From an uncultured Bacteroidota bacterium (GTDB lineage: Bacteria > Bacteroidota > Bacteroidia > Flavobacteriales > Flavobacteriaceae), in NCBI GenBank assembly GCA_902584445.1, contig CACHZY010000005.1:24213-88212 (forward strand): a stretch of 64,000 nucleotides of DNA, given 5' to 3'. The notes beneath the pieces are model-generated. The model saw nothing but the letters and a program-made list of their open reading frames with translations, was not told the origin of the DNA and made no database searches. The translations under genes were made by a program, and so were the position numbers. Positions 1 to 64,000 of this stretch are shown here, one piece after another. The stretch's first letter is position 1, and every line of letters starts with the position of its first letter.

Positions 1-1
1 A

Positions 2-823
2 AAATGTATCAAAACCGATACCTACTACCGAGATGCAAATTTGGACTGGGAAAAGACCAAAACTGAAATTCTAAAAATGGTCAAAGGAAAAAGTATACTG
101 ATTTCTCAGGGATTCATCGGCAGTGCGCCCAATGGAATGACCACTACCCTTGGCCGCGAAGGTTCAGATTATAGCGCAGCGATTTTTGCATATGCCCTAG
201 TGGCAGATTCTGTAACCATCTGGAAAGATGTTCCAGGTGTTTTAAATGGAGATCCCCGAGAATTTGAAGACACGGTATTGCTTAATCAAATTTCCTACCG
301 CGAAGCAATTGAACTGGCTTTCTACGGTGCTTCTGTCATTCACCCCAAAACCCTTCAGCCACTTCAACGTAAAGAAATTCCATTGTACGTTAAGTCTTTT
401 GAAAACCCAAAGGAACCTGGTACAGCAGTTTCAAAAGGAAAAATCTTGGAACCATATGTTCCCTGCTATATTGTCAAAAAAAATCAAACTTTACTTAAAT
501 TGTCTTCCAAAGATTTTTCTTTTATCATTGAGGAGAATATCAGTGAGATTTTTGCTTTATTGCACCAATACAAGATGAGGGTTGAAATGATCCAAAACTC
601 CGCTATCAGTTTTTCCATTTGTATCTTCAATAAGTATAGTAAGCTAGAACTCTTAGTTAAGGCATTAAATGCAAAGTTTAATGTAAAAGTTACTGATCCG
701 GTTGCTCTTTACACCATTCGTCATTTTGACAAGCCCGCTATCAACTTTATAAAAAATAAGGTGGGTAAGATTGTTTTAGAACAAAGAACAACAGACACTG
801 CCCAATTTGTGGTGATGGATTAA
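2..823 (+). CDS. lysC: Aspartate kinase, 3' part (gene starts before the window)
   Basis: Phosphorylates aspartate, the first step of lysine, threonine and methionine synthesis in the cytoplasm. The reading frame is open from base 2, so the TTG at 41 in the ORF track is only the first permitted start inside the window. The visible 273 residues hold the second half of the amino-acid-kinase fold, with the aspartokinase signatures TTTLGREGSDYSAA and TIWKDVPGVLNGDPR, followed by a C-terminal region that reads as ACT-like, the usual allosteric domain. There is no homoserine dehydrogenase domain after it, so it is a monofunctional type. It converges on the next gene with a 4-base overlap of stop codons. 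Isozyme type cannot be fixed from this part alone. Confidence 0.93.
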   Translation, partial: KCIKTDTYYRDANLDWEKTKTEILKMVKGKSILISQGFIGSAPNGMTTTLGREGSDYSAAIFAYALVADSVTIWKDVPGVLNGDPREFEDTVLLNQISYREAIELAFYGASVIHPKTLQPLQRKEIPLYVKSFENPKEPGTAVSKGKILEPYVPCYIVKKNQTLLKLSSKDFSFIIEENISEIFALLHQYKMRVEMIQNSAISFSICIFNKYSKLELLVKALNAKFNVKVTDPVALYTIRHFDKPAINFIKNKVGKIVLEQRTTDTAQFVVMD

Positions 824-1764
824 AAAAATATATTTTTAATCTTTTCCACGATGGTAGTTGCTAGTTTGATGTGGCTTTCACGAGTCCATCCTCCCACATG
901 CGGGCTAAGGATTACATTTTTGGCGTTCATTAAATATTCCAAGGCTAAGGGAAGTTTGTCATCATTAAAAATAGAAGAAAAAGATCTGGTTTCATACTCC
1001 AAAACATCCAATCCTGCGCCCATAATTTTTCCGGATTTTAATCCCTTCACTAGATCCTCTGTAACCACAGCTGAACCTCTAGCTGTATTCAACAACCAAA
1101 AAGGGCGGCTCATTTCTTCGATAAAATTATAATCAATAATACCCCTTGTAATAGCTGTATGAGGTGTATGAATACTAATTACCTCGCTTTTAGCCATAAG
1201 TTCTTCCATGCTTACCTGCATTGCGTTTTCATCCCTAACATTATCTAAAATGTCATAGCAAAGCGTTGTTACATCAAAACCAGAAATTCTTTGGGCAAAA
1301 CTTTTTCCAGTATTTCCATAACCAATAATCCCAATCGTTCTCCCACTGAGTTCCCAACCTCGATGTCCATCCCTGTCCCATTGACCCCCTTTAATAGAAT
1401 CATGGCCTGCTTTTAGATTATTCATCAAACTAAGTAACATTCCTACACAATGTTCGCCCACAGCATTTCGATTACCTTCAGGTGCATTAATCAAGTAAAT
1501 ATTCTTCTTTTTAATAGCTTGATCATCAATATTTTCAATCCCTGCACCAACACGACCAATAAATTTTAAATTTCTGGCATGTAAAAGAAATGTCTTATCT
1601 ATTTTAAATTTACTCCGCAGAATAAGGCCATCGTACGCACCAATTTTAGAGAGTACTTCAGGTAGGCTGTCATCTAAAGCCAAATCATTTTGAAAGCCCA
1701 AAAGATCGAGTCCTTCAATCAGGGAGGGATGATTTTCTTCAATGTGTAAAACTTTCATTTTCAT
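820..1764 (-). CDS. D-2-hydroxyacid dehydrogenase (phosphoglycerate dehydrogenase-like)
   Basis: NAD-dependent D-2-hydroxyacid dehydrogenase of the SerA-like family, 314 residues, cytoplasmic. The Rossmann motif GIIGYGNTGKSF lies near residue 145. The family's catalytic residues are recognisable: Arg in NTARGSAVV and His in LSPHVGGWT. There is no C-terminal ACT domain, so this is the short form. The substrate could be 3-phosphoglycerate or another 2-hydroxyacid such as a glyoxylate-type compound; sequence alone does not decide. It lies 3 bases after mgtE on the same strand and is probably the last gene of an rsmA-mgtE-dehydrogenase transcript. Met3 is an alternative start. Confidence 0.88.
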   Translation of the reverse strand: MKMKVLHIEENHPSLIEGLDLLGFQNDLALDDSLPEVLSKIGAYDGLILRSKFKIDKTFLLHARNLKFIGRVGAGIENIDDQAIKKKNIYLINAPEGNRNAVGEHCVGMLLSLMNNLKAGHDSIKGGQWDRDGHRGWELSGRTIGIIGYGNTGKSFAQRISGFDVTTLCYDILDNVRDENAMQVSMEELMAKSEVISIHTPHTAITRGIIDYNFIEEMSRPFWLLNTARGSAVVTEDLVKGLKSGKIMGAGLDVLEYETRSFSSIFNDDKLPLALEYLMNAKNVILSPHVGGWTRESHIKLATTIVEKIKNIFF

Positions 1765-1767
1765 AGA

Positions 1768-3126
1768 TTAAAATCCCAAAAAGATTTTAGCCATGTAAAA
1801 AAACAAGAAAATCCCGAAAATATCATTGGCAGTGGTGATAAAGGGGCCTGTAGCAATAGCAGGGTCAATCCCTCGTTTATTAAGAATAATTGGCACAAAA
1901 GTACCCACTAATGCAGCGATAATAATTACCCCCATCATGGCGCCCGCAATGGTAAGGCTTATTATAGGGTCTTGATTGATAATGAAACCAAATAAAATAA
2001 GAATTAATGCCAACACTAGTCCATTAATAAGACCCAAGCCTATTTCTTTAAACAGTAGAGGGAGCAATGACCCTTTCACTAGGTTATTGGCCAGTCCCTG
2101 AACTATGATTGCTGAGGATTGAACACCAACATTTCCAGCCATAGCTGCGATCAGTGGAGTGTAAAAAAATAAACTCCGTAATTCAGGTAATTCCATTATT
2201 TTTTCAAAGTCTTGAAGAATAAAAACACCTCCTAAACCACCAAGTAATCCTAGAAATAGCCAAGGTAATCGAGCTTTTGTAAGCTCAAAAACACCATCAT
2301 TAGCTTCAACATCGTTAGATATTCCAGCCGCCAGCTGGTAATCCTTTTCTGCTTCTTCTTTAATGAGGTCAACGATATCGTCAATCGTAATTCTTCCCAC
2401 TAATTGTTTTTTTTTGTCCACAACAGGAATGGCTTCCAAATCGTATTTTGACATAATATCAGCAACTTCTTCCCCGGGTTGATCGATTGTTACAGCATCA
2501 ACTTGGGGAATATAAATATCTTTAACAATTGCCCTAGAATTGGCCGTTATCAAGTCTTTTAAAGAGAGTCTTCCCTTAAGAATATTGTGCTCATCTACTA
2601 CATAAATGGAATGAACTCGAGTAACCTCTTCTGCCTGAGCACGCATTGCGTTGAGACATTTTAAAACACTGAGATTTTCTTCTACTTTTACCAATTCCTT
2701 CGCCATCAAACCTCCTGCAGTATTTTCGTTATAGGTAAGCAGCTCACGAATATCTTCAACATGGTCAGAATCTTTAATTTGAGACATGACAATTTCCTGT
2801 CTATCTTCTGGTAGTTCTGAAATAAGGTCAGCAGCGTCATCTGTATCGAGCTCTTCGATTTCTTCTGCAATCTCTTTGGCAGAAAGTTTTTCTAGTATTC
2901 TCTCTCTTATGTCTTCATCCACTTCTGCAAGTGCATCAGCTGTCTTTTCACTTTCTAGAAGTTTGATTAGATAAGTCGCTTGTTCAGTTGAGAGTTCGTA
3001 AATGACTTCAGCAATATCTGCGTAATGCAAATCCTTTAATCTTTTGCGCAGCCGCACATCAGAGCTTTTATTTATGAGCTCCTTGATGTTATCTATCACA
3101 GATTTACTGATTTCAAACTTTGGCAT
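1768..3126 (-). CDS. mgtE: Magnesium transporter MgtE
   Basis: Inner-membrane Mg2+ channel/transporter, 452 residues, the normal length. The N-terminal part is the acidic helical MgtE_N domain, with many Glu/Asp residues that sense cytoplasmic Mg2+ in this family. A CBS-domain pair follows (about 130-260), preceded by ENTAGGLMAKE. The last 170 residues hold about five membrane segments, including the conserved AGNVGVQSSAI and the C-terminal TGPFITTANDIFGIF. The start overlaps the end of rsmA by 14 bases, which suggests translational coupling. The long Ser-rich ORF on the other strand (2786-2974) is the antisense shadow of the acidic domain. Confidence 0.96.
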   Translation of the reverse strand: MPKFEISKSVIDNIKELINKSSDVRLRKRLKDLHYADIAEVIYELSTEQATYLIKLLESEKTADALAEVDEDIRERILEKLSAKEIAEEIEELDTDDAADLISELPEDRQEIVMSQIKDSDHVEDIRELLTYNENTAGGLMAKELVKVEENLSVLKCLNAMRAQAEEVTRVHSIYVVDEHNILKGRLSLKDLITANSRAIVKDIYIPQVDAVTIDQPGEEVADIMSKYDLEAIPVVDKKKQLVGRITIDDIVDLIKEEAEKDYQLAAGISNDVEANDGVFELTKARLPWLFLGLLGGLGGVFILQDFEKIMELPELRSLFFYTPLIAAMAGNVGVQSSAIIVQGLANNLVKGSLLPLLFKEIGLGLINGLVLALILILFGFIINQDPIISLTIAGAMMGVIIIAALVGTFVPIILNKRGIDPAIATGPFITTANDIFGIFLFFYMAKIFLGF

Positions 3127-3892
3127 TTTCCACTTTTTTTGTCAGCGCAATGAATTCGTCTCCAGATAATTTTTCCGGTCGCAGGTCAAAGATACTATCT
3201 TCTATAACATTTTTTGGAATGCCAAGGCTTTTAAGACTGTTTCTTAAGGTTTTTCTGCGCTGTTGAAAACTTAGTTTTACGACTTTAAAGAGCAGTCTTT
3301 CATCGAAATCATTAGATAAATTCGTTTTTCTCGTTAGAGCAATGACCCCAGAATCTACTTTTGGAGGAGGTGAAAAGACTAATGGAGCTACACTGAAAAG
3401 GTATTCAGTATTATAGAAGATTTGACAAAGTACTGAAAGAATTCCATAGGCTTTACTTCCTGGTCTTTCACAGATTCTTTTGGCCACTTCTTTTTGGAAC
3501 ATTCCACAAAAAAAAGGAATTCGATCTCTGTTTTCAAGTGTCTTAAATACTATTTGACTTGAAATATTGTAAGGGAAGTTTCCAATAATTGAAAACTTTT
3601 CATTTCCAAAAAAACTTTTCAATTCCATTTTAATAAAATTTCCAGATATAATTTTATTTTTCAATGTCGGAAATTTTTTGGTTAAGAAACTTACAGCCTC
3701 ATTATCAATTTCTATAAGTTTTAAATTGATATTTTTTTTGATTAAAAAGTTTGTTAATACTCCCATTCCTGGGCCAATTTCTAAAACATTTTTTCCATGA
3801 TTAATAAATGGCTGATCAGTAATTTTTTCTGCAATATTTAAATCATTCAAAAAGTGTTGTCCTAACTTTTTTTTTGGAGTTACAGCTTTCAT
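3113..3892 (-). CDS. rsmA: 16S rRNA dimethyladenosine transferase RsmA (KsgA)
   Basis: S-adenosylmethionine-dependent enzyme that dimethylates two adjacent adenines in the 3' hairpin of 16S rRNA during 30S assembly. All family landmarks are visible: the N-terminal KKLGQHFLND, the SAM-binding VLEIGPGMGVLT and the catalytic motif GNFPYNISSQIVF (NxPY type). The C-terminal helical part contains RRKTLRNSLK. The length of 259 residues is standard. It is the first gene of a tight rsmA-mgtE-dehydrogenase cluster. About 115 bases separate it from serS upstream, and I see no clear terminator there. Confidence 0.96.
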   Translation of the reverse strand: MKAVTPKKKLGQHFLNDLNIAEKITDQPFINHGKNVLEIGPGMGVLTNFLIKKNINLKLIEIDNEAVSFLTKKFPTLKNKIISGNFIKMELKSFFGNEKFSIIGNFPYNISSQIVFKTLENRDRIPFFCGMFQKEVAKRICERPGSKAYGILSVLCQIFYNTEYLFSVAPLVFSPPPKVDSGVIALTRKTNLSNDFDERLLFKVVKLSFQQRRKTLRNSLKSLGIPKNVIEDSIFDLRPEKLSGDEFIALTKKVENAKV

Positions 3893-4006
3893 ACTTTTAA
3901 ATTATGATTTAAAGTTTTAGGCTAAATTTAGTAACCATTTACCTAATCAGAATATTAGGGAACAATGGAGGATTTGAATAAAACTTTACATTTAAGAATA
4001 TCATTT

Positions 4007-5278
4007 TTAATCAATCATTTCAAACCCAGTATAAGCTATTAAAGCTTCGGGTATTTTAATCCCACTCTTAACTTGAAAATTCTCTAGTAGTCCAGCAACT
4101 ACTCTAGGGATGGCGAGTGAACTTCCATTTAAAGTATGAACTAAAGCTTTTTTACCTTCACTATCTTTATATCTGATTTTAAGCCGTTCTGCCTGAAAAC
4201 TGTTAAATGTGGATACAGAACTCACTTCTAACCATCGCTCTTGAGCTGCTGAATAAATCTCAAAATCAAAGGTTAAGGCTGAGGTGAAGCCTAAATCTCC
4301 GCCACATAACTTTAATATCCTGAAGGGCAATTCTAATTCAGCTAAAATGTTTTTTACATGATCTACCATTCCATCTAGAGAATCTCTGGAATTATCAGGT
4401 CTTTCAATTCTGACGATTTCGACTTTATCAAATTGATGTAGTCTATTGAGTCCTCTAACATTTGCTCCATAGCTGCCAGCCTCTCTTCTAAAGCAGGGAG
4501 TATATCCAGTCATACAGATTGGAAGCTCCTTATTACTAAGTAATTTATTTCTATATATATTAGTTAATGGAACTTCCGCGGTTGGAATTAGATACAAGTT
4601 ATCTTCTTTAATGTGATACATCTGCCCTTCTTTATCTGGAAGTTGGCCCGTTCCAAATCCTGATAATTCATTAACTAGGTGTGGAACTTGATATTCTTTG
4701 TAACCAGCATCAATATTTTTATCGAGAAAATATTGAATTAGCGCTCTTTGAAGTTTAGCCCCTTTTCCTTTATATACAGGGAATCCAGCACCAGTAATTT
4801 TACTCCCAAGATCAAAATCAATTAGATTGTATTTTGTGGCTAATTCCCAATGTGGTAATGCCTTTTGAGGAAACTCAGGTATTAAGCCTGTACGAAAAAC
4901 TTCTTCATTATTGTCCTCGTTATTTCCTGAGGGTACAATATCCTCGGGAATATTTGGGATTTGAGTTCTCAACGACATTAAGTCTGCTTCTATCTTTTGT
5001 ATCTGTTCTTGCAAATCTTTTGTGACTATTTTCAAGTTTAGAGTTTCCACTTTTAGGTTGTTCGCTTCAACTTTTTTTCCTGATTTAAATAATATACCTA
5101 TATCATTTGAGAGTTGATTGCTTTTTGAAAGAACCTCATCTAATTGAGTTTGGAGGGCGCGACGATTTTGATCAATTTCAAGGAGTTGATCAATAAGTTC
5201 GGGGTGTGAAAAATTTCTCTTGGCTAAACCCTCTTTAGCTTTGGTCGGGTTTTCTCTAAGATAAACAAGCGATAACAT
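4007..5278 (-). CDS. serS: Seryl-tRNA synthetase
   Basis: Class II synthetase charging tRNA-Ser, 423 residues. An N-terminal long antiparallel coiled coil (about 30-105) would bind the tRNA long arm. The catalytic domain carries motif 2 (CFRREAGSYGANVRGL) and motif 3 (HTLNGSSLAIPRVVAGLLE). The ATG start is supported by a TACCTTTG promoter element that ends 19 bases upstream. The gene appears monocistronic, with ribF upstream on the same strand 54 bases away. Confidence 0.97.
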   Translation of the reverse strand: MLSLVYLRENPTKAKEGLAKRNFSHPELIDQLLEIDQNRRALQTQLDEVLSKSNQLSNDIGILFKSGKKVEANNLKVETLNLKIVTKDLQEQIQKIEADLMSLRTQIPNIPEDIVPSGNNEDNNEEVFRTGLIPEFPQKALPHWELATKYNLIDFDLGSKITGAGFPVYKGKGAKLQRALIQYFLDKNIDAGYKEYQVPHLVNELSGFGTGQLPDKEGQMYHIKEDNLYLIPTAEVPLTNIYRNKLLSNKELPICMTGYTPCFRREAGSYGANVRGLNRLHQFDKVEIVRIERPDNSRDSLDGMVDHVKNILAELELPFRILKLCGGDLGFTSALTFDFEIYSAAQERWLEVSSVSTFNSFQAERLKIRYKDSEGKKALVHTLNGSSLAIPRVVAGLLENFQVKSGIKIPEALIAYTGFEMID

Positions 5279-5297
5279 GTAATTTAATTTTTCATTA

Positions 5298-5305
5298 CAA
5301 AGGTA
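5298..5305 (-). promoter_or_regulatory. Candidate -7 element (TACCTTTG) for serS
   Basis: On the minus strand the sequence reads TACCTTTG, a match to the Bacteroidota -7 consensus TAnnTTTG, 19 bases before the serS ATG. No good TTG -33 element is seen at the usual distance, so this is a motif match only. Confidence 0.35.
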
Positions 5306-5332
5306 TGTGAAAGCATTGGATTTCTAATTAAA

Positions 5333-6265
5333 CTAGAGGTATTGTGGGATCAATTTTTGACAATGCTTCTTATCAATATCTAATTGAATCTTAAGCTTTT
5401 CAATAGATTCAAACTTTTTTTCCTCTCTAATTTTTTCTAATATTTCAAGAGTCATTTCGTGGCCATAGAGGTTTCCATTAAAATTAAATAAATGTGTTTC
5501 TATTTGATTATTTTTTGCTGATATCGTTGGTCTAATTCCAATGTTCATCATTCCAAAATAGGTTTGTTTTTTTAGCCTTGTCCTTGCAAGATAGACTCCA
5601 TTTTGAGGTTTGAGCTTATACTTTTCAAATATATTTAAGTTAGCTGTGGGGTAACCAATTTTTCTTCCCAATTCATCCCCTTTTATTATTTTTCCAGATA
5701 AATTAAATGGTCTGCTGAGGAATTTATTAACTAATTTAAAGTCTCCACTTATTATAGCATTTCGAACTTTGGTTGAACTTACCGAAATCGATTTAATATC
5801 TTGGGCAGGAATTTCATCAACCTCAAAATTATAATCTAAACCAAAACTCTTTAGGGTTTGAACCGTGGCCTCTCTATTTCGGCCAAAACGGTGATCATAA
5901 CCAATCATCAGTTTTGATACTTTTAGACTATTTACTAAGATATCTCGTGTAAATTTTATGGCTGACATTCTAGAAAAATCCTTTGTGAAAGGATGAATAA
6001 TCAAAACTTCCACTCCTAATTTTCTGAAAATATTTTTCTTTTCGTTCATGGTATCGATCATCTTAATATTTGAGTCCTTTTGCAAGACCATGCGGGGATG
6101 GGGAAAAAAAGTAAGCAATATCGTTAGTAAATTTTCTTTTTTCCCCTTTGCTACCATATCAGTGATAATTTTCCTATGTCCAATATGGACTCCGTCGAAT
6201 GTTCCAATTGTTACAATTGATTCTCTTGAAGGTTTGTATTCCAATATGTTTTCAAATACTTTCAT
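5333..6265 (-). CDS. ribF: Bifunctional riboflavin kinase / FAD synthetase
   Basis: Converts riboflavin to FMN and then FAD in the cytoplasm. The N-terminal half is the nucleotidyltransferase domain, with GTFDGVHIGHRKII near residue 20 and the conserved SSTKVRNAI near 160. The C-terminal half is the flavokinase domain with GRKIGYPTANL near 190. The 310 residues match the normal bacterial bifunctional form. Its start faces the metalloprotease gene across an 88-base divergent intergenic region that contains a TACTTTTG element on this strand. Confidence 0.96.
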   Translation of the reverse strand: MKVFENILEYKPSRESIVTIGTFDGVHIGHRKIITDMVAKGKKENLLTILLTFFPHPRMVLQKDSNIKMIDTMNEKKNIFRKLGVEVLIIHPFTKDFSRMSAIKFTRDILVNSLKVSKLMIGYDHRFGRNREATVQTLKSFGLDYNFEVDEIPAQDIKSISVSSTKVRNAIISGDFKLVNKFLSRPFNLSGKIIKGDELGRKIGYPTANLNIFEKYKLKPQNGVYLARTRLKKQTYFGMMNIGIRPTISAKNNQIETHLFNFNGNLYGHEMTLEILEKIREEKKFESIEKLKIQLDIDKKHCQKLIPQYL

Positions 6266-6284
6266 CTAAAATTAAGTATCACTT

Positions 6285-6292
6285 CAAAAGTA
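6285..6292 (-). promoter_or_regulatory. Candidate -7 element (TACTTTTG) for ribF
   Basis: Minus-strand TACTTTTG matches TAnnTTTG and ends 19 bases before the ribF ATG, the same distance as at serS. No convincing -33 TTG is visible. Confidence 0.35.
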
Positions 6293-6353
6293 CATTATAA
6301 TTGCTTTAAGTTTTGTGGTCTTTTTTTTTTAATTTAAAGGAAAAATAATTGCA

Positions 6354-7385
6354 TTGGTCATTCGACGAGTAATATTACTCTTTCTGTTCATTATTTTATT
6401 TTTCTTTAACGAGATCCAAGCCCAAGATTATTGGTCTAAAGCTGATAAAGAAATAGTCTTACCTCAAACATTTCAAGCAAGGGAAGATTGGCATTACTTA
6501 TCATTGGATAATGATAAATTAAAAGCTTTATTAATACCTAAAAACATTTCTACCTCCGAGTCTCAGGAAAATAATATATCGATTGAGCTTCCAAATGAAA
6601 AGGGAATTGAAGAAACATTTTCATTAACTTCTGTTGCTGTTCTATCTCCTGAACTAGCCAGACAATTTCCTAAGATTAAAACTTATGTGGGAAGAAGTAA
6701 AAGTAGACCAGATGTATCTGTAAGAATGTCATATACACCAATGGGAATCAATGCTTGGATACGTTTTCCAGACGGTAAAAATAGATTTATTCAACCGATT
6801 GATAAAGATAGAAATTACTTGTCTTATTTGCGATCAGAGAATAATACGATCAGTAGTTTTGAATGTACTACTCCATTGGATCAAAATTCGATTGTAGAAG
6901 AAAAATTAAAACGAAGGGGAAGTAGTCTCAGAACCTCTGATAGCCATCTTAAAATATTCAGGTTAGCCATCTCTACTTCTGGAGGTTATACTTCTTTTTG
7001 GGGAGATGATGATCAAAGTAATGGTAGTAATAAAGAAGATGCTTTTGCTGCAGTAGTTAGTACAATTAATCGAGTTAATGAGATTTTTGAAAATGAATTA
7101 GGAATTCACTTGGAGTTGGTAAATGGTCTGGATTTAATTTATGACGACCCTGATAATGACCCCTACACTGATGATTTTGGTTCTGAGGTTCAAGAAACCC
7201 TTGATGAGGTATTTGGCTCTCAAAACTACGATATTGGGCACTTATTTGCATATTCTACAGCAAGCGGTGGAGGGAATGCTGGTTCAGTAGGTAACGTCTG
7301 CATAGATAATAAAAAAGGGTCAGCTTACAGTTATCATCCCTTTGAGGGATCATTTAATGATCCTTTTTTTGAGCGATCATTTTGA
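6354..7385 (+). CDS. Secreted reprolysin-like metalloprotease, N-terminal part before a frameshift
   Basis: First part of a zinc-dependent secreted protease of the reprolysin/ADAM-like family found in Flavobacteriia. The chosen start is TTG, giving an N-terminal signal peptide (hydrophobic run ILLFLFIILFFF, then QAQD). It continues through the propeptide-like region and the first half of the catalytic domain (SDSHLKIFRLAISTSGGY onward). The frame stops at 7385, a few residues before the zinc motif, which continues in another frame in the next ORF (7342-10230). Read together the two ORFs form one protein of about 1,290 residues. A single-base deletion in the T run at 7364-7370 or at 7380-7383 would restore one frame. 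Either a sequencing error, a true pseudogene or a recoding event is possible. Confidence 0.85.
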   Translation: MVIRRVILLFLFIILFFFNEIQAQDYWSKADKEIVLPQTFQAREDWHYLSLDNDKLKALLIPKNISTSESQENNISIELPNEKGIEETFSLTSVAVLSPELARQFPKIKTYVGRSKSRPDVSVRMSYTPMGINAWIRFPDGKNRFIQPIDKDRNYLSYLRSENNTISSFECTTPLDQNSIVEEKLKRRGSSLRTSDSHLKIFRLAISTSGGYTSFWGDDDQSNGSNKEDAFAAVVSTINRVNEIFENELGIHLELVNGLDLIYDDPDNDPYTDDFGSEVQETLDEVFGSQNYDIGHLFAYSTASGGGNAGSVGNVCIDNKKGSAYSYHPFEGSFNDPFFERSF

Positions 7386-10230
7386 TATCGATTATGTAGC
7401 CCACGAAATGGCTCACCAATTTGGAGCATTTCATACTTTTGGTTATGAAAATGAATTTGAGGGAGTAAGCTCAGAGCCTGGCAGTGGTTCAACTATAATG
7501 GGTTATGCTGGAATTACTGGATCGGACAATGTACAAAGGCATAGTGATCCTTATTTTCATTATCATAGTCTAAAAAATATAAATGATTATGTTCAAAATC
7601 AAACCTGCTATACCACAACATTAAATGAAAATGAACCCCCTACTGTAAATGCTGGTATAGATTATACTATCCCAATAGGTACTGCATATGAATTGAAGGC
7701 AACTGCGAGCGATCCAGATAATCTAAAATTGTATTACTGTTGGGAACAATTGGATAGTGGGGAAGTAGGAACTAATAATTTTGGACCTAATTTTCATTTG
7801 GGTAGTCAGGCTCGTTCGCTACCACCAACTGAAAGCGCTATAAGGACGATTCCAAGGATGGAGTCAGTTTTGGATGGAAAACTGACAGAAACGAATCCTA
7901 CAATTGGAAGTAATTGGGAAACAGTTTCAAATATTGAAAGAACTCTAACATGGGGTGTAACTGTTAGAGATTATTTTCCTGCTTTAGCAAATGGAAAAGG
8001 TAAAACTACTTCTGATGCTAGAATAATAAAAGTGACATCTAAAGCTGGTCCATTTAAAATTTTATCTCAGGCTGAAGAAGGAATTTTTTGGGAAGGGGGC
8101 TCTAGGCAAATCGTTTCTTGGGATGTTTCAAATACTGATCAGAGCCCTATTAACACCAAAAACGTTTCAATTTTAATATCTAAAGACTTAGGACAGACTT
8201 TTAATGAAATTCTAGTTGCCAATACACCAAACGATGGTAATGAAGAAATAACTGTGCCAGCAGATATCAATTCCGATCAAGTGAGAATTAAAATTGTTCC
8301 TGATAATTCTATTTATTTCACTGTAAACACTCAAAATATAGAAATTCAACAGTCGCCATTTACTTTTTTATTTGATAAATATAATCAAGAGATTTGCGAG
8401 GAATCAGAAATTATTTTTAATTATTACTATGAAACTTACCTTGGATTTAATGAAGAAGTAAATCTCGGCATAAGCAACTTACCTGAAGGATTAGAAGCTG
8501 TTTTCTCATCACCTAAATTAACACAAGGCTCGAGTTCGGGAACCTTGAGGCTCTTAGGACTTGAAAATTTATCTAATCAGGATTTAACACTAGAGGTTTT
8601 CGCTCTAGGGAGCACAATTTCAAAAACAGTTGAGTTAGAACTAAGGGCTTTAAACGATAATTTTTCCAATATTGAACTTTTAAGCCCAACTATGGATGAA
8701 GAGGGTATTAGTAGAAATGTTACGTTGACTTGGGAGGTTGAGACTAGTGCTACTTCTTATATTTTAGAGGTAGCGAAAGATGTAAATTTTTCAAATATTA
8801 TTGTTTCTACCTCTACCATTATGAACTCGTATTTTCTTAAAAATTTAGATTTTGCAGAGGAATATTTTTGGCGGGTTAAACCATTAAATATTTGTGGCAC
8901 TGGTGCCTTTTCTGAAACTAGAGCTTTTAATACAACTTTGATTAATTGTAAAAATTATTACCCCTCAAGTCTGCCTAGTCAAATTAGTGATAGTCAAGGG
9001 GTTTTTCCTGGAGTAACAAAAGTCACTATAAATGTTTTTGATCAAGCTTTTATTGAAGATATCAACGTAAAGATATCTATTGAACATGCCTATATTGAAG
9101 ATATTTCAATCTATCTAATTGCACCTAACCAAACCAAAATTAAATTATCACAGAATTTAGGAGAAAATTTGGGTAATTACATAAATACTGTTTTTGATCA
9201 GGAGTCCTCAAATCCAATTGTATTTGCACTGCCCCCATTTATAGGTTCATTTAGTCCAATTGAAGATTTATCAGATCTTTATGGCAATGAAATGAAGGGG
9301 GAATGGATACTTCAAATAGAGGATAATTTTGAAGGAACATCAGGAAATTTAACTGACGCTGAATTGCAAATATGCTACAGTGGAGAAATTATTCTAGATA
9401 CTGATAATGATTCAATAGCAGACTTTAAGGATAATTGCCCAACTATAGCTAATAATGATCAATCTGATATTGATAGAGATGGGTTGGGAGACTTATGTGA
9501 CTTGAATACCTTTAATAATTTTTTAATTACAAAATCAAATCCAACTTGTGCATTAAAGAACAATGGAATAATAAGTATAAATGGTAAGGCTCATTTTAGC
9601 TACAAAGCAGATATTAAGGGTCCCAATGGGTATTTTTCTCAAAAGAGATTTAATCACTTATATGATGCTACAATAAAAAATCTTTCTCCAGGGAATTATT
9701 CAATTTGTATAACTTCTGATGAGGAAATCAATTTTGAAAGTTGCTTCAAGACCTTACTTGAAAGTCCGGATCCGCTTAACGTTTTAACCGAGTTAAATTA
9801 TCAAAATCAATCCCTTACAATTGATCTTTCAGGAGCTATAAACTATGAAATATTACTTAATAATAGCCGTTATAAATTAAATTCAGGAAGACACCAACTT
9901 TATTTAAAGGAGGGATTAAATAGGTTAGAGATTAGAACTAACCAAGAATGTCATGGAAAAGTGGAAGAGAATATTTATCTATCAGATGTATCAACTATTT
10001 ATCCAAATCCAGCTTTTGATTCGGTTAACGTCTTATTAGGAGGACAAGCCAATGACTTTATAATCTCTATTTTCAGCATTCAAGGGGATTTAATAGAGCA
10101 ATTTAAGGAGCAACATCTACCTAGTAACCGAACCTTTACTATTCCTTTAGATTATTATCCCAAAGGGGTTTATCTCATCAATGTTATTTGTGGAGATAAA
10201 ATTGAGAATATCAAATTACTTAAGAGATGA
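7342..10230 (+). CDS. Secreted reprolysin-like metalloprotease, C-terminal part with P-domain and T9SS sorting signal
   Basis: Continuation of the preceding ORF after the frameshift; the TTG at 7342 is only the formal ORF start. The zinc motif HEMAHQFGAFH (HExxHxxGxxH; His21, Glu22, His25, His31 of this ORF) is intact. It is followed by a long region of Ig/FN3-like domains, including WRVKPLNICGTGAFSE. Next comes a proprotein-convertase P-domain-like region (about 545-680; GEWILQIEDNFEGTSGNL) and a thrombospondin-3-type calcium repeat (DTDNDSIADFKDNCP, about 690-720). After that is a roughly 150-residue SprB-like module, and finally a T9SS type A sorting domain (STIYPNPAFDSVNV to KGVYLINVICG). 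The protein should be exported across the outer membrane. Its stop overlaps the next gene's start as ATGA, as in the PUL giant gene. Confidence 0.88.
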   Translation: MRDHLMILFLSDHFDIDYVAHEMAHQFGAFHTFGYENEFEGVSSEPGSGSTIMGYAGITGSDNVQRHSDPYFHYHSLKNINDYVQNQTCYTTTLNENEPPTVNAGIDYTIPIGTAYELKATASDPDNLKLYYCWEQLDSGEVGTNNFGPNFHLGSQARSLPPTESAIRTIPRMESVLDGKLTETNPTIGSNWETVSNIERTLTWGVTVRDYFPALANGKGKTTSDARIIKVTSKAGPFKILSQAEEGIFWEGGSRQIVSWDVSNTDQSPINTKNVSILISKDLGQTFNEILVANTPNDGNEEITVPADINSDQVRIKIVPDNSIYFTVNTQNIEIQQSPFTFLFDKYNQEICEESEIIFNYYYETYLGFNEEVNLGISNLPEGLEAVFSSPKLTQGSSSGTLRLLGLENLSNQDLTLEVFALGSTISKTVELELRALNDNFSNIELLSPTMDEEGISRNVTLTWEVETSATSYILEVAKDVNFSNIIVSTSTIMNSYFLKNLDFAEEYFWRVKPLNICGTGAFSETRAFNTTLINCKNYYPSSLPSQISDSQGVFPGVTKVTINVFDQAFIEDINVKISIEHAYIEDISIYLIAPNQTKIKLSQNLGENLGNYINTVFDQESSNPIVFALPPFIGSFSPIEDLSDLYGNEMKGEWILQIEDNFEGTSGNLTDAELQICYSGEIILDTDNDSIADFKDNCPTIANNDQSDIDRDGLGDLCDLNTFNNFLITKSNPTCALKNNGIISINGKAHFSYKADIKGPNGYFSQKRFNHLYDATIKNLSPGNYSICITSDEEINFESCFKTLLESPDPLNVLTELNYQNQSLTIDLSGAINYEILLNNSRYKLNSGRHQLYLKEGLNRLEIRTNQECHGKVEENIYLSDVSTIYPNPAFDSVNVLLGGQANDFIISIFSIQGDLIEQFKEQHLPSNRTFTIPLDYYPKGVYLINVICGDKIENIKLLKR
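7361..7385 (+). other. Frameshift site in the metalloprotease gene (T7 and T4 runs)
   Basis: The N-terminal frame reads into a stop at 7383-7385, while the catalytic motif continues in the frame one base later. The junction contains seven Ts (7364-7370) and four Ts (7380-7383). Removing one T from either run joins the frames to give ...DPF...DIDYVAHEMAHQFG. Just upstream is the near-palindrome GGATCATTTAATGATCC (7347-7363). Confidence 0.8.
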
Positions 10231-10910
10231 AATTAGAGAATTTATTTTTGATATTAACTCTTTTTTTAGCCATTGCCTGTGAAAAAGAAGTAATCATAAC
10301 CCCAGATCCACCCCTTTTAATTGGACCTGAAAATAACAATAGTTGTACCTCAGAGACAATTATTACATCTCAAAAAAGTCAAGTAAACTTTCTTTGGCAA
10401 GCTGCATTGAATGCAGATGAATATGAATTAGTAATTAGAGATATTCAAACAAATTTAGACATTCAATTAAATACGTTTCGGACTTTTAGCCCTGTGGTTT
10501 TAGACCGTGGTAAACAGTATTCGTGGTGGGTAATCTCGAAGTACAATGCGGATCAAACCTTTTCAAAAAGCAGAATTTGGACTTTTTATCTAGAGGGTCC
10601 CCAAAAGTCAAGTCATTTTCCATTTCCTGCAAATCTTTTAAATCCAAAATCTAATGAACAAATAAGTTTGAATGATGGAAAATATATTTTTATATGGGAA
10701 TCAACTGACCTTGATGAAGACATAATTGAATATGACTTCTATTTAGGCTCTGATCCTGATGAGTTAACTCTTTTGGCAGAAAGATTATCATTAAACTCGA
10801 TTGAGTTATCGCTTAATCCCAATCAATTCTATTATTGGAAAGTTATAACTAGAGATTCAGAGGGTAATGTTTCTAGTTCGCCTGTTGAAGGTTTTAAAAC
10901 TTCTTTTTAA
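10227..10910 (+). CDS. Lipoprotein with two FN3-like domains, coupled to the upstream T9SS protease
   Basis: A 227-residue predicted lipoprotein with lipobox LAIAC (Cys18). Two fibronectin-III-like beta domains follow: the first around 40-125 (VNFLWQAALNADEYEL ... YSWWVISKYN), the second around 140-227 (YIFIWESTDLDEDIIEYDF ... YYWKVITRDSEGNVSSS). The start codon overlaps the protease stop (ATGA), so translation is probably coupled. It is homologous along its whole length to the lipoprotein at 24637-25371, which is coupled in the same way to another T9SS giant, and both have a Cys shortly after the lipobox region (NNNSC and NNKVC). No named function is known to me. Context suggests a cell-surface or periplasmic partner of the co-translated exported protein. 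Its stop overlaps the pth stop by 4 bases. Confidence 0.82.
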   Translation: MKLENLFLILTLFLAIACEKEVIITPDPPLLIGPENNNSCTSETIITSQKSQVNFLWQAALNADEYELVIRDIQTNLDIQLNTFRTFSPVVLDRGKQYSWWVISKYNADQTFSKSRIWTFYLEGPQKSSHFPFPANLLNPKSNEQISLNDGKYIFIWESTDLDEDIIEYDFYLGSDPDELTLLAERLSLNSIELSLNPNQFYYWKVITRDSEGNVSSSPVEGFKTSF

Positions 10911-11479
10911 GAGGTTTTACCATTATATAAGTTCATGGATTTTTCAAGTCCTCTTTGGATGAAAGAGAGGGCAATCTCCTCACATTTTATTATACCTTTA
11001 ACTACCTGATTTTTTTCTTCAGAGCTAAATTTTCCTAGTACAAAATCAATTTGGTTAAAACTTTTATCATCATTCTTAATTCCGAATCTAAGTCTTGGGT
11101 AGTTATGTGTATTAAGATGTGCTTCGATGTCTTTTAGTCCGTTATGACCTCCATCACTTCCTTTTCCCTTAAGCCTAAGTTTAGCTAGGGGAAGATGGAG
11201 ATCATCAGTAACTACTAAGATATTTTCAATGGCTATGTTTTCTTTTAAAGCCCAGTATCGAACTGCTTTCCCACTTCGATTCATCAGGGTAGAAGGTTTG
11301 ATAAGAATAATTTTTTCCCCTTTAAAACGTAATACACCTTTTTTGCAAAGCTTAGATTCTTCCATATCAGCCTTATACTTTTCAGCAATGTAATCAATTA
11401 CTTCAAATCCAATATTATGACGCGTATTTTTATAATCAGCACCAATATTTCCTAAACCAACGATTAAGAATTTTCTCAT
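10907..11479 (-). CDS. pth: Peptidyl-tRNA hydrolase
   Basis: Releases peptides from prematurely dissociated peptidyl-tRNAs. Family motifs are GLGNIGADYKNTRHNIGFEV (catalytic His in TRHNIGF), LMNRSGKAV and GSDGGHNGLKDI. The ORF track starts at 11548, but I prefer the internal ATG at 11477-11479 (MRKFLIVGLG). That gives the normal length of 190 residues, and the extra N-terminal part would run through the hairpin and T tract of the rplY terminator. The gene follows rplY on the same strand but is separated from it by that terminator. Confidence 0.95.
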   Translation of the reverse strand: MRKFLIVGLGNIGADYKNTRHNIGFEVIDYIAEKYKADMEESKLCKKGVLRFKGEKIILIKPSTLMNRSGKAVRYWALKENIAIENILVVTDDLHLPLAKLRLKGKGSDGGHNGLKDIEAHLNTHNYPRLRFGIKNDDKSFNQIDFVLGKFSSEEKNQVVKGIIKCEEIALSFIQRGLEKSMNLYNGKTS

Positions 11480-11532
11480 GTCAATCGATTTTGATTTTCC
11501 TTTAAGCCAACGGAGGATCATCTTGTAAAAAT

Positions 11533-11560
11533 AAAAAAAGCATCTCATCTAAGAGATGCC
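11533..11560 (-). terminator. Rho-independent terminator downstream of rplY
   Basis: On the minus strand GCATCTC, a 6-base loop and GAGATGC form a perfect 7-bp stem followed by seven Ts. It lies 28 bases after the rplY stop codon and before the preferred pth start, so it ends the prs-rplY transcript. Confidence 0.85.
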
Positions 11561-11587
11561 TTAATTTAAAATCAAATATTATAGAAA

Positions 11588-12229
11588 TTATTCTGCGGGA
11601 GTACCACTTTTAGTTTCTTCTACTTCTCCTTCCTCAGAATCCTCAGTTGTTTCATCCTCTACTTCCTCAACTTCAATTGAAGCTCTTGAGGTTCTCACTT
11701 TACATACAACCATGTTGTCAGGGTGTAAAATAATATAATCACTAGTTTTAAGCTCTTCAATAATAAGCTTATCCCCTAATTCAAGTTCAGAAATATCGGC
11801 CTTTATAAAGTCTGGTAGGTTAGAAGGTACAGCTCTTACCTTAAGCTTTCGTTTATTAATAGATAAGACACCGCCGCTAATCAATACTCCTGGTGCGGAA
11901 CCTTCAAAAATTACTGGAATTTCCATAGTAACAGGTTTGTCGTCAAAAACCTGATAGAAATCAACGTGAAGAATCTTGTCACTAACAGGATGAAATTGGA
12001 TATCTTGTAAAATGGCATTAATTTTTTCTCCTCCTTCTAAATTAATTACTACAGTGTGGGCATTAGGGGTGTAAACTAATTTACTGAAATCAAGTTCGTT
12101 TGCGGAAAAATGGATTGGATTTTCTCCTCCATATAGTACGCAAGGAACCTTATCAGCATTACGAAGTGCTTTAGTAGCTAACTTGCCTACGCTTTCTCTT
12201 TTAGATCCTTTTATTGTAATAGATTTCAT
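11588..12229 (-). CDS. rplY: 50S ribosomal protein L25 (CTC form)
   Basis: 5S-rRNA-binding ribosomal protein of the long CTC type, 213 residues. The N-terminal L25 domain is seen in [29 protein letters not shown]. The C-terminal beta domain contains LHVDFYQV and [12 protein letters not shown]. The last 30 residues are an acidic low-complexity tail, as is common in Bacteroidota. It begins 11 bases after prs, forming a prs-rplY operon that ends at the hairpin terminator. Confidence 0.95.
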
Positions 12230-12240
12230 TTTTGTTTAAT

Positions 12241-13173
12241 TTATATTATGTAGTTGTTACTAATAGATTTGTTGTGGTGAACATTGTGCATAGTCTTTGC
12301 AAATATTTTTGCACAACTTAATACTTTAATTTTTTTACTTTTCTTCTTTGATGGGATAGTATCGGAAACTATTAGTTCCTCTAAACGAGATTTTTCAATT
12401 TTATCAAAAGCATCTGCAGATAGTAATGCATGTGTACATATTGCTCTAACAGATAATGCTCCCCTTTCCATCATCAAATCAGCGGCCCGAGTAAGTGTTC
12501 CAGCAGTATCGACCATATCATCAACTAAAACTACATTTTTACCAGTCACATCACCAATGAGCTCCATATTAGTAATCACATTTGCTTTAGCTCTTTGTTT
12601 ATAACAAATGACAACGTCAGACTCCAAAAATTTAGAATAAGCGTATGCTCTTTTTGAACCACCCATGTCTGGTGAGGCGACAGTTAATTTATCTAAATTA
12701 AGTTGTTGCAAATAAGGTATGAAAATTGCCGAGGCAAATAGGTGGTCAACAGGTTTTTCAAAGAAACCCTGAATTTGATCTGCGTGTAAGTCCATTGTAA
12801 TAATCCTTGTAGCACCTGCAGATTCAAGAAGTTTAGCAATAAGTTTTGCACCAATCGGGACTCTAGGTTTATCTTTTCTGTCTTGGCGAGCCCACCCAAA
12901 ATATGGCATAACCGCAGTGATGTGTCTAGCTGAAGCTCTTTTCGCAGCGTCTAGCATTAAAAGCATTTCCATAAGATTTTCTGAGCTAGGATGTGTTGAA
13001 CCCACAATAAAAATTCTAGCACCTCTTACAGATTCTTCAAAAGAGGGTTGAAATTCCCCATCGCTGTAGTGCGAAAAGTTTACCTGACCTAGTGGCAAGC
13101 CATATTCTCTAGCTATGGCAGTAGCCAATTCAAAGGACTGGTTACAACTAAATAATTTTACCGGAGTTTTCAA
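12241..13173 (-). CDS. prs: Ribose-phosphate pyrophosphokinase
   Basis: Makes PRPP from ribose-5-phosphate and ATP, supplying nucleotide, His and Trp synthesis. Motifs visible are the ATP-site MPYFGWARQDRKDKPR, the SPDMGGSKRAY region and the PRPP loop VVLVDDMVDTAGTL. The 310 residues are standard. The start in the ORF is TTG (CCATTGAAAACTCC); no better ATG exists near it, and a TAAATTTG element lies 21 bases upstream, which supports this start. First gene of a prs-rplY operon. Confidence 0.95.
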   Translation of the reverse strand: MKTPVKLFSCNQSFELATAIAREYGLPLGQVNFSHYSDGEFQPSFEESVRGARIFIVGSTHPSSENLMEMLLMLDAAKRASARHITAVMPYFGWARQDRKDKPRVPIGAKLIAKLLESAGATRIITMDLHADQIQGFFEKPVDHLFASAIFIPYLQQLNLDKLTVASPDMGGSKRAYAYSKFLESDVVICYKQRAKANVITNMELIGDVTGKNVVLVDDMVDTAGTLTRAADLMMERGALSVRAICTHALLSADAFDKIEKSRLEELIVSDTIPSKKKSKKIKVLSCAKIFAKTMHNVHHNKSISNNYII

Positions 13174-13194
13174 TGGTTAGTGCTTTTTGGATTG

Positions 13195-13202
13195 CAAATT
13201 TA
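13195..13202 (-). promoter_or_regulatory. Candidate -7 element (TAAATTTG) for prs-rplY
   Basis: Minus-strand TAAATTTG matches TAnnTTTG, 21 bases before the TTG start of prs. No well-spaced -33 element is apparent. Confidence 0.35.
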
Positions 13203-13283
13203 TAAATAAAATCAAGTCGTTAAAGCTTATTCATCAATAATTTAGAATGAAACTTCTTTAAAATTATTAATTTTAGCGTCGCT

Positions 13284-13365
13284 GCCTTGGTGGCGGAACT
13301 GGTAGACGCGCTGGATTCAAAATCCAGTTCTTTCGGGAGTGTGGGTTCGATTCCCACCCAAGGTA
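13284..13365 (+). tRNA. tRNA-Leu (anticodon CAA)
   Basis: Cloverleaf readable by eye. The acceptor is GCCTTGG/CCAAGGT, the D-arm contains GGTAGACGC, the anticodon stem CTGGAT...ATCCAG encloses TTCAAAA (anticodon CAA), and a class II long variable arm and the TPsiC arm GTGGGTTCGATTCCCAC follow. CCA is not encoded. Positions 1 and 72 form a G-T pair. A terminator hairpin follows directly. Confidence 0.95.
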
Positions 13366-13370
13366 CTTTA

Positions 13371-13396
13371 ACCTCGCAATTTTTGCGGGGTTTTTT
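13371..13396 (+). terminator. Rho-independent terminator after tRNA-Leu(CAA)
   Basis: CCTCGCAA, a short TTT loop and TTGCGGGG form a GC-rich stem with one G-T wobble, followed by TTTTTT. It starts about 6 bases after the tRNA. The bases from here to 13566 hold no further feature that I can support. Confidence 0.85.
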
Positions 13397-13566
13397 CTTT
13401 GAAAATATTTAATAAACTAAAAAAAATGGATTTAATGAATTTAATTTGAGCTTACTTATAATTGACCATAATAGTTCAAATAAGTCCAATTGATTTTATT
13501 TAAAAAGTTATAGTTTTTGGCATATAATATTTCAAAAAAAAATTAAATATTAGCTACTTTTAGCCC

Positions 13567-15153
13567 ATGAATAGAAAAATATATTTTCAATTATTTTTAT
13601 TATTACTTTTCAGTTGTTCAAGGGCTGAAAAAGAGGTTCAAGAAGACTTATTTTTCTCAAATACAACTGAATCGACAACTGAAAATAGCTCAAATATTCA
13701 AAATACAATCGAAGATTCTAGTAATGGAGGAACTATAGCTGAGGATTCCTCTTCAACTACTCCTAATGAGGAAATTGAAGGTAATGGAGTAGTAACTATA
13801 GGTGGACCGCTTGAAAAATATCTCACATTAAATAAATCGATTACCTATCAAAAAGTTGATGGATTTGGCGCTGGAATAAAGCGAAGGACTGAGGATTTAT
13901 ATAAGCTCTCTAGCTCTTTGAGAGAGAAAGTTGAAAAATACTGTTTTCACGATTTAGAGGTAAATATGATTCGCTTTTTTATTTATCATGATTTGGAACC
14001 TATTAACGATAATGACAATCCTCTAGAATTAGACGAAAGTAAGTTGGATTGGACTCCTTTTGACAGCGATCCAAATAAAAATAGGACGCGATATGTAGGT
14101 GAGGCTTTAAATAATGCAATGTTTTTAAGTAAAAATGGATTTGATCATATAATTGGAAACTGTAATAGTCCGCCTGGTTGGTTAAAATCCAACGGAAAAC
14201 ACAACGGTGGTGGAACACTAATAAATGGAGGTGAATCGGAGTACAGTGAATTTTTAATTGCTACGCTAAAGGGACTTAAAACAAGATATGGAATTAATAT
14301 GACTGCAATTTCTCCTACCAATGAGCCAGATTATGAAGTTGCTTATGAGTCTATGGATACACCGCCAACCGAATTGTCTAGCATTATTTTGAATCTTGAT
14401 GATCGTCTTGATCGGGAAGGCTTGAGCGATATAAAAATTGTTTCTCCGGAGTGTTTTAGGGTACATCAAAATTCAGAAAGGTCTACAACAACATATATCA
14501 ATGCGATGTTTGCTGATGATAAGGTTAAAAATGCAGTCGATATTGTTGCTACTCATACTTATGCAGATCCCAATCATAATGCTAATTGGAGGTTATTAAA
14601 ACAGGCGGCATCTGATAAGCCTGTATGGGTTACAGAGTCAGGAGTCAATCGAAGTTTAGATCAATCTATGAGTGACGCTGCTAACTACATCAAGTGGATT
14701 ATTAGAGGGTTTAATGAGGGCGGATTGACAGCATATATGTTACATCTTTTTTATGGTGAGGCAGAGGAAAGAGGCTATTCTAGTCTAGTTGCTTGGACAC
14801 CTTCAGGGGAAATAATTTTACCAAAAAGATATTATTCCTTAAAACACTTTGCTAATCTTATTAAGCCAGGATACCTTAGAATTTCAGCCGATTTAAGTGA
14901 GGCAAATATGTTTGTACTTGCATTTAAATCTCCAAATGAGGACAAAGTAGTTTTACAAATATTTAACCAGGGTATTGAACAGAATTTATCTATTGACGTA
15001 ATTCCAGGTTCAAAGTCAATTCAACATATTATTACCTCTGACAATGAGGGAGAAGATTTTATTTCAAAAAATTACTATTCCCCTGATAAGAATTACTTTA
15101 ACTTAAATGTTCCATCAATGACACTGAACTCGATTATTTTCAATCTGAATTGA
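13567..15153 (+). CDS. GH30-family glycoside hydrolase lipoprotein (probable xylanase)
   Basis: 528-residue lipoprotein with lipobox LLFSC (Cys17) and then a Ser/Thr/Glu-rich linker to about residue 75. The rest is a GH30-type (beta/alpha)8 barrel. The entry motif YQKVDGFGAGI, the acid/base in SPTNEPDYE (Glu253) and the nucleophile in VWVTESGVN (Glu357) are all present, followed by the C-terminal beta domain. GH30 enzymes include endo-xylanases and glucuronoxylanases acting on beta-linked backbones. The surrounding GH10 and GH43 genes favour xylan (inference); the subfamily is not certain. It is convergent with the sulfatase operon, 12 bases between stops, and is the left edge of the PUL. Confidence 0.85.
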   Translation: MNRKIYFQLFLLLLFSCSRAEKEVQEDLFFSNTTESTTENSSNIQNTIEDSSNGGTIAEDSSSTTPNEEIEGNGVVTIGGPLEKYLTLNKSITYQKVDGFGAGIKRRTEDLYKLSSSLREKVEKYCFHDLEVNMIRFFIYHDLEPINDNDNPLELDESKLDWTPFDSDPNKNRTRYVGEALNNAMFLSKNGFDHIIGNCNSPPGWLKSNGKHNGGGTLINGGESEYSEFLIATLKGLKTRYGINMTAISPTNEPDYEVAYESMDTPPTELSSIILNLDDRLDREGLSDIKIVSPECFRVHQNSERSTTTYINAMFADDKVKNAVDIVATHTYADPNHNANWRLLKQAASDKPVWVTESGVNRSLDQSMSDAANYIKWIIRGFNEGGLTAYMLHLFYGEAEERGYSSLVAWTPSGEIILPKRYYSLKHFANLIKPGYLRISADLSEANMFVLAFKSPNEDKVVLQIFNQGIEQNLSIDVIPGSKSIQHIITSDNEGEDFISKNYYSPDKNYFNLNVPSMTLNSIIFNLN

Positions 15154-15165
15154 TGGCAAAACATA

Positions 15166-16569
15166 TTATTGATTCTCCATAAGTTGACTATCAATCTTTT
15201 TGCCAAGGCTATCCATTAATTTATTATATGATTTTAAATGTGATAAATTATTCATTTGTAAAGGGTCTAAATTATTTTCATAAATCATTCTGTCTAAAAT
15301 CTTATCTCCAATATTATATTTCCATTCAGAGTAGAAAAAATTATCAGACATATAAGTGTCACCATTTATATATCTTGAAAAAGCAAATGTTTTAGTTGTT
15401 TTATTTGGGTCATTTAAATTCTCTACTAATGAGTTTCCTTGAAGATTTTTGGGTCCATTTATATTTAGGAGTTCACAAATAGTAGGGTATAGGTCAACTA
15501 ATTCAGCAAATGAATCAGATTGAGAAGATTTTGTTAATCCTGGAACTTTAATTATTAATGGTACCTGTAACTCTGTCTTGAAGAGACTATGCTTTGACCA
15601 TCTGTTATGTTCTGACAAGCTGAAACCATGATCACTAGTTAAAATTACTATCGTATCCTCAGCAAGACCCAATTCATCCAAAGCATTTAAAACACGACCG
15701 ATTTGAGCATCAATATAACTGACACAAGCATAATAAGCATGAATTAGTTTTTTTGCAAGCTTTTCCTCTACATCAACATTTTTGGTAATGTCTTTATATG
15801 CAGTCAGTTCATACCATGTCTGAGCTCTTTTAGGAGCCGTAAATGGAAAATCTTTGTTAATGGGAAATTTAATTTCAGTTGGATCATAAAGATCCCAATA
15901 TTTTTTGGGAGCATTAAAAGGAAGATGAGGTTTTACAAATCCACTAAATAGCAGAAACGGTTTCCCATCATCTTTTAATTTTATAAGATCAGAGATAGTT
16001 TTTGTTGCAATTTGGCCATCAAAATAGGCGTCATCATCCACTATAGCCGCTTCATAAGCTGGCACCTCTTTTTTCGATTTTTCGTTTTCGATGTTTTCCT
16101 CTAGTTTATAATTTCTCCAAGTTACTTCTTGAGGAGGGTCCCAAACCTCTGACCAGGTGTGTTTCATGTCAGCTGAATTATGTGATACTTTTCCATTACT
16201 TATTGTAGTGTATCCATTATCCTTAAGTAATCCAGAAAGCGTTATAGCATCTGGCATCTCCTCATCAATTCTTGAGAAATAATTTACAAAACGGGTTTTA
16301 TTTGGACGAAACCCTGTAAGTAAACTTGCACGCGAGGCACCACATACTGGAATATTACAAAAAGCATTGTTAAACTGAACTGATGATTTCGATAGTTCCT
16401 CAATATTTGGCGCTATAATATGTTTTTTCCCATAATTAGGCAGCTCAGGTCTTAAGTCATCTACAATAATAAAAAGGACATTTTTTGGTTTTTTTTCCTG
16501 TGAAAAGATTTCCTGTGAAAAAATAAATAGTGACAGAAAAATTATGGATTTAAAGAATTTATATTTCAT
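15166..16569 (-). CDS. S1 sulfatase (S1_7-like), Cys-type
   Basis: Arylsulfatase-superfamily exo-sulfatase, 467 residues with a signal peptide ending near residue 24. The metal-site motif FIIVDDLRPELP and the maturation motif CGASRASLLTG (Cys76, to become formylglycine) are present. Later metal ligands are in TSDHGFSLSEHNRWSKHSLF. The sequence KPHLPFNAPKKYWDLY links it to the iduronate-2-sulfatase-like S1_7 group and to the neighbouring fused sulfatase. It lies 39 bases downstream of the sulfatase-GH10 gene and probably shares its transcript. It likely removes sulfate from xylan-derived oligosaccharides in the periplasm. The exact linkage cannot be read from the sequence. Confidence 0.88.
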   Translation of the reverse strand: MKYKFFKSIIFLSLFIFSQEIFSQEKKPKNVLFIIVDDLRPELPNYGKKHIIAPNIEELSKSSVQFNNAFCNIPVCGASRASLLTGFRPNKTRFVNYFSRIDEEMPDAITLSGLLKDNGYTTISNGKVSHNSADMKHTWSEVWDPPQEVTWRNYKLEENIENEKSKKEVPAYEAAIVDDDAYFDGQIATKTISDLIKLKDDGKPFLLFSGFVKPHLPFNAPKKYWDLYDPTEIKFPINKDFPFTAPKRAQTWYELTAYKDITKNVDVEEKLAKKLIHAYYACVSYIDAQIGRVLNALDELGLAEDTIVILTSDHGFSLSEHNRWSKHSLFKTELQVPLIIKVPGLTKSSQSDSFAELVDLYPTICELLNINGPKNLQGNSLVENLNDPNKTTKTFAFSRYINGDTYMSDNFFYSEWKYNIGDKILDRMIYENNLDPLQMNNLSHLKSYNKLMDSLGKKIDSQLMENQ

Positions 16570-16608
16570 ATTTAAAATTTTGAACTTGAGATTTATCTCA
16601 AGTTTAAT

Positions 16609-19236
16609 TTATTGTTGGGTTAAAATCATTTTTTTAATGGCGTAATAGGCAGGTTTCGGTTTTAATTTAGAATCAAAAATGAATCGATGTTTATTATGAT
16701 GAGGACCTGGTTTACCATCCACCATACCCCAAGTGTTAAAAGTAACAACACCTTGATCTTTTTTTGAAAGTAAGACACCTATTATATTTGCATAAGCTTT
16801 AGCCTGCCTCTGAAGTGCTTCATTTGAATTATTTCCATCCTCAATTCGGTAATCCATTTCAGTTACATGGAAATCTAAATCGTTTTTATGTGCCCAATCG
16901 ATTAAATCGCCTAAAAATTTTAATTGTGAACTATCATTCGCTAAAGGTTGGTCGCTCCTAAGGTGTGCTTGCCATCCTAGACCATTTATTCTCAGTCCTT
17001 TTGATCTTAGGTAAAGAATTGTTTTCTTTACTTGCCTCCACATTTTGGGCTCCATTCCCCCATGCTGGTTGAAAACCAAACTGATGTTGGGTGCATAACG
17101 ATTGGCAATTTCAAAAGCCTTAATTATATATGAAGGATAACCATTTTCATCTCTCCCAATTTGTACCCACGGGTTTTCCCATTTATCCATTCCTGGTTTT
17201 TCTTTAAACCAATTTCCTTCTCTTGTTATCGTCTCATTTACTACGTCCATCCACTTTACACTCGGCTCTTGATTCATTTTTTTACACAGGGCTGTGAAAT
17301 ATTCAGTCATATTTTTTTCGAGTTCTTTTGGGGTTCTATTATCTGCTTTTGCCCACCTCGAAGCTTGTGGGCTTACCGGACCGTGTATCCTTAATTTAAT
17401 TTGGTATTTATCTGCAAAACTTAGATAATCATCTATTAAGGTCCAGTCCCATACTCCAGGGGAAGGATGAACTCTAACTTGTTTTGCGCAATTCTCGGGA
17501 GTTGAGTAAGTAAATTCTCCTAAGAATAGATCTGATACTTTTGTATTTAGCTGATCATGATTTAAAGTTGCCCCAATGACTACATTATTGTTATCGTAAT
17601 TATTTTGATCTAATAATTTTTGAATACCAATTCCAAATTTACTTTTGGGTTTATTGATAAGGGTTTTCTTTGGAGGACTTAAAAAAGCCAATCCATCTGC
17701 TTTAATTTTCTTGTAAATACTTTCATATCCATCGACTTGTATCAAATTTTCTGTTTCTAAGGGATCTTTAGAATAATCAAATAATTCCTCTTGAATGATA
17801 TCTTTTTCACTTATTTCTTTCCCAATTTTTGATTTATTGATCCAAAGGGTATACCTGTAATCTGATGATCTAAAGCTGTAGCCCATATTTTGATTTCTTA
17901 GGTACTGGCTAACTGCATATTCTTTAACGGACTGAACTGAGCCATCCATTAATGGCAAGAGTGATTTGCCATCCAATCCATTATGCAAAGGAATATTGGC
18001 TAGTTCACAAAGTGTTGGAAAAATATCGACAAATTCAGTTGGGGAGTAAACCTTTCTAGGTGTTTGATCTTGAGGGGCATATATAATTAGAGGGGATCTA
18101 GTGGCCTGCTCAAAATTGGAATGCTTATTCCACAAACGGTGATCACCCAAATGATAACCGTGGTCTCCCCAAATAACTATAATGGTGTTGTCCATTAATC
18201 CTTTTGCATTTAATTTCTTTAAGATTTTTCCTATTTGAAAATCGATAAAAGTTACACATGCATAATAACCGTGGATTAATTCTCTTTCTAAATTATCATC
18301 TAGTTGTAATTGTCTATTTTCATCTAATTTATAGTCCCAATCAGGTGCTGAAAATGAGCGCATTTCACCGGAATTGTGATACGATAATCTACCTGTATTC
18401 TTTGCCCTTTCTCTAAACTCAGCTAATGGCATACGTTCCCTCTTATAAAGATCCCAATATTGTTTTGGGGCGGAAAACGGAAGATGAGGTTTTCTAAAAC
18501 CAACTGCCAGGAAAAATGGAGATTTACTGTCTTTGGTCAAATCATCAATCATATCAACTGCTTTAGCTGCAATAACTCCATCTGCATATGCCTGATCAGG
18601 TTTATCACTAAATGAGACGGGTGGCTTATATTTATTTTTTAGTGATTCGCCTAGATTGCCATTTCTGCTTATGCCATCTTTTTTTATGATAGAATTAATG
18701 TTAGCCTTTATTTTTTCATTTTGATAGTCTCCAAGAGTAGGGGGTCCGAAGGGTTTGGGGTAAGATAGCTGGTGAGGCTTAACAAATGGAATACTCCATG
18801 AAGGGGCATCGCTTTTTTTATCTACTCCCCTGGGGTCGAATATTTTTCCAACTCCAGCAGTAATAAATCCCATGGCTTTGAAATGTTGTGGAAGGGTGAC
18901 AATATTGGGCTTCTTATCTCTCATTTTGGTATTTAAATCGTAAACCTTGGTATAATCTGGACGTTTTCCTGTCAAAAGACTTATCCTAGACGGACTACAA
19001 ATCGCTTGTTGTGTGTGATTATTTAAAAATAAGGTTGACTTACGCGCTAAGAAATCAAGATTAGGTGTTATAGCCATCGCATCACCATAGCTTCTTATAG
19101 TTGGTTTTAAATCATCAACTGCGATGAAAACAATATTATAGGAAGTATTGTTTTGAGCTTTACTAAATGTCAGAAACAATAAGTAAATTACAACAAATGT
19201 ATTTCTGTATTTTTTCCTTGATGAAATTAGAACCAA
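16609..19236 (-). CDS. Sulfatase-GH10 xylanase fusion protein
   Basis: 875 residues in two enzymatic parts. Residues about 30-520 are an S1_7-like sulfatase, with AVDDLKPTIRSYG, the formylglycine site AICSPSRISLLTG (Cys80) and WGDHGYHLGDHRLWNKHS. Residues about 535-875 are a GH10-like barrel, with acid/base Glu668 in WMDVVNETI and nucleophile Glu793 in FHVTEMDYR. The GH10 part lacks the usual WH substrate motif seen in the stand-alone GH10 at 37306, so it is a divergent member. The N-terminus has a hydrophobic signal sequence, and the ORF start is TTG. The fusion would join desulfation and backbone cleavage on one polypeptide. A terminator separates it from the susCD operon, so it likely has its own promoter and is followed by the second sulfatase. 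Confidence 0.9.
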   Translation of the reverse strand: MVLISSRKKYRNTFVVIYLLFLTFSKAQNNTSYNIVFIAVDDLKPTIRSYGDAMAITPNLDFLARKSTLFLNNHTQQAICSPSRISLLTGKRPDYTKVYDLNTKMRDKKPNIVTLPQHFKAMGFITAGVGKIFDPRGVDKKSDAPSWSIPFVKPHQLSYPKPFGPPTLGDYQNEKIKANINSIIKKDGISRNGNLGESLKNKYKPPVSFSDKPDQAYADGVIAAKAVDMIDDLTKDSKSPFFLAVGFRKPHLPFSAPKQYWDLYKRERMPLAEFRERAKNTGRLSYHNSGEMRSFSAPDWDYKLDENRQLQLDDNLERELIHGYYACVTFIDFQIGKILKKLNAKGLMDNTIIVIWGDHGYHLGDHRLWNKHSNFEQATRSPLIIYAPQDQTPRKVYSPTEFVDIFPTLCELANIPLHNGLDGKSLLPLMDGSVQSVKEYAVSQYLRNQNMGYSFRSSDYRYTLWINKSKIGKEISEKDIIQEELFDYSKDPLETENLIQVDGYESIYKKIKADGLAFLSPPKKTLINKPKSKFGIGIQKLLDQNNYDNNNVVIGATLNHDQLNTKVSDLFLGEFTYSTPENCAKQVRVHPSPGVWDWTLIDDYLSFADKYQIKLRIHGPVSPQASRWAKADNRTPKELEKNMTEYFTALCKKMNQEPSVKWMDVVNETITREGNWFKEKPGMDKWENPWVQIGRDENGYPSYIIKAFEIANRYAPNISLVFNQHGGMEPKMWRQVKKTILYLRSKGLRINGLGWQAHLRSDQPLANDSSQLKFLGDLIDWAHKNDLDFHVTEMDYRIEDGNNSNEALQRQAKAYANIIGVLLSKKDQGVVTFNTWGMVDGKPGPHHNKHRFIFDSKLKPKPAYYAIKKMILTQQ

Positions 19237-19281
19237 TTTATTTCAAGTTATTATCTATGTTAATTTTATTGAAATGACTTA

Positions 19282-19320
19282 AAAAAAAACCCGCCATTTT
19301 AAAAAATTAGCAGGTTTTAA
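19282..19320 (-). terminator. Rho-independent terminator at the end of the susCD operon
   Basis: On the minus strand AACCTGC pairs with GCGGGTT (one T-G wobble) around an AT-rich loop, followed by a run of Ts. It is placed about 40 bases after the stop of the 122-residue-track ORF at 19361 and before the sulfatase-GH10 gene. Confidence 0.75.
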
Positions 19321-19360
19321 AATACTTAATCATTAAAATAATTTGACAATAAAGAACTAA

Positions 19361-19711
19361 TTACTTAGTATCAGCTTCTTTTCTTGCTTTGTTACTCAGA
19401 CTCATGACCTTATTCGCCATTTTTTTTCCAAACCGATCAGTTAGTTTATTTTTAGCGTTCACATATTCTTCAGTATAAATCTCTCTTTTTTGCTCTTGTG
19501 AAAGTCCTTTGCCTCTGATTTTTTTCGATGCGTTTACCACGCGATCTAAAAAAACTTGATTAATAAAAGCCGTGTCCTCTTCTGTAAGTTCCATATTTTT
19601 AGCAACATAATCTGAAAATAGTTTTGCTCTATCTACTTGATATTTATTTGCAGTTTGTGCAAGGCCAACTATAGGCAAAGCAAGAAAAAGAATTAAAAAT
19701 AATTTTTTCAT
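19361..19711 (-). CDS. Small secreted protein of unknown function downstream of susD
   Basis: I do not recognise a named family. The ORF track starts at 19729 inside the susD stop region, but the ATG at 19711 (MKKLFLILFLALPIVGLAQ) gives a clean signal peptide and starts 10 bases after the susD stop. The mature part is about 97 residues, highly charged and mostly helical in appearance, with no Cys. It begins TANKYQVDRAKLFSDYV and contains repeated Lys/Arg-Glu patterns. It is the last gene before a hairpin terminator, so it is co-transcribed with susC and susD. Its position points to a periplasmic accessory role, for example a chaperone or binding protein, but nothing in the sequence proves this. 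Confidence 0.72.
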   Translation of the reverse strand: MKKLFLILFLALPIVGLAQTANKYQVDRAKLFSDYVAKNMELTEEDTAFINQVFLDRVVNASKKIRGKGLSQEQKREIYTEEYVNAKNKLTDRFGKKMANKVMSLSNKARKEADTK

Positions 19712-19721
19712 TTTAAATACT

Positions 19722-21260
19722 TTAATCAATTAATTCGTTAGTGTTGATTTCATCCGTTGGAAAAGGCAAAAACATAACTTTACCTTCATCTTCTGATAGA
19801 ATAAGATCTCTGTTAGCTACATAATGAGCAGTACCAATTTTATCGTTATTTGGTTTAATAGTATTCTCCAAGAAATATTGGAAACCTCTTCTTCTGTTAT
19901 TATGTGCATCCTGTCCCTCTCCTAAAAGTTCAAACTTATACTCATCCATAATTGCGTCTCTAAATGATGCTTGACCTTGACTATATTCAGCTCGAGCAGT
20001 TACTCCTGCCCTAGAAAGAACTTCATTAAGATAAATCATTTCCTCACCATTTTGAAGTTCGTTTGATATTTCGGCTAACATCAAAAGTAAGTCAGCATAA
20101 CGATATATAAGAATATTTTGACTGTTGTATTGTTGGTTATGAGAAGTGTCTTTTTCAACAAATTTAAAGAAGTAGGGATGTGCATTCCTGAAGTTATTTC
20201 TATTTTGTCTTACAGGCCAAACCTCAACTGGGTTACCATTATCTGCACGATTCCAAGAAGATAAATAAGTCCCAGCAATTCGATTGTCATTAGGGTAAGT
20301 AGCTACGTGATAATCATAAAAAGTTGCAAGAACACTGAACCATCCAAAATGCATCCCCATTTTATATTTAAATGGAGTATAGTTTCTTCCCATTTGAGAA
20401 TTCGCTGCAGCTTCAGAAATTTGAAGCTCAAAAATTGATTCCGTAGAATTTTCTCCATCAGTACTAAAAAGGCTACCAAAATCGCTAACTAAAGTATATT
20501 GTCCGTAAGCTTTTTTCGCTTCATTATAGGCCTCTTGCCAATAGTTACTAATCGATGGATCAGCAATCGTTGCATTGGTAGCCATAGTCATATACAATTT
20601 TGCCAATAACATTGAAGCAGCGTGTTGTTTAGGATAACCCTTGCCAGCATCCCCATTCATAAGGCTTTGAGCCATTTTAGCATCCGAAACAATTTGAGCG
20701 TAAACTTCAGCCTGAGTAGATTTAGCTTTATTAAGGTTATCAGATGAGGGTAATTCTAACCATAAAGGAATGTCTCCCCACAAACGAACTAAATTAAAAT
20801 AGGACCATGCTCTAATAAAATATGCATGACCAGCTACATCATTAATAGGGTCAAGTGCATCATTTTCATTGATTGCTACATATGAAATTATTGCATTACT
20901 CCTAGCAATTGCAGAGTAGAGTCCCCGCCATAGAAATGCTGAATCAGCATCTAGAGTGGGCTTTAATGAATATAAGTTAGCATTATTTACATTGTTTACA
21001 TTGTTACCATTTTTTCCGGTACCAAATAGTCCTGAAAAACCATTTACTACGAAATACCTTCTTTCTTGGGCATCATAATTGGTTAAGGCTTCATAGGCGC
21101 CGTCCCTTGCAGCTGCAGCTGTGTTGGGGTCAGTGTATATATTACTATCAAGAAAAATTGGTGATTCATCAAGATCACAGGAAAGATAAATTCCTGAAAG
21201 CATTATAAATAATAGGGCTTTGAAGTAATTTGATATATTGTTTATTATAAATTTTTTCAT
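19722..21260 (-). CDS. susD: SusD/RagB-family glycan-binding lipoprotein
   Basis: Outer-membrane surface lipoprotein that captures glycans and acts as the lid of the SusC transporter. 512 residues with lipobox IYLSC (Cys28). Typical SusD features are the N-terminal helical TPR-like part, AYFIRAWSYFNLVRLWGDIPLW near residue 145, and the C-terminal region with LIYRYADLLLMLAEISNE and FELLGEGQDAHNNRRR. It begins 11 bases after susC, forming the core import pair of the PUL. The bound glycan is inferred as xylan-type from neighbouring enzymes only. Confidence 0.95.
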   Translation of the reverse strand: MKKFIINNISNYFKALLFIMLSGIYLSCDLDESPIFLDSNIYTDPNTAAAARDGAYEALTNYDAQERRYFVVNGFSGLFGTGKNGNNVNNVNNANLYSLKPTLDADSAFLWRGLYSAIARSNAIISYVAINENDALDPINDVAGHAYFIRAWSYFNLVRLWGDIPLWLELPSSDNLNKAKSTQAEVYAQIVSDAKMAQSLMNGDAGKGYPKQHAASMLLAKLYMTMATNATIADPSISNYWQEAYNEAKKAYGQYTLVSDFGSLFSTDGENSTESIFELQISEAAANSQMGRNYTPFKYKMGMHFGWFSVLATFYDYHVATYPNDNRIAGTYLSSWNRADNGNPVEVWPVRQNRNNFRNAHPYFFKFVEKDTSHNQQYNSQNILIYRYADLLLMLAEISNELQNGEEMIYLNEVLSRAGVTARAEYSQGQASFRDAIMDEYKFELLGEGQDAHNNRRRGFQYFLENTIKPNNDKIGTAHYVANRDLILSEDEGKVMFLPFPTDEINTNELID

Positions 21261-21271
21261 GATTTCGTATA

Positions 21272-24200
21272 TTAAAAGTTCATGTTAATTCCTACCAAAA
21301 TATTCTTAGCGTTTGGAGGACTGTGCCAATCCACACCTTGAATAAGACCTGTCCACATAAAGCTTGTGACCTCAGGATCAAAGCCAGTATAGTCTGTCCA
21401 AGTAAACAAGTTTTGACCAGTAACATAAACACTTAGTTTTGACGGTTTAAATGCTGACGCGCCTCCAAAGAACTCATTCACAGGAACATCATAAGCCAAT
21501 GTTACATTATTTAATCTAAGGAAACTTCCATCTTCTAAAAAGTTGTCAGTCATTGTCCTTCTGTTTATATGTTTTTGATACCCAACTTTTGGATAAGTGG
21601 TATTAGGGTTTTCAGGGGTCCAAGCGTTAAAATAGGCATCTGACATTATATTTCTAGCAAAGTTTCCTCCCTCAGCCATTGCTGTCCCTAGTTGTGGTGT
21701 TGCTCCATTAGCTATTTGATTACCTTCAACACCATTAAATAGCATACTTAAAGATAAATTTTTGTATGAAGCATTAATGTTAAATCCATAAACAAAGTCA
21801 GGATTAGGGTTCCCAATAATCGTCCTATCTAATGTATTTACCTCGCCATCACCGTTTGAATCAATAATCTTGAGATCACCTGGCTCAGACATAACACCAT
21901 CAATTAGATACATTTGATCATCCTGTTGAAAGATACCATCAGTTTTCCAACCATAAAAAAGCGCAGCTTCCTCACCATCAATAAATGCATTTGCAGGATG
22001 AGAAAAATGTTGGCCTCTACTTATTGACTGGCCTTGATAAAAAGCTCTTTTCTCTAATTTTCCATCAATCAAAATATCAGCAGGTGGCAAACCTAGATTT
22101 ACAATCTTAGTTCTATTAAATGCTATGTTTCCACCTATTGAAAGGTTTAAGTCCTCTCTTTCCAATGCTGCTATATCAAGTCCAAGTTCAATTCCTTTGT
22201 TCTCAAGTTCCCCTCTGTTTAGAGAAATATTAGAAAAACCTGATGAGGTAGGTATTGGGGCAACTTGAAGCAGATCTTTTGTAGTCTTATCGTACACATC
22301 TACAGTTCCAGAAATCCTACCATTTAAAATTCCAAAATCAACTCCAACATTTATTTGCTCCGTAGTCTCCCAAGTTAATTGATCATTAGCAATATTATTT
22401 AAGATTAAAGGAATAGTAGTTCCATTACCAGGAGTACCATATAATACGTTTGGATCTGAACCAAAATTTGAAAGGGTTGCGTATGATCCTATACCATGAT
22501 TTCCAATTTGACCCCATCCTGCCCTTACTTTAAAGTTAGAAAAAAGATCCAAATCTTTTATAAAATCCTCACTGCCTGCTCTCCAAGCAAAGGCAAATGA
22601 GGGGAAAAAGCCATATCTGTTGTCTTCACTGAATTTTGAGACCCCATCTCTCCTGAAAGTTGAGGTTAAAACATATTTGTCTCTAAATGTGTAATTAAAT
22701 CTTCCCAATAATGAAAACATCTTTTGGTCTTGTGCAATATACGCTAAGGGGGTTGTTATGTTGGACCCTAGAAAAGGTTGCCTTACGGTTAACTGAGTAG
22801 AATCAAAATTTGTTACTATGTAAACACTTTTTTCGACATCTCTGACATCATAAGTTACACCAAGTGTTGCATTTACTCTATGATTTTTATTAAAGTTTCG
22901 GTTAAATCTCAAAAAATTATTAACCTGATAAGACTTTTGATTTAAACCGTTTAGCACTAACATTCCGTTATTAACTGCTCCTTGGAAGGTTGTTACTCCA
23001 TAAAAACGTCTTCTGTCTTTACTTCTCATATTTCCTCCAGCCTTGAATTCGTATGAAAGACCTTTGATAGGGAAATCATATTTTACAGACAAAGAACCAA
23101 TAAGTCTATCCTCTACTGATTCGTCATGATAATCATCTATCCAAGTGTAAGGGTTTGCATTAAAGTCATCGTCATCTTGTGCTAAATCAGGATCGGTAAA
23201 GTCATCTATTATACTTGGATTAGCTGGTCTAAAAGAAAGAATATTTCTTACAAAACTTTGCTTGTTTCCAATTAGGTCGCCACCTTCAGAAAAATCTGAT
23301 TCAGAAAAGAAAGCACTAAATCTAGCCTCAACTTTTAAATTATCAGTAACATTTTGGTTAACATTAATTCTGATGTCTCCCGATTTAAAACCTGAATTTT
23401 TTACAAGTCCAGCTTGGTCATTGAAACCTGCTGAGATATAATAGTCTCCCTTCTCACTCCCTCCAGATACAGAAGCTCCAAAATTTGTGCTTTTACCAAC
23501 TTGTAAAACTTCATCTTGCCAATCAGTCAGTGAAGCCGGTTCAGCTTGTAATACATTACCTGAATAACCAAAAACTGTTCCGTCAATTACCTCCCAATTT
23601 CGAGGGTTGCCTGCCCAGTCTTGAACGTCATTATCGTAATTTATGTAATCCATAGGGTCAAGAACATCAATTCTTTTTGAAAGACTTCTGAATGAAGAAC
23701 TATAGAATACATTTATATCATTTTTATCTTTTTTACCTTTTTTAGTTGTAATTAAAACTACACCATTAGCTCCCCTAGAACCATATATAGCAGTAGCAGA
23801 TGCATCTTTTAGTATTTGCATACTTTCAATATCTCTAGGATTTATACCATTTAGTCCATTTTGTTGCTCTTGGCCAGTATTTCCAAAACCACCTGTTCCT
23901 TGAGTACCTTCTCCAGCAGATGAGATAATAACACCATCAACAACATAAAGAGGCTCGTTATTCCCTCTTAAACTGTTTGTTCCTCTTATTCTTACACTAA
24001 TTCCTGAGTTAGGATTAGCTGCGTTTTGTGTTACTTGAACACCAGCAGCCCTACCTTGAAGTAATTGATCAATAGTAACGGATTGTCTAGCAATATTGTC
24101 CTCCACTTTCACAGAAGCTACGGACCCTGTTAGATCCCGCTTTAATACTGTTCCATATCCGACAACTACTACCTCGTCAAGCTCAGATACGTCAGGACTT

Positions 24201-24475
24201 AAATTTACATTAACTGTACTTTTGCCAGTAATATTGACTTGGCTTTCAAGAAAGCCAATGTAAGAAAAAATTAGTGTGTCAGATCCTTCAGGGATATTTA
24301 CACTGTAATTACCATCAAAATCAGTAATAGATCCAACTCCATCTGATCCTTTAACAGATACCGTTGCCCCAGGAAGTGGGTTTCCTGTATCGTCAAAAAC
24401 CACTCCACTAACAATGGAATCTTGGGCCATTATTAATGAGGGTAACATTAAAAGTGTTATTAAAAACTTTTTCAT
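21272..24475 (-). CDS. susC: SusC/RagA-family TonB-linked outer-membrane transporter
   Basis: 1,067-residue TonB-dependent transporter importing oligosaccharides with its SusD partner. A signal peptide ends near MAQDS. A carboxypeptidase-D-regulatory-like domain follows (SGVVFDDTGNPLPGATVSV). Then come the SusC signature ELDEVVVVGYGTVLKRDLTGSV and the plug domain (LLQGRAAGVQVTQN, RIRGTNSLRGNNEPLYVVDGV, MQILKDASATAIYGSRGANGV). The remainder is the beta barrel, ending in NILVGINMNF. The first gene of the susC-susD-small-protein operon, preceded by a TAATTTTG element. Confidence 0.97.
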   Translation of the reverse strand: MKKFLITLLMLPSLIMAQDSIVSGVVFDDTGNPLPGATVSVKGSDGVGSITDFDGNYSVNIPEGSDTLIFSYIGFLESQVNITGKSTVNVNLSPDVSELDEVVVVGYGTVLKRDLTGSVASVKVEDNIARQSVTIDQLLQGRAAGVQVTQNAANPNSGISVRIRGTNSLRGNNEPLYVVDGVIISSAGEGTQGTGGFGNTGQEQQNGLNGINPRDIESMQILKDASATAIYGSRGANGVVLITTKKGKKDKNDINVFYSSSFRSLSKRIDVLDPMDYINYDNDVQDWAGNPRNWEVIDGTVFGYSGNVLQAEPASLTDWQDEVLQVGKSTNFGASVSGGSEKGDYYISAGFNDQAGLVKNSGFKSGDIRINVNQNVTDNLKVEARFSAFFSESDFSEGGDLIGNKQSFVRNILSFRPANPSIIDDFTDPDLAQDDDDFNANPYTWIDDYHDESVEDRLIGSLSVKYDFPIKGLSYEFKAGGNMRSKDRRRFYGVTTFQGAVNNGMLVLNGLNQKSYQVNNFLRFNRNFNKNHRVNATLGVTYDVRDVEKSVYIVTNFDSTQLTVRQPFLGSNITTPLAYIAQDQKMFSLLGRFNYTFRDKYVLTSTFRRDGVSKFSEDNRYGFFPSFAFAWRAGSEDFIKDLDLFSNFKVRAGWGQIGNHGIGSYATLSNFGSDPNVLYGTPGNGTTIPLILNNIANDQLTWETTEQINVGVDFGILNGRISGTVDVYDKTTKDLLQVAPIPTSSGFSNISLNRGELENKGIELGLDIAALEREDLNLSIGGNIAFNRTKIVNLGLPPADILIDGKLEKRAFYQGQSISRGQHFSHPANAFIDGEEAALFYGWKTDGIFQQDDQMYLIDGVMSEPGDLKIIDSNGDGEVNTLDRTIIGNPNPDFVYGFNINASYKNLSLSMLFNGVEGNQIANGATPQLGTAMAEGGNFARNIMSDAYFNAWTPENPNTTYPKVGYQKHINRRTMTDNFLEDGSFLRLNNVTLAYDVPVNEFFGGASAFKPSKLSVYVTGQNLFTWTDYTGFDPEVTSFMWTGLIQGVDWHSPPNAKNILVGINMNF

Positions 24476-24498
24476 TTGTTTGGTTTAAATTAATTGCT

Positions 24499-24506
24499 CA
24501 AAATTA
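24499..24506 (-). promoter_or_regulatory. Candidate -7 element (TAATTTTG) for susC
   Basis: Minus-strand TAATTTTG matches TAnnTTTG and ends 23 bases before the susC ATG. TTG triplets lie upstream but not at the ideal 19-21 base distance. The 161-base gap to the upstream lipoprotein gene fits a separate promoter for susCD. Confidence 0.35.
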
Positions 24507-24636
24507 ACTAGTCGCTAACCTTCAACTTACAACTTTTGGTTTATTTTTTATAATAAATTAATCAATAATTGGAAAATCTTTGTTCTGGTCTATTTCCTTT
24601 ATAGGAGTTTTTAAGCTTTAGTTTTGAGTAATTAAA

Positions 24637-25371
24637 TTAATCAACCTTAAATGAAAAGACTATGGAGTAAGAGCTATTGTTGTTAGAATCAGTTGCTTTA
24701 ACTCTCCAATAGTAATTATTTCCTGAACTAACTTGTACAGACTTAGATTTAGCTGATAGGTTTTTGTTTGAAGAAATAGGCTCTTGTAATCCATCAGTTG
24801 TATCAATATAAAGGCCATAAGTAAGGGATGAATTTTCTGGGTGAGATCCCTCCCAGCTTAGCTCAACTGAAGTAGTGCTTGATGGGAATACATGTCCAGA
24901 AGAAGGAGATATAAGAGTTGATGGATAAGGGGGATAGTTACTTATTCCATTCCCTGATAAATAGAATTTCCAAGTAGAAGATTCAGCAGTCTTGGATGTG
25001 CCATTCCTTTTTGACGTAACCTTCCATGAGTATGGTGTACCATTGCTTAGTGTAACCGCTTTGTTTGTAGACGTTATGTTTGTTTGATTGATTACTTGAT
25101 TAGAATTTAAATTAGTAATTCTAAGATCATAACTATCTGTATTATTTCCTGCAGTCCATTGAAAGTTTACACTACTTTGAGAATTACTTACAGATGTTCC
25201 TTCCTCACAGACTTTGTTGTTCGTAGGACTTGTTAGCATTGCCACAGAGGGAGGATCAACTGTTTGAACGGGAGGGGTGATTACATCATCACTACCACCG
25301 TCACCTCCACCTCCACAAGAAATTATGAAAAGGGATGCAAACGCAAAATATTTGAAAAACACCTTTTTCAT
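24637..25371 (-). CDS. Lipoprotein with two FN3-like domains, coupled to the T9SS giant protein
   Basis: A 244-residue lipoprotein with lipobox FIISC (Cys19) followed by a Gly/Asp-rich linker. Two FN3-like domains follow: about 55-140 (VNFQWTAGNNTDSYDLRI ... YSWKVTSKRNG) and about 155-244 (VELSWEGSHPENSSLTYGLY ... YYWRVKATDSNNNSS). A Cys in NNKVC follows the linker. It is homologous along its full length to the lipoprotein at 10227. Its ATG overlaps the stop of the 1,657-residue gene (ATGA), so the two are probably made together. It may act as a surface glycan-binding protein or as an anchor or escort for the T9SS-exported partner. The second idea is favoured because the paralogue partners a protease, which needs no glycan binding. 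Confidence 0.82.
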   Translation of the reverse strand: MKKVFFKYFAFASLFIISCGGGGDGGSDDVITPPVQTVDPPSVAMLTSPTNNKVCEEGTSVSNSQSSVNFQWTAGNNTDSYDLRITNLNSNQVINQTNITSTNKAVTLSNGTPYSWKVTSKRNGTSKTAESSTWKFYLSGNGISNYPPYPSTLISPSSGHVFPSSTTSVELSWEGSHPENSSLTYGLYIDTTDGLQEPISSNKNLSAKSKSVQVSSGNNYYWRVKATDSNNNSSYSIVFSFKVD

Positions 25372-28300
25372 TCTCTAACTATTTTAACTGTTTTATCAAC
25401 TGTTTTACCGCTTAATTGAATCAGGTAAATCCCTTTTGAAAATTCTTCTAAATTGATTTGAACCTTTCTGCTAGATTGAATTTCGTTACAACTCGTTTTA
25501 AGGATATTACCATCTCCATCAATTACTCTAATATCTACAGTACTGTCTTTTCCATGAATATATAGGTTTACATTATCCTTTGTTGGATTGGGATAGAACT
25601 CTACTTCTTCACTTATAAATACTTCCTCTGTGTATGATCCTTGGCAAGATTTATCAGTCCTAACCATTAGAAAGTTTACACCTTTTTTGAGATCAATTTT
25701 AGGATTTGAATGGTCAAAATCTTTTTCAATACCATTGTGAACGATAGTATATTTGTCTGAGCCACTTAGATCAAACGAAATAGACCTATTTGCATTATTA
25801 ACTCTCGAGGAAGCGGATAGGGGAGCTGGCTCCATGATGTTAATATCAAAACACTGATTATAACCACTCTTATCCTCAACAGTGAAACAAAGGTTGTACT
25901 GACCAGTATTTAAATTAGTTATTGATTTAGAATATCCACTTGATGAATTTAAGTTATGAGTATCGTTCCCATTAATTGTAAGGGTGTAGTTTAAATTTTT
26001 GTCTTTGGCAGATACATCTATTGAACCATCGGATGAACCTCGACAACTTAAATTTTCAATTGAAATAGAAAAATTATCATTAGGAAGAGAGAATATTTTA
26101 TTACCGTTTACATCATTGGAATTTGAGTATGGATCATTTGGATTGGCATCATTTTGATTAATTACTCCGTCTTTGTCAGAATCATAAATTAGCTCTACAA
26201 CATCATAATTAATATCATTTGCTGAACCTTGATAACCACTTCTCATTTGAACAATCTCAAAATAACCGTCCCCATCTAAATCAACCGGTATTTTGAATCC
26301 TTTGAACCATCCCGACGGATCAATAAACCCAGACGAATTCTTATGATTTTCTGGAAACACAACCTTTGTTGGAATAAATTTTTTTCCATTATTTATAAAA
26401 ATAAAATAGTTGTAATCTCTACTTGACATTTCATCAGCTCCAGTAGAATTGAAGTACCAGCCATTTTGGGGGACTATATCCACATCTCCATCATTATCGA
26501 GATCGACTACGTGGATCCCATTAGCATGGTTATATGACAGGTCATAATTAAAATTATCGGAATCCATGACTCCATTATGATTATTACTTAAATCTATATT
26601 GAAATCTTTATATGAGGACCAACCTATCCATTTGCTTGTAATATCTGCTCCATCATGGTCAAAAACTCTTATGTGACCCTGTTTATAGGTATAATTTTCC
26701 ATGAATAATAAAATATATTCATATTCATCATCTTCATCCAAATTTTCTACAAATACGCACCAGTCATCAGCAATTACATAGTCCTGATCAATTCCTTCAA
26801 AAATATTAACAGTATTATATGAATTAAAATCTATTTGATCATTAATATTAAAATTCAATATTTCAAGAGATAAAAATTGGTGTGCCTCTTCATGTAAATC
26901 ATATGAAGATTGATAACCGTGATTTTCCCAATATTCGTCACCTGAAAATCCAATATGGTTTCCATGTTTATACTTTTTTCTAAATAGTGGTAAATATAGT
27001 TTACCTCCTTTCTCATAGACCAAATTAGAGTCAAAGGAGTTAGGATATTTTAGAAATTCCTCCCTGGTAAAAGCAAAATTCAAACTGAAGACTTTTCCCT
27101 CCTTTGAATCATTTATATCATAATACCTGATTATATGCGCTTCCCTTTTGTTATTTATCGAAGTCATATTTTCTCTTGTATTGTAAGCACTTGTTATAAC
27201 TTCATCAACTCCATCTCTGTCAATATCAAAAGCCGTTGAATTATATCTATTCAAAGGACACTTTGTGAACTCCCCATATTGAAATGTATCATCAATTTCA
27301 TATTCTTTGAAGCCATTACCTGTATTGATAAATAATTTATCGTGCGTGTTAAAAGGACAACCATCAATATAAAAATCTGGCTGATACCCATCTCTTCCAT
27401 GATAATTTTGAGTATGATGAAAAATGTCTACCAACCCATCACCATTAAAATCTGAAACACTTCTATGAATTTGAGCAGCATCTCCTTTAACAAAAATTGA
27501 ATAATCTTCATCATACTCAAAAGATATGATTCCATTATTATTTTTTTGAATTAAAAGAGTAGCAAATGAACCAACTTCAGGATCACTTCCAACTGGTATA
27601 ACAAGATCAATTAGCCCGTCTCCATTCCAATCAGAGCTATAATTCATATATCTGTTAAGAAAAATCTGTTTGTCTTTTGTAAAACCAGATTTTTGAATTG
27701 CAAGATCAATCAGCCCTTGCATATTTTCAATTGTATTTTTGTGAACCTTACTTACTTTAATTTCATCTAATGTCCTGGTTTGATCATTTCCTTCATTACC
27801 CCCTGATTCATTACCCTCATTTACAGTTACAGTCAAGGTGATATTTTTAGAAAAGGCTTCATAATTATCATCTTCCGCTTGATTAAGTGTTATTTGGGTA
27901 GTTCCTGTTCCAACCAAAGTAACAGTATTTCCAGATACAGTAGCTACACTTAAATTGGAAGAACTGTATGTAATTAAACCACTGCTTCTGGAGCTTGCAT
28001 TCATATTAAATTGTGAGTCATTTAAATTTTTACTAATGTTTTCAAAACCAATTAATGACGCTGCAGCGCTATGCTTACTATTATTTCCTGATGTTACAGT
28101 CAAGGTTATATTCTTAGAAAAGGCTTCATAATTATCATCTTCCGCTTGATTAAGTGTTATTTGGGTAGTTCCTGTTCCAACTAAAGTAACAGTATTTCCA
28201 GATACAGATGCTACATTTGGGTTTAAGGAGGTGTATGTTATCGAACCAGTGCTATTGGAACTTGCATTAATATTAAAATCAGGGTCATCAATATTTTTGT

Positions 28301-30341
28301 TAATGTTTTCAAATCCAATTAATGATTCAGCAGCACTTTGTTTGCCATAGCTTACTGGATACTCATAAGCCCCGATATCAGGATTGACTCTAACACTACT
28401 ATTTATATCGTAGAGGGGAATATTATTGTTTTGAACCCCGTTATCAACTAGATAACTACTTTGTAGTAAATCAAAATCAAATGCAGCAGAATTTTTAAAT
28501 AAACTCTCTTTTTCAGATCTTTTATCTACATAAAAACCATTTGGGAAAAATGATATTCCTGTATTGGAAACCTCTCCAAAAGCCAAAACATTATTTGATC
28601 CTGTAACAGCATTTGGATTATTCTGAGTATTTATACTGAAAATTTGAAATGCATTATCACTGGCTTGTTTTGCCCAGCTTACATTATTAAAAACTTTCAC
28701 ATTATATGAACTATGGATCGTTATACCAGAAGTACCCTGACGACCATGATTAAGTGCATCTTTCCAGTCTACTCCATAAGTTGTATTTACATTTGTGGGG
28801 ATTTCACCATTTTCAAAAATGGTATTGTTAGCAACAATAGAATTATTGGTTTTATGTACGACAAGACCATTAAGCCCATTGCCATAGGATACATTATTAG
28901 CAAAGTAAAAAGTTCCTTTGTATTGACCATTAGGATTTTGGTCATTAGCTCCCGATCCATTGCTATTATTTCGAGTTATGTAACAACCTGATCCGTCAAT
29001 GATATAGTCTTGAACATCACACCCGTATTTATCACTTTTTGGAGAATTAGCAGTTACTCCATTACAGGTGCCATTGTTCATATATGTCTTATTGAAATAT
29101 GGGATTTTATTAATGTTATCATAAGTCCTATTATGAGTAATACGCATTTTAATTGTATAGGTCTTATCATCTAGATGTTTAGATTGCGCAATAACTATTG
29201 CACTTTCCGCATTGAAGGACCACCAAGTTGTATTGTACACCTGATTATGAGCAATTACTACATAATCACCGTTATTTACCCTAATTCCCGAATTGGGACA
29301 ATTATAAACTTTATTATGATGTAAAATAATATGGTGTCCACTCCAAATAGCAATACCTCTCCCAGTAAATTTTTTCTGGGGCTGTACATTTGGATTACTT
29401 GCAACTAGATTCACAAAATTAGTTCTGTTAGCAATCGCTTGACTATAAGTAATATTTGCATTAGGCCCCTCAATTTCAAAACCTGAAATTTCTAGATAGC
29501 TTGTTTCAGTACCTGAATTACCTCCAATAAAACCGCCCATACCATCAAATTTTATTTTAGGTTGCTCTCCAATATAATTTCTTATAACCAATGGGTTGTA
29601 AATATCTGGCGCGGTAGCAGCATTATTGTATGCCAATGACAAGTTAACCACTTGGTTATTATTTGTCCCCGATCCATAATTACTATTGTAATAAGTTCCT
29701 GAGCGGACATAGATTACATCTCCCTTTTGCCAAGAGTTTACTGCTTGCTGAATAGTATTGAATGGACTCGCCAAGCTACCATTTCCACCTCCTCCAGCGG
29801 TTGATGATACGTATAGATTAGACGTAGACTTATTTTCAAGGGTTAACGCATCAATATAATAAGTACCAGAACTTGCAAAAATTAATTTAATTTTTCCAGA
29901 GGTACTCGCTGTAGTTGGAATAAATTTGAAAGAATAATATGACCACTCATTTGATCTTATTGTTTGAGTCTGAGGGGTTTCTTCAGCAGCATTTCCCCAA
30001 CCATCTTTTATTGTAACACTAATAGAATTTCCTTTTTTAGACTTGGCATAAAAGGAAATATTTACTTCTTGCCCTATTTGTTTATTAAAATTTGAAGCAT
30101 CATAGTTAATTAAGGTGTGCTCTCCTCCGGAAATCACTTTTAATGATCCTGACTGTTCGAAAAAATCACTGTCTGAATTAGTAAAGTCTAAATTCTCAGG
30201 TGCTGCTTTCCATTTGCCATGAACATTAGATTCGAAACTCCCAATTCCTCCAGGCGTTAACTGACTATAAAGTGTCTGATTTATTAAACAAATAATTAAA
30301 ATAAAAAAAAGAAAGCCACTATTTATGATTGATTTCAACAT
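25368..30341 (-). CDS. Giant T9SS-exported protein: CBM-like, beta-helix, tandem repeats, FG-GAP, SprB-like module, sorting domain
   Basis: 1,657 residues with a signal peptide ending near residue 26. Order of parts as read: a CBM4/9-like beta-sandwich (about 30-175, WSYYSFKFIPTTASTSGKIK); a right-handed beta-helix with many Asn ladders (about 178-655); two 89-residue bacterial Ig-like repeats (about 660-840); FG-GAP/VCBS-type calcium repeats (DWNGDGLIDLV, DFNGDGLVDIF, DLDNDGDVDIV, about 870-1400); a calcium motif DSDKDGVINQNDANP; a SprB-like module (SCRGSSDGSIDVSA); and a T9SS type A domain (VEFYPNPTKDNVNLYIHG to KGIYLIQLSG). The beta-helix could be a lyase or esterase fold, but I see no catalytic signature. 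It lies in the PUL between GH43 and susC and is coupled to the next lipoprotein gene. Confidence 0.85.
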   Translation of the reverse strand: MLKSIINSGFLFFILIICLINQTLYSQLTPGGIGSFESNVHGKWKAAPENLDFTNSDSDFFEQSGSLKVISGGEHTLINYDASNFNKQIGQEVNISFYAKSKKGNSISVTIKDGWGNAAEETPQTQTIRSNEWSYYSFKFIPTTASTSGKIKLIFASSGTYYIDALTLENKSTSNLYVSSTAGGGGNGSLASPFNTIQQAVNSWQKGDVIYVRSGTYYNSNYGSGTNNNQVVNLSLAYNNAATAPDIYNPLVIRNYIGEQPKIKFDGMGGFIGGNSGTETSYLEISGFEIEGPNANITYSQAIANRTNFVNLVASNPNVQPQKKFTGRGIAIWSGHHIILHHNKVYNCPNSGIRVNNGDYVVIAHNQVYNTTWWSFNAESAIVIAQSKHLDDKTYTIKMRITHNRTYDNINKIPYFNKTYMNNGTCNGVTANSPKSDKYGCDVQDYIIDGSGCYITRNNSNGSGANDQNPNGQYKGTFYFANNVSYGNGLNGLVVHKTNNSIVANNTIFENGEIPTNVNTTYGVDWKDALNHGRQGTSGITIHSSYNVKVFNNVSWAKQASDNAFQIFSINTQNNPNAVTGSNNVLAFGEVSNTGISFFPNGFYVDKRSEKESLFKNSAAFDFDLLQSSYLVDNGVQNNNIPLYDINSSVRVNPDIGAYEYPVSYGKQSAAESLIGFENINKNIDDPDFNINASSNSTGSITYTSLNPNVASVSGNTVTLVGTGTTQITLNQAEDDNYEAFSKNITLTVTSGNNSKHSAAASLIGFENISKNLNDSQFNMNASSRSSGLITYSSSNLSVATVSGNTVTLVGTGTTQITLNQAEDDNYEAFSKNITLTVTVNEGNESGGNEGNDQTRTLDEIKVSKVHKNTIENMQGLIDLAIQKSGFTKDKQIFLNRYMNYSSDWNGDGLIDLVIPVGSDPEVGSFATLLIQKNNNGIISFEYDEDYSIFVKGDAAQIHRSVSDFNGDGLVDIFHHTQNYHGRDGYQPDFYIDGCPFNTHDKLFINTGNGFKEYEIDDTFQYGEFTKCPLNRYNSTAFDIDRDGVDEVITSAYNTRENMTSINNKREAHIIRYYDINDSKEGKVFSLNFAFTREEFLKYPNSFDSNLVYEKGGKLYLPLFRKKYKHGNHIGFSGDEYWENHGYQSSYDLHEEAHQFLSLEILNFNINDQIDFNSYNTVNIFEGIDQDYVIADDWCVFVENLDEDDEYEYILLFMENYTYKQGHIRVFDHDGADITSKWIGWSSYKDFNIDLSNNHNGVMDSDNFNYDLSYNHANGIHVVDLDNDGDVDIVPQNGWYFNSTGADEMSSRDYNYFIFINNGKKFIPTKVVFPENHKNSSGFIDPSGWFKGFKIPVDLDGDGYFEIVQMRSGYQGSANDINYDVVELIYDSDKDGVINQNDANPNDPYSNSNDVNGNKIFSLPNDNFSISIENLSCRGSSDGSIDVSAKDKNLNYTLTINGNDTHNLNSSSGYSKSITNLNTGQYNLCFTVEDKSGYNQCFDINIMEPAPLSASSRVNNANRSISFDLSGSDKYTIVHNGIEKDFDHSNPKIDLKKGVNFLMVRTDKSCQGSYTEEVFISEEVEFYPNPTKDNVNLYIHGKDSTVDIRVIDGDGNILKTSCNEIQSSRKVQINLEEFSKGIYLIQLSGKTVDKTVKIVRE
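27827..28360 (-). repeat. Tandem 267-base repeat inside the giant T9SS gene
   Basis: Two direct units, 27827-28093 and 28094-28360 (89 residues each), encode Ig-like domains with FENI.KN...N and VSGNTVTLVGTGTTQITLNQ. The halves encoding the second motif are almost identical in DNA, with only about five differences over roughly 120 bases. The other halves have diverged clearly. Confidence 0.85.
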
Positions 30342-30389
30342 CGTTATTTAATTAAGATGTAATTAGCTCAAAATTTCATCTAAAAAAAA

Positions 30390-31487
30390 TTAAAACTTCC
30401 AGTCAGAACCAAAATACGTTTTAATTGGCGAAATACTTCCATCATCGTTATGTTTAAATCGGGTAAATTTAACATTTCTCAAATGGGTTTTACCAGAGAT
30501 TTCGGTGTCATGGTAAAAAAGGTACCATTGGTCGTTAATTTTAATTGTCGAGTGATGATTAGTCCAACCTTGAACGGGCTCCCCTAATATTCCTTGATAG
30601 GTAAAAGGGCCATAAGGGTTATCACCAGTTGCATAAGCTAAATTATGTGAATCTCCAGTGGAGTAACTAAGGTAATAAACATCGCCAATTTTATGAATCC
30701 ATGGAGCTTCAAAAAATCTAATTTCAAGCTCTTTTGTAAGTATAGGCTTCCCCGATTTGTTTAAGATTTGAATCTGCTTAACTTCTTCATCAAATTCCAG
30801 CATGTTATTTTTTAGTTTTGCCATACGTGGCATAATGGCTGGATTATTTTCCACACCAAGATCTGTCAATGATCCTTTTGGATCAAACTCACCAGATTCC
30901 CATTGTTGTAATTGACCTCCCCAAATACCTCCAAAATACATATAGGCACTTCCGTCATCATCAATAAATGTTGTTGGGTCTATGCTATAACTACCTCTCA
31001 TAGGTTTTGGTCTGGCTTTAAACGGGCCAGCAGGATTTTTTGATGTTGCAACTCCAATTCTGAAAATTTCGTCTTTATCTTTTGCGGGAAAATACAGGTA
31101 ATAAGTCCCATTTTTATAAGCTGCGTCAGGTGCCCAAAATCTGCTTTTGGCCCATTTTACGTCTTCTACAGAAAGCCCCACAGGATGAATCTTTAAGTCA
31201 CTCCCATCTTTATTCATAGAAATTACATGATAATCCTTCATATTAAAATGATTTCCAGTGTCGTCCTCTACACTTCCAGTTTCAATATCGTGAGAGGCAT
31301 ATATATAAACTCTTCCTTCAAAAAGGTGGGCGGATGGATCAGCCGTGTAGATCTCACTTATTAAGGGCGAATTTTTAAAATCGGTGTTGGGATTAATTAA
31401 TTCGATTGGCTGAGCAATCATTTTTAATGAAGCCAAACAAGCTAATAATAATAATTCTTTGCAGGTAATTTTAAAAAAATTATACAT
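30390..31487 (-). CDS. GH43-family glycoside hydrolase (probable beta-xylosidase or arabinofuranosidase)
   Basis: Five-bladed propeller exo-acting hydrolase with a signal peptide. The ORF track starts at a TTG (31511); the ATG at 31487 (MYNFFK) is preferred and gives 365 residues. GH43 catalytic features are the Asp base in YTADPSAHLF near residue 50, the pKa-modulating Asp in YSIDPTTFIDDDG and the Glu acid in RFFEAPWIHK. The motif RFWAPDAAYKNGTYYLYFPA is typical of subfamily 1-like members with xylosidase/arabinofuranosidase activity, but the subfamily is inference. It would trim xylo-oligosaccharides or side chains in the periplasm. It lies 48 bases upstream of the giant gene on the same strand. 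Confidence 0.88.
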   Translation of the reverse strand: MYNFFKITCKELLLLACLASLKMIAQPIELINPNTDFKNSPLISEIYTADPSAHLFEGRVYIYASHDIETGSVEDDTGNHFNMKDYHVISMNKDGSDLKIHPVGLSVEDVKWAKSRFWAPDAAYKNGTYYLYFPAKDKDEIFRIGVATSKNPAGPFKARPKPMRGSYSIDPTTFIDDDGSAYMYFGGIWGGQLQQWESGEFDPKGSLTDLGVENNPAIMPRMAKLKNNMLEFDEEVKQIQILNKSGKPILTKELEIRFFEAPWIHKIGDVYYLSYSTGDSHNLAYATGDNPYGPFTYQGILGEPVQGWTNHHSTIKINDQWYLFYHDTEISGKTHLRNVKFTRFKHNDDGSISPIKTYFGSDWKF

Positions 31488-31591
31488 TTTAAATTTTAAA
31501 TTAATAAGCAAAAGTAGGTCTAGAAAATACTCTGCTTTATAAGAAACAGATCAAAAAATAAAACAAGATCGTCATACCCAAGTTTTTAAAT

Positions 31592-32995
31592 TTAATAGTG
31601 TACAGGAATGTAATCCTTTGATTCAAGAATTCCTTCTAAAGAGGGATTAATTTTATTGAATTTGGATATACGATCCAATGGGTGAAAAGTCGGCTTTATT
31701 AGAGGCATTTTGTATGTGATTAAGAAATCACCTTGTTCAACCATCCAATCATGTAGTTTAACCTCAAGTTTTTCTTTAATTTTTTGATAGCTATCAATTT
31801 GTGCAATATTATTGTGTTCATAGGGGTCATTTTCCAAATCATATAGTTCTTCATAAGGAGTTTCTTTAAAAGCATTGGAGCCTCTAATAATAAATTTATT
31901 TACTTCTTCATTATCCCCTAGGTTGTTTTGAACTACTTCATTCGAATTAAAGTTTTTTATATACTTATATTTCTTATCTCTGACAGATCTAGAGGGGAAA
32001 ACATAACACTTTTGAATGTTCTGACGAGTTGCTACGCCATATACATAATCTTTAATGGGTTTATCTTTACCTTTTAAAATTGAGAGAAAACTTTTACCAT
32101 CAAGTCCATATGATTTGCCTCCAGCAAGATCAATAATTGTAGGTAGTATGTCAATGACTGAAACAATTTGATTAGAGGAAATCCCCTTCTTAATAATTTT
32201 TGGCCATCGTACGATTAAAGGTATTTTTAAGCCAGTCTCTTTAACACTCCATTTACCCTTCAAGCTGTGGTCAGATAAGTAAAAAAAGACCCCATTGTCA
32301 AGTACATTTAAACGAGATAGCATTGATATCGTTTTTTCCAATTGGATATTATTGTCTTTTATATTTTGATAATATCCTGCTTTAAAAGAGCTATTTTGAC
32401 CTTTTCCTCTAGGAGTTGTTGGGTCATGACTTAAATCCATATCTAAATATGACGTTTCTTTGGGGTAGGGGCCATGTGGATAGTCTGAAGAAAAAATTAT
32501 GCAATAAGGTTTATTGGTACTTTTTATATAATCTTCAACTTTATTTAATGGTATTTGTCTACTTTTTTCTTTTCCAAAAAACTTCGACCAGTTAAATTTT
32601 TTATTAGGATAAATGTGTCCTTTTCCAGCAAGGATTACCTCGTATCCTAACGGTTTAAGAAGACTATTAATTTCTTTAACATTTTTTACCGGAAGGTGAT
32701 TAGCCATACATCCATTTTTAATAGGGTATAAACCGGTAAATAGCTGTGATCTACTTGGAGAACAGATTGCTTGAGAAGTGTAGGCGTTATTAAATTTTAT
32801 TCCCTCCCTTGCAAGCCTATCAGCCCCAGACGTTGATACTTCTGGATTTCCATAGGCACCATAATCCCATTGATTTTGGTCATCTGAAATATAAATAAAG
32901 ATATTTGGAGGTGTGCTGGTTTTGTTCTCATATCTGCCATATATAAGTCCAGTTAAAATTGATATTAAATAAATCTTATAGAGGAAATATATCAT
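31592..32995 (-). CDS. S1 sulfatase (S1_8-like), Cys-type
   Basis: 467-residue sulfatase of the heparan N-sulfatase-like S1_8 group, with an N-terminal hydrophobic export segment. Motifs are the metal site FIYISDDQNQWDYGAYGN, the formylglycine site AICSPSRSQLFTGLYP (Cys78) and YLSDHSLKGKWSVKETGLKIPLIVRWP. It differs from the two S1_7-like sulfatases of the locus, so a different sulfate position is plausible (inference). It is the first gene of the minus-strand PUL arm and faces the sensor gene across 169 bases. Confidence 0.88.
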   Translation of the reverse strand: MIYFLYKIYLISILTGLIYGRYENKTSTPPNIFIYISDDQNQWDYGAYGNPEVSTSGADRLAREGIKFNNAYTSQAICSPSRSQLFTGLYPIKNGCMANHLPVKNVKEINSLLKPLGYEVILAGKGHIYPNKKFNWSKFFGKEKSRQIPLNKVEDYIKSTNKPYCIIFSSDYPHGPYPKETSYLDMDLSHDPTTPRGKGQNSSFKAGYYQNIKDNNIQLEKTISMLSRLNVLDNGVFFYLSDHSLKGKWSVKETGLKIPLIVRWPKIIKKGISSNQIVSVIDILPTIIDLAGGKSYGLDGKSFLSILKGKDKPIKDYVYGVATRQNIQKCYVFPSRSVRDKKYKYIKNFNSNEVVQNNLGDNEEVNKFIIRGSNAFKETPYEELYDLENDPYEHNNIAQIDSYQKIKEKLEVKLHDWMVEQGDFLITYKMPLIKPTFHPLDRISKFNKINPSLEGILESKDYIPVHY

Positions 32996-33118
32996 TTGTA
33001 AAAATTCCCTTTAGCTAGTTAAAATTATTCGAACCTATAATAAATATTCTAATTAAAGTAATTTTAAAATTGATTATTTGAAAATATACATTAAAATGAA
33101 TAAAATGTTATATTGAGA

Positions 33119-33149
33119 TTGTTGTAATGACTAAATAGTTATAATTTAG
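33119..33149 (+). promoter_or_regulatory. Candidate promoter of the hybrid sensor / GH10 operon
   Basis: TTG (33119-33121), 20 bases, then TAATTTAG (33142-33149): a one-mismatch -7 with correct -33 spacing for the Bacteroidota housekeeping sigma factor. It ends 15 bases before the GTG start of the sensor gene. Confidence 0.4.
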
Positions 33150-33164
33150 CGCAAATCGTTACAG

Positions 33165-36100
33165 GTGCTTAGATCTTCTCTCTTTTCTTTTATTTTGTTC
33201 TTTTTTCTACAAGTATTTGCACAGCAAGAACCATATTTATTTGTGAATTCCTCTAGTGAGATGGGAAACCGACCTATTACATCTATTGCCAAGGACAATA
33301 ATTCTTTTTTATGGGTCGGTACTTATGGAGGGGGATTGAAAAAATTTGATGGGATTGATGTAAAAACCTATCGTCATGATATATATGAGGAGACTGCCCT
33401 GTCAAGCTCTATTATTCACGATTTGATGATTGATGAGGTCGGTCAGCTTTGGGTAGGATCTAATGATGGACTTCATTTGTATAACCCTGAAAAAGATAAT
33501 TTTTTTAGGTTTTTAAATAATTTTCAAGGAAAACCGATTAAAGTCCATGCAATTGAATCATTGGATGATGAGAATATTTTAGTTGGAACGCACCAAAGTG
33601 GTCTTTTTGTAATTAATTACCTAAGTAAATCAATAATTGAGATTGAACTCTCAATTAACATAGAAAAAAATAATTTTTTAATACATGATATCAAAAGAGA
33701 TATTTCTAATAGGATTTGGGTTGCTACAAATCTTGGCCTATTCCAATTTGATAGTAATGATTTTTTATTAAAGAGAGTTAAAGTACAAGATCAAAAGTCG
33801 TCGCGATTACTTGAAAAAAATATTTTATCAATATTGGTAGATAATCAGAGCAACATTTGGCTAGGAACTACTTCTTCAGGAATCCTTAAAATCCAATCTA
33901 ATAATTCTAATTATTTAATTGTAAATCAAATTTCACTTACAAATAAGAGAATTCTTGCTTTAGAAGAATATAAAAATGGGAAAATCTTATGTGGTACTGA
34001 AAATGACGGATTATTCATTTTAGATTATAATGGAAATGTTCTTGATAGATATCTTTCTAAGAGCACCGACAACTTTAGTATAGCTTCCAACTCTGTTTGG
34101 TCAATTTTTTCTGATGATGAGGATAGGGTATGGATTGGTTATTATGATAAAGGGTTAGACAAATATGACCCAAGACATTTTAAATTTAATTTTTTAAAAA
34201 ATATAATATCAAAGCCTAACCCTTTCCCGAAATCTATTTCAGGTATAGCAAAAGATAAAAAAGGGCTCATTTGGTTTAGTAGTATAGATCAGGGGGTTTA
34301 TGCTTATAATTCACGTAACAATTACTATTATTATTTGAATGATCCTAAGAACAAATTAGCTAGTGGTATAAATAGTTTTGATATCCCCTCACTTTACATA
34401 GACAAATCGGGAAACATTTGGGTTGCTTCTTGGTACTCAGGAGTTTATTTATTGAAAAATGGTACAGATGGATTTATTAACTTTAACAGGAAAACCCACC
34501 CTAAAATTTTTAAATCTAATCGTATAGCAAGTTTCTCAGAGGATTTAAATGGAAAAATTTGGATTGGAACTTTTCAAAGTGGTTTAATTTCATATGAGCC
34601 TATTTCAAAAACTTTCACTAAACATGACTCTCCAAGTATTCGTGAAAACGGGCTTAATAGAGCCAATATCAGAAAAGTATTGGCAGATTCCCGAAATAAT
34701 ATTTGGTTAGGAACACGTCAAGGTGTTTTTATTTATGATAAAAAAACTTCTGCTTTAAAATCATTTAATTATAGAATTAAGGAACTTATTGGGAAACAAT
34801 TTTCTGAAATTGTAATTTTTTCCCTTTATGAAGATCTTAATAAAAAAATATGGATAGGGACTGACGGCTTCGGAGCTTTCTGTTATAACCCTTCGGATGA
34901 TACTTTGGAATGGTTTAATAAAAATAATAGAATGCCTTTGCTTACTGTAAACTCCATTACACAAACTAATGATGGTTTTCATTGGTTTGGTGGTGATGAT
35001 GGTTTGGTTCGCTTTGACACTACTTTAGATGAAATCAAGTTTTATAATTCTTCAGATGGATTAATGAGTAACATGATCAATAAGAATACTTTTTATAAGG
35101 ATAATGATATTCTTTATTTAGGAACAAACAAGGGAGTAAATTTTTTCAATTACAATAAATTAACCAACAATTTATTGGCCCCTAAGATTAAACTGAAGGA
35201 ATTGAGAATTTCAAATCAGCCAGTTGCAGTAGGAGAAAGCGGTCCGCTTCCAAATGCGCTGGATGCTTTAAAAGTCCTTGAGCTTGACCATTATCAATCA
35301 TCTTTTTCAATCGATTATGTTGGGATTAATTACACTCGGGGAAACCAAAATAATTACGCATATAGACTAAAGGGATTTGAGGAAAATTGGAATTATGTAG
35401 GAAATTCTAGCAGTGCCAATTACACAAATATTAGACCAGGAAATTATACTTTCGAACTTAATGCTTCTAATTCAGATGGAACATGGAATGAAGAACCTTT
35501 TGTTCTTCCAATTATAATTAGGCCTCCTTGGTGGATTACCAATGTTGCTTATTTAATTTACGTTCTTATATTTTCTGGCCTGCTGTTTGTTTTTTATAAA
35601 CTGGTTGATCAGCAATATAAAGAAAGAAGGAGAGCTGAGCTGGAAAAAGATAAACGTAAGCAAGTTGAGGAGTTAAATGAGCAAAAAATCCAGTTTTTTA
35701 CTAATATCTCTCATGAATTTAGAACCCCTTTAACATTAATTTTAAACCCTATGGAGTCATTAATTTCTAGATCCTTTGAATCAGAAGGAAAAGAGGTTAG
35801 ACAAAAATATATTACTGTCTACAATAATGCCAACAGAATGCTCAGATTAATTGACGAATTAATGGATTTCAGGAAAATTCAATTTAATAGAACAAAACTT
35901 CAGGTTGAAAGGTGTAGCTTGACAGAAAGTTTATCATCAGTAGTTTCAAATTTTACTATTGAGGCTAGTGACCGAAAAATAATTTTAGATACAGAGTTTA
36001 ATCTTTCAAAGGATGAAATTTGGATAGATACTTCGATGTTTGAAAAAATTGTGTTTAATCTTTTATCAAACGCCTTCAAAGCAACCTCTGAAAATGGGAA

Positions 36101-37301
36101 AATAGGGATAGTCTGTAATTACCATAATTCAGGGGTTTTATTCCCCTCCATAAATCCCGTTCGTACTTATCCTGCTTTTGAGATAATCATTCGAGACAGT
36201 GGATTTGGTATTAAAAAAGAAAATTTAGATAAGGTTTTTGAGCGTTTTTACCAGGATGAGGAAAACAATAGGCAAAACTATGGAGGGACTGGAATAGGAC
36301 TTGAGGTAGTTAGTACTTTTATAAAATACCACAAGGGAAAAATTGAAGTTGAAAGTGAAGAGAACATTGGAACTGCTATGAAAGTTTTTTTTCCTGCAGG
36401 GAAAAGTCACTTTGTTGCGAGTCAATTCAGAAAACAACCAAATAAAGACAAAAATATTAGTTCAATTAAAGAGACAATTATAAGTGAAGAAAATGTAGAC
36501 TACGTTCAATCAGAAACTCAGTCAAAAAACAGCTTACTTATAGTGGAAGATAACTCTCAATTAAGGAAGTATTTAAAAAGTGAACTAAATGATAATTATA
36601 AAATATACGAGGCCAATAATGGAAAAATTGGACTCGAGATAGCAAAAATCAAAAGACCAAATATTATAGTCACTGACGTAATGATGCCCGAAATGAATGG
36701 AATCGAAATGTGTTCACTTCTAAAAGCGGATAGCCTAACTAAAACCATACCAATAGTCATGCTTACCGCAAAAGTGAGTCATAAGGATAGGATATTGGGG
36801 ATCAATTCAGGAGCAGATGTATACTTAAAAAAACCATTTAGTATAGAATTACTAAAGTCCCATTTGGAACAACTGTTGCAAAGTAAGAGTGATTTCTTTG
36901 AAGTTTTTATGGGGAAATTAAATATTGATACTGAAATAAATAATACCAATAGTTTTTTGACTGATGTAATCAGCTTTATCAATGAGAATCTTTCTAATGA
37001 AAATTTAGTGATTGAGGATATAGCGGATCAATTAAATATAAGTAAGAGCAAACTTTATCGAAACATTAAAAATACTTCAGGAATTTCAGCTAATCAATTG
37101 ATAAGAAAATTACGTATCGAGAGGTCAAAAGAATTATTATTAAAATCTAACTTTTCGATTTCAGAAATATGCTATAATGTTGGTTTTTCGTCCCCATCTT
37201 ATTTTACTAAAAGGTTTAAAGAGTATGCCGGAATGGTTCCCAAACAATTTAAGCTTAAATATCTTAATGAAAATAAAATTGGAAAAAACAAAGACCTCTG
37301 A
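33165..37301 (+). CDS. Hybrid two-component system sensor/regulator (HTCS)
   Basis: 1,378-residue single-protein sensor that detects oligosaccharides in the periplasm and activates the PUL. It starts with GTG and a signal sequence (LFSFILFFFLQVFAQQ). Then follow two seven-bladed reg-prop propellers (repeats like LWVGTYGGGLKKFDG, about 30-700), a Y_Y_Y domain (YAYRLKGFEENWNYVGN) and one membrane helix near residue 795. Cytoplasmic parts are the HisKA with FFTNISHEFRTP (His850), the HATPase with GGTGIGLEVVSTF, a receiver with VTDVMMPEMNG (Asp1171) and a C-terminal AraC-type helix-turn-helix. Divergent placement at the sulfatase/GH43 arm is classic for PUL control. The GH10 gene starts 4 bases after its stop. 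Confidence 0.96.
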   Translation: MLRSSLFSFILFFFLQVFAQQEPYLFVNSSSEMGNRPITSIAKDNNSFLWVGTYGGGLKKFDGIDVKTYRHDIYEETALSSSIIHDLMIDEVGQLWVGSNDGLHLYNPEKDNFFRFLNNFQGKPIKVHAIESLDDENILVGTHQSGLFVINYLSKSIIEIELSINIEKNNFLIHDIKRDISNRIWVATNLGLFQFDSNDFLLKRVKVQDQKSSRLLEKNILSILVDNQSNIWLGTTSSGILKIQSNNSNYLIVNQISLTNKRILALEEYKNGKILCGTENDGLFILDYNGNVLDRYLSKSTDNFSIASNSVWSIFSDDEDRVWIGYYDKGLDKYDPRHFKFNFLKNIISKPNPFPKSISGIAKDKKGLIWFSSIDQGVYAYNSRNNYYYYLNDPKNKLASGINSFDIPSLYIDKSGNIWVASWYSGVYLLKNGTDGFINFNRKTHPKIFKSNRIASFSEDLNGKIWIGTFQSGLISYEPISKTFTKHDSPSIRENGLNRANIRKVLADSRNNIWLGTRQGVFIYDKKTSALKSFNYRIKELIGKQFSEIVIFSLYEDLNKKIWIGTDGFGAFCYNPSDDTLEWFNKNNRMPLLTVNSITQTNDGFHWFGGDDGLVRFDTTLDEIKFYNSSDGLMSNMINKNTFYKDNDILYLGTNKGVNFFNYNKLTNNLLAPKIKLKELRISNQPVAVGESGPLPNALDALKVLELDHYQSSFSIDYVGINYTRGNQNNYAYRLKGFEENWNYVGNSSSANYTNIRPGNYTFELNASNSDGTWNEEPFVLPIIIRPPWWITNVAYLIYVLIFSGLLFVFYKLVDQQYKERRRAELEKDKRKQVEELNEQKIQFFTNISHEFRTPLTLILNPMESLISRSFESEGKEVRQKYITVYNNANRMLRLIDELMDFRKIQFNRTKLQVERCSLTESLSSVVSNFTIEASDRKIILDTEFNLSKDEIWIDTSMFEKIVFNLLSNAFKATSENGKIGIVCNYHNSGVLFPSINPVRTYPAFEIIIRDSGFGIKKENLDKVFERFYQDEENNRQNYGGTGIGLEVVSTFIKYHKGKIEVESEENIGTAMKVFFPAGKSHFVASQFRKQPNKDKNISSIKETIISEENVDYVQSETQSKNSLLIVEDNSQLRKYLKSELNDNYKIYEANNGKIGLEIAKIKRPNIIVTDVMMPEMNGIEMCSLLKADSLTKTIPIVMLTAKVSHKDRILGINSGADVYLKKPFSIELLKSHLEQLLQSKSDFFEVFMGKLNIDTEINNTNSFLTDVISFINENLSNENLVIEDIADQLNISKSKLYRNIKNTSGISANQLIRKLRIERSKELLLKSNFSISEICYNVGFSSPSYFTKRFKEYAGMVPKQFKLKYLNENKIGKNKDL

Positions 37302-37305
37302 AACA

Positions 37306-38676
37306 ATGAAAAAAATAATATTTTTTTTCACGGTTATTTTTATTGTGATAAATCTAAAAGCTCAAGATGGAAGTAAGCATATTCCATGGAAGCTTGATGG
37401 TGCATTAGAAAGAATTGAAAAAATAAGAAAAGGGGAAGTAGTTTTAGAATTTTATCATGAAAATAAAAGATTAAAAAATAAAAAAGGTGACTTTAAAATA
37501 GAGTTAATTAGTCATAATTTTAATTTTGGTGTCTCCATGACTCAATCCAGGGATTTATTTCAAACAGCTAAATTTGAGATCTACCGAGACCGAGTTAAAG
37601 AACTTTTCAATTTTATTACAGTTGGTTTTTACTGGGTTCTATTTGATGAAAAAGGTGATACTAACTATGCAAATAAATATATGAATGATAACCTCCAATG
37701 GGCTGATAAAAATAATTTGAGGGTAAAAGGACATCCACTTTTATGGCATGAATCTTTACCAAATTGGATTATAGACTTTGAGGATATGAAGGAGTTGGAG
37801 AAAATTATTAATAATAGAATTTCTAAATTAATCAATTCTTATCCTAAAATTCCTTATTGGGATGTTTATAATGAACCAGTTGCGCCGTTCAAAGCCCATG
37901 TGCATCCAAGTGGTATTACACGATGGATTACTTACAAGGGCGGTATTGAGCCAGCTATGAAATACTTGTATGATTTGGTCAATCAAATAAACCCTACTAA
38001 AAAGTATGTAAATAACCATTACCATCCTAAGGAGCCAGAATTTATTGCCATTAATCAATATTTTATTGATGAAAACGTAAATTATAGTGCTATAGGAATG
38101 CAAGCACACATGCAAACAGATTCAGGAGTTTTGTCTGAAACGGATCTTTGGAATTTACTTGAAGATTATTCTAAGTTTGAAAAGGAGATTCATTTTACTG
38201 AAATTACCGTTACCAGTTCAAAAAGATTTAAAGACTGGGAAGAGCATAAAATCTATCTTAAAAATAGAGATGATCTACTAAAACAAGGTAAGGATTTATA
38301 CCTTGAAAGTCTGGATGAATATGAAATTTATCAAGCCGAGTATCTAAAAGATTTTTTCACTTTAGCATTTAGTCATCCATCATTAACTTCAATTACCATT
38401 TGGAACCTAACGGATCTAAATGCATGGAGAGGCCATGCAGGAGGAATTTTAGATAAAGACTTCAATCCTAAAAAAGCTTTTTATACTTTAAAAAAGCTTA
38501 TTAAAGAGGATTGGTCAACCAAAACTGAGATTACTCAAAAACTAAAGAAACCAATTGTTTTTAAAGGTTTCTATGGTGATTATTTAGGAGAGGTTACTAT
38601 TGAGGGTAAAAAATATAACTTCACTTTTAACCACAGCGCAGATAACACTGATACTATAAAGGTAATTATTCAATAG
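37306..38676 (+). CDS. GH10 endo-beta-1,4-xylanase
   Basis: Cleaves xylan backbones by the retaining mechanism. The ORF track starts inside the sensor gene (37177). The ATG at 37306 (MKKIIFFFTVIFIVINLKAQ) gives a clear signal peptide and 456 residues. GH10 landmarks are the substrate motif VKGHPLLWHESLPNW, acid/base Glu190 in WDVYNEPVAP and nucleophile Glu299 in IHFTEITVTS. WNLTDLNAWRG follows at the end of the barrel. An N-terminal beta part of about 70 residues precedes the barrel. The last 60 residues form a small beta domain with no sorting signal. It shares an operon with the HTCS sensor, which is an uncommon arrangement: the enzyme would be made at sensor level, before induction. Confidence 0.93.
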   Translation: MKKIIFFFTVIFIVINLKAQDGSKHIPWKLDGALERIEKIRKGEVVLEFYHENKRLKNKKGDFKIELISHNFNFGVSMTQSRDLFQTAKFEIYRDRVKELFNFITVGFYWVLFDEKGDTNYANKYMNDNLQWADKNNLRVKGHPLLWHESLPNWIIDFEDMKELEKIINNRISKLINSYPKIPYWDVYNEPVAPFKAHVHPSGITRWITYKGGIEPAMKYLYDLVNQINPTKKYVNNHYHPKEPEFIAINQYFIDENVNYSAIGMQAHMQTDSGVLSETDLWNLLEDYSKFEKEIHFTEITVTSSKRFKDWEEHKIYLKNRDDLLKQGKDLYLESLDEYEIYQAEYLKDFFTLAFSHPSLTSITIWNLTDLNAWRGHAGGILDKDFNPKKAFYTLKKLIKEDWSTKTEITQKLKKPIVFKGFYGDYLGEVTIEGKKYNFTFNHSADNTDTIKVIIQ

Positions 38677-38720
38677 CTCAATAGAGGCCTTGTTTTTTAG
38701 AATGTTATTTATTCCCGTGG

Positions 38721-39743
38721 TTAATTTAAAACACACCTAAAACCTGTGTGCTGTGAACCAGTATCAGGAGACGACTTCATTTTGGAGGCAACACGGTAGC
38801 CCGAACAGTATGTGTCATTGCAAAGAAATGAGCCTCCGCGAATAATTTTTTGGTCAATGTATGGATTATAGGGATCAAAACTTTCATTAGCTCCCTTGGG
38901 ATTTAAAGTAGTCTGTTTTGCTATGGTTTTATAGTAGTCATAGTTATACCAATCCGAGCACCATTCCCACACATTTCCTGCCATATCATAAAGCCCATAT
39001 CCATTGGGCTCAAAAGATTTCACTGGAGCAGAATAAAAAAATAAGTCTTTATTTGAATTATTATATGGAAAGGTACCCTCCCAACTGTTAGCTTTTACCT
39101 TTCCAGTACTAATTTCTTCATCTCCCCATGGATATTTTTTATCCTTTAGTCCCCCTCTCGCAGCCCATTCCCATTCAGCTTCAGTAGGCAGTCGCTTTCC
39201 CGCCCAATTTGCATAAGCTACAGCATCATCCCATGAGACATGAACAACAGGGTGATTTTCTTTTCCTTCAATAGTACTTCCCTTGCCTCTAGGGCTTCTC
39301 CAATCTGCCTTTGGTTTCCATTCCCACCAAGCTGAAAAGTTATTTAAATCCACTGGACCAGCGGTAGGTTTAAAAACTAATGAAGAAGCTTGTAAAAGCG
39401 TGTCATGTGGTTTGGGGGTATCAGGGGGTAGTTGTTTTTTCATTTCCTCCCAATCCACTGGTTTCTCAGCTGTGGTTACATATCCTGTTTCTTCAATAAA
39501 TTTTGCAAACTGTGCATTGGTTACTTCAGTTTGATCAATCCAAAATCCATCAACTTTTACTAGATGTACAGGCCCTTCGTCTGGTCTAGCCTGATTATCT
39601 TCACTTCCCATTTGAAAAGTACTTCCAGGGATCCAAATCATTCCTTTTTTATTTTCAACAGGGCTAAGTTCAGATTTTTTAGTTTTTGACTGGCAACCAA
39701 TTATTCCAATTAATAAAAAGATTAATGTTATAGATTTATACAC
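38721..39743 (-). CDS. Formylglycine-generating enzyme lipoprotein (sulfatase activator)
   Basis: FGE/SUMF1-type protein of 340 residues with lipobox GIIGC (Cys17), so it acts in the periplasm or at the outer membrane. The FGE fold begins at MIWIPGSTFQMGS. Conserved parts are WIDQTEVTNAQFAKF, HVSWDDAVAYANWAGKRLPT and MAGNVWEWCSDWY. The catalytic cysteine pair is present as GGSFLCNDTYC (Cys308 and Cys313), followed by HTGFRC. This spacing matches the copper-binding pair of active FGEs, so it is probably a true oxygen-dependent sulfatase activator, not merely an FGE-sulfatase-domain protein. All three sulfatases of the locus carry a Cys-type target. It converges with the GH10 gene and closes the PUL on the right. 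Confidence 0.9.
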   Translation of the reverse strand: MYKSITLIFLLIGIIGCQSKTKKSELSPVENKKGMIWIPGSTFQMGSEDNQARPDEGPVHLVKVDGFWIDQTEVTNAQFAKFIEETGYVTTAEKPVDWEEMKKQLPPDTPKPHDTLLQASSLVFKPTAGPVDLNNFSAWWEWKPKADWRSPRGKGSTIEGKENHPVVHVSWDDAVAYANWAGKRLPTEAEWEWAARGGLKDKKYPWGDEEISTGKVKANSWEGTFPYNNSNKDLFFYSAPVKSFEPNGYGLYDMAGNVWEWCSDWYNYDYYKTIAKQTTLNPKGANESFDPYNPYIDQKIIRGGSFLCNDTYCSGYRVASKMKSSPDTGSQHTGFRCVLN

Positions 39744-39791
39744 TTTATATATTTTTTCATTGGCAAAGGTGCTAATTTAAAGATTAACATC

Positions 39792-39799
39792 TATATTTG
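39792..39799 (+). promoter_or_regulatory. Candidate -7 element (TATATTTG) for the 39826 operon
   Basis: TATATTTG matches TAnnTTTG and ends 26 bases before the ATG at 39826. A TTG exists upstream but is too far for good -33 spacing. Confidence 0.35.
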
Positions 39800-39825
39800 A
39801 TTACATATTTAGAAGTAAATTTTCT

Positions 39826-40143
39826 ATGAAATCTAGTTGGGTTAAAATAATCATTCCAACCTTTTTAACTTTTATATTATTACTCCCTTATGGTGGATCT
39901 CTCCTTCATTTATTTGAGGATCATGAGCATAAAACCTGTGATATATCCGTAGTACATTTTCATGAGATTGATTTCGATTGTAATGTTTTTGATTATTATT
40001 TTACTCCTAAAATTGAGATTTCTAATTCTATTTTATATTACGATTTTATAATATTTAATAAATTAAACTATTCTTTAAGTTCCCGATTATTTTTTGAATC
40101 GCCCATCAATCCCTACCTCTTAAGAGGCCCTCCTATTGCATAA
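39826..40143 (+). CDS. Small exported protein with His/Cys motif and C-terminal RGPP (HYC_CC_PP-like)
   Basis: 105 residues with an N-terminal membrane or signal segment (IIIPTFLTFILLLPYGGSLLHLF). A His/Cys-containing stretch (EDHEHKTC, HFHEIDFDC) and a C-terminal end LLRGPP follow. This layout recalls the small HYC_CC_PP-type proteins found beside metal-efflux or TonB receptor genes in Flavobacteriia; the assignment is tentative because the HYC motif is degenerate. The role is unknown, but the His/Cys residues and the His-rich next gene suggest metal handling. Confidence 0.6.
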   Translation: MKSSWVKIIIPTFLTFILLLPYGGSLLHLFEDHEHKTCDISVVHFHEIDFDCNVFDYYFTPKIEISNSILYYDFIIFNKLNYSLSSRLFFESPINPYLLRGPPIA

Positions 40144-40169
40144 TTTTTCTTGATAGTTTTTTATAAATG

Positions 40170-40190
40170 TTTACCAATTTGATAGGTAAA
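40170..40190. promoter_or_regulatory. Candidate operator: TTTACC-N9-GGTAAA inverted repeat
   Basis: A perfect 6-bp inverted repeat with 9-base spacing, 38 bases before the start of the His-rich lipoprotein gene. Outside it, AATG and a shifted CATT extend the symmetry. It could be a repressor site or an RNA hairpin; there is no T run for termination. Confidence 0.4.
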
Positions 40191-40228
40191 TACATTCATT
40201 ACAATTATAAAATTTTAAAATTTAAGTT

Positions 40229-40852
40229 ATGTTAAAAAATCTTTACAAACATTCAATATTAATAATATCAGTATTTCTATTAGCAATCTCCTGTGATAAA
40301 GGAGAGCCAGCAGTTGTTCACGAACATGAAGTATTCACAAGAGTTGTTCTCGAGGTCAAAAAAGACGGTGAAACAAACTTTAAAAAATATACTTTTGAAG
40401 TTGAAGGCCATGATGACCATGGACACGATGACCATGGAGATGATGACCACGGAGATGATGATCATGGAGATGATGACCATGGAGATGAACACACTGAGGT
40501 TGAGCTTGACACAAATTCAACTTATCACGTTAGTATTTTTTTCTACAATGATTCTGATCCAGATAATATCGAAGACGTTACTCTGGAAATAATTGAAGAA
40601 GCTGATGTACATCAGGTTTTTTATGAAATGACAGAAATTCCAGGATTTTCAATTGCAGCTGCATCTGATGACACCAAAGACAGTAACGGAAATCCACTTT
40701 TTTTAAAAACATCTTGGACTACAGCTTCAGAAACATCTGGTGATGTTAAGGCTTATTTAATACATGAGGCAACCTCTAAAACTGGAAGTACTAGGGCTGA
40801 CTTTGGAGGAGCAACAGATGTAGAGATAGAATTTGAAGTTCACATAGAATAA
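40229..40852 (+). CDS. Lipoprotein with His/Asp-rich repeat, partner of the next TonB receptor
   Basis: 207 residues with lipobox AISC (Cys22). The family is one often found directly before TonB-dependent receptors in Flavobacteriia and is labelled in databases as type 1 periplasmic binding fold superfamily. Typical parts are LEIIEEADVHQVFYEM, DTKDSNGNPLFLKTSW and GGATDVEIEFEV. Unlike usual members it carries an inserted His/Asp repeat (DDHGD units, about residues 61-88), a likely divalent-metal-binding loop. Its stop is followed without any gap by the ATG of the receptor, so the two are tightly coupled. Zinc or copper as ligand is inference from the histidines. Confidence 0.8.
   Translation: MLKNLYKHSILIISVFLLAISCDKGEPAVVHEHEVFTRVVLEVKKDGETNFKKYTFEVEGHDDHGHDDHGDDDHGDDDHGDDDHGDEHTEVELDTNSTYHVSIFFYNDSDPDNIEDVTLEIIEEADVHQVFYEMTEIPGFSIAAASDDTKDSNGNPLFLKTSWTTASETSGDVKAYLIHEATSKTGSTRADFGGATDVEIEFEVHIE
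40409..40492 (+). repeat. 15-base repeat encoding DDHGD units
   Basis: Imperfect 15-base units (GATGACCATGGAGAT type) repeated about five times in frame, encoding His/Asp/Gly pentapeptides. Length changes by slippage would keep the frame. The ORFs in other frames over this region are shadows of it. Confidence 0.85.
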
Positions 40853-43333
40853 ATGCATCATTTTATTGGAAAGATTATCTTTAATTTTTTCTTCGGGCCC
40901 AAAAAATGTAAATGCTCATCTTGTTCAAAGTTAACTAAATCAGTAGCAGGTATTTCTTTATTTGCTACTGGTTTACTTTTTTCTCAAGATTGTAATTTAA
41001 CATTAAAAGGCAAAGTTGTCGATTTACATGATAATACCCCTTTGGAAGGAGCTTTGATTAGCTTCGTTGGGATGAATGAAAATGTCCTATCCAATGCCAG
41101 CGGAGAATTTTTAATAAAAAATCAATGTGAAGGAAAGCTTAGTTTAAAAATTTCACACGTAAGCTGTGAAGACTACCTGACGGAATTCGATTTAAAAAAA
41201 TCCAGTTCCAAAAAATTTTTCATGGAACATCATATTGAATCTCTTGAAGAGATAATTGTTTCAGAAAATAAATTAAAAGACCTATCTACTACTGCAAATT
41301 CATACTCACTAAGTCAACTTGAGAAAGATAGGTATAGCAGTGGAAATTTAGCTACAGCATTAGGCTCTATAAGTGGAGTAAGCAACCTTAGTACAGGAAA
41401 CAGTGTTGCAAAGCCAGTAATTCATGGTATGTATGGAAGTAGAGTAGGAATTGTTTACGACGGAGTTGTTCTAGAAAATCAGCAGTGGGGTTTAGATCAT
41501 GCTCCTAATGTTGACCTAAATGCATTTGATAATATTCGTTTAATAAAAGGAGCGGGTCTTCTAAAGTATACAGGTGACACCCCTGGAGGTGTTATAGTTT
41601 TAGAGTCTTCGACTCCTAAAATATCTGATTCATTATATGGAAAAACTATTATTAATGGTATGTCAAATGGTCGGGGATATAATCTTATAAGCTCATGGAT
41701 TCGGTCTTTTAACAGTGGAATTTTTCTCAAAGCACAAGGTACCTTAAAAAAGAATGGGGACTATAGTACTCCAAATTATATCTTGTCAAACACTGGCAAT
41801 AATGAAGAGAATTTCAGTGTAACGATTGGTAGAAATAAAATTTTAAAAAAATTAAAAATTAATTTTACTTTTTATAGCCAGGAAATAGGAATATTAAGAA
41901 GTTCTCATATTGGGAATGTTGGTGACCTTTTAAGAGCTATACAGTCTAATGAGCCATTTGTGATTAATCCCTTTAGTTATGAGATTAATTTTCCTAAGCA
42001 ATTCAATAAGCATTATACCTCGAGTATTGAATATTCAGTAAGAAATAATTCTAATGGAAAATGGATTACAAAATATAATTGGCAAAAAAACAATAGGAAG
42101 GAATATGATATTAGAAGAGGATCAGACAAATATGATCCAGCTCTTGATCTTACATTAGATACCCATAACTTAGTTTCAAGTTACCAGTGGAATAAATCAA
42201 ATATTTCCTATGATTTAGGATTATTCTCTCAATTTCAAGACAACTATTCAAACCCTGATACTGGAATAAAAAGATTAATTCCTGATTATGTTAAAGTAAG
42301 ACTTGGATCCTTTTTCACCACATCATATTCCATTTTTAATAATCTAGATTTTAATTTTGGCTTTCGTTTTGAACACATAAATAACCTAGTTCAAAAATAT
42401 TATCGTTTTAGCCGATGGAATAATGAAAATTATGAAGTTGATTTAGGGCCTTATGTAATTAAGGAAACCTTGTCTCAAAAATTAGTTAAAAGAAGATTAA
42501 TTTTTAATAATCCTTCATTTAATTTTGGAATTAAAAGTAAGATTATTCCATCTCATGAAATAAGTTTTAACTTTTTTTATACGCAAAGAGCTCCAGATAT
42601 AGCCGAAATGTTTAGTGATGGGCTGCATCATGCAATAGCATCAATTGAGTACGGAAATCCATTTTTGAAATCTGAGAGAACAAATAAATTTGTGATTAAT
42701 TTTGAAAAAAATGAAGGAGATTTCCAATACAATTTTAATCCTTATTTAACTAAGGGTAAAAATTATATTGTAATTGAACCTGCAGGAGTAGAGCAAACCA
42801 TTAGGGGGGCATTCCCTGTTTGGGAGTATAGATCAATTAGCTCTTCATTAAAAGGGTTTGATATTGACCTATCATATAAATTTAACAAGAACATTACATA
42901 TAAAAATAACACATCTTGGATAGAGGGAGTTGATGAAAATACCAAAACACCGATTGTAAATATTCCACCACTAATCACCAATAGTCAGTTACAGTTTTCA
43001 ATTTCTAAATGGAAATCTTTTTTTGGTTCTATTATCAGTAAATATGTTTTTAATCAAAATCAATTCCCTGATAATAATTTTTATACAACTATAATAGAGA
43101 ATGGAAGTAAAGTAGAGAAGTTAGTAGATATTAGCACACCTCCTAATGGGTATCATGATTTAGGAATTGATCTAAATTGGGGACCTTATAAACTTTTCTC
43201 AAATAAAATAAGCTTTTCTCTTACTTTTGATAATATTCTAAATGCAAATTATAGAAATTATCTTAACAGAATGAGGTTTTACAATGACGAGCTTGGAAGA
43301 AACATTATGATCCAAATAAAGATTAATCACTGA
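40853..43333 (+). CDS. TonB-dependent receptor, probable metal/chelate uptake
   Basis: 826-residue outer-membrane receptor. The N-terminus is unusual: before the export segment (VAGISLFATGLLFSQ) lies a cysteine cluster KKCKCSSCSK. Next is a carboxypeptidase-regulatory-like domain (LKGKVVDLHDNTPLEGALISF), then the plug (SLEEIIVSENKLKDL as TonB-box region, VIHGMYGSRVGIVYDGVVLENQQWG) and the barrel, ending GRNIMIQIKINH. The plug motif resembles zinc/haem-type receptors such as ZnuD-like proteins, and HHAIASIEYGNPFLKSE is in the same class. The ATG directly abuts the stop of the His-rich lipoprotein. Substrate inferred, not proven. Confidence 0.9.
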   Translation: MHHFIGKIIFNFFFGPKKCKCSSCSKLTKSVAGISLFATGLLFSQDCNLTLKGKVVDLHDNTPLEGALISFVGMNENVLSNASGEFLIKNQCEGKLSLKISHVSCEDYLTEFDLKKSSSKKFFMEHHIESLEEIIVSENKLKDLSTTANSYSLSQLEKDRYSSGNLATALGSISGVSNLSTGNSVAKPVIHGMYGSRVGIVYDGVVLENQQWGLDHAPNVDLNAFDNIRLIKGAGLLKYTGDTPGGVIVLESSTPKISDSLYGKTIINGMSNGRGYNLISSWIRSFNSGIFLKAQGTLKKNGDYSTPNYILSNTGNNEENFSVTIGRNKILKKLKINFTFYSQEIGILRSSHIGNVGDLLRAIQSNEPFVINPFSYEINFPKQFNKHYTSSIEYSVRNNSNGKWITKYNWQKNNRKEYDIRRGSDKYDPALDLTLDTHNLVSSYQWNKSNISYDLGLFSQFQDNYSNPDTGIKRLIPDYVKVRLGSFFTTSYSIFNNLDFNFGFRFEHINNLVQKYYRFSRWNNENYEVDLGPYVIKETLSQKLVKRRLIFNNPSFNFGIKSKIIPSHEISFNFFYTQRAPDIAEMFSDGLHHAIASIEYGNPFLKSERTNKFVINFEKNEGDFQYNFNPYLTKGKNYIVIEPAGVEQTIRGAFPVWEYRSISSSLKGFDIDLSYKFNKNITYKNNTSWIEGVDENTKTPIVNIPPLITNSQLQFSISKWKSFFGSIISKYVFNQNQFPDNNFYTTIIENGSKVEKLVDISTPPNGYHDLGIDLNWGPYKLFSNKISFSLTFDNILNANYRNYLNRMRFYNDELGRNIMIQIKINH

Positions 43334-43337
43334 TTGA

Positions 43338-43907
43338 ATGATGTTTTATAGCCAAAAGTTTCTATTTTTTTTTATTGTTAGTATGCAAATACTAAAATCT
43401 CAAAATGATAATGGCCAGATTAGTTCTTATTTTAATCCCCTCAATGATCCTACTGTAGAGGGACAAACTACTTTTGTCAAAGAATTAATGGATATAGCAG
43501 GATATAATCCTGAAAAAATTGAAATTTATCAGACATTACCTAATAGAGCAAAAGTTTTTAGAGTGAAACTCGATAGCGTTAATGGTGGCTTTGTATTTAT
43601 TCGTTGGGATAGTAAAAAGAAAGAAAACTATGTAGCCAATAAAATGATAGATCCAGGTGTTTATTTTAACCTTAAAGCGGCTAAGGAAATTATGAGAAAA
43701 CAGACAGATAAGGCCTACTTCACTGTTGAGGATGTACTTCCTCAATCTCCTGATCAAGAGCAGATTAATATCGGTGAACTTAATCAATTTAGAGAGGAGT
43801 TTGAATTAAAGGAGGAAGAAAAAAGGTTGGAGCAGGAGGAGGCACAAAAAAGTAGACCAAAAAAAGAAAAAAGCAAGGAAAAGAATAAAAAGAAGCTTTT
43901 TAATTAA
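43338..43907 (+). CDS. Secreted protein of unknown function with Lys/Glu-rich tail
   Basis: 189 residues beginning ATGATG, so the start may be 43338 or 43341. A hydrophobic N-terminal segment (FLFFFIVSMQILKSQ) suggests export. The middle (about 30-140) reads as a small alpha/beta domain with GGFVFIRWDSKKKENYVAN. The last 45 residues are a charged coiled-coil-like Glu/Lys tail. I do not recognise the family. It follows the TonB receptor by 4 bases and is likely in the same transcript. Its stop overlaps that of the Rieske gene on the other strand by 4 bases. Confidence 0.68.
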   Translation: MMFYSQKFLFFFIVSMQILKSQNDNGQISSYFNPLNDPTVEGQTTFVKELMDIAGYNPEKIEIYQTLPNRAKVFRVKLDSVNGGFVFIRWDSKKKENYVANKMIDPGVYFNLKAAKEIMRKQTDKAYFTVEDVLPQSPDQEQINIGELNQFREEFELKEEEKRLEQEEAQKSRPKKEKSKEKNKKKLFN

Positions 43908-44350
43908 CGGGTCACCGTTAAAGTACTTCCCTGTAATGTTGCAGTATAACATGTTAATCCACCTGAACAACTGTCTTCAAATGAACGATTATGTTGAGCA
44001 CAAGAGAATTTTGAATTGCTATAGGACCATCTATTTTGAGAGCCTTGATGCGGACAAACATTACTAAAAGCTCTAATTTCGGTAGAAGTTATTCTTAATA
44101 GTAACATGTTTTCTGCACTATAATTAATCCAACCTCCCACATTATTTAAACTAGAAAAGTTTGAGTCTTCAAGATTAATAGTCACGCTATTATTAGAATT
44201 GCTTCCACTAGTATTGTCTTGGTTGTTAAGGTTATTTACTGTTGGACTATCATCTTCCTTACTACAAGCTTCAATTAATGAAACACCAAACATAGAAAAC
44301 ACTACAGGAGCGCAAGCAGTTTTTAAAAATTTTCTTCTTTTATTGATCAC
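43904..44350 (-). CDS. Rieske [2Fe-2S] protein with twin-arginine and lipobox-like signal
   Basis: 148 residues starting with GTG. The N-terminus KRRKFLK is a twin-arginine export motif and SLIEAC (Cys29) can serve as a lipobox, so the cofactor could be loaded before export to the periplasm. The Rieske ligands are visible: CPH (Cys99, His101) and CAQH (Cys117, His120), in VCPHQGSQNRW and SKFSCAQHNRSF. It lacks the disulfide-loop pattern and length of the bc1-type protein, so it is more like a small ferredoxin-type or nitrite-reductase-small-subunit type. The partner enzyme is not visible in the window. Confidence 0.85.
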   Translation of the reverse strand: MINKRRKFLKTACAPVVFSMFGVSLIEACSKEDDSPTVNNLNNQDNTSGSNSNNSVTINLEDSNFSSLNNVGGWINYSAENMLLLRITSTEIRAFSNVCPHQGSQNRWSYSNSKFSCAQHNRSFEDSCSGGLTCYTATLQGSTLTVTR

Positions 44351-44366
44351 AATTACTAATTTTGAC

Positions 44367-44374
44367 CAAATTTA
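44367..44374 (-). promoter_or_regulatory. Candidate -7 element (TAAATTTG) for the Rieske gene
   Basis: Minus-strand TAAATTTG ends 16 bases before the GTG start of the Rieske gene and supports that start. -33 spacing is not good. Confidence 0.35.
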
Positions 44375-44447
44375 ATTTAAATAGTCTAAGTCTAATAAAC
44401 AAAGGTTGACTAAATAATAAATTGTTATTTAGTTTAATTATAAATAA

Positions 44448-46814
44448 ATGATCATAAAAAATCTAATCTTAATCTTAGTTTTTCTTTCATTTGGTTTTTT
44501 ATCATCACAGAATGCAGGGAATTTGACTGGAAGAGTACTTGACAGTCAGACCCAACTTCCAATCCAAGGAGTGAGTGTCTTGTTAGAAAATTCATTAATG
44601 GGTGTAGCCACTGATGACAATGGATATTTTACCATAAATGATATTCCCGCCAAAACTTACAACATTAATATTAGTCATCTTGGCTATCAATCTCAAACCA
44701 TTTATAATATAATAATCAAAGCATTTGGGACACCTCCCTTACAAATTCTTTTGGAGGAATCAACTAATGAATTAGATGAAATAATTATTCAACAAAGCCC
44801 ATTCAGAACTAGCCTCGAAACTCCATTATCAACTCAAACTTTTTCTGCTGTCGAGATTGAAACGTATCCTGGAGGTAACAATGATATCACCAAGGTAATT
44901 CAAAGTATGCCCGGGATTTCACCCTCTATTGGGGGATTCAGGAACGATATTATAATCCGAGGAGGTGCTCCTAACGAATCTGTTTATTATCTGGATGGAA
45001 TTGAAATACCCAATATCAACCACTTTAGTACCCAAGGGAGTGCTGGGGGACCTGTAGGAATGTTAAATGTTTCTTTTATAAGGGAAGTTACGCTCTCAAG
45101 TTCCGCCTTTGGAGCAGAATATGACAATCCACTCTCTGGGGTTTTATCGTTTGAACAAAGAGATGGTAATCCCAATCGTTTTGGTGGGAATTTCAGATTG
45201 GGAGCAAGCGAAGCAGCACTAACACTTGAAGGGCCACTTTTTAGAAAAGACAAAGAGAAACCGGCAAAGACCACTCTTTTGTTTTCAGTTAGAAGAAGTT
45301 ATCTGCAGTTTCTTTTTGAATTGATAGGGGTACCAATTCGACCAGATTACTGGGATTATCAGTGGAAGATCAATCACGAAATTGATCCGTATAATTCACT
45401 TATTTTTTTGGGAGTAGGAACGATAGATGACTTTTCAGTTAAAGCTCCAGAGGATTTTGATGCTGAGCAGCAGGCAGCAATTGAGCAGGTACCAATCATT
45501 CAACAAAAAACCACTACAGTAGGCTTGTCTTGGAAACGGAAATACAAGAATGGAAAAGGGAATATGGTCACTTCCGTTAGTACGAATCGATTGCAAAATA
45601 TTTTTTCTCGTTATCAGGATAACACAAGGAAATCAGGTATTTTATTTAAAAATGATTCCTATGAACAAGAAACAAAATTACGTTATCAAACTCTCCATTA
45701 CATCAATCAATTCAAATTAGTTGCTGGAGCCAATATCCAGTATTCTGATTATGGCAACGATACTCAAAGTCTGTCAAATAATTTGGATTACAAGACCAGA
45801 ATCGATTTTATTAAATACGGATTTTTTGTCAAGGGTGAACGAAAATTTTATGATGACAATCTTGGCGTTTCATTCGGTTTTAGAGTTGATGCGGATACCT
45901 TTTCCCAAGGCTCAAATATGACAGATAATTTTTCACCAAGGCTATCGCTAACCTACAACCTGACAGAAGACCAAAGCTGGAAAATTAATGCATCCGTTGG
46001 ACGCTATTTTAAAATACCAACCTATACAATGTTAGGATTTCAAAGTCCTTCCGCTAGCTTTGTCAATCAAAGCGCAAGATATACCCAAAGTGATCATGCT
46101 GTTTTTGGCCTGGAGTATTCACCGGGTATTGCCGCCAGAATTACCCTTGAAGGTTTTTATAAAAGATACAGTCAGTATCCAATTTCAGTAATTGATAACG
46201 TTTCTTTGGCCAATAAAGGGGGCGGTTTTGAAGTATTGGGTAATGAAGCGATAACAAGTGATGGAAAAGGAAAAAGCTATGGAGTAGAAGCTCTATATCA
46301 ACAAAAACTGGCAAAAAACTTCTATGGTGTTTTTGCTTACACTTATTTTCACAGTCAGTTTACCACCAGCTCAGGAAAATTTCTTCCCTCTGTTTGGGAT
46401 AGCCGTCATTTAATTTCCTTTTCGGGAGGATACAAATTAAAGAGAAATTGGGAGATTAGCGCCCGTTGGAGGTTTTCTGGTCGCACTCCTTATGTGCCAG
46501 TTAATTTAGATGCTTCATTGGCCGCCTATCCTGAGATTATCCTAGATTATAATCAGTTAGGGAGTGCTAAATTAGATCCCTTTAACCTTGCAGATATTCG
46601 CTTTGATAAAAAATGGAATTTTAAAAGTTACTCTTTTAATTTCTATTTTGAAATACAAAATTTTTTGGCTCAAAGTATACCACGGCCAGAAGAATTTGGT
46701 CTTAATCGTAATGAAAATGGTGAATTGATTTCGCCCAATTCCCTTGTAAGGGTCGATACCGATGAGAATAATAATATACCTATACCAACCTTTGGATTGG
46801 TCTTTGACTTTTAG
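44448..46814 (+). CDS. TonB-dependent receptor with carboxypeptidase-regulatory-like domain
   Basis: 788-residue outer-membrane receptor with a signal peptide ending near SSQNAG. The N-terminal regulatory-like domain is LTGRVLDSQTQLPIQGVSVLLE. The plug domain follows (TKVIQSMPGISPSIGGFRND, IIIRGGAPNESVYYLDGIEIP). The barrel ends with PIPTFGLVFDF. There is no SusD partner, so it is not a SusC-type transporter. The ligand is unknown; siderophores, vitamins or peptides are all possible. Codon use looks richer in GC than the preceding receptor gene by eye. The stop lies 2 bases from the rimM stop. Confidence 0.9.
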   Translation: MIIKNLILILVFLSFGFLSSQNAGNLTGRVLDSQTQLPIQGVSVLLENSLMGVATDDNGYFTINDIPAKTYNINISHLGYQSQTIYNIIIKAFGTPPLQILLEESTNELDEIIIQQSPFRTSLETPLSTQTFSAVEIETYPGGNNDITKVIQSMPGISPSIGGFRNDIIIRGGAPNESVYYLDGIEIPNINHFSTQGSAGGPVGMLNVSFIREVTLSSSAFGAEYDNPLSGVLSFEQRDGNPNRFGGNFRLGASEAALTLEGPLFRKDKEKPAKTTLLFSVRRSYLQFLFELIGVPIRPDYWDYQWKINHEIDPYNSLIFLGVGTIDDFSVKAPEDFDAEQQAAIEQVPIIQQKTTTVGLSWKRKYKNGKGNMVTSVSTNRLQNIFSRYQDNTRKSGILFKNDSYEQETKLRYQTLHYINQFKLVAGANIQYSDYGNDTQSLSNNLDYKTRIDFIKYGFFVKGERKFYDDNLGVSFGFRVDADTFSQGSNMTDNFSPRLSLTYNLTEDQSWKINASVGRYFKIPTYTMLGFQSPSASFVNQSARYTQSDHAVFGLEYSPGIAARITLEGFYKRYSQYPISVIDNVSLANKGGGFEVLGNEAITSDGKGKSYGVEALYQQKLAKNFYGVFAYTYFHSQFTTSSGKFLPSVWDSRHLISFSGGYKLKRNWEISARWRFSGRTPYVPVNLDASLAAYPEIILDYNQLGSAKLDPFNLADIRFDKKWNFKSYSFNFYFEIQNFLAQSIPRPEEFGLNRNENGELISPNSLVRVDTDENNNIPIPTFGLVFDF

Positions 46815-46816
46815 AC

Positions 46817-47341
46817 TTATTTGAAGATCTCTAATAATCCATCTGGAAGATTTAAGTGGATTCTTTTTTCTTTGCGATCCAATTTGATGATAAAATTATC
46901 GTGTACAGGAATTAATATTTCGGTTCCGTTATTATCAATCATGAAAAGTGCTTGTGGACCTGAGTCGTTAACTGATTTGAGTATACCAATTTTTTTTTCA
47001 AATTGATCAATTGCAATGAAACCCTTTATCTCATGATAGTAGAAACGACTTCCTTTCAATTTTGGAAGTTGATCCAAGGGTAGAAAGACTTTTTTTTTGA
47101 TCAATTGGTCAGCTTCAGTTTCAGATTCTACACCTTCAAATTTAACACGAAGTAATCTTGTTTTGTGTAATTGAGCACGATCAATAAAAAAGGGGACAAG
47201 GCCTTTTACTGTATTGACTAAAATTGCCTTTAAATCCAAATAGCTTTCAGGACTATCAGTATCAAGTTTAATTAAAATCTCTCCTTTGAAACTATATTTT
47301 CCTATAATAGTTCCTAAAAAGAAGCAATCTTCCTTAAGCAT
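46817..47341 (-). CDS. rimM: 16S rRNA processing/maturation factor RimM
   Basis: Binds S19 and assists 30S head maturation. The ORF track starts at 47599, but its first 86 residues are an out-of-frame reading of the rpsP repeat. The ATG at 47339-47341 (MLKEDCFFLGTIIGKYSFKGE) gives the normal 174 residues. RimM N-domain features such as FFLGTIIGKYSFKGEILIKLDTD and the C-terminal PRC-like part (RFYYHEIKGFIAID, ILIPVHDNFIIKLD) are clear. It starts 19 bases after rpsP in the classical rpsP-rimM order. Confidence 0.95.
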   Translation of the reverse strand: MLKEDCFFLGTIIGKYSFKGEILIKLDTDSPESYLDLKAILVNTVKGLVPFFIDRAQLHKTRLLRVKFEGVESETEADQLIKKKVFLPLDQLPKLKGSRFYYHEIKGFIAIDQFEKKIGILKSVNDSGPQALFMIDNNGTEILIPVHDNFIIKLDRKEKRIHLNLPDGLLEIFK

Positions 47342-47360
47342 GATAGGTTTGTGAGGGGAT

Positions 47361-48203
47361 CTATTTTTTATTTTCCTCTTCTTCAGTACTTTTCTCGGTA
47401 CTAGTTGCTTCGTCAGCAGCAGGTTCTTCCTCAATTGTCTCCGCAGCAGGCACTTCTTCAATTGCTTCAGTAGCAGGCTCTTCCTCAATTGTTTCCGCAG
47501 GAGGTGCTTCTTCAATTGTTTCAGTAGCAGGTTCTTCCTCAATTGTCTCCGCAGCAGGTTCTTCTTTAATTGTCTCCTCAGAAGGTTGTTCAGTAGCAAC
47601 CAATTCTTCGGTCACTTCTTCAGTTGTTGATGTCTCATTGGAAGCTTCCTCTGTAGCAGTATCATCAACTGCAGATGCTTCCTCATTTAAAATCTCAGTG
47701 GTTTCTACTTCCCCAGATTCAGGTCCTTCACCTTCATTTTCTTGAACTTCAGGTTTTGCCAATAAGTCAGCAATTCGCTTTTGATTAACAGCTTTTTCAG
47801 ACTTTAAACGCATGGCCAAGTCTTTGGCTTTATCTTTATCCAAACTATCAATTTTAGTTTGAATTTTAGCCTGCTTTTCCTCTAACCAAGCGGTAAACTT
47901 TTTATCTGCTTCATCTTGGGTAAAAGCTCCTTTTCGAACACCTCCATTTAGGTGATGCTTTATCATGGCACCTTTATAAGAAAGTAAAGTTCTAGCAGTA
48001 TCTGATGGTTGTGCACCATTCTGTAACCATTTAACTGCACCCTCTACATCTAATTCTACAGTTGCTGGGTTGGTATTTGGGTTGTAAATACCTAGTTTTT
48101 CAAGATAACGACCATCTCTTTTTGATCGTGAATCTGCAGCAACTATCCAATAGAAGGGTTTACCTTTTTTTCCGTGTCTTTGAAGTCTTATTCTTACGGG
48201 CAT
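47361..48203 (-). CDS. rpsP: 30S ribosomal protein S16 with long acidic C-terminal extension
   Basis: Residues 1-80 are the S16 core ([38 protein letters not shown]). The core is followed by a charged helical extension (about 90-155). The last 120 residues are an acidic Ala/Glu/Thr/Pro tail with a 9-residue repeat. Total 280 residues against about 80-90 for the typical bacterial protein; extended S16 is known in Flavobacteriia, but this tail is long. First gene of an rpsP-rimM operon with a leader hairpin. Confidence 0.95.
47415..47578 (-). repeat. 27-base repeat in the S16 tail
   Basis: About six imperfect units encoding EEPAAETIE-type nonapeptides ([27 protein letters not shown]). The unit is a multiple of three, so copy-number change keeps the frame. 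Confidence 0.85.
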
Positions 48204-48218
48204 AACATATTAATTTAT

Positions 48219-48235
48219 GAAGGTTCACGACCTTC
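48219..48235 (-). promoter_or_regulatory. Hairpin in the rpsP leader
   Basis: GAAGGT, a 5-base loop and ACCTTC form a perfect 6-bp stem, 15 bases before the rpsP ATG and inside the roughly 50-base leader implied by the -7 element. It may be a ribosomal-protein leader structure; not matched to a named family by me. Confidence 0.4.
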
Positions 48236-48256
48236 TGATTATTAATTCTGAGTGTG

Positions 48257-48264
48257 CAAATTTA
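48257..48264 (-). promoter_or_regulatory. Candidate -7 element (TAAATTTG) for rpsP-rimM
   Basis: Minus-strand TAAATTTG with a TTG 22 bases upstream, close to the expected -33 spacing. It lies 53 bases before the ATG, leaving room for the leader hairpin. Confidence 0.4.
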
Positions 48265-48359
48265 GAATAATAATTTAAAAAAGTATCAATCTTTAAATTT
48301 TTTATGATGACTCACTTTTTTAAAATCTCAAGTTCAACTTCGGATGTTGACCAATCTCC

Positions 48360-48390
48360 TTGTTAGGCAATTTAAAAAACCCTATTTTTG
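48360..48390 (+). promoter_or_regulatory. Promoter of tig-clpP-clpX
   Basis: TTG (48360-48362), 20 bases, then TATTTTTG (48383-48390) matches the Bacteroidota TTG / TAnnTTTG promoter with correct spacing. It ends 24 bases before the preferred tig ATG, and it makes the upstream TTG start at 48388 impossible for this transcript. Confidence 0.6.
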
Positions 48391-48414
48391 CGCCCATATT
48401 TTGAGCAAATTTAT

Positions 48415-49743
48415 ATGAAAATTTCACGATCAGACAGCAGTTCATTAAATGCAGTAATTACAATAGACATTGAACGTAAAGACTTTGAAGAAAAAGTGTC
48501 CAATGTACTTACTGATTATAGAAAAAAAGCAAATATCCCAGGCTTTAGGAAAGGACATGTCCCTATGGGGATGATTAAAAAGCAATATGAAACTTCTGTT
48601 ACAGCGGATGAAGTGAACAAACTGCTTCAAGAAAACTTAGACAAATACCTTAAAGAGCAGAACATAAATATATTAGGGAACCCCCTACCTATAATTAAGG
48701 AGGAACTCGACTGGAAAGCCTCTAAACTATCTTTTGCATTTGAGCTGGGTTTAGCTCCTGAACTTGAGGTGAATCTTACCGAAAAAAATAAGATAATCCA
48801 GTATCAAATCACAGCAACTAAAACCATGATTAATGACCAAATTAAGCAACACCGTAAGCAATATGGTCAATTGGTTCCTAGACAAAATCCACTTGATGAG
48901 TTTGAGATTACTGCCGTTTTTAAAAATGAAGCCGCCAAAATAGAGACAACCAATACTTTTGATTTAAGCCAAATCTTTGGAAAATCAAACCTTGCTGCAC
49001 TAAAAAAGGCAACGGTTGGAACTGTACTTCATTTGAATTTTAAAAAACTTTTTAAAGACGATGCTACTGCAACTCGAATTTTAAATATCTCCGTTGATAA
49101 AATTCCTGAAATTGATAAAGAAATTACCATTGATATTAAAGAAATTAATGAACGCACCTTGTCAGAAATGAATCAAGAATTTTTCGATAAAATTTATGGT
49201 CCAGATCAAGTAAAGTCTGAGGATGAAATGAGGAAGAAGATAGTTGAAAGCATGGAAAAGCAATTTGAACAACAATCTGACCAAAAACTTCTTAACGATA
49301 TAACAGAGTACCTAATAAAAAAAACAAAATTTGATTTACCATCGGAATTCTTAATTAAGTGGATTCAAAATTCCGGAAAGGAACCAATGACAGCTCAGGC
49401 AGCTAAAGAAGAATATGATCGCTCCGAGAAAGGTATTAGGTATCAATTAATTGAAGGTAAAATTATTGCCGATAATAATTTAAACATAAATTTCGATGAA
49501 TTGAAAGATTTTGCAAAAGACATGATAGTAATGCAGATGACACAGTATGGGCAAGCGGGCTTACCCGATAAAGAATTAGATGGAATCGTTGCAAGGGTTA
49601 TGTCTAATAAAGACGAGGCAAGGAGATTATCTGAACAATTAATGAGTAAAAAATTATTGGAATTTTTTAAATCTAATTTTTCTCTCAAAAAGAAAAAGAT
49701 CGACTTTGATAAATTTATAAAAGAGGTATACGGCCAGGGCTAA
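48415..49743 (+). CDS. tig: Trigger factor
   Basis: Ribosome-associated chaperone meeting nascent chains at the exit tunnel. The ORF track begins at a TTG (48388) inside the promoter; the ATG at 48415 (MKISRSDSSSLNAV) is preferred, giving 442 residues. The ribosome-binding signature GFRKGHVP is present near residue 38. The middle region is where the FKBP-type isomerase domain normally sits, but it lacks the usual GxGxxIPGFE-type active-site motif and is shorter, so isomerase activity is doubtful. The C-terminal helical chaperone domain is complete. Upstream of clpP and clpX in the classic order. Confidence 0.93.
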   Translation: MKISRSDSSSLNAVITIDIERKDFEEKVSNVLTDYRKKANIPGFRKGHVPMGMIKKQYETSVTADEVNKLLQENLDKYLKEQNINILGNPLPIIKEELDWKASKLSFAFELGLAPELEVNLTEKNKIIQYQITATKTMINDQIKQHRKQYGQLVPRQNPLDEFEITAVFKNEAAKIETTNTFDLSQIFGKSNLAALKKATVGTVLHLNFKKLFKDDATATRILNISVDKIPEIDKEITIDIKEINERTLSEMNQEFFDKIYGPDQVKSEDEMRKKIVESMEKQFEQQSDQKLLNDITEYLIKKTKFDLPSEFLIKWIQNSGKEPMTAQAAKEEYDRSEKGIRYQLIEGKIIADNNLNINFDELKDFAKDMIVMQMTQYGQAGLPDKELDGIVARVMSNKDEARRLSEQLMSKKLLEFFKSNFSLKKKKIDFDKFIKEVYGQG

Positions 49744-49780
49744 TTTTATTTAATTAATTTTATACTATATTCTAAAAGAA

Positions 49781-50443
49781 ATGGATTACGGAAAAGAGTT
49801 TAAAGAGTTTGCTACAAAGCATCATGGGATTAACTCAATTTATTTGGATAAAATCGTCAGTAGCATGACACCATATATAATCGAGGAAAGACAAATGAAT
49901 GTTGCCCAGATGGATGTGTTTTCGAGATTAATGATGGATAGGATTATGTTTTTGGGAACTGCTATAAATGATAGTGTTGCGAATGTGATTCAAGCACAAC
50001 TATTGTTTTTACAGAGTGTCGACTCTAAAAGAGATATTCAGCTTTATATTAATTCACCAGGTGGTGGAGTTTATGCTGGATTAGGAATTTATGATACTAT
50101 GCAATTTATCACTCCTAACGTGGCTACCATCTGTACAGGAATGGCCGCTTCAATGGGAGCAGTACTTTTATGTGCCGGTCATGAGGGCAAACGTTCAGCA
50201 TTACCCCACTCTAGAGTAATGATTCATCAACCACTTGGAGGAGCACAAGGTCAAGCATCTGATATTGAAATTACAGCAAGAGAAATTCTTAAGCTTAAAG
50301 ACGAATTATATCAAATTATCGCGAAGCATTCCAAGCAAAAAATAGACAAAGTCAATAAAGACAGTGATCGTGATTATTGGATGAAAGCTGAAGAAGCAAA
50401 GTCATATGGTATGGTTGATGAAGTCCTTGGTCTAGCTAAATAA
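49781..50443 (+). CDS. clpP: ATP-dependent Clp protease proteolytic subunit
   Basis: Serine protease subunit forming the 14-mer barrel that degrades proteins fed by ClpX. 220 residues. Catalytic residues are the Ser in TGMAASMGAVLL and the His in SRVMIHQPLGG; the Asp follows in the helical part (DSDRDYWM). INSPGGGVYAGLGIYDTM is typical. It starts 37 bases after tig and 6 bases before clpX, so the three genes are one operon. Confidence 0.97.
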   Translation: MDYGKEFKEFATKHHGINSIYLDKIVSSMTPYIIEERQMNVAQMDVFSRLMMDRIMFLGTAINDSVANVIQAQLLFLQSVDSKRDIQLYINSPGGGVYAGLGIYDTMQFITPNVATICTGMAASMGAVLLCAGHEGKRSALPHSRVMIHQPLGGAQGQASDIEITAREILKLKDELYQIIAKHSKQKIDKVNKDSDRDYWMKAEEAKSYGMVDEVLGLAK

Positions 50444-50449
50444 ATTTAA

Positions 50450-51679
50450 ATGAGTAAAGAAGAATTAAATTGTTCATTCTGTGGTCGTGCAAAACCTCAA
50501 ACTCAATTACTGATTGCAGGATTGGATGCACATATTTGTGACAAATGTATTCTTCAAGCTCATGGAATTGTAAAAGAAGAAACAAGCGATGAAAATGCTG
50601 ATGATTCCATTTCTGTAGAATTGCAACCTCCAAAGAAAATTAAAGCATTTCTCGATCAATATGTCATAGGTCAAGAATCTGCTAAGAAAATTCTTTCAGT
50701 AGCAGTTTATAATCATTACAAAAGAATTAACCAAAATAATTTTAGAAGTGAGGTTGAAATTCAAAAAAGTAATGTTATTCTTGTTGGTGAGACTGGAACA
50801 GGGAAAACACTTTTAGCTCAGACTATATCAAAATTTTTAAAAGTCCCCCTTGCTATTGTAGATGCAACTGTTCTTACTGAAGCTGGTTATGTTGGCGAAG
50901 ATGTTGAGAGTATACTAACCCGACTTTTGCAATCTGCTGATTACGATCTTGATAAAGCTCAATATGGGATTGTATTTATAGATGAAATAGATAAAATCGC
51001 AAGAAAGGGGGATAACCCTTCCATAACCAGAGATGTTTCTGGAGAAGGTGTCCAACAAGCGCTCTTAAAATTATTGGAGGGAACTATTGTAAATGTTCCT
51101 CCTAAGGGAGGTCGTAAACATCCTGACCAAAAATTTATTGAAGTAGATACTTCTAATATACTTTTCATTGCTGGCGGAGCCTTTGATGGAATTGAACAAA
51201 CAATTAATAAACGTTTAAATCTTCAGGCCATTGGTTATAATACCAACAAGGAATTAAAAAAGGTAGATTCTGAAAATATTCTACAATACATTACTCCCCG
51301 AGATATTAAGTCATTTGGACTTATACCAGAAATCATTGGTAGGCTACCGGTTTTGACATATATGAATCCACTAGATAAGGAAACCTTGAGTACAATTCTG
51401 ACTACTCCAAAGAATGCCCTCGTAAAACAATATGTTCAATTGTTTCAAATGGACGGAATTGATCTTACTTTTACCCAAGGTGCATTAAACTTTATTGTAG
51501 AAAAGGCTCTAGAATATAAATTGGGCGCTCGTGGTTTAAGATCTCTATGTGAGGCAGTTTTGAATGATGCTATGTTTGAGCTACCTGAATCAGATACTAA
51601 AAACTTAAAGGTGACTAAAACTTATGCAGAACAAAAGCTTGCTAACATAGAATTACCTGCATTGAAAGTGGTTTCTTAA
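50450..51679 (+). CDS. clpX: ATP-dependent Clp protease ATP-binding subunit ClpX
   Basis: AAA+ unfoldase that delivers substrates to ClpP. 409 residues. The N-terminal zinc finger is CSFCGRAK...CDKC, the Walker A is GETGTGKT, a pore loop is GYVGED, and the Walker B is IVFIDEIDK. The C-terminal small domain has [16 protein letters not shown]. Last gene of tig-clpP-clpX; its stop overlaps the stop of the opposite-strand adenylating gene by 4 bases. Confidence 0.97.
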
Positions 51680-53193
51680 GTATTCATCTCAAGTAATTCT
51701 TTCAATATCTCTCTTGAATTTGAAAGTCTAGGAACCTTGTTTTGTCCACCAAGTTTATTTTTTGATGCCATCCAATTATAAAATAAATCTTTTTTAGCTA
51801 TTGTTATTTTTGGAACAGATAAAGTGATGTCTTTATAGCGTTTTGCTTCATAATCAGAATTTACATTTTTAAGATTTCGATCCAATAGCAATTCAAATTC
51901 ATCAATTTTTTTTGGGTTTTCTCTAAACTCTACAATCCATTGATGTCCACCTTTTTTGTTTTGCTCCATAAATATTGGACCAGCAGTGTAATCAATTATC
52001 TCGAGTCCTAGCTCATTTGCTGTTTTACTCATTGCAACTTCAGCATTTTCAATCATTAGTTCTTCTCCAAACACATTAATATGAACTTTAGTTCTACCTG
52101 TAATCTGGATACGATAAGGGTTGAGACATGTAAACTTTATGGTATCTCCAATTTTATATCTCCAAAGTCCTGCATTTGTAGTTATCACCATTGCATAGTT
52201 TTTATTCAGTTCAACTTCACAAAGAGGAATTATAACTTGATTTTCTTCACTTTTTATTTTGTCTATAGGAATGAATTCGTAGAAAATACCATAATCTAGC
52301 ATCAATAAAAGCTCATTTGAATTATTTCTATCCTGAATTCCAAAGAATCCCTCTGAGGCATTATAAGTTTCAAAGAAATTTAATTCACTCCCCGAGAATA
52401 ATTTTTCAAATTGTTCTCGGTAGGGGTGAAAACTTACCCCACCGTGAAAATAAACCTCAACAAATGGCCAAACTTCATTTATTGAAGTTTTTTTTGTCTT
52501 TCTTAGTACATTCTCGAGTAAGACTAACATCCATGAAGGAACTCCTGCAAGGCTCGTAACTTTTTCATTAAGTGTCTCGTCAATTATGGCTTCCATTTTG
52601 GCTTCCCATTCAGGCATTAAAGAAACTTTATAGCTAGGAGTGCTACCTAACTCAGCCCAGAAAGGTAAGTTGTCAATAATAATTGCTGAAAGATCTCCAA
52701 AATAACTGTTGGTGTTTTGATACAATTCATTACTTCCTCCCAACCGTAAACACTTTCCTGCTAAAATTTGAGCATTCTCGTTGTTATTATAATAAATAGA
52801 AAGCAAATCTTTTCCTGCTTTATAGTGACAATCTTCAAGTGATTCAGTGCTGATGGGGATGAATTTACTCTTAGCATTGCTCGTTCCACTGGATTTGGCA
52901 AACCACTTAATTGAGGTAGGCCAAAAAATATTTTGTTCTCCCATTCTACAGCGTTCAATTTGCTCACAAATATCCTCATAATTAACTATTGGAAGTCTAT
53001 TTTTAAAATCTTCATAATTTTTAATTGAACTAAAATCACTCATCAGACCAACCTCTGTTTTTGAAGCAGTGTTGATTAAACTATACAATAATTCTTGCTG
53101 GACTTCATTAGGGTATTTCATGAAAAGCTCTATTTGATGAATACGTTTTTTTAAAAACCAAGAAGCGACAGAATTGAAAAGGGGTATTGGCAT
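51676..53193 (-). CDS. GH3 auxin-responsive promoter family protein (acyl-adenylating)
   Basis: 505-residue member of the bacterial GH3 family, related to plant acyl-acid amido synthetases of the adenylating superfamily. The name GH3 here is unrelated to glycoside hydrolase family 3. Features include [17 protein letters not shown] (phosphate-binding-like loop), [14 protein letters not shown] and [14 protein letters not shown], followed by the C-terminal domain. It would activate a carboxylic acid with ATP, but the substrate in Bacteroidota is unknown. A TATTTTTG element lies 20 bases upstream of its ATG. Divergent from the DUF2797 gene. Confidence 0.9.
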
Positions 53194-53213
53194 AAGAATA
53201 ATGTATATTTAAA

Positions 53214-53221
53214 CAAAAATA
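53214..53221 (-). promoter_or_regulatory. Candidate -7 element (TATTTTTG) for the GH3-family gene
   Basis: Minus-strand TATTTTTG ends 20 bases before the ATG at 53193, in the 46-base divergent gap. Confidence 0.35.
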
Positions 53222-53239
53222 TAAACTTTTAAATTAAAG

Positions 53240-54031
53240 ATGTTTAGGGGAGTTCTTAGGAAAATGATTACAGAAAAAGAAGTTCCAATTCGTTACTTTC
53301 TAGACCTGGAGCATGACTTTTTGATGATGAATAGATTTTTGGGTCGAAACCTAAAAATCACTTATGATGGGAGTCAATGTTTAAACTGTAATCAGTCTAA
53401 GTATATTTTTAGACAGGGTTTTTGTAAACAATGCTTTTTTGATATTCCATCAGCTGGAGATTGGGTTATGCGGCCCGAGCTAAGCAAAGCACATTTAGGT
53501 CTTGAGGATCGGGATTTAGAGTACGAAAAGAAAGTTCAGTTACAACCTCATTGGGTTTATCTCGCTTCAAGTAGTCATCTGAAGGTTGGAGTTACACGTA
53601 AAAGTCAAATTCCTACGCGATGGATTGATCAAGGAGCTCATCAAGCAGTAGGTATTTTAGAGGTTCCAAATAGATACCTGGCTGGTGTTGCAGAGGTTGC
53701 ATTAAAAGAGCACTTTTCTGATAAAACCAATTGGCGAAAAATGTTGCAAAATGAATATGAGGAGGTAAAATGGGAAAATGTTATAAAAGAAGCAATTGAT
53801 AAATTGCCTAAAGATTTAAAACCCTATATAATAAGTGGTACTAAAGTAACAGAGATTAATTTCCCTGTTTTACAATATCCAGATAAAGTAAAAAGTCTAA
53901 ATCTAGAAAAGGAGAATAAATTCTCAGGATTACTTAAAGGTATAAAGGGTCAATACCTTCTTTTTGAAGATCAAACAGTTTATAATATTCGATCAAATGA
54001 AGGAACCAGAGTAAAAATTGAGATTGACTAG
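53240..54031 (+). CDS. DUF2797 family protein
   Basis: 263 residues, cytoplasmic. The N-terminal part holds a zinc-knuckle-like set of cysteines (CLNCNQSKYIFRQGFCKQC), followed by a central region with LASSSHLKVGVTRKSQIPTRWIDQGA that recalls a GIY-YIG-like fold. LQYPDKVKSLNLEK and the C-terminal beta part complete the family. Function is unknown; RNA or DNA binding is only suggested by the cysteine pairs. Its stop overlaps the rluF stop by 4 bases. Confidence 0.85.
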   Translation: MFRGVLRKMITEKEVPIRYFLDLEHDFLMMNRFLGRNLKITYDGSQCLNCNQSKYIFRQGFCKQCFFDIPSAGDWVMRPELSKAHLGLEDRDLEYEKKVQLQPHWVYLASSSHLKVGVTRKSQIPTRWIDQGAHQAVGILEVPNRYLAGVAEVALKEHFSDKTNWRKMLQNEYEEVKWENVIKEAIDKLPKDLKPYIISGTKVTEINFPVLQYPDKVKSLNLEKENKFSGLLKGIKGQYLLFEDQTVYNIRSNEGTRVKIEID

Positions 54032-54765
54032 CGTTGTATCTTTGACGACTGATTTAAAAGTTGATTAATTTTATTAAGTTCTTCTGGTTTGAAATAACGC
54101 CATTTACCTACTTTAACGTCTAGCTTGATATTCATAATTCTTACCCTTTTAAGATCAACCACCTTGTAGTTTAAAAACTCACACATTCTTCGTATTTGTC
54201 GATTTAGACCTTGGGTCAGAACGATCTTAAATTTCTTTTTATGCGTTTGTTTTATAAAACATTTTTTAGTCACTGTATCAAGAACTGGCACTCCATTTCC
54301 CATTTTATCAATAAATTCCTTGGTAATTGGTTTATTGACAGTAACCAAATATTCCTTTTCGTGATTATTTCTCGCCCTTAAAATCTTATTCACAATATCG
54401 CCATCATTGGTTAAAAAAATCAACCCTTCGCTGGGCTTGTCCAATCGACCGATCGGGAAAATTCTCTTTGGATAATTAATAAAGTCTATGATATTATCTT
54501 TTTCTACACGTGTATCAGTGGTACAAACAATTCCTTTAGGTTTATTAAAAACTAGGTAAATAAGCTTATTTTTTGGGTTATTCAAAGCTTCCCCATTCAC
54601 TGTGATTTGATCTTCATGACATATTTTAAGTCCCATTTCAGCTTTTTTTCCATTCACTAAAACTCGTCCTGCTGCGATTAGTCTATCTGCTTCTCTTCGG
54701 GAACAATAACCTATTTCACTTAGGTGTTTATTTATTCTGGTCAGGGATTTTTCTTCATTAATCAT
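54028..54765 (-). CDS. rluF: 23S rRNA pseudouridine synthase RluF-like
   Basis: Converts a uridine in 23S rRNA to pseudouridine. 245 residues. The N-terminal S4 RNA-binding domain is INKHLSEIGYCSRREADRLIAAGRVLVNG. The catalytic domain carries the essential Asp in IGRLDKPSEGLIFLT and ends with GLNRQIRRMCEFLNYKVVDLKRVRIMNI. These features fit RluF better than RluB, but exact target position needs comparison. Third gene of sppA-yhhQ-rluF, 4 bases after the transporter. Confidence 0.9.
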   Translation of the reverse strand: MINEEKSLTRINKHLSEIGYCSRREADRLIAAGRVLVNGKKAEMGLKICHEDQITVNGEALNNPKNKLIYLVFNKPKGIVCTTDTRVEKDNIIDFINYPKRIFPIGRLDKPSEGLIFLTNDGDIVNKILRARNNHEKEYLVTVNKPITKEFIDKMGNGVPVLDTVTKKCFIKQTHKKKFKIVLTQGLNRQIRRMCEFLNYKVVDLKRVRIMNIKLDVKVGKWRYFKPEELNKINQLLNQSSKIQR

Positions 54766-54769
54766 ATCA

Positions 54770-55471
54770 TCAAATACTTATTTCTTCGCCTATTTCGAGT
54801 TGGAATTTTTTTCTAAAAAGCCAAACAAATAAATATAACAGTGGGGTATCCAGTGCGGCAACGATTATCTTAAAGATAAACCCAGATAATACCAACCCAA
54901 AAAATAAATCCCAAGGTAGAATTCCGAAAATAGACAACAACATAATTACTGAAAAAGTATCTAAGAACTGAGATGCAAAAGTGGAAAAGTTATTTCGCAA
55001 CCATAGCAGCCTCCCTTTGGTTAGCTTTTTCCAAAAGTGATATATTTTTATATCAACAAACTGTGCAATTAGGTAGGCTATCATGGAGGCTAAAACGGCT
55101 AATGGAGAAAGTGAAAAAACTTTTTCGAAGGTACCATCATCAACTGGAGAATTTTCTATTGCAGGAACATAATCGGCTAAGAGTAAAATCCCCATCGAAA
55201 AAAAAGAAGCAAAAATTCCAGCAGTTACAACCCTGTTGGCGGCTTTTTTCCCATAAATTTCAGAGATTAAATCAGTAATCAAAAATGTTAATGGGTAGGG
55301 TAAAATTCCAACTGATAGTTCAAACAGTCGAATACCAAATACCTCACCCTGAAACGGATACCAAAAAAAGAATTTTTGAAAAATCAGATTAGATACTACT
55401 AGTGAGGTAATGAATAATGCAGCAAGATACAAATAGATTTTTGCTGCCAGTTGCCGCTGTTGTGGTTTCAT
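54770..55471 (-). CDS. Queuosine precursor transporter, YhhQ family
   Basis: 233-residue membrane protein of the VUT/YhhQ family that imports queuosine precursors in studied bacteria. About six hydrophobic helices are visible. Family motif stretches include LPYPLTFLITDLISEIYGKKAANRVV and FASQFLDTFSVIMLLSIFG. The ATG directly follows the sppA stop (TAAATG), so it is co-translated with sppA. The ORF at 54973-55278 is a shadow. Confidence 0.9.
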   Translation of the reverse strand: MKPQQRQLAAKIYLYLAALFITSLVVSNLIFQKFFFWYPFQGEVFGIRLFELSVGILPYPLTFLITDLISEIYGKKAANRVVTAGIFASFFSMGILLLADYVPAIENSPVDDGTFEKVFSLSPLAVLASMIAYLIAQFVDIKIYHFWKKLTKGRLLWLRNNFSTFASQFLDTFSVIMLLSIFGILPWDLFFGLVLSGFIFKIIVAALDTPLLYLFVWLFRKKFQLEIGEEISI

Positions 55472-57226
55472 TTATTCAATATTTATCAAGAAAGGGATTC
55501 TTGCTTGAATACCTTCCACCTTGCTAAGTTCGAAAAATTCTGTGGTAAATTTTTCAATTGGGTTGTCAAATATTTTCAATTGGGCAAAAGAAAAAGCATC
55601 AAGAAGTATCTGCTCAAACTCATCCTCATACTTGGGGTAATCAACAATATTGAAGTTTTCAATATCTGCCATTTCCGCAGCAGTCTCTATTGCATCCTCA
55701 AGTCCTCCAAGGGCATCAACTAATCCATTTTCTTGCGCATCTTTACCTGACCAAACCCTTCCTTGCGATAGGGACTCTACTTTTTCCATTTCTAGAGATC
55801 GACCTTCCGCTACACGCGACTTAAAAGTGCTATAAATTTTTCTAATTGCACTTCTGGTTGAATTTTTAAACCCTTCACTTAATGGCTCGAAAAGGCTGTA
55901 GCCCATTGAATTCTTATTTGAGTTAACTTGTTCCGCGTTTACACCAATCCTATCTGCAAGCCCTTTAATGTTTGGAAACGCTGCAAATACACCTATAGAT
56001 CCGGTTATAGTCATTGGATCTGCATAAATTTTATCTCCTAAACAAGCAATATAATATCCTCCAGAAGCAGCGACATTTCCCATTGAGACTACTATAGGCT
56101 TTTTCCCCTTTAAGTTTCTCATGGTATTCAAAATTATCTCAGAGGTCATAGCATCCCCCCCAGGAGAATCAATTCGCAAGACAACCCCTTTAATATTTTT
56201 ATTTTCCACAACTTCATCAAGGGCTCGATTCAGTGCTTTTTTTCCAATGATTTCCTCTGATCCTTCAGTGTAAAGAATTGGTCCATTAGCATAGATGATT
56301 GCTATTCTGTCTTTTGTGTCATTTTCAAATGGTTTGATTTGGGTATTCATTTCATAAAATTCAACTGAATTTATGGAGTTATACTTATTTAGTTCCAATG
56401 CAGCTTTGAGGCTATTTTCAAAATCTTTCTCATAGATTAGCGCGTCAATCATTGCATTGGACATAGCTTCCTCCGCATCGGTTACGGCAAGTTCTTCTAC
56501 AAGCGTTTCCAAGGTGGTTTTGGAAATCACTCTACTTTCTGCTATCTCGTCACGAATGGTTGTCCAAAAAGCATCCAGCAGACCTTTGATTTGTCCTCGG
56601 TTTTCATTACTCATTTTCTTTTGTAAAAAAGGCTCAACAGCACTTTTGTATTTCCCATGTCGAATTACCTCCATTTTTATTCCAAACTGGTTTTGAAAAT
56701 CTTCATAGTAGAGTACCTCTGAGGAAAGTCCTTTAAGTTCTATTGCCCCCATTGGATTCATAAAAATACTATCTGCTACGGAACTGAGATAATACCCTTT
56801 TTGCGACATAAAATCAGCATAAGCGTAAATAAATTTACCTGATTTTTTAAAATTTTTAAGACAGTTTCTAATCTCTCGAGTCTGAGCCCATCCTGAGGCG
56901 ATTAAACCAGAGTTGAGTCTAATCCCTTTAATTTTAGGATCTTTTTTTGCTTTATTAATGCTGCCAATAATTGCATCCATCCCAACAATCGAGGGACCTT
57001 TTTCTGATAAAAATTGAAAAGGATTAAACGCAGGACTTCGATCCCTAACAGACAAATTTAAATTGAGATTTAAAATACTGTTTTCACTTACAAAAGCTGA
57101 ATCAACTTTCTCTATATTAACAGAAGTGGCGATGGCAGCGATACTGATGAAAAAGAAAATGATTATCAGACCAAGAGCTACAGTGGTTCCTAACAGAGAT
57201 GCTAAAAAACTTTTGAAGAAATTCAT
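55472..57226 (-). CDS. sppA: Signal peptide peptidase SppA (S49, long form)
   Basis: Membrane-anchored serine/lysine protease that degrades leftover signal peptides. The ORF track starts at 57247, but a TATCTTTG element overlaps that position, so the ATG at 57226 (MNFFKSFLAS) is preferred, giving 584 residues. One N-terminal membrane helix is followed by two S49 domains. The catalytic Lys is in RHGKYKSAVEPF and the Ser in GNVAASGGYYIACL. IDSPGGDAMTSEI and GSIGVFA are family motifs. First gene of sppA-yhhQ-rluF. Confidence 0.94.
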   Translation of the reverse strand: MNFFKSFLASLLGTTVALGLIIIFFFISIAAIATSVNIEKVDSAFVSENSILNLNLNLSVRDRSPAFNPFQFLSEKGPSIVGMDAIIGSINKAKKDPKIKGIRLNSGLIASGWAQTREIRNCLKNFKKSGKFIYAYADFMSQKGYYLSSVADSIFMNPMGAIELKGLSSEVLYYEDFQNQFGIKMEVIRHGKYKSAVEPFLQKKMSNENRGQIKGLLDAFWTTIRDEIAESRVISKTTLETLVEELAVTDAEEAMSNAMIDALIYEKDFENSLKAALELNKYNSINSVEFYEMNTQIKPFENDTKDRIAIIYANGPILYTEGSEEIIGKKALNRALDEVVENKNIKGVVLRIDSPGGDAMTSEIILNTMRNLKGKKPIVVSMGNVAASGGYYIACLGDKIYADPMTITGSIGVFAAFPNIKGLADRIGVNAEQVNSNKNSMGYSLFEPLSEGFKNSTRSAIRKIYSTFKSRVAEGRSLEMEKVESLSQGRVWSGKDAQENGLVDALGGLEDAIETAAEMADIENFNIVDYPKYEDEFEQILLDAFSFAQLKIFDNPIEKFTTEFFELSKVEGIQARIPFLINIE

Positions 57227-57244
57227 ATCAGTCGATTTTAATAA

Positions 57245-57252
57245 CAAAGATA
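57245..57252 (-). promoter_or_regulatory. Candidate -7 element (TATCTTTG) for sppA-yhhQ-rluF
   Basis: Minus-strand TATCTTTG ends 18 bases before the preferred sppA ATG and overlaps the ORF-track start, which decides the start choice. Confidence 0.4.
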
Positions 57253-57295
57253 GGGTTTGTGAAATTGTTTTACGAAATTTAATCTTAGGATTAAA

Positions 57296-58441
57296 ATGAG
57301 TAAAGCATATATTTCACTTGGCGCAAATGAAGGAAAACGCCTTGAAAACATTCAAGAGGCGGTCACTCGAATTCAAAATAAAATTGGTAATCTGATCGCA
57401 CTTTCCTCTCTATACCAAACTCCATCCCTGGGTTTTGACGGTCCAGATTTCCTTAATGCTTGTATTGAGATAGACACCAGCTTAAACCCTTTAGATGTAT
57501 TGGATAAGCTATTGGATATTGAGCGAGCTATGGGAAGAGAACCTTCCCCTGAAAAAGGCTATCAGTCAAGACCCATTGATCTAGATCTTCTATTTTATGA
57601 GGAACAAATCATTAATACGCTAGACTTAATTTTACCACATCCTAGAATAGCGCAGCGTAATTTTGTTCTCTACCCGCTAAATGAAATCAACCCCGAACTT
57701 GTTCATCCTGTATTAAAAAAAAATATTATTGACTTACTCTCTATTTCTCCAGATAAGACCAAGCCAAAAAAAAGTCCGCTATCCGATTGGTCTCCAGCAT
57801 TCTTTGAGAAAAGGGAAATTCTAATTTTTGAAGGGAATATAGGAGTTGGAAAAACCTTACTTGCTCAAAAAATTGCTAGACAATATCGAGTTCCCTTTCT
57901 ACAGGAGAATTTTAAAGAAAATCCTTTTTTGAAAAAATTTTATGAAGATCCAGTAACTTATGCTCTAGATCTAGAGAATCATTTTATGGAGGACCGATTT
58001 CAGCAATTTCAAACAGTTATTTATGATACTAAAGGCAATTCTAGTGGGGTAGCTGACCATTCACTTTTTCGATCACTAATCTTTGCTGAAATTAATCTAT
58101 CTCCATCCGATTTTGATGTATTTAAAAAGCATTATTTAGAAAGGTCCAAAACTTTTTCTTTTCCTGTAAAAGTAATTTACCTAAAACACACTATTGACCG
58201 ATTAAAGAAGAATATCATTAGAAGGGGGAGGACTTTTGAGCAAAAAATATCTACTGAATACCTAAAGAAAATAGAGCGAGGGTATCAATCATTTTTTAGT
58301 CATGAAAGTAAATATGATTTTTGTACTGTTGATCTTACAGATTTGGATTTTGTAAAAGAAGAAGCTGCCTATCAAATAATTCTATTGCGGATTAAAGCTT
58401 TTTTAGCTTTTGGTAAAAATCCCATAAAACGACACCACTAG
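57296..58441 (+). CDS. folK: FolK-deoxynucleoside kinase fusion
   Basis: 381 residues in two domains. Residues 1-160 are 6-hydroxymethyl-dihydropterin pyrophosphokinase of folate synthesis (ISLGANEGKRLENI, RPIDLDLLFYE, LPHPRIAQRNFVLYPL). Residues 175-381 are a deoxynucleoside kinase (Walker A FEGNIGVGKTLLAQ, VADHSLFRSLIFAE, and the Arg-rich lid RLKKNIIRRGRTFE). The fusion is known from Flavobacteriia and is a useful taxon marker; a physiological link between folate and nucleotide salvage is inferred. The end overlaps the opposite TrmH-like gene by 50 bases. Confidence 0.94.
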   Translation: MSKAYISLGANEGKRLENIQEAVTRIQNKIGNLIALSSLYQTPSLGFDGPDFLNACIEIDTSLNPLDVLDKLLDIERAMGREPSPEKGYQSRPIDLDLLFYEEQIINTLDLILPHPRIAQRNFVLYPLNEINPELVHPVLKKNIIDLLSISPDKTKPKKSPLSDWSPAFFEKREILIFEGNIGVGKTLLAQKIARQYRVPFLQENFKENPFLKKFYEDPVTYALDLENHFMEDRFQQFQTVIYDTKGNSSGVADHSLFRSLIFAEINLSPSDFDVFKKHYLERSKTFSFPVKVIYLKHTIDRLKKNIIRRGRTFEQKISTEYLKKIERGYQSFFSHESKYDFCTVDLTDLDFVKEEAAYQIILLRIKAFLAFGKNPIKRHH

Positions 58442-58925
58442 CAACGGCTATATTTAATGAGTGTTTGGTTCCCTCTTGTGGTATTTCGATCACACTATCG
58501 CATTGGCTTACTGCTTCCTGAGAAACACCTTTTACTTCATTACCCAATACAAAAGCGTATTTATGATCTTTATTAACCTCAAAATTCTCTAGAGACATTG
58601 CTCCATCAGTTTGTTCAATAGCGAAAACTTTTGTTCCTTTTTCTTGAAGCTTTTTGATTAAAGAGACTATTTCTTTTTGGTATTCCCAGTCTACTGATTC
58701 CGTTGCCCCCAATGCAGTTTTATGGATGTCTTTATGCGGCGGTACTGCAGTAATTCCACACAGATAGATTTTTTCAATCAAAAAAGCGTCAGCAGTTCTG
58801 AAAACAGATCCGACATTGTTTAAACTACGAATGTTGTCGAGAATTATAATTAAAGGGGTCTTGACTGCTTTTTTAAATACTTCTATCGTCTTTCGGTCCA
58901 GTTCGCTGTTTTTGAGTTTACGCAT
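58392..58925 (-). CDS. TrmH-family (SpoU) RNA 2'-O-methyltransferase
   Basis: 177-residue SPOUT enzyme using SAM to methylate ribose 2'-OH in RNA. SPOUT motifs are LDNIRSLNNVGSVFRTADAF (motif 1), FVLGNEVKGVS (motif 2) and IPQEGTKHSLNIAVASGVVLWD (motif 3, SAM-binding knot). No N-terminal RNA-binding extension is present, so the target (tRNA or rRNA) is undecided. Its 3' end overlaps folK by 50 bases in opposite directions. Confidence 0.9.
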   Translation of the reverse strand: MRKLKNSELDRKTIEVFKKAVKTPLIIILDNIRSLNNVGSVFRTADAFLIEKIYLCGITAVPPHKDIHKTALGATESVDWEYQKEIVSLIKKLQEKGTKVFAIEQTDGAMSLENFEVNKDHKYAFVLGNEVKGVSQEAVSQCDSVIEIPQEGTKHSLNIAVASGVVLWDFYQKLKKL

Positions 58926-59035
58926 GGGCTAAAAATACTAAATATTACAGGGGTCTCCTTGAGTGTTAACAAATTTTTCAAACCCAATTCTTGCAAGAAT
59001 TTATTAATAATTACATTCGTATAAACCGTTCTCAA

Positions 59036-61630
59036 GTGGCCAAATCTAAGAAGGAAACCCCTTTAATGAAACAATATAACCAGATCAAGGTAAAATATCC
59101 TGATGCGTTATTATTGTTTCGTGTAGGAGATTTTTACGAAACTTTTGGAGCTGACGCCATTCGTGCATCAAAAATATTGGGGATAATTCTGACTAAAAGG
59201 GGAGTGGGTAGTAATAGTGAAACAGAATTGGCAGGATTTCCTCATCACTCCCTAAATACTTATTTACCAAAACTTGTGAGGGCCGGTTGCAGGGTAGCCA
59301 TATGCGACCAGTTAGAAGATCCAAAAATGACCAAAAAAATTGTAAAAAGAGGTGTTACAGAATTGGTTACCCCGGGTGTTTCATTAAATGATGAGGTTTT
59401 AGAACACAAGAAAAATAACTTTTTGGCAGCAGTTGTTTTTGGAAAACAAAAAACAGGAATTTCTTTTTTAGACATTTCTACTGGAGACTATTGGGTTTCT
59501 GAGGGGAGTGTGATTCAAATGGAACAATTGTTACAAAACTTTTCTCCAACAGAGGTTTTGGTTGCCAAACCTTCTAAAAAGAATTTTACCAAATTAATGG
59601 GAAATCAATTTAATGTATTCTACCTGGAGGATTGGGTTTTTGAAAGCAGCTATGCAGAACAAAAATTGACCGACCATTTTAAAGTCACTGGACTTAAAGG
59701 TTTTGGAATTCAAGAAATGAAAGTTGGCGTTGTTGCCGCGGGGGCTATTTTGCATTATTTATCAGAGGCTCATCACAACAAAATACCCCACATTACTAGT
59801 ATTCGCCGAATTTTTGAGGAGGAATACGTCTGGATGGATAGATTTACAATACGAAACCTTGAACTCTTTCAATCCACCAACCCAAATGGTGTGGCATTGA
59901 TTGATGTTTTGGATCAAACCCTAACACCTATGGGAGGACGAATGTTAAAACATTGGCTAGCATTTCCCGAAAGAAATTTATCAAAAATTGAAGCCCGACT
60001 AAATGTCGTAGAGGCTTTTATAAAAGATGATTCAATGCACGATAAAATCGCTAATCACTTGAGGGAAATTACAGATATAGAGAGGATTGTCGCAAAGATT
60101 GCCACCCAAAAAATCAGTCCAAGGGCACTTGTGCAATTGGGTAAATCTTTGGATCAAGTTACTGGGATTAAGGTTTATCTTCTCGGCCATTCATCAAAAA
60201 AACTAAATACTTTAGGTGCAGGTTTTTTAGATGCTGGGGAGGTCATTAAATTAATTAAATCTACCCTAAAACCTGAGGCCCCAGTTTTGTTGGTTAAAGG
60301 TGAGGTCATTGCAGATGGAGTCAATATTGAGTTAGATGAGTTGAGGCAACTTTTGCATTCTGGAAAAGAACATTTAGATAGCATGCTTGAGCGGGAAAGT
60401 GAGCGAACCCAAATCCCCTCACTAAAAATAGCGTTTAACAATGTATTTGGCTACTATATCGAGGTACGCAATACTCATAAGGAGAAGGTGCCAGGGGATT
60501 GGATTAGAAAGCAAACCCTAGTTAGTGCTGAACGATATATCACAGAGGAGTTGAAAGAATTCGAAACCAAGATTCTTGGAGCGGAAGAAAAAATTAAGTC
60601 ACTAGAAAGTAAGCTTTATTTTGAACTACTCAAAGAACTACAAAAACATTTGGAGCTGCTTAAGACCAATGCGCAGCAGGTTGCAAGATTGGATGTGATG
60701 AGGTGTTTTGCTTTTTTGGCATTGAAGTACAACTATTCACGCCCCCATTTTTTTGATAAAACTATATTGGAGATCAAAGAAGGCCGCCACCCTGTGATTG
60801 AGCACCAATTACCGCCTGGGACTCCCTTTATCGCAAATGATTTAATTCTTGATCCTTCCAGTCAACAAATTATTATGATTACGGGGCCTAATATGTCGGG
60901 TAAGTCAGCGATACTTCGCCAAACCGCTCTACTGGTTTTAATGGCTCAAATGGGAAGTTTTGTGCCAGCGGTAGCTATGAAAACTGGGATTATTGATAAA
61001 ATATTTACTAGAGTAGGGGCCAGTGATAATATCTCTATGGGAGAATCTACCTTTATGGTCGAGATGAATGAAACCGCTTCAATTCTAAACAATATTACAG
61101 AAAACAGTCTAGTATTACTTGACGAAATTGGTCGGGGAACCAGCACCTATGATGGTATTTCTATTGCCTGGGCAATTGCTGAATATCTCCACGAACATCC
61201 TGCAAAATCGAAAGTGCTATTTGCTACCCATTATCACGAATTAAATGAAATGATCCATGATTTTACTCGTATAAAAAACTACAATGTTTCTGTAAAGGAG
61301 TTAGAGGATAAAGTGCTCTTTTTAAGAAAATTGATTCCTGGCGGAAGTGCTCATAGCTTCGGTATTCATGTAGCAAAAATGGCAGGTATGCCTGAGTTTG
61401 TTGTTCGTAGAGCCCACCAAAAATTAAAAGGCTTGGAGAAGTCCAATACTCTTGAAACTAATACTGAAAGTTTAAAGGTGGGTAAGGATGAGATGCAATT
61501 AAGTATTTTTAATTTGGACGATCCCTTATTAGAATCTTTGCGAGAGGAGATAACAGACCTAGATATTGATAAACTTACACCAATAGAGGCATTGATGAAG
61601 CTCAATCAGATCAAAAGACAATTAAAATAA
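59036..61630 (+). CDS. mutS: DNA mismatch repair protein MutS
   Basis: Recognises mismatches and starts repair. The ORF track starts at a TTG (58991); the GTG at 59036 (MAKSKKETPLMKQYNQIK) matches the usual Bacteroidota N-terminus and gives 864 residues. The mismatch-reading Phe/Glu motif is VGDFYETFG. The ATPase has Walker A TGPNMSGKSAILRQ and Walker B LLDEIGRGTSTYDG. The helix-turn-helix end is NQIKRQLK. The gene stands alone, with the divergent methyltransferase upstream and the tRNA cluster downstream. Confidence 0.96.
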   Translation: MAKSKKETPLMKQYNQIKVKYPDALLLFRVGDFYETFGADAIRASKILGIILTKRGVGSNSETELAGFPHHSLNTYLPKLVRAGCRVAICDQLEDPKMTKKIVKRGVTELVTPGVSLNDEVLEHKKNNFLAAVVFGKQKTGISFLDISTGDYWVSEGSVIQMEQLLQNFSPTEVLVAKPSKKNFTKLMGNQFNVFYLEDWVFESSYAEQKLTDHFKVTGLKGFGIQEMKVGVVAAGAILHYLSEAHHNKIPHITSIRRIFEEEYVWMDRFTIRNLELFQSTNPNGVALIDVLDQTLTPMGGRMLKHWLAFPERNLSKIEARLNVVEAFIKDDSMHDKIANHLREITDIERIVAKIATQKISPRALVQLGKSLDQVTGIKVYLLGHSSKKLNTLGAGFLDAGEVIKLIKSTLKPEAPVLLVKGEVIADGVNIELDELRQLLHSGKEHLDSMLERESERTQIPSLKIAFNNVFGYYIEVRNTHKEKVPGDWIRKQTLVSAERYITEELKEFETKILGAEEKIKSLESKLYFELLKELQKHLELLKTNAQQVARLDVMRCFAFLALKYNYSRPHFFDKTILEIKEGRHPVIEHQLPPGTPFIANDLILDPSSQQIIMITGPNMSGKSAILRQTALLVLMAQMGSFVPAVAMKTGIIDKIFTRVGASDNISMGESTFMVEMNETASILNNITENSLVLLDEIGRGTSTYDGISIAWAIAEYLHEHPAKSKVLFATHYHELNEMIHDFTRIKNYNVSVKELEDKVLFLRKLIPGGSAHSFGIHVAKMAGMPEFVVRRAHQKLKGLEKSNTLETNTESLKVGKDEMQLSIFNLDDPLLESLREEITDLDIDKLTPIEALMKLNQIKRQLK

Positions 61631-61711
61631 TACTTGATTTATTAATTTTTTTCATTAATTCCTCAACAATAAAAGTTTAGTAGAATTTAGATTAAAAATG
61701 TGATATTTTAC

Positions 61712-61719
61712 TATTTTTG
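61712..61719 (+). promoter_or_regulatory. Candidate -7 element (TATTTTTG) for the tRNA-Gly/tRNA-Leu transcript
   Basis: TATTTTTG ends 10 bases before the first base of tRNA-Gly, a distance that would put the transcription start just before the mature 5' end. No clear -33 TTG is seen. Confidence 0.35.
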
Positions 61720-61729
61720 CAACCCACAT

Positions 61730-61801
61730 GCGAAAGTAGCTCAGGGGTAGAGCATCACCTTGCCAAGGTGAGGGTCGCGGGTTCAAATCCCGTCTTTCGC
61801 T
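61730..61801 (+). tRNA. tRNA-Gly (anticodon GCC)
   Basis: Cloverleaf read directly: acceptor GCGAAAG/CTTTCGC, D-arm AGCTCAGGGGTAGAGC, anticodon arm CACCTTGCCAAGGTG (anticodon GCC), TPsiC arm CGCGGGTTCAAATCCCGTC, discriminator T. CCA is not encoded. Followed 17 bases later by tRNA-Leu. Confidence 0.96.
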
Positions 61802-61818
61802 CAGCTTTTTTAAGTCCT

Positions 61819-61903
61819 GCTCGAGTGGTGGAATTGGTAGACACGTTGGACTTAAAATCCAATGACCATTGCGGTCGTGCGGGTTCAAGTCCCGCCTCGA
61901 GTA
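61819..61903 (+). tRNA. tRNA-Leu (anticodon TAA)
   Basis: Class II tRNA: acceptor GCTCGAG/CTCGAGT, D-arm GGTAGACAC, anticodon stem TTGGA...TCCAA around CTTAAAA (anticodon TAA), long variable arm TGACCATTGCGGTCGT and TPsiC arm GCGGGTTCAAGTCCCGC. CCA is not encoded. Position 1:72 is G-T, as in the other tRNA-Leu here. Confidence 0.96.
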
Positions 61904-61906
61904 CAT

Positions 61907-61942
61907 AACGGGAGACAGTCGTAAGATTGTTTTCCGTTTTTG
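61907..61942 (+). terminator. Terminator hairpin after the tRNA pair
   Basis: AACGGGAGACAGTC, loop GTAA, GATTGTTTTCCGTT form a 14-bp stem with three G-T wobbles, followed by a short T-rich run. It begins 4 bases after tRNA-Leu. Confidence 0.75.
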
Positions 61943-61966
61943 TTTTCTTACTCCTGATTGTTGAAT

Positions 61967-62524
61967 CTAATTTAACCAGGATACTTTTTTTTCGATTGGA
62001 CCAGGATTTCTTGAAACAGTTTCTCCATCATATTTTCCCATATAAAAAATACCAAGGCACTTTTCTCCTTCACTAAGAGGGGTAAATTTGCCAATAGAGC
62101 TAATAAGTTTTGGGGAACTCCAGTAAGACCCAATATTAAGACTTGTTGCCATAAGCCACATATTTTGAACTGACATGGAAACAGAAGCTATTTCCTCCCA
62201 TTCTGGAACGGACTCATTTGGATCACGTTGCATACATATTAATATGATCGTAGAAGATTTCTTTGCCTTTTCAATCAAATTATTGTATTTAAATTTTGAA
62301 AAATTATTATTATCCTCTTTGTATTTGTCTGCTAAGAACTTTCCGAGATCATTCTTAGTTTTATTTTTTAAAACCTTAAACCTCCAAGGTTCTGTTTTTT
62401 TGTGAGTTGGAGCCCAATTAGCTGCTTCTAGAATTAAATTTATTTCTTCATTGGTAATAGTTAGATTATTGAATAGATGAGGCATAATAGACCGACGTGA
62501 TTTAATTATTTCGAGTAAATCCAT
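61967..62524 (-). CDS. Nitroreductase family protein
   Basis: FMN-dependent NAD(P)H oxidoreductase of the small nitroreductase family. The ORF track starts at 62545; the ATG at 62524 (MDLLEIIKSRRSIMPHLF) gives 185 residues and matches the family N-terminus. FMN-binding features are KSRRS at the start, ILEAANWAPTHKKTEPWRF and ASVSMSVQNMWLMATSLNIGSYW. The C-terminus has CLGIFYMGKYD. The physiological substrate is unknown. Between its start and the next gene (62525-62643) I see only AT-rich sequence. Confidence 0.88.
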   Translation of the reverse strand: MDLLEIIKSRRSIMPHLFNNLTITNEEINLILEAANWAPTHKKTEPWRFKVLKNKTKNDLGKFLADKYKEDNNNFSKFKYNNLIEKAKKSSTIILICMQRDPNESVPEWEEIASVSMSVQNMWLMATSLNIGSYWSSPKLISSIGKFTPLSEGEKCLGIFYMGKYDGETVSRNPGPIEKKVSWLN

Positions 62525-62643
62525 TTTTTTGTTTAAATTATACAAGACAGCTTTGATAAATTATTCTTATTTTTTTTTAATTATTTCTAAAAATTTATTC
62601 TATTAAGTACGTTAAAGGGTTTTTGTAATAACTCAAAAGTAAC

Positions 62644-64000
62644 TTATAATAAATTAAAATCATATTTCTTAAATAATTCAATTGCTTGATAATCAGCTAA
62701 TCCTAGTTTTTTATATTCAATGGCACTTCTTTTGTTTCTCTCTTCAGCACGTACCCAAAATTCTCTGTTATCACTTCCTTGAAACATTACGAAATCTTTT
62801 TGGGATTGATGATATAAAATTGCTTTACGTTTTCGCATTACTTGGTCTGGACTCATTGGGACTGCCATTTCAATTTCATGAACCTCATACTCTTGCCAAG
62901 CGCCCCTGTAGAGCCATAGCCAACAATTTTTCATGAATTTTTTCTTTTTTAGTTGCTTTATACTTTTAAAAATAATATTTAAGCAAATTCTATGAGTACC
63001 GTGAGGGTCAGCTAAGTCACCTGCAGCATATATTTGATGTGGCTTAATACTTGAAATAATATCATTAGTAATTAAAAAGTCATTTTTATCAGGGTTATTT
63101 TTCTGGATTTTCCCTGTTTCATAGAAAGGAAGATTCAAGAAATGTACTTGGCTATCCGGAATTCCTAAATACCTGGATGCTGCAAGGGATTCCCTTTTTC
63201 GGATAGCAGTCTTGAGTTCCCGTAGAGAAACAGAATCTTTATGATTTTTCTTTTTGCTATGTATTTCATTTTTTAAGCTTATAAAATTCCCTTCAGATTT
63301 TAAATCTGACATAACTTCAATATATTTTAATGCCTCTTCATCTGATACAGCAAGATTTCCCGATGTTTGATAAGCTAAATGAACCTGATGCCCTTGACTT
63401 ACCAATCTATCTAGCGTGCCTCCCATAGAAATTACATCATCGTCGGGATGGGGACTAAAAACAAGACATCGCTTCTTGGAAGGACTTGCTCGCTCAGGTC
63501 TATTTTGATGATTAGAATTTGGTTTTCCCCCTGGCCAACCAGTAATTGTATTTTGGACCCTATTGAACATTTTAATATTTAAATCATAATAATTTCCCTC
63601 TTTAATCAATAGTTCAGATAAACCATTTAAATTATAATTCTCCTCTGTCAATTTGAGTATTGATTTATTCGTTTTTTTACAAAGCCAATGGACAGCTCTA
63701 GATCGGATATTTTGTTTATTCCAATCACAATCACCTGTAATCCATGGCGTTTTGATTCTAGTTAAGTCGGATGCTGCTTCATGATCAACAACCACAGTAG
63801 TATTATTGTGATTTTGTAAATAGGTGGTCGGTAAATTAGAATTAATTTCACCTTCAATTGCCTTTTGAATAATTTCACTTTTATTAGTACCCCATGCAAG
63901 TAATATTATGCGTTTAGCAGAAAGAATGGTTTTAATCCCCATTGTAATTGCTTTTCGAGGCACATTATCAATGCCATTAAAGGCTGGGGCAGCGTCAAAT
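62644..64000 (-). CDS. NagB-like / PIG-L deacetylase fusion, partial (5' end beyond the window)
   Basis: The ORF track begins at a GTG that is really an internal Val; the frame is open to the window end, with FDAAPAFNGIDNV upstream of it. The visible N-terminal part is the C-terminal portion of a glucosamine-6-phosphate deaminase-like domain (VPRKAITMGIKTILSAKRIILLAWG). After a linker comes a PIG-L/LmbE-type deacetylase domain with the zinc motif FSPHPDDDVISMGGTL and a later DPHGTHRICLN. Such NagB-PIG-L proteins of about 640 residues occur in Bacteroidota. They are linked to amino-sugar metabolism, but the deacetylase substrate is not established here. Confidence 0.88.
   Translation of the reverse strand, partial: FDAAPAFNGIDNVPRKAITMGIKTILSAKRIILLAWGTNKSEIIQKAIEGEINSNLPTTYLQNHNNTTVVVDHEAASDLTRIKTPWITGDCDWNKQNIRSRAVHWLCKKTNKSILKLTEENYNLNGLSELLIKEGNYYDLNIKMFNRVQNTITGWPGGKPNSNHQNRPERASPSKKRCLVFSPHPDDDVISMGGTLDRLVSQGHQVHLAYQTSGNLAVSDEEALKYIEVMSDLKSEGNFISLKNEIHSKKKNHKDSVSLRELKTAIRKRESLAASRYLGIPDSQVHFLNLPFYETGKIQKNNPDKNDFLITNDIISSIKPHQIYAAGDLADPHGTHRICLNIIFKSIKQLKKKKFMKNCWLWLYRGAWQEYEVHEIEMAVPMSPDQVMRKRKAILYHQSQKDFVMFQGSDNREFWVRAEERNKRSAIEYKKLGLADYQAIELFKKYDFNLL

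Follow-up and report, generated by a model that had tools for sequence, protein, structure and literature searches.

A lipoprotein paired with the C-terminal module of diverse T9SS cargo, probably a dedicated surface anchor

In a contig of an uncultured member of the Flavobacteriaceae, two large T9SS cargo proteins with different N-termini are each followed by a gene for the same kind of small lipoprotein, the start of which overlaps the stop of the cargo gene. What is constant in such pairs, and what could one lipoprotein do for cargo of such different kinds? The window analysed here, by which we mean the whole stretch of 64,000 nucleotides that holds both pairs, has the following features.

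6354 to 7385, plus strand: N-terminal part of the metalloprotease of P0004, in another frame
7342 to 10230, plus strand: P0004, T9SS type-A cargo; C-terminal portion of a metalloprotease (M12B, P-domain), followed by module and CTD
9526 to 9981, plus strand: C-terminal module of P0004
9997 to 10227, plus strand: type-A CTD of P0004 (Por_Secre_tail)
10227 to 10230, plus strand: ATGA stop-start overlap of P0004 and P0001, exactly 4 bases
10227 to 10910, plus strand: P0001, paralogous FN3-pair lipoprotein, 227 aa; lipobox Cys18, lone Cys40
24637 to 25371, minus strand: P0002, FN3-pair lipoprotein, 244 aa; lipobox Cys19, invariant lone Cys55
24919 to 24981, minus strand: inter-domain linker of P0002, residues 131-151, the most conserved stretch
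25368 to 25371, minus strand: ATGA stop-start overlap of P0003 and P0002, exactly 4 bases
25368 to 30341, minus strand: P0003, T9SS type-A cargo, 1657 aa; Big_2 and FG-GAP repeats, then module and CTD
25371 to 25595, minus strand: type-A CTD of P0003 (Por_Secre_tail, TIGR04183)
25602 to 26075, minus strand: C-terminal module of P0003, residues about 1423-1580; SprB-like and Ig-like beta-sandwich, with Cys1433, 1485, 1497 and 1566 and a CQG motif

Two pairs in one window

The original prediction located both lipoproteins correctly, leaving unstated that the second pair (P0002 and its cargo at 25368-30341) lies on the minus strand. It held that the two are homologous from end to end, which BLASTP bears out (32% over 235 columns, E 9e-29), and the features it had listed, a lipobox Cys, a second Cys, two FN3-like halves, a W-x-FYL linker and YYW-V--DS, are all present. 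The 4-base overlap with the stop of a T9SS cargo gene is exact in both pairs.

The cargo C-termini are also homologous (25% over 314 aa, E 1e-30) and match Por_Secre_tail and TIGR04183 above the curated cut-offs (E 5e-11 and 6e-9 for P0003, 2e-9 and 8e-10 for P0004). As had been claimed, the N-termini are unrelated: P0003 has Big_2/FG-GAP repeats (its beta-helix part is the reading of the original prediction) and P0004 an M12B reprolysin domain with a P-domain. One point to correct is that a frameshift in the assembly divides the metalloprotease between 6354-7385 and 7342-10230; in the same-genus genomes G006 and G007 it is a single frame of about 1298 aa. The frameshift could be an assembly error or mark a young pseudogene.

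The P0003/P0002 pair lies within a PUL that encodes SusC/D, sulfatases, GH10 and GH43. One ORF of this PUL (16609-19236, minus strand) combines sulfatase and GH10 xylanase domains in one protein; with GH43, GH10, two further sulfatases and SusC/D, the content is perhaps for sulfated xylan. Elsewhere in the window, an Asp/His-rich lipoprotein (40229-40852, plus strand), for which no Pfam match was found, directly precedes a TonB-dependent receptor-like protein (40853-43333, plus strand); they are perhaps a metal-uptake pair. An ORF resembling ribosomal protein S16, with a long acidic tail of EEPA type (47361-48203, minus strand), and a RimM-like ORF (46817-47599, minus strand) overlap in different frames.

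Pairing across genomes and joint inheritance

All four lipoproteins of the metagenome-assembled genome (MAG) lie downstream of its four modules, each adjacent. Among 60 relatives, 66 of 75 lipoprotein matches follow a module, and five of the nine others are weak matches to FN3 only. With the lipoprotein alone as query, a scan of 84,980 GTDB species genomes returned 80 loci, one of them without upstream sequence and one (L103) masked upstream. In the 78 testable cases, which belong to Flavobacteriaceae and Sphingobacteriaceae, the upstream gene carries the module every time; carriers include Zobellia, Maribacter, Tenacibaculum, Polaribacter, Muricauda, Hyunsoonleella, Mucilaginibacter and others. 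In a sample of the phylum, full-length relatives occur only in the family among the matches listed, with FN3-domain matches elsewhere; the Sphingobacteriaceae carriers appear in the GTDB scan. SprA is present in nine of ten carriers tested (the same-genus G006 and eight others) and was not found in the 69%-complete MAG.

A sample of 61 Flavobacteriaceae genomes has modules in 29 and the lipoprotein in 25, and all 25 of the latter also have a module. The lipoprotein gene is directly 3' of a module gene in 53 of 58 cases. The other five comprise one pair in flipped order (L123), two genes at contig ends, one chimeric remnant with pieces of both and one truncated gene. The flipped pair, in Flavicella sediminum (G023), is still adjacent (lipoprotein 3060-3734, module cargo 3765-6395).

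Modules and lipoproteins are few per genome, yet nearly every lipoprotein adjoins a module, so that the adjacency is far beyond chance. The original prediction had suggested that one class of T9SS cargo has the lipoprotein as its dedicated partner, with homologues expected beside cargo of the same C-terminal module, and both the GTDB loci and the family sample support this. The dependence is one-way: a lipoprotein predicts a module, and 25 of the 78 modules in the 61 genomes, about a third, have no detected lipoprotein neighbour. Two of these 25 do adjoin an FN3 lipoprotein, too diverged for the profile to detect, that has the same Cys and a gene overlap of 4 bases. The module may therefore work without a lipoprotein in cis.

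The N-termini of 76 cargo proteins from the 80 GTDB loci fall into 18 clusters. Representative enzymes are alpha-amylase, GH5 with CBM6/35, porphyranase, and M12B, M4 and S8 peptidases; representative non-enzyme domains are LRR, VPS10/BNR propellers, FG-GAP/NHL/TIG, beta-helix, ricin lectin and LamG. The pairing of lipoprotein and module is independent of the cargo N-terminus. The earlier proposal that the constant part is the lipoprotein plus the cargo C-terminus holds across these clusters, with a refinement: besides an ordinary type-A CTD, the constant C-terminal part includes the two-domain module that precedes it.

The two genes overlap by 4 bases or by 1 in 69% of 118 pairs and are 20 bases or less apart in 94%, and we infer that the purpose of the overlap is translational coupling. 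Lipoprotein and module distances between genomes are correlated (r 0.83; 43 pairs, 15 multi-copy genomes). Shuffling partners within genomes gave a mean of 0.32 and a maximum of 0.72, and none of 5000 shuffles reached 0.83. The correlation proves joint inheritance of lipoprotein and module, not binding, and the same correlation would arise from co-duplication alone. In a tandem (L009, G000:C19, 4681-6600 and 8263-10182), the DNA for cargo C-terminus and lipoprotein is 99.9% identical and the N-termini are unrelated, one with BspA-like repeats and one LamG-like by our reading. The two copies have identical lipoproteins and the same last 200 cargo residues, and the repeat reaches just past the lipoprotein stop; the cargo 3' end and the lipoprotein thus behave as a cassette. 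G006 and G007 have a matching tandem of hits.

Conserved features of lipoprotein and module

The lipoprotein consists of a signal peptide, a lipobox, a short G/S- and D/E-rich tether and two FN3-like domains with a conserved linker. The AlphaFold model of P0002 (68 relatives) has two beta-sandwiches at a mean pLDDT of 91.8, and its best PDB matches by Foldseek are mostly tandem FN3 domains. Pfam fn3 matches 50 of the 68 relatives and neither window copy, and no curated full-length Pfam or NCBIfam model covers the protein. Mean column entropy is 1.49 in the linker (residues 131-157), against 2.17 and 2.12 in the FN3 domains. The linker consensus is S-x-x-W-x-F-Y-N/L-A-G...N-Y-A-P-F-P-A, or also S-x-x-W-x-F-Y-x-x-G...P-F/Y-P-A, and this conservation suggests a binding surface.

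The lipobox Cys19 column holds Cys in 121 of 121 lipoproteins; 106 fit the strict lipobox pattern and the remaining 15 have a hydrophobic stretch and then Cys. We infer placement in the outer rather than the inner membrane. At least two acidic residues occur at +3 to +10, after mostly G/S, in 76% of 106 scored lipoproteins. This acidic tether loosely resembles the surface lipoprotein export signal (LES) of Bacteroidota, which is acidic, just after the +1 Cys and of SDDFE or SDDDD type, although the position here is looser than published (PMC5080379). Cys55 is likewise invariant (121/121), and in 113 of the 121 it is the sole mature Cys besides the acylated one.

Some family members are larger. 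The lipoprotein at L133 4133-5968 repeats its first FN3 unit and reaches 611 aa; most repeats have an extra C-terminal Cys, and by eye its cysteine number stays odd. Lipoproteins of about 400 aa (L132 4425-5627, L135 1343-2539 and L068 6771 onwards) have an extra C-terminal domain past the FN3 pair, possibly carbohydrate-binding.

In the model of the cargo C-terminus (pLDDT 91.8), two beta-sandwiches, one SprB-like and one Ig-like, precede the CTD. The first half of the module gives weak PF13573 matches in 5 of 38 members. It resembles the SprB repeat (PF13573) of T9SS adhesins, but it occurs as a single copy fused to a second, Ig-like domain and a type A CTD, with cysteines that are conserved and a CQG/CEG motif. 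The module has no Pfam or NCBIfam model that covers it, and a sequence search of solved structures returned mostly generic FN3 and T9SS CTD matches. Both parts, lipoprotein and module, are without a curated family name, and a search of open-access papers found no description of the lipoprotein or its pairing.

Cys1433, Cys1566 and Gly1568 are unchanged in all 120 paired modules, and the seven modules that lack Cys1485 are also those that lack Cys1497, the pattern expected of a disulfide. Modules without a lipoprotein also keep Cys1433 and Cys1566, so there is no cysteine signature for a lipoprotein-binding site. The invariant Cys55 invites the idea of an intermolecular disulfide between lipoprotein and module as a general rule. 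We reject it because of this retention and the joint loss of Cys1485 and Cys1497; the module cysteines look internally paired. The glycine of the CQG motif is lost in 4 of 18 modules without a lipoprotein and in none of the 120 paired ones (Fisher p 2e-4, uncorrected for relatedness), a hint from sequence comparison that this motif may face the lipoprotein partner.

Proposed role and alternatives

It seems moderately likely to us that the lipoprotein, at the outer surface, binds the module and so retains cargo that would otherwise be released or linked to A-LPS. The cargo C-terminal part (module and type-A CTD) and the lipoprotein, both of them extracytoplasmic, would be produced together via translational coupling. 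The CTD would carry the cargo out by the T9SS (SprA/PorV), where it would be processed like other type-A cargo, and the lipoprotein would separately reach the outer membrane, probably its outer face. The FN3 pair, probably making contact through the conserved linker, could then bind the module, which CTD removal would have left at the C-terminal end of the mature cargo. Bound cargo, whether hydrolase, protease, lectin-like protein or beta-propeller, would be held at the surface with neither release nor reliance on A-LPS. Surface retention appears the most likely outcome because the cargo would exit by SprA/PorV, the module would stay after CTD removal, the lipoprotein is predicted to be a co-made envelope protein and the partner is constant whatever the enzyme. 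The lipoprotein is probably a dedicated surface anchor of the secreted protein.

Strict pairing and gene overlap would suit a chaperone equally well. A lipoprotein facing the periplasm could bind the folded module, present the cargo to the SprA translocon and leave on export, and the loose LES match also favours such an escort. We nevertheless find it unlikely, because type-A CTDs suffice to export an unrelated protein (PMC12618676) and about a third of the modules have no lipoprotein neighbour; moreover, the lipoprotein is associated with the module, whereas an escort would be expected to work close to the CTD. The position of the module directly before the CTD could instead point to an adaptor of the attachment complex, one that recruits module cargo to PorU/PorQ/PorZ or shields it from them and in this way sets whether the cargo is linked to A-LPS or released, without itself serving as the final anchor; how PorU selects between attaching and releasing cargo is given as an open question (PMC10202324). 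This is more doubtful still, given that the two-FN3 fold is unlike PorV, PorQ or the PorU protease and that, among the matches listed, full-length relatives occur in only a subset of Bacteroidota.

The location of P0003/P0002 in a PUL, together with a weak match of one of the 68 lipoprotein members to SusE, would fit a protein that binds polysaccharide like SusE or an SGBP and works beside the enzyme without contact. But the family also stands beside metalloproteases, subtilases, LRR and FG-GAP/NHL proteins, and the lipoprotein tracks the module, not the enzyme, which makes this role very unlikely. The gene might also be a hitch-hiker with no functional link, spreading by copying along with the cargo 3' end: the copied unit in C19 ends where this would predict, and co-copying alone gives correlated distances. 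We give this hardly any weight, however, because the lipoproteins are intact, with their features fully conserved across two orders, essentially no orphans occur, and both the gene overlap and, despite the order flip, the adjacency are kept. Least credible is an immunity or inhibitor protein against harmful cargo (toxin or protease), as suggested by the downstream immunity genes that accompany polymorphic toxins near T9SS substrates (PMC7073777). Such proteins vary with the toxic domain, whereas here the lipoprotein is constant and the cargo N-terminal domain changes completely; we rejected this role because the cargo N-terminus varies freely.

A surface anchor of this kind would stand apart from systems already described. 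Sus-type lipoproteins (SusD/E/F, SGBPs) are outer-membrane proteins found in PULs, as here, but they follow SusC/D and bind glycans, whereas members of this family come after T9SS cargo with many different functions. Some Sus-type surface lipoproteins have Ig-type folds. Among the known surface routes, type A cargo is linked to A-LPS or released and type B cargo uses PorP/SprF carriers (PMC10202324, PMC9143113, PMC12618676, PMC10994853); none of them uses a lipoprotein encoded alongside the cargo. SprF/PorP (SprB-SprF, PG1035-PorP-PorE) is likewise a dedicated T9SS cargo partner, often from an adjacent gene, that fixes cargo at the surface (PMC9143113, PMC12618676). These partners are 14-stranded FadL-type barrels and take type B CTDs (TIGR04131), whereas our lipoprotein has two FN3-like beta-sandwiches and its cargo a type A CTD, the constant cargo part including the module before it. 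On both counts, barrel and type B CTD, the lipoprotein falls outside SprF/PorP; by analogy, it may still work as an SprF-kind cargo anchor. PorU/PorV/PorQ/PorZ acts, as the proposed anchor would, on exported type A CTD cargo and decides between surface and medium (PMC10202324), but does so by a covalent sortase reaction and as one general machinery, whereas here a lipoprotein is encoded with each cargo.

In many marine and soil Bacteroidota, a gene for module-class cargo is usually followed by the lipoprotein gene. We tentatively propose, at somewhat less than an even chance, a third way of fixing T9SS cargo at the surface, in which the cognate lipoprotein would capture module cargo, possibly locked by its lone Cys, and the cassette of module-CTD and lipoprotein would confer display on whatever protein acquires it. 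How T9SS type A effectors are divided between release and surface attachment is an unresolved matter according to published work (PMC10202324). For one class, a concrete and testable answer would be a cassette that is widespread, independent of the cargo and equipped with a lipoprotein of its own. Among degraders of algal polysaccharides, keeping enzymes at the cell determines which organism obtains the sugar. Annotators gain two definable families, the lipoprotein and the module, and the cassette is a possible surface-display tag.
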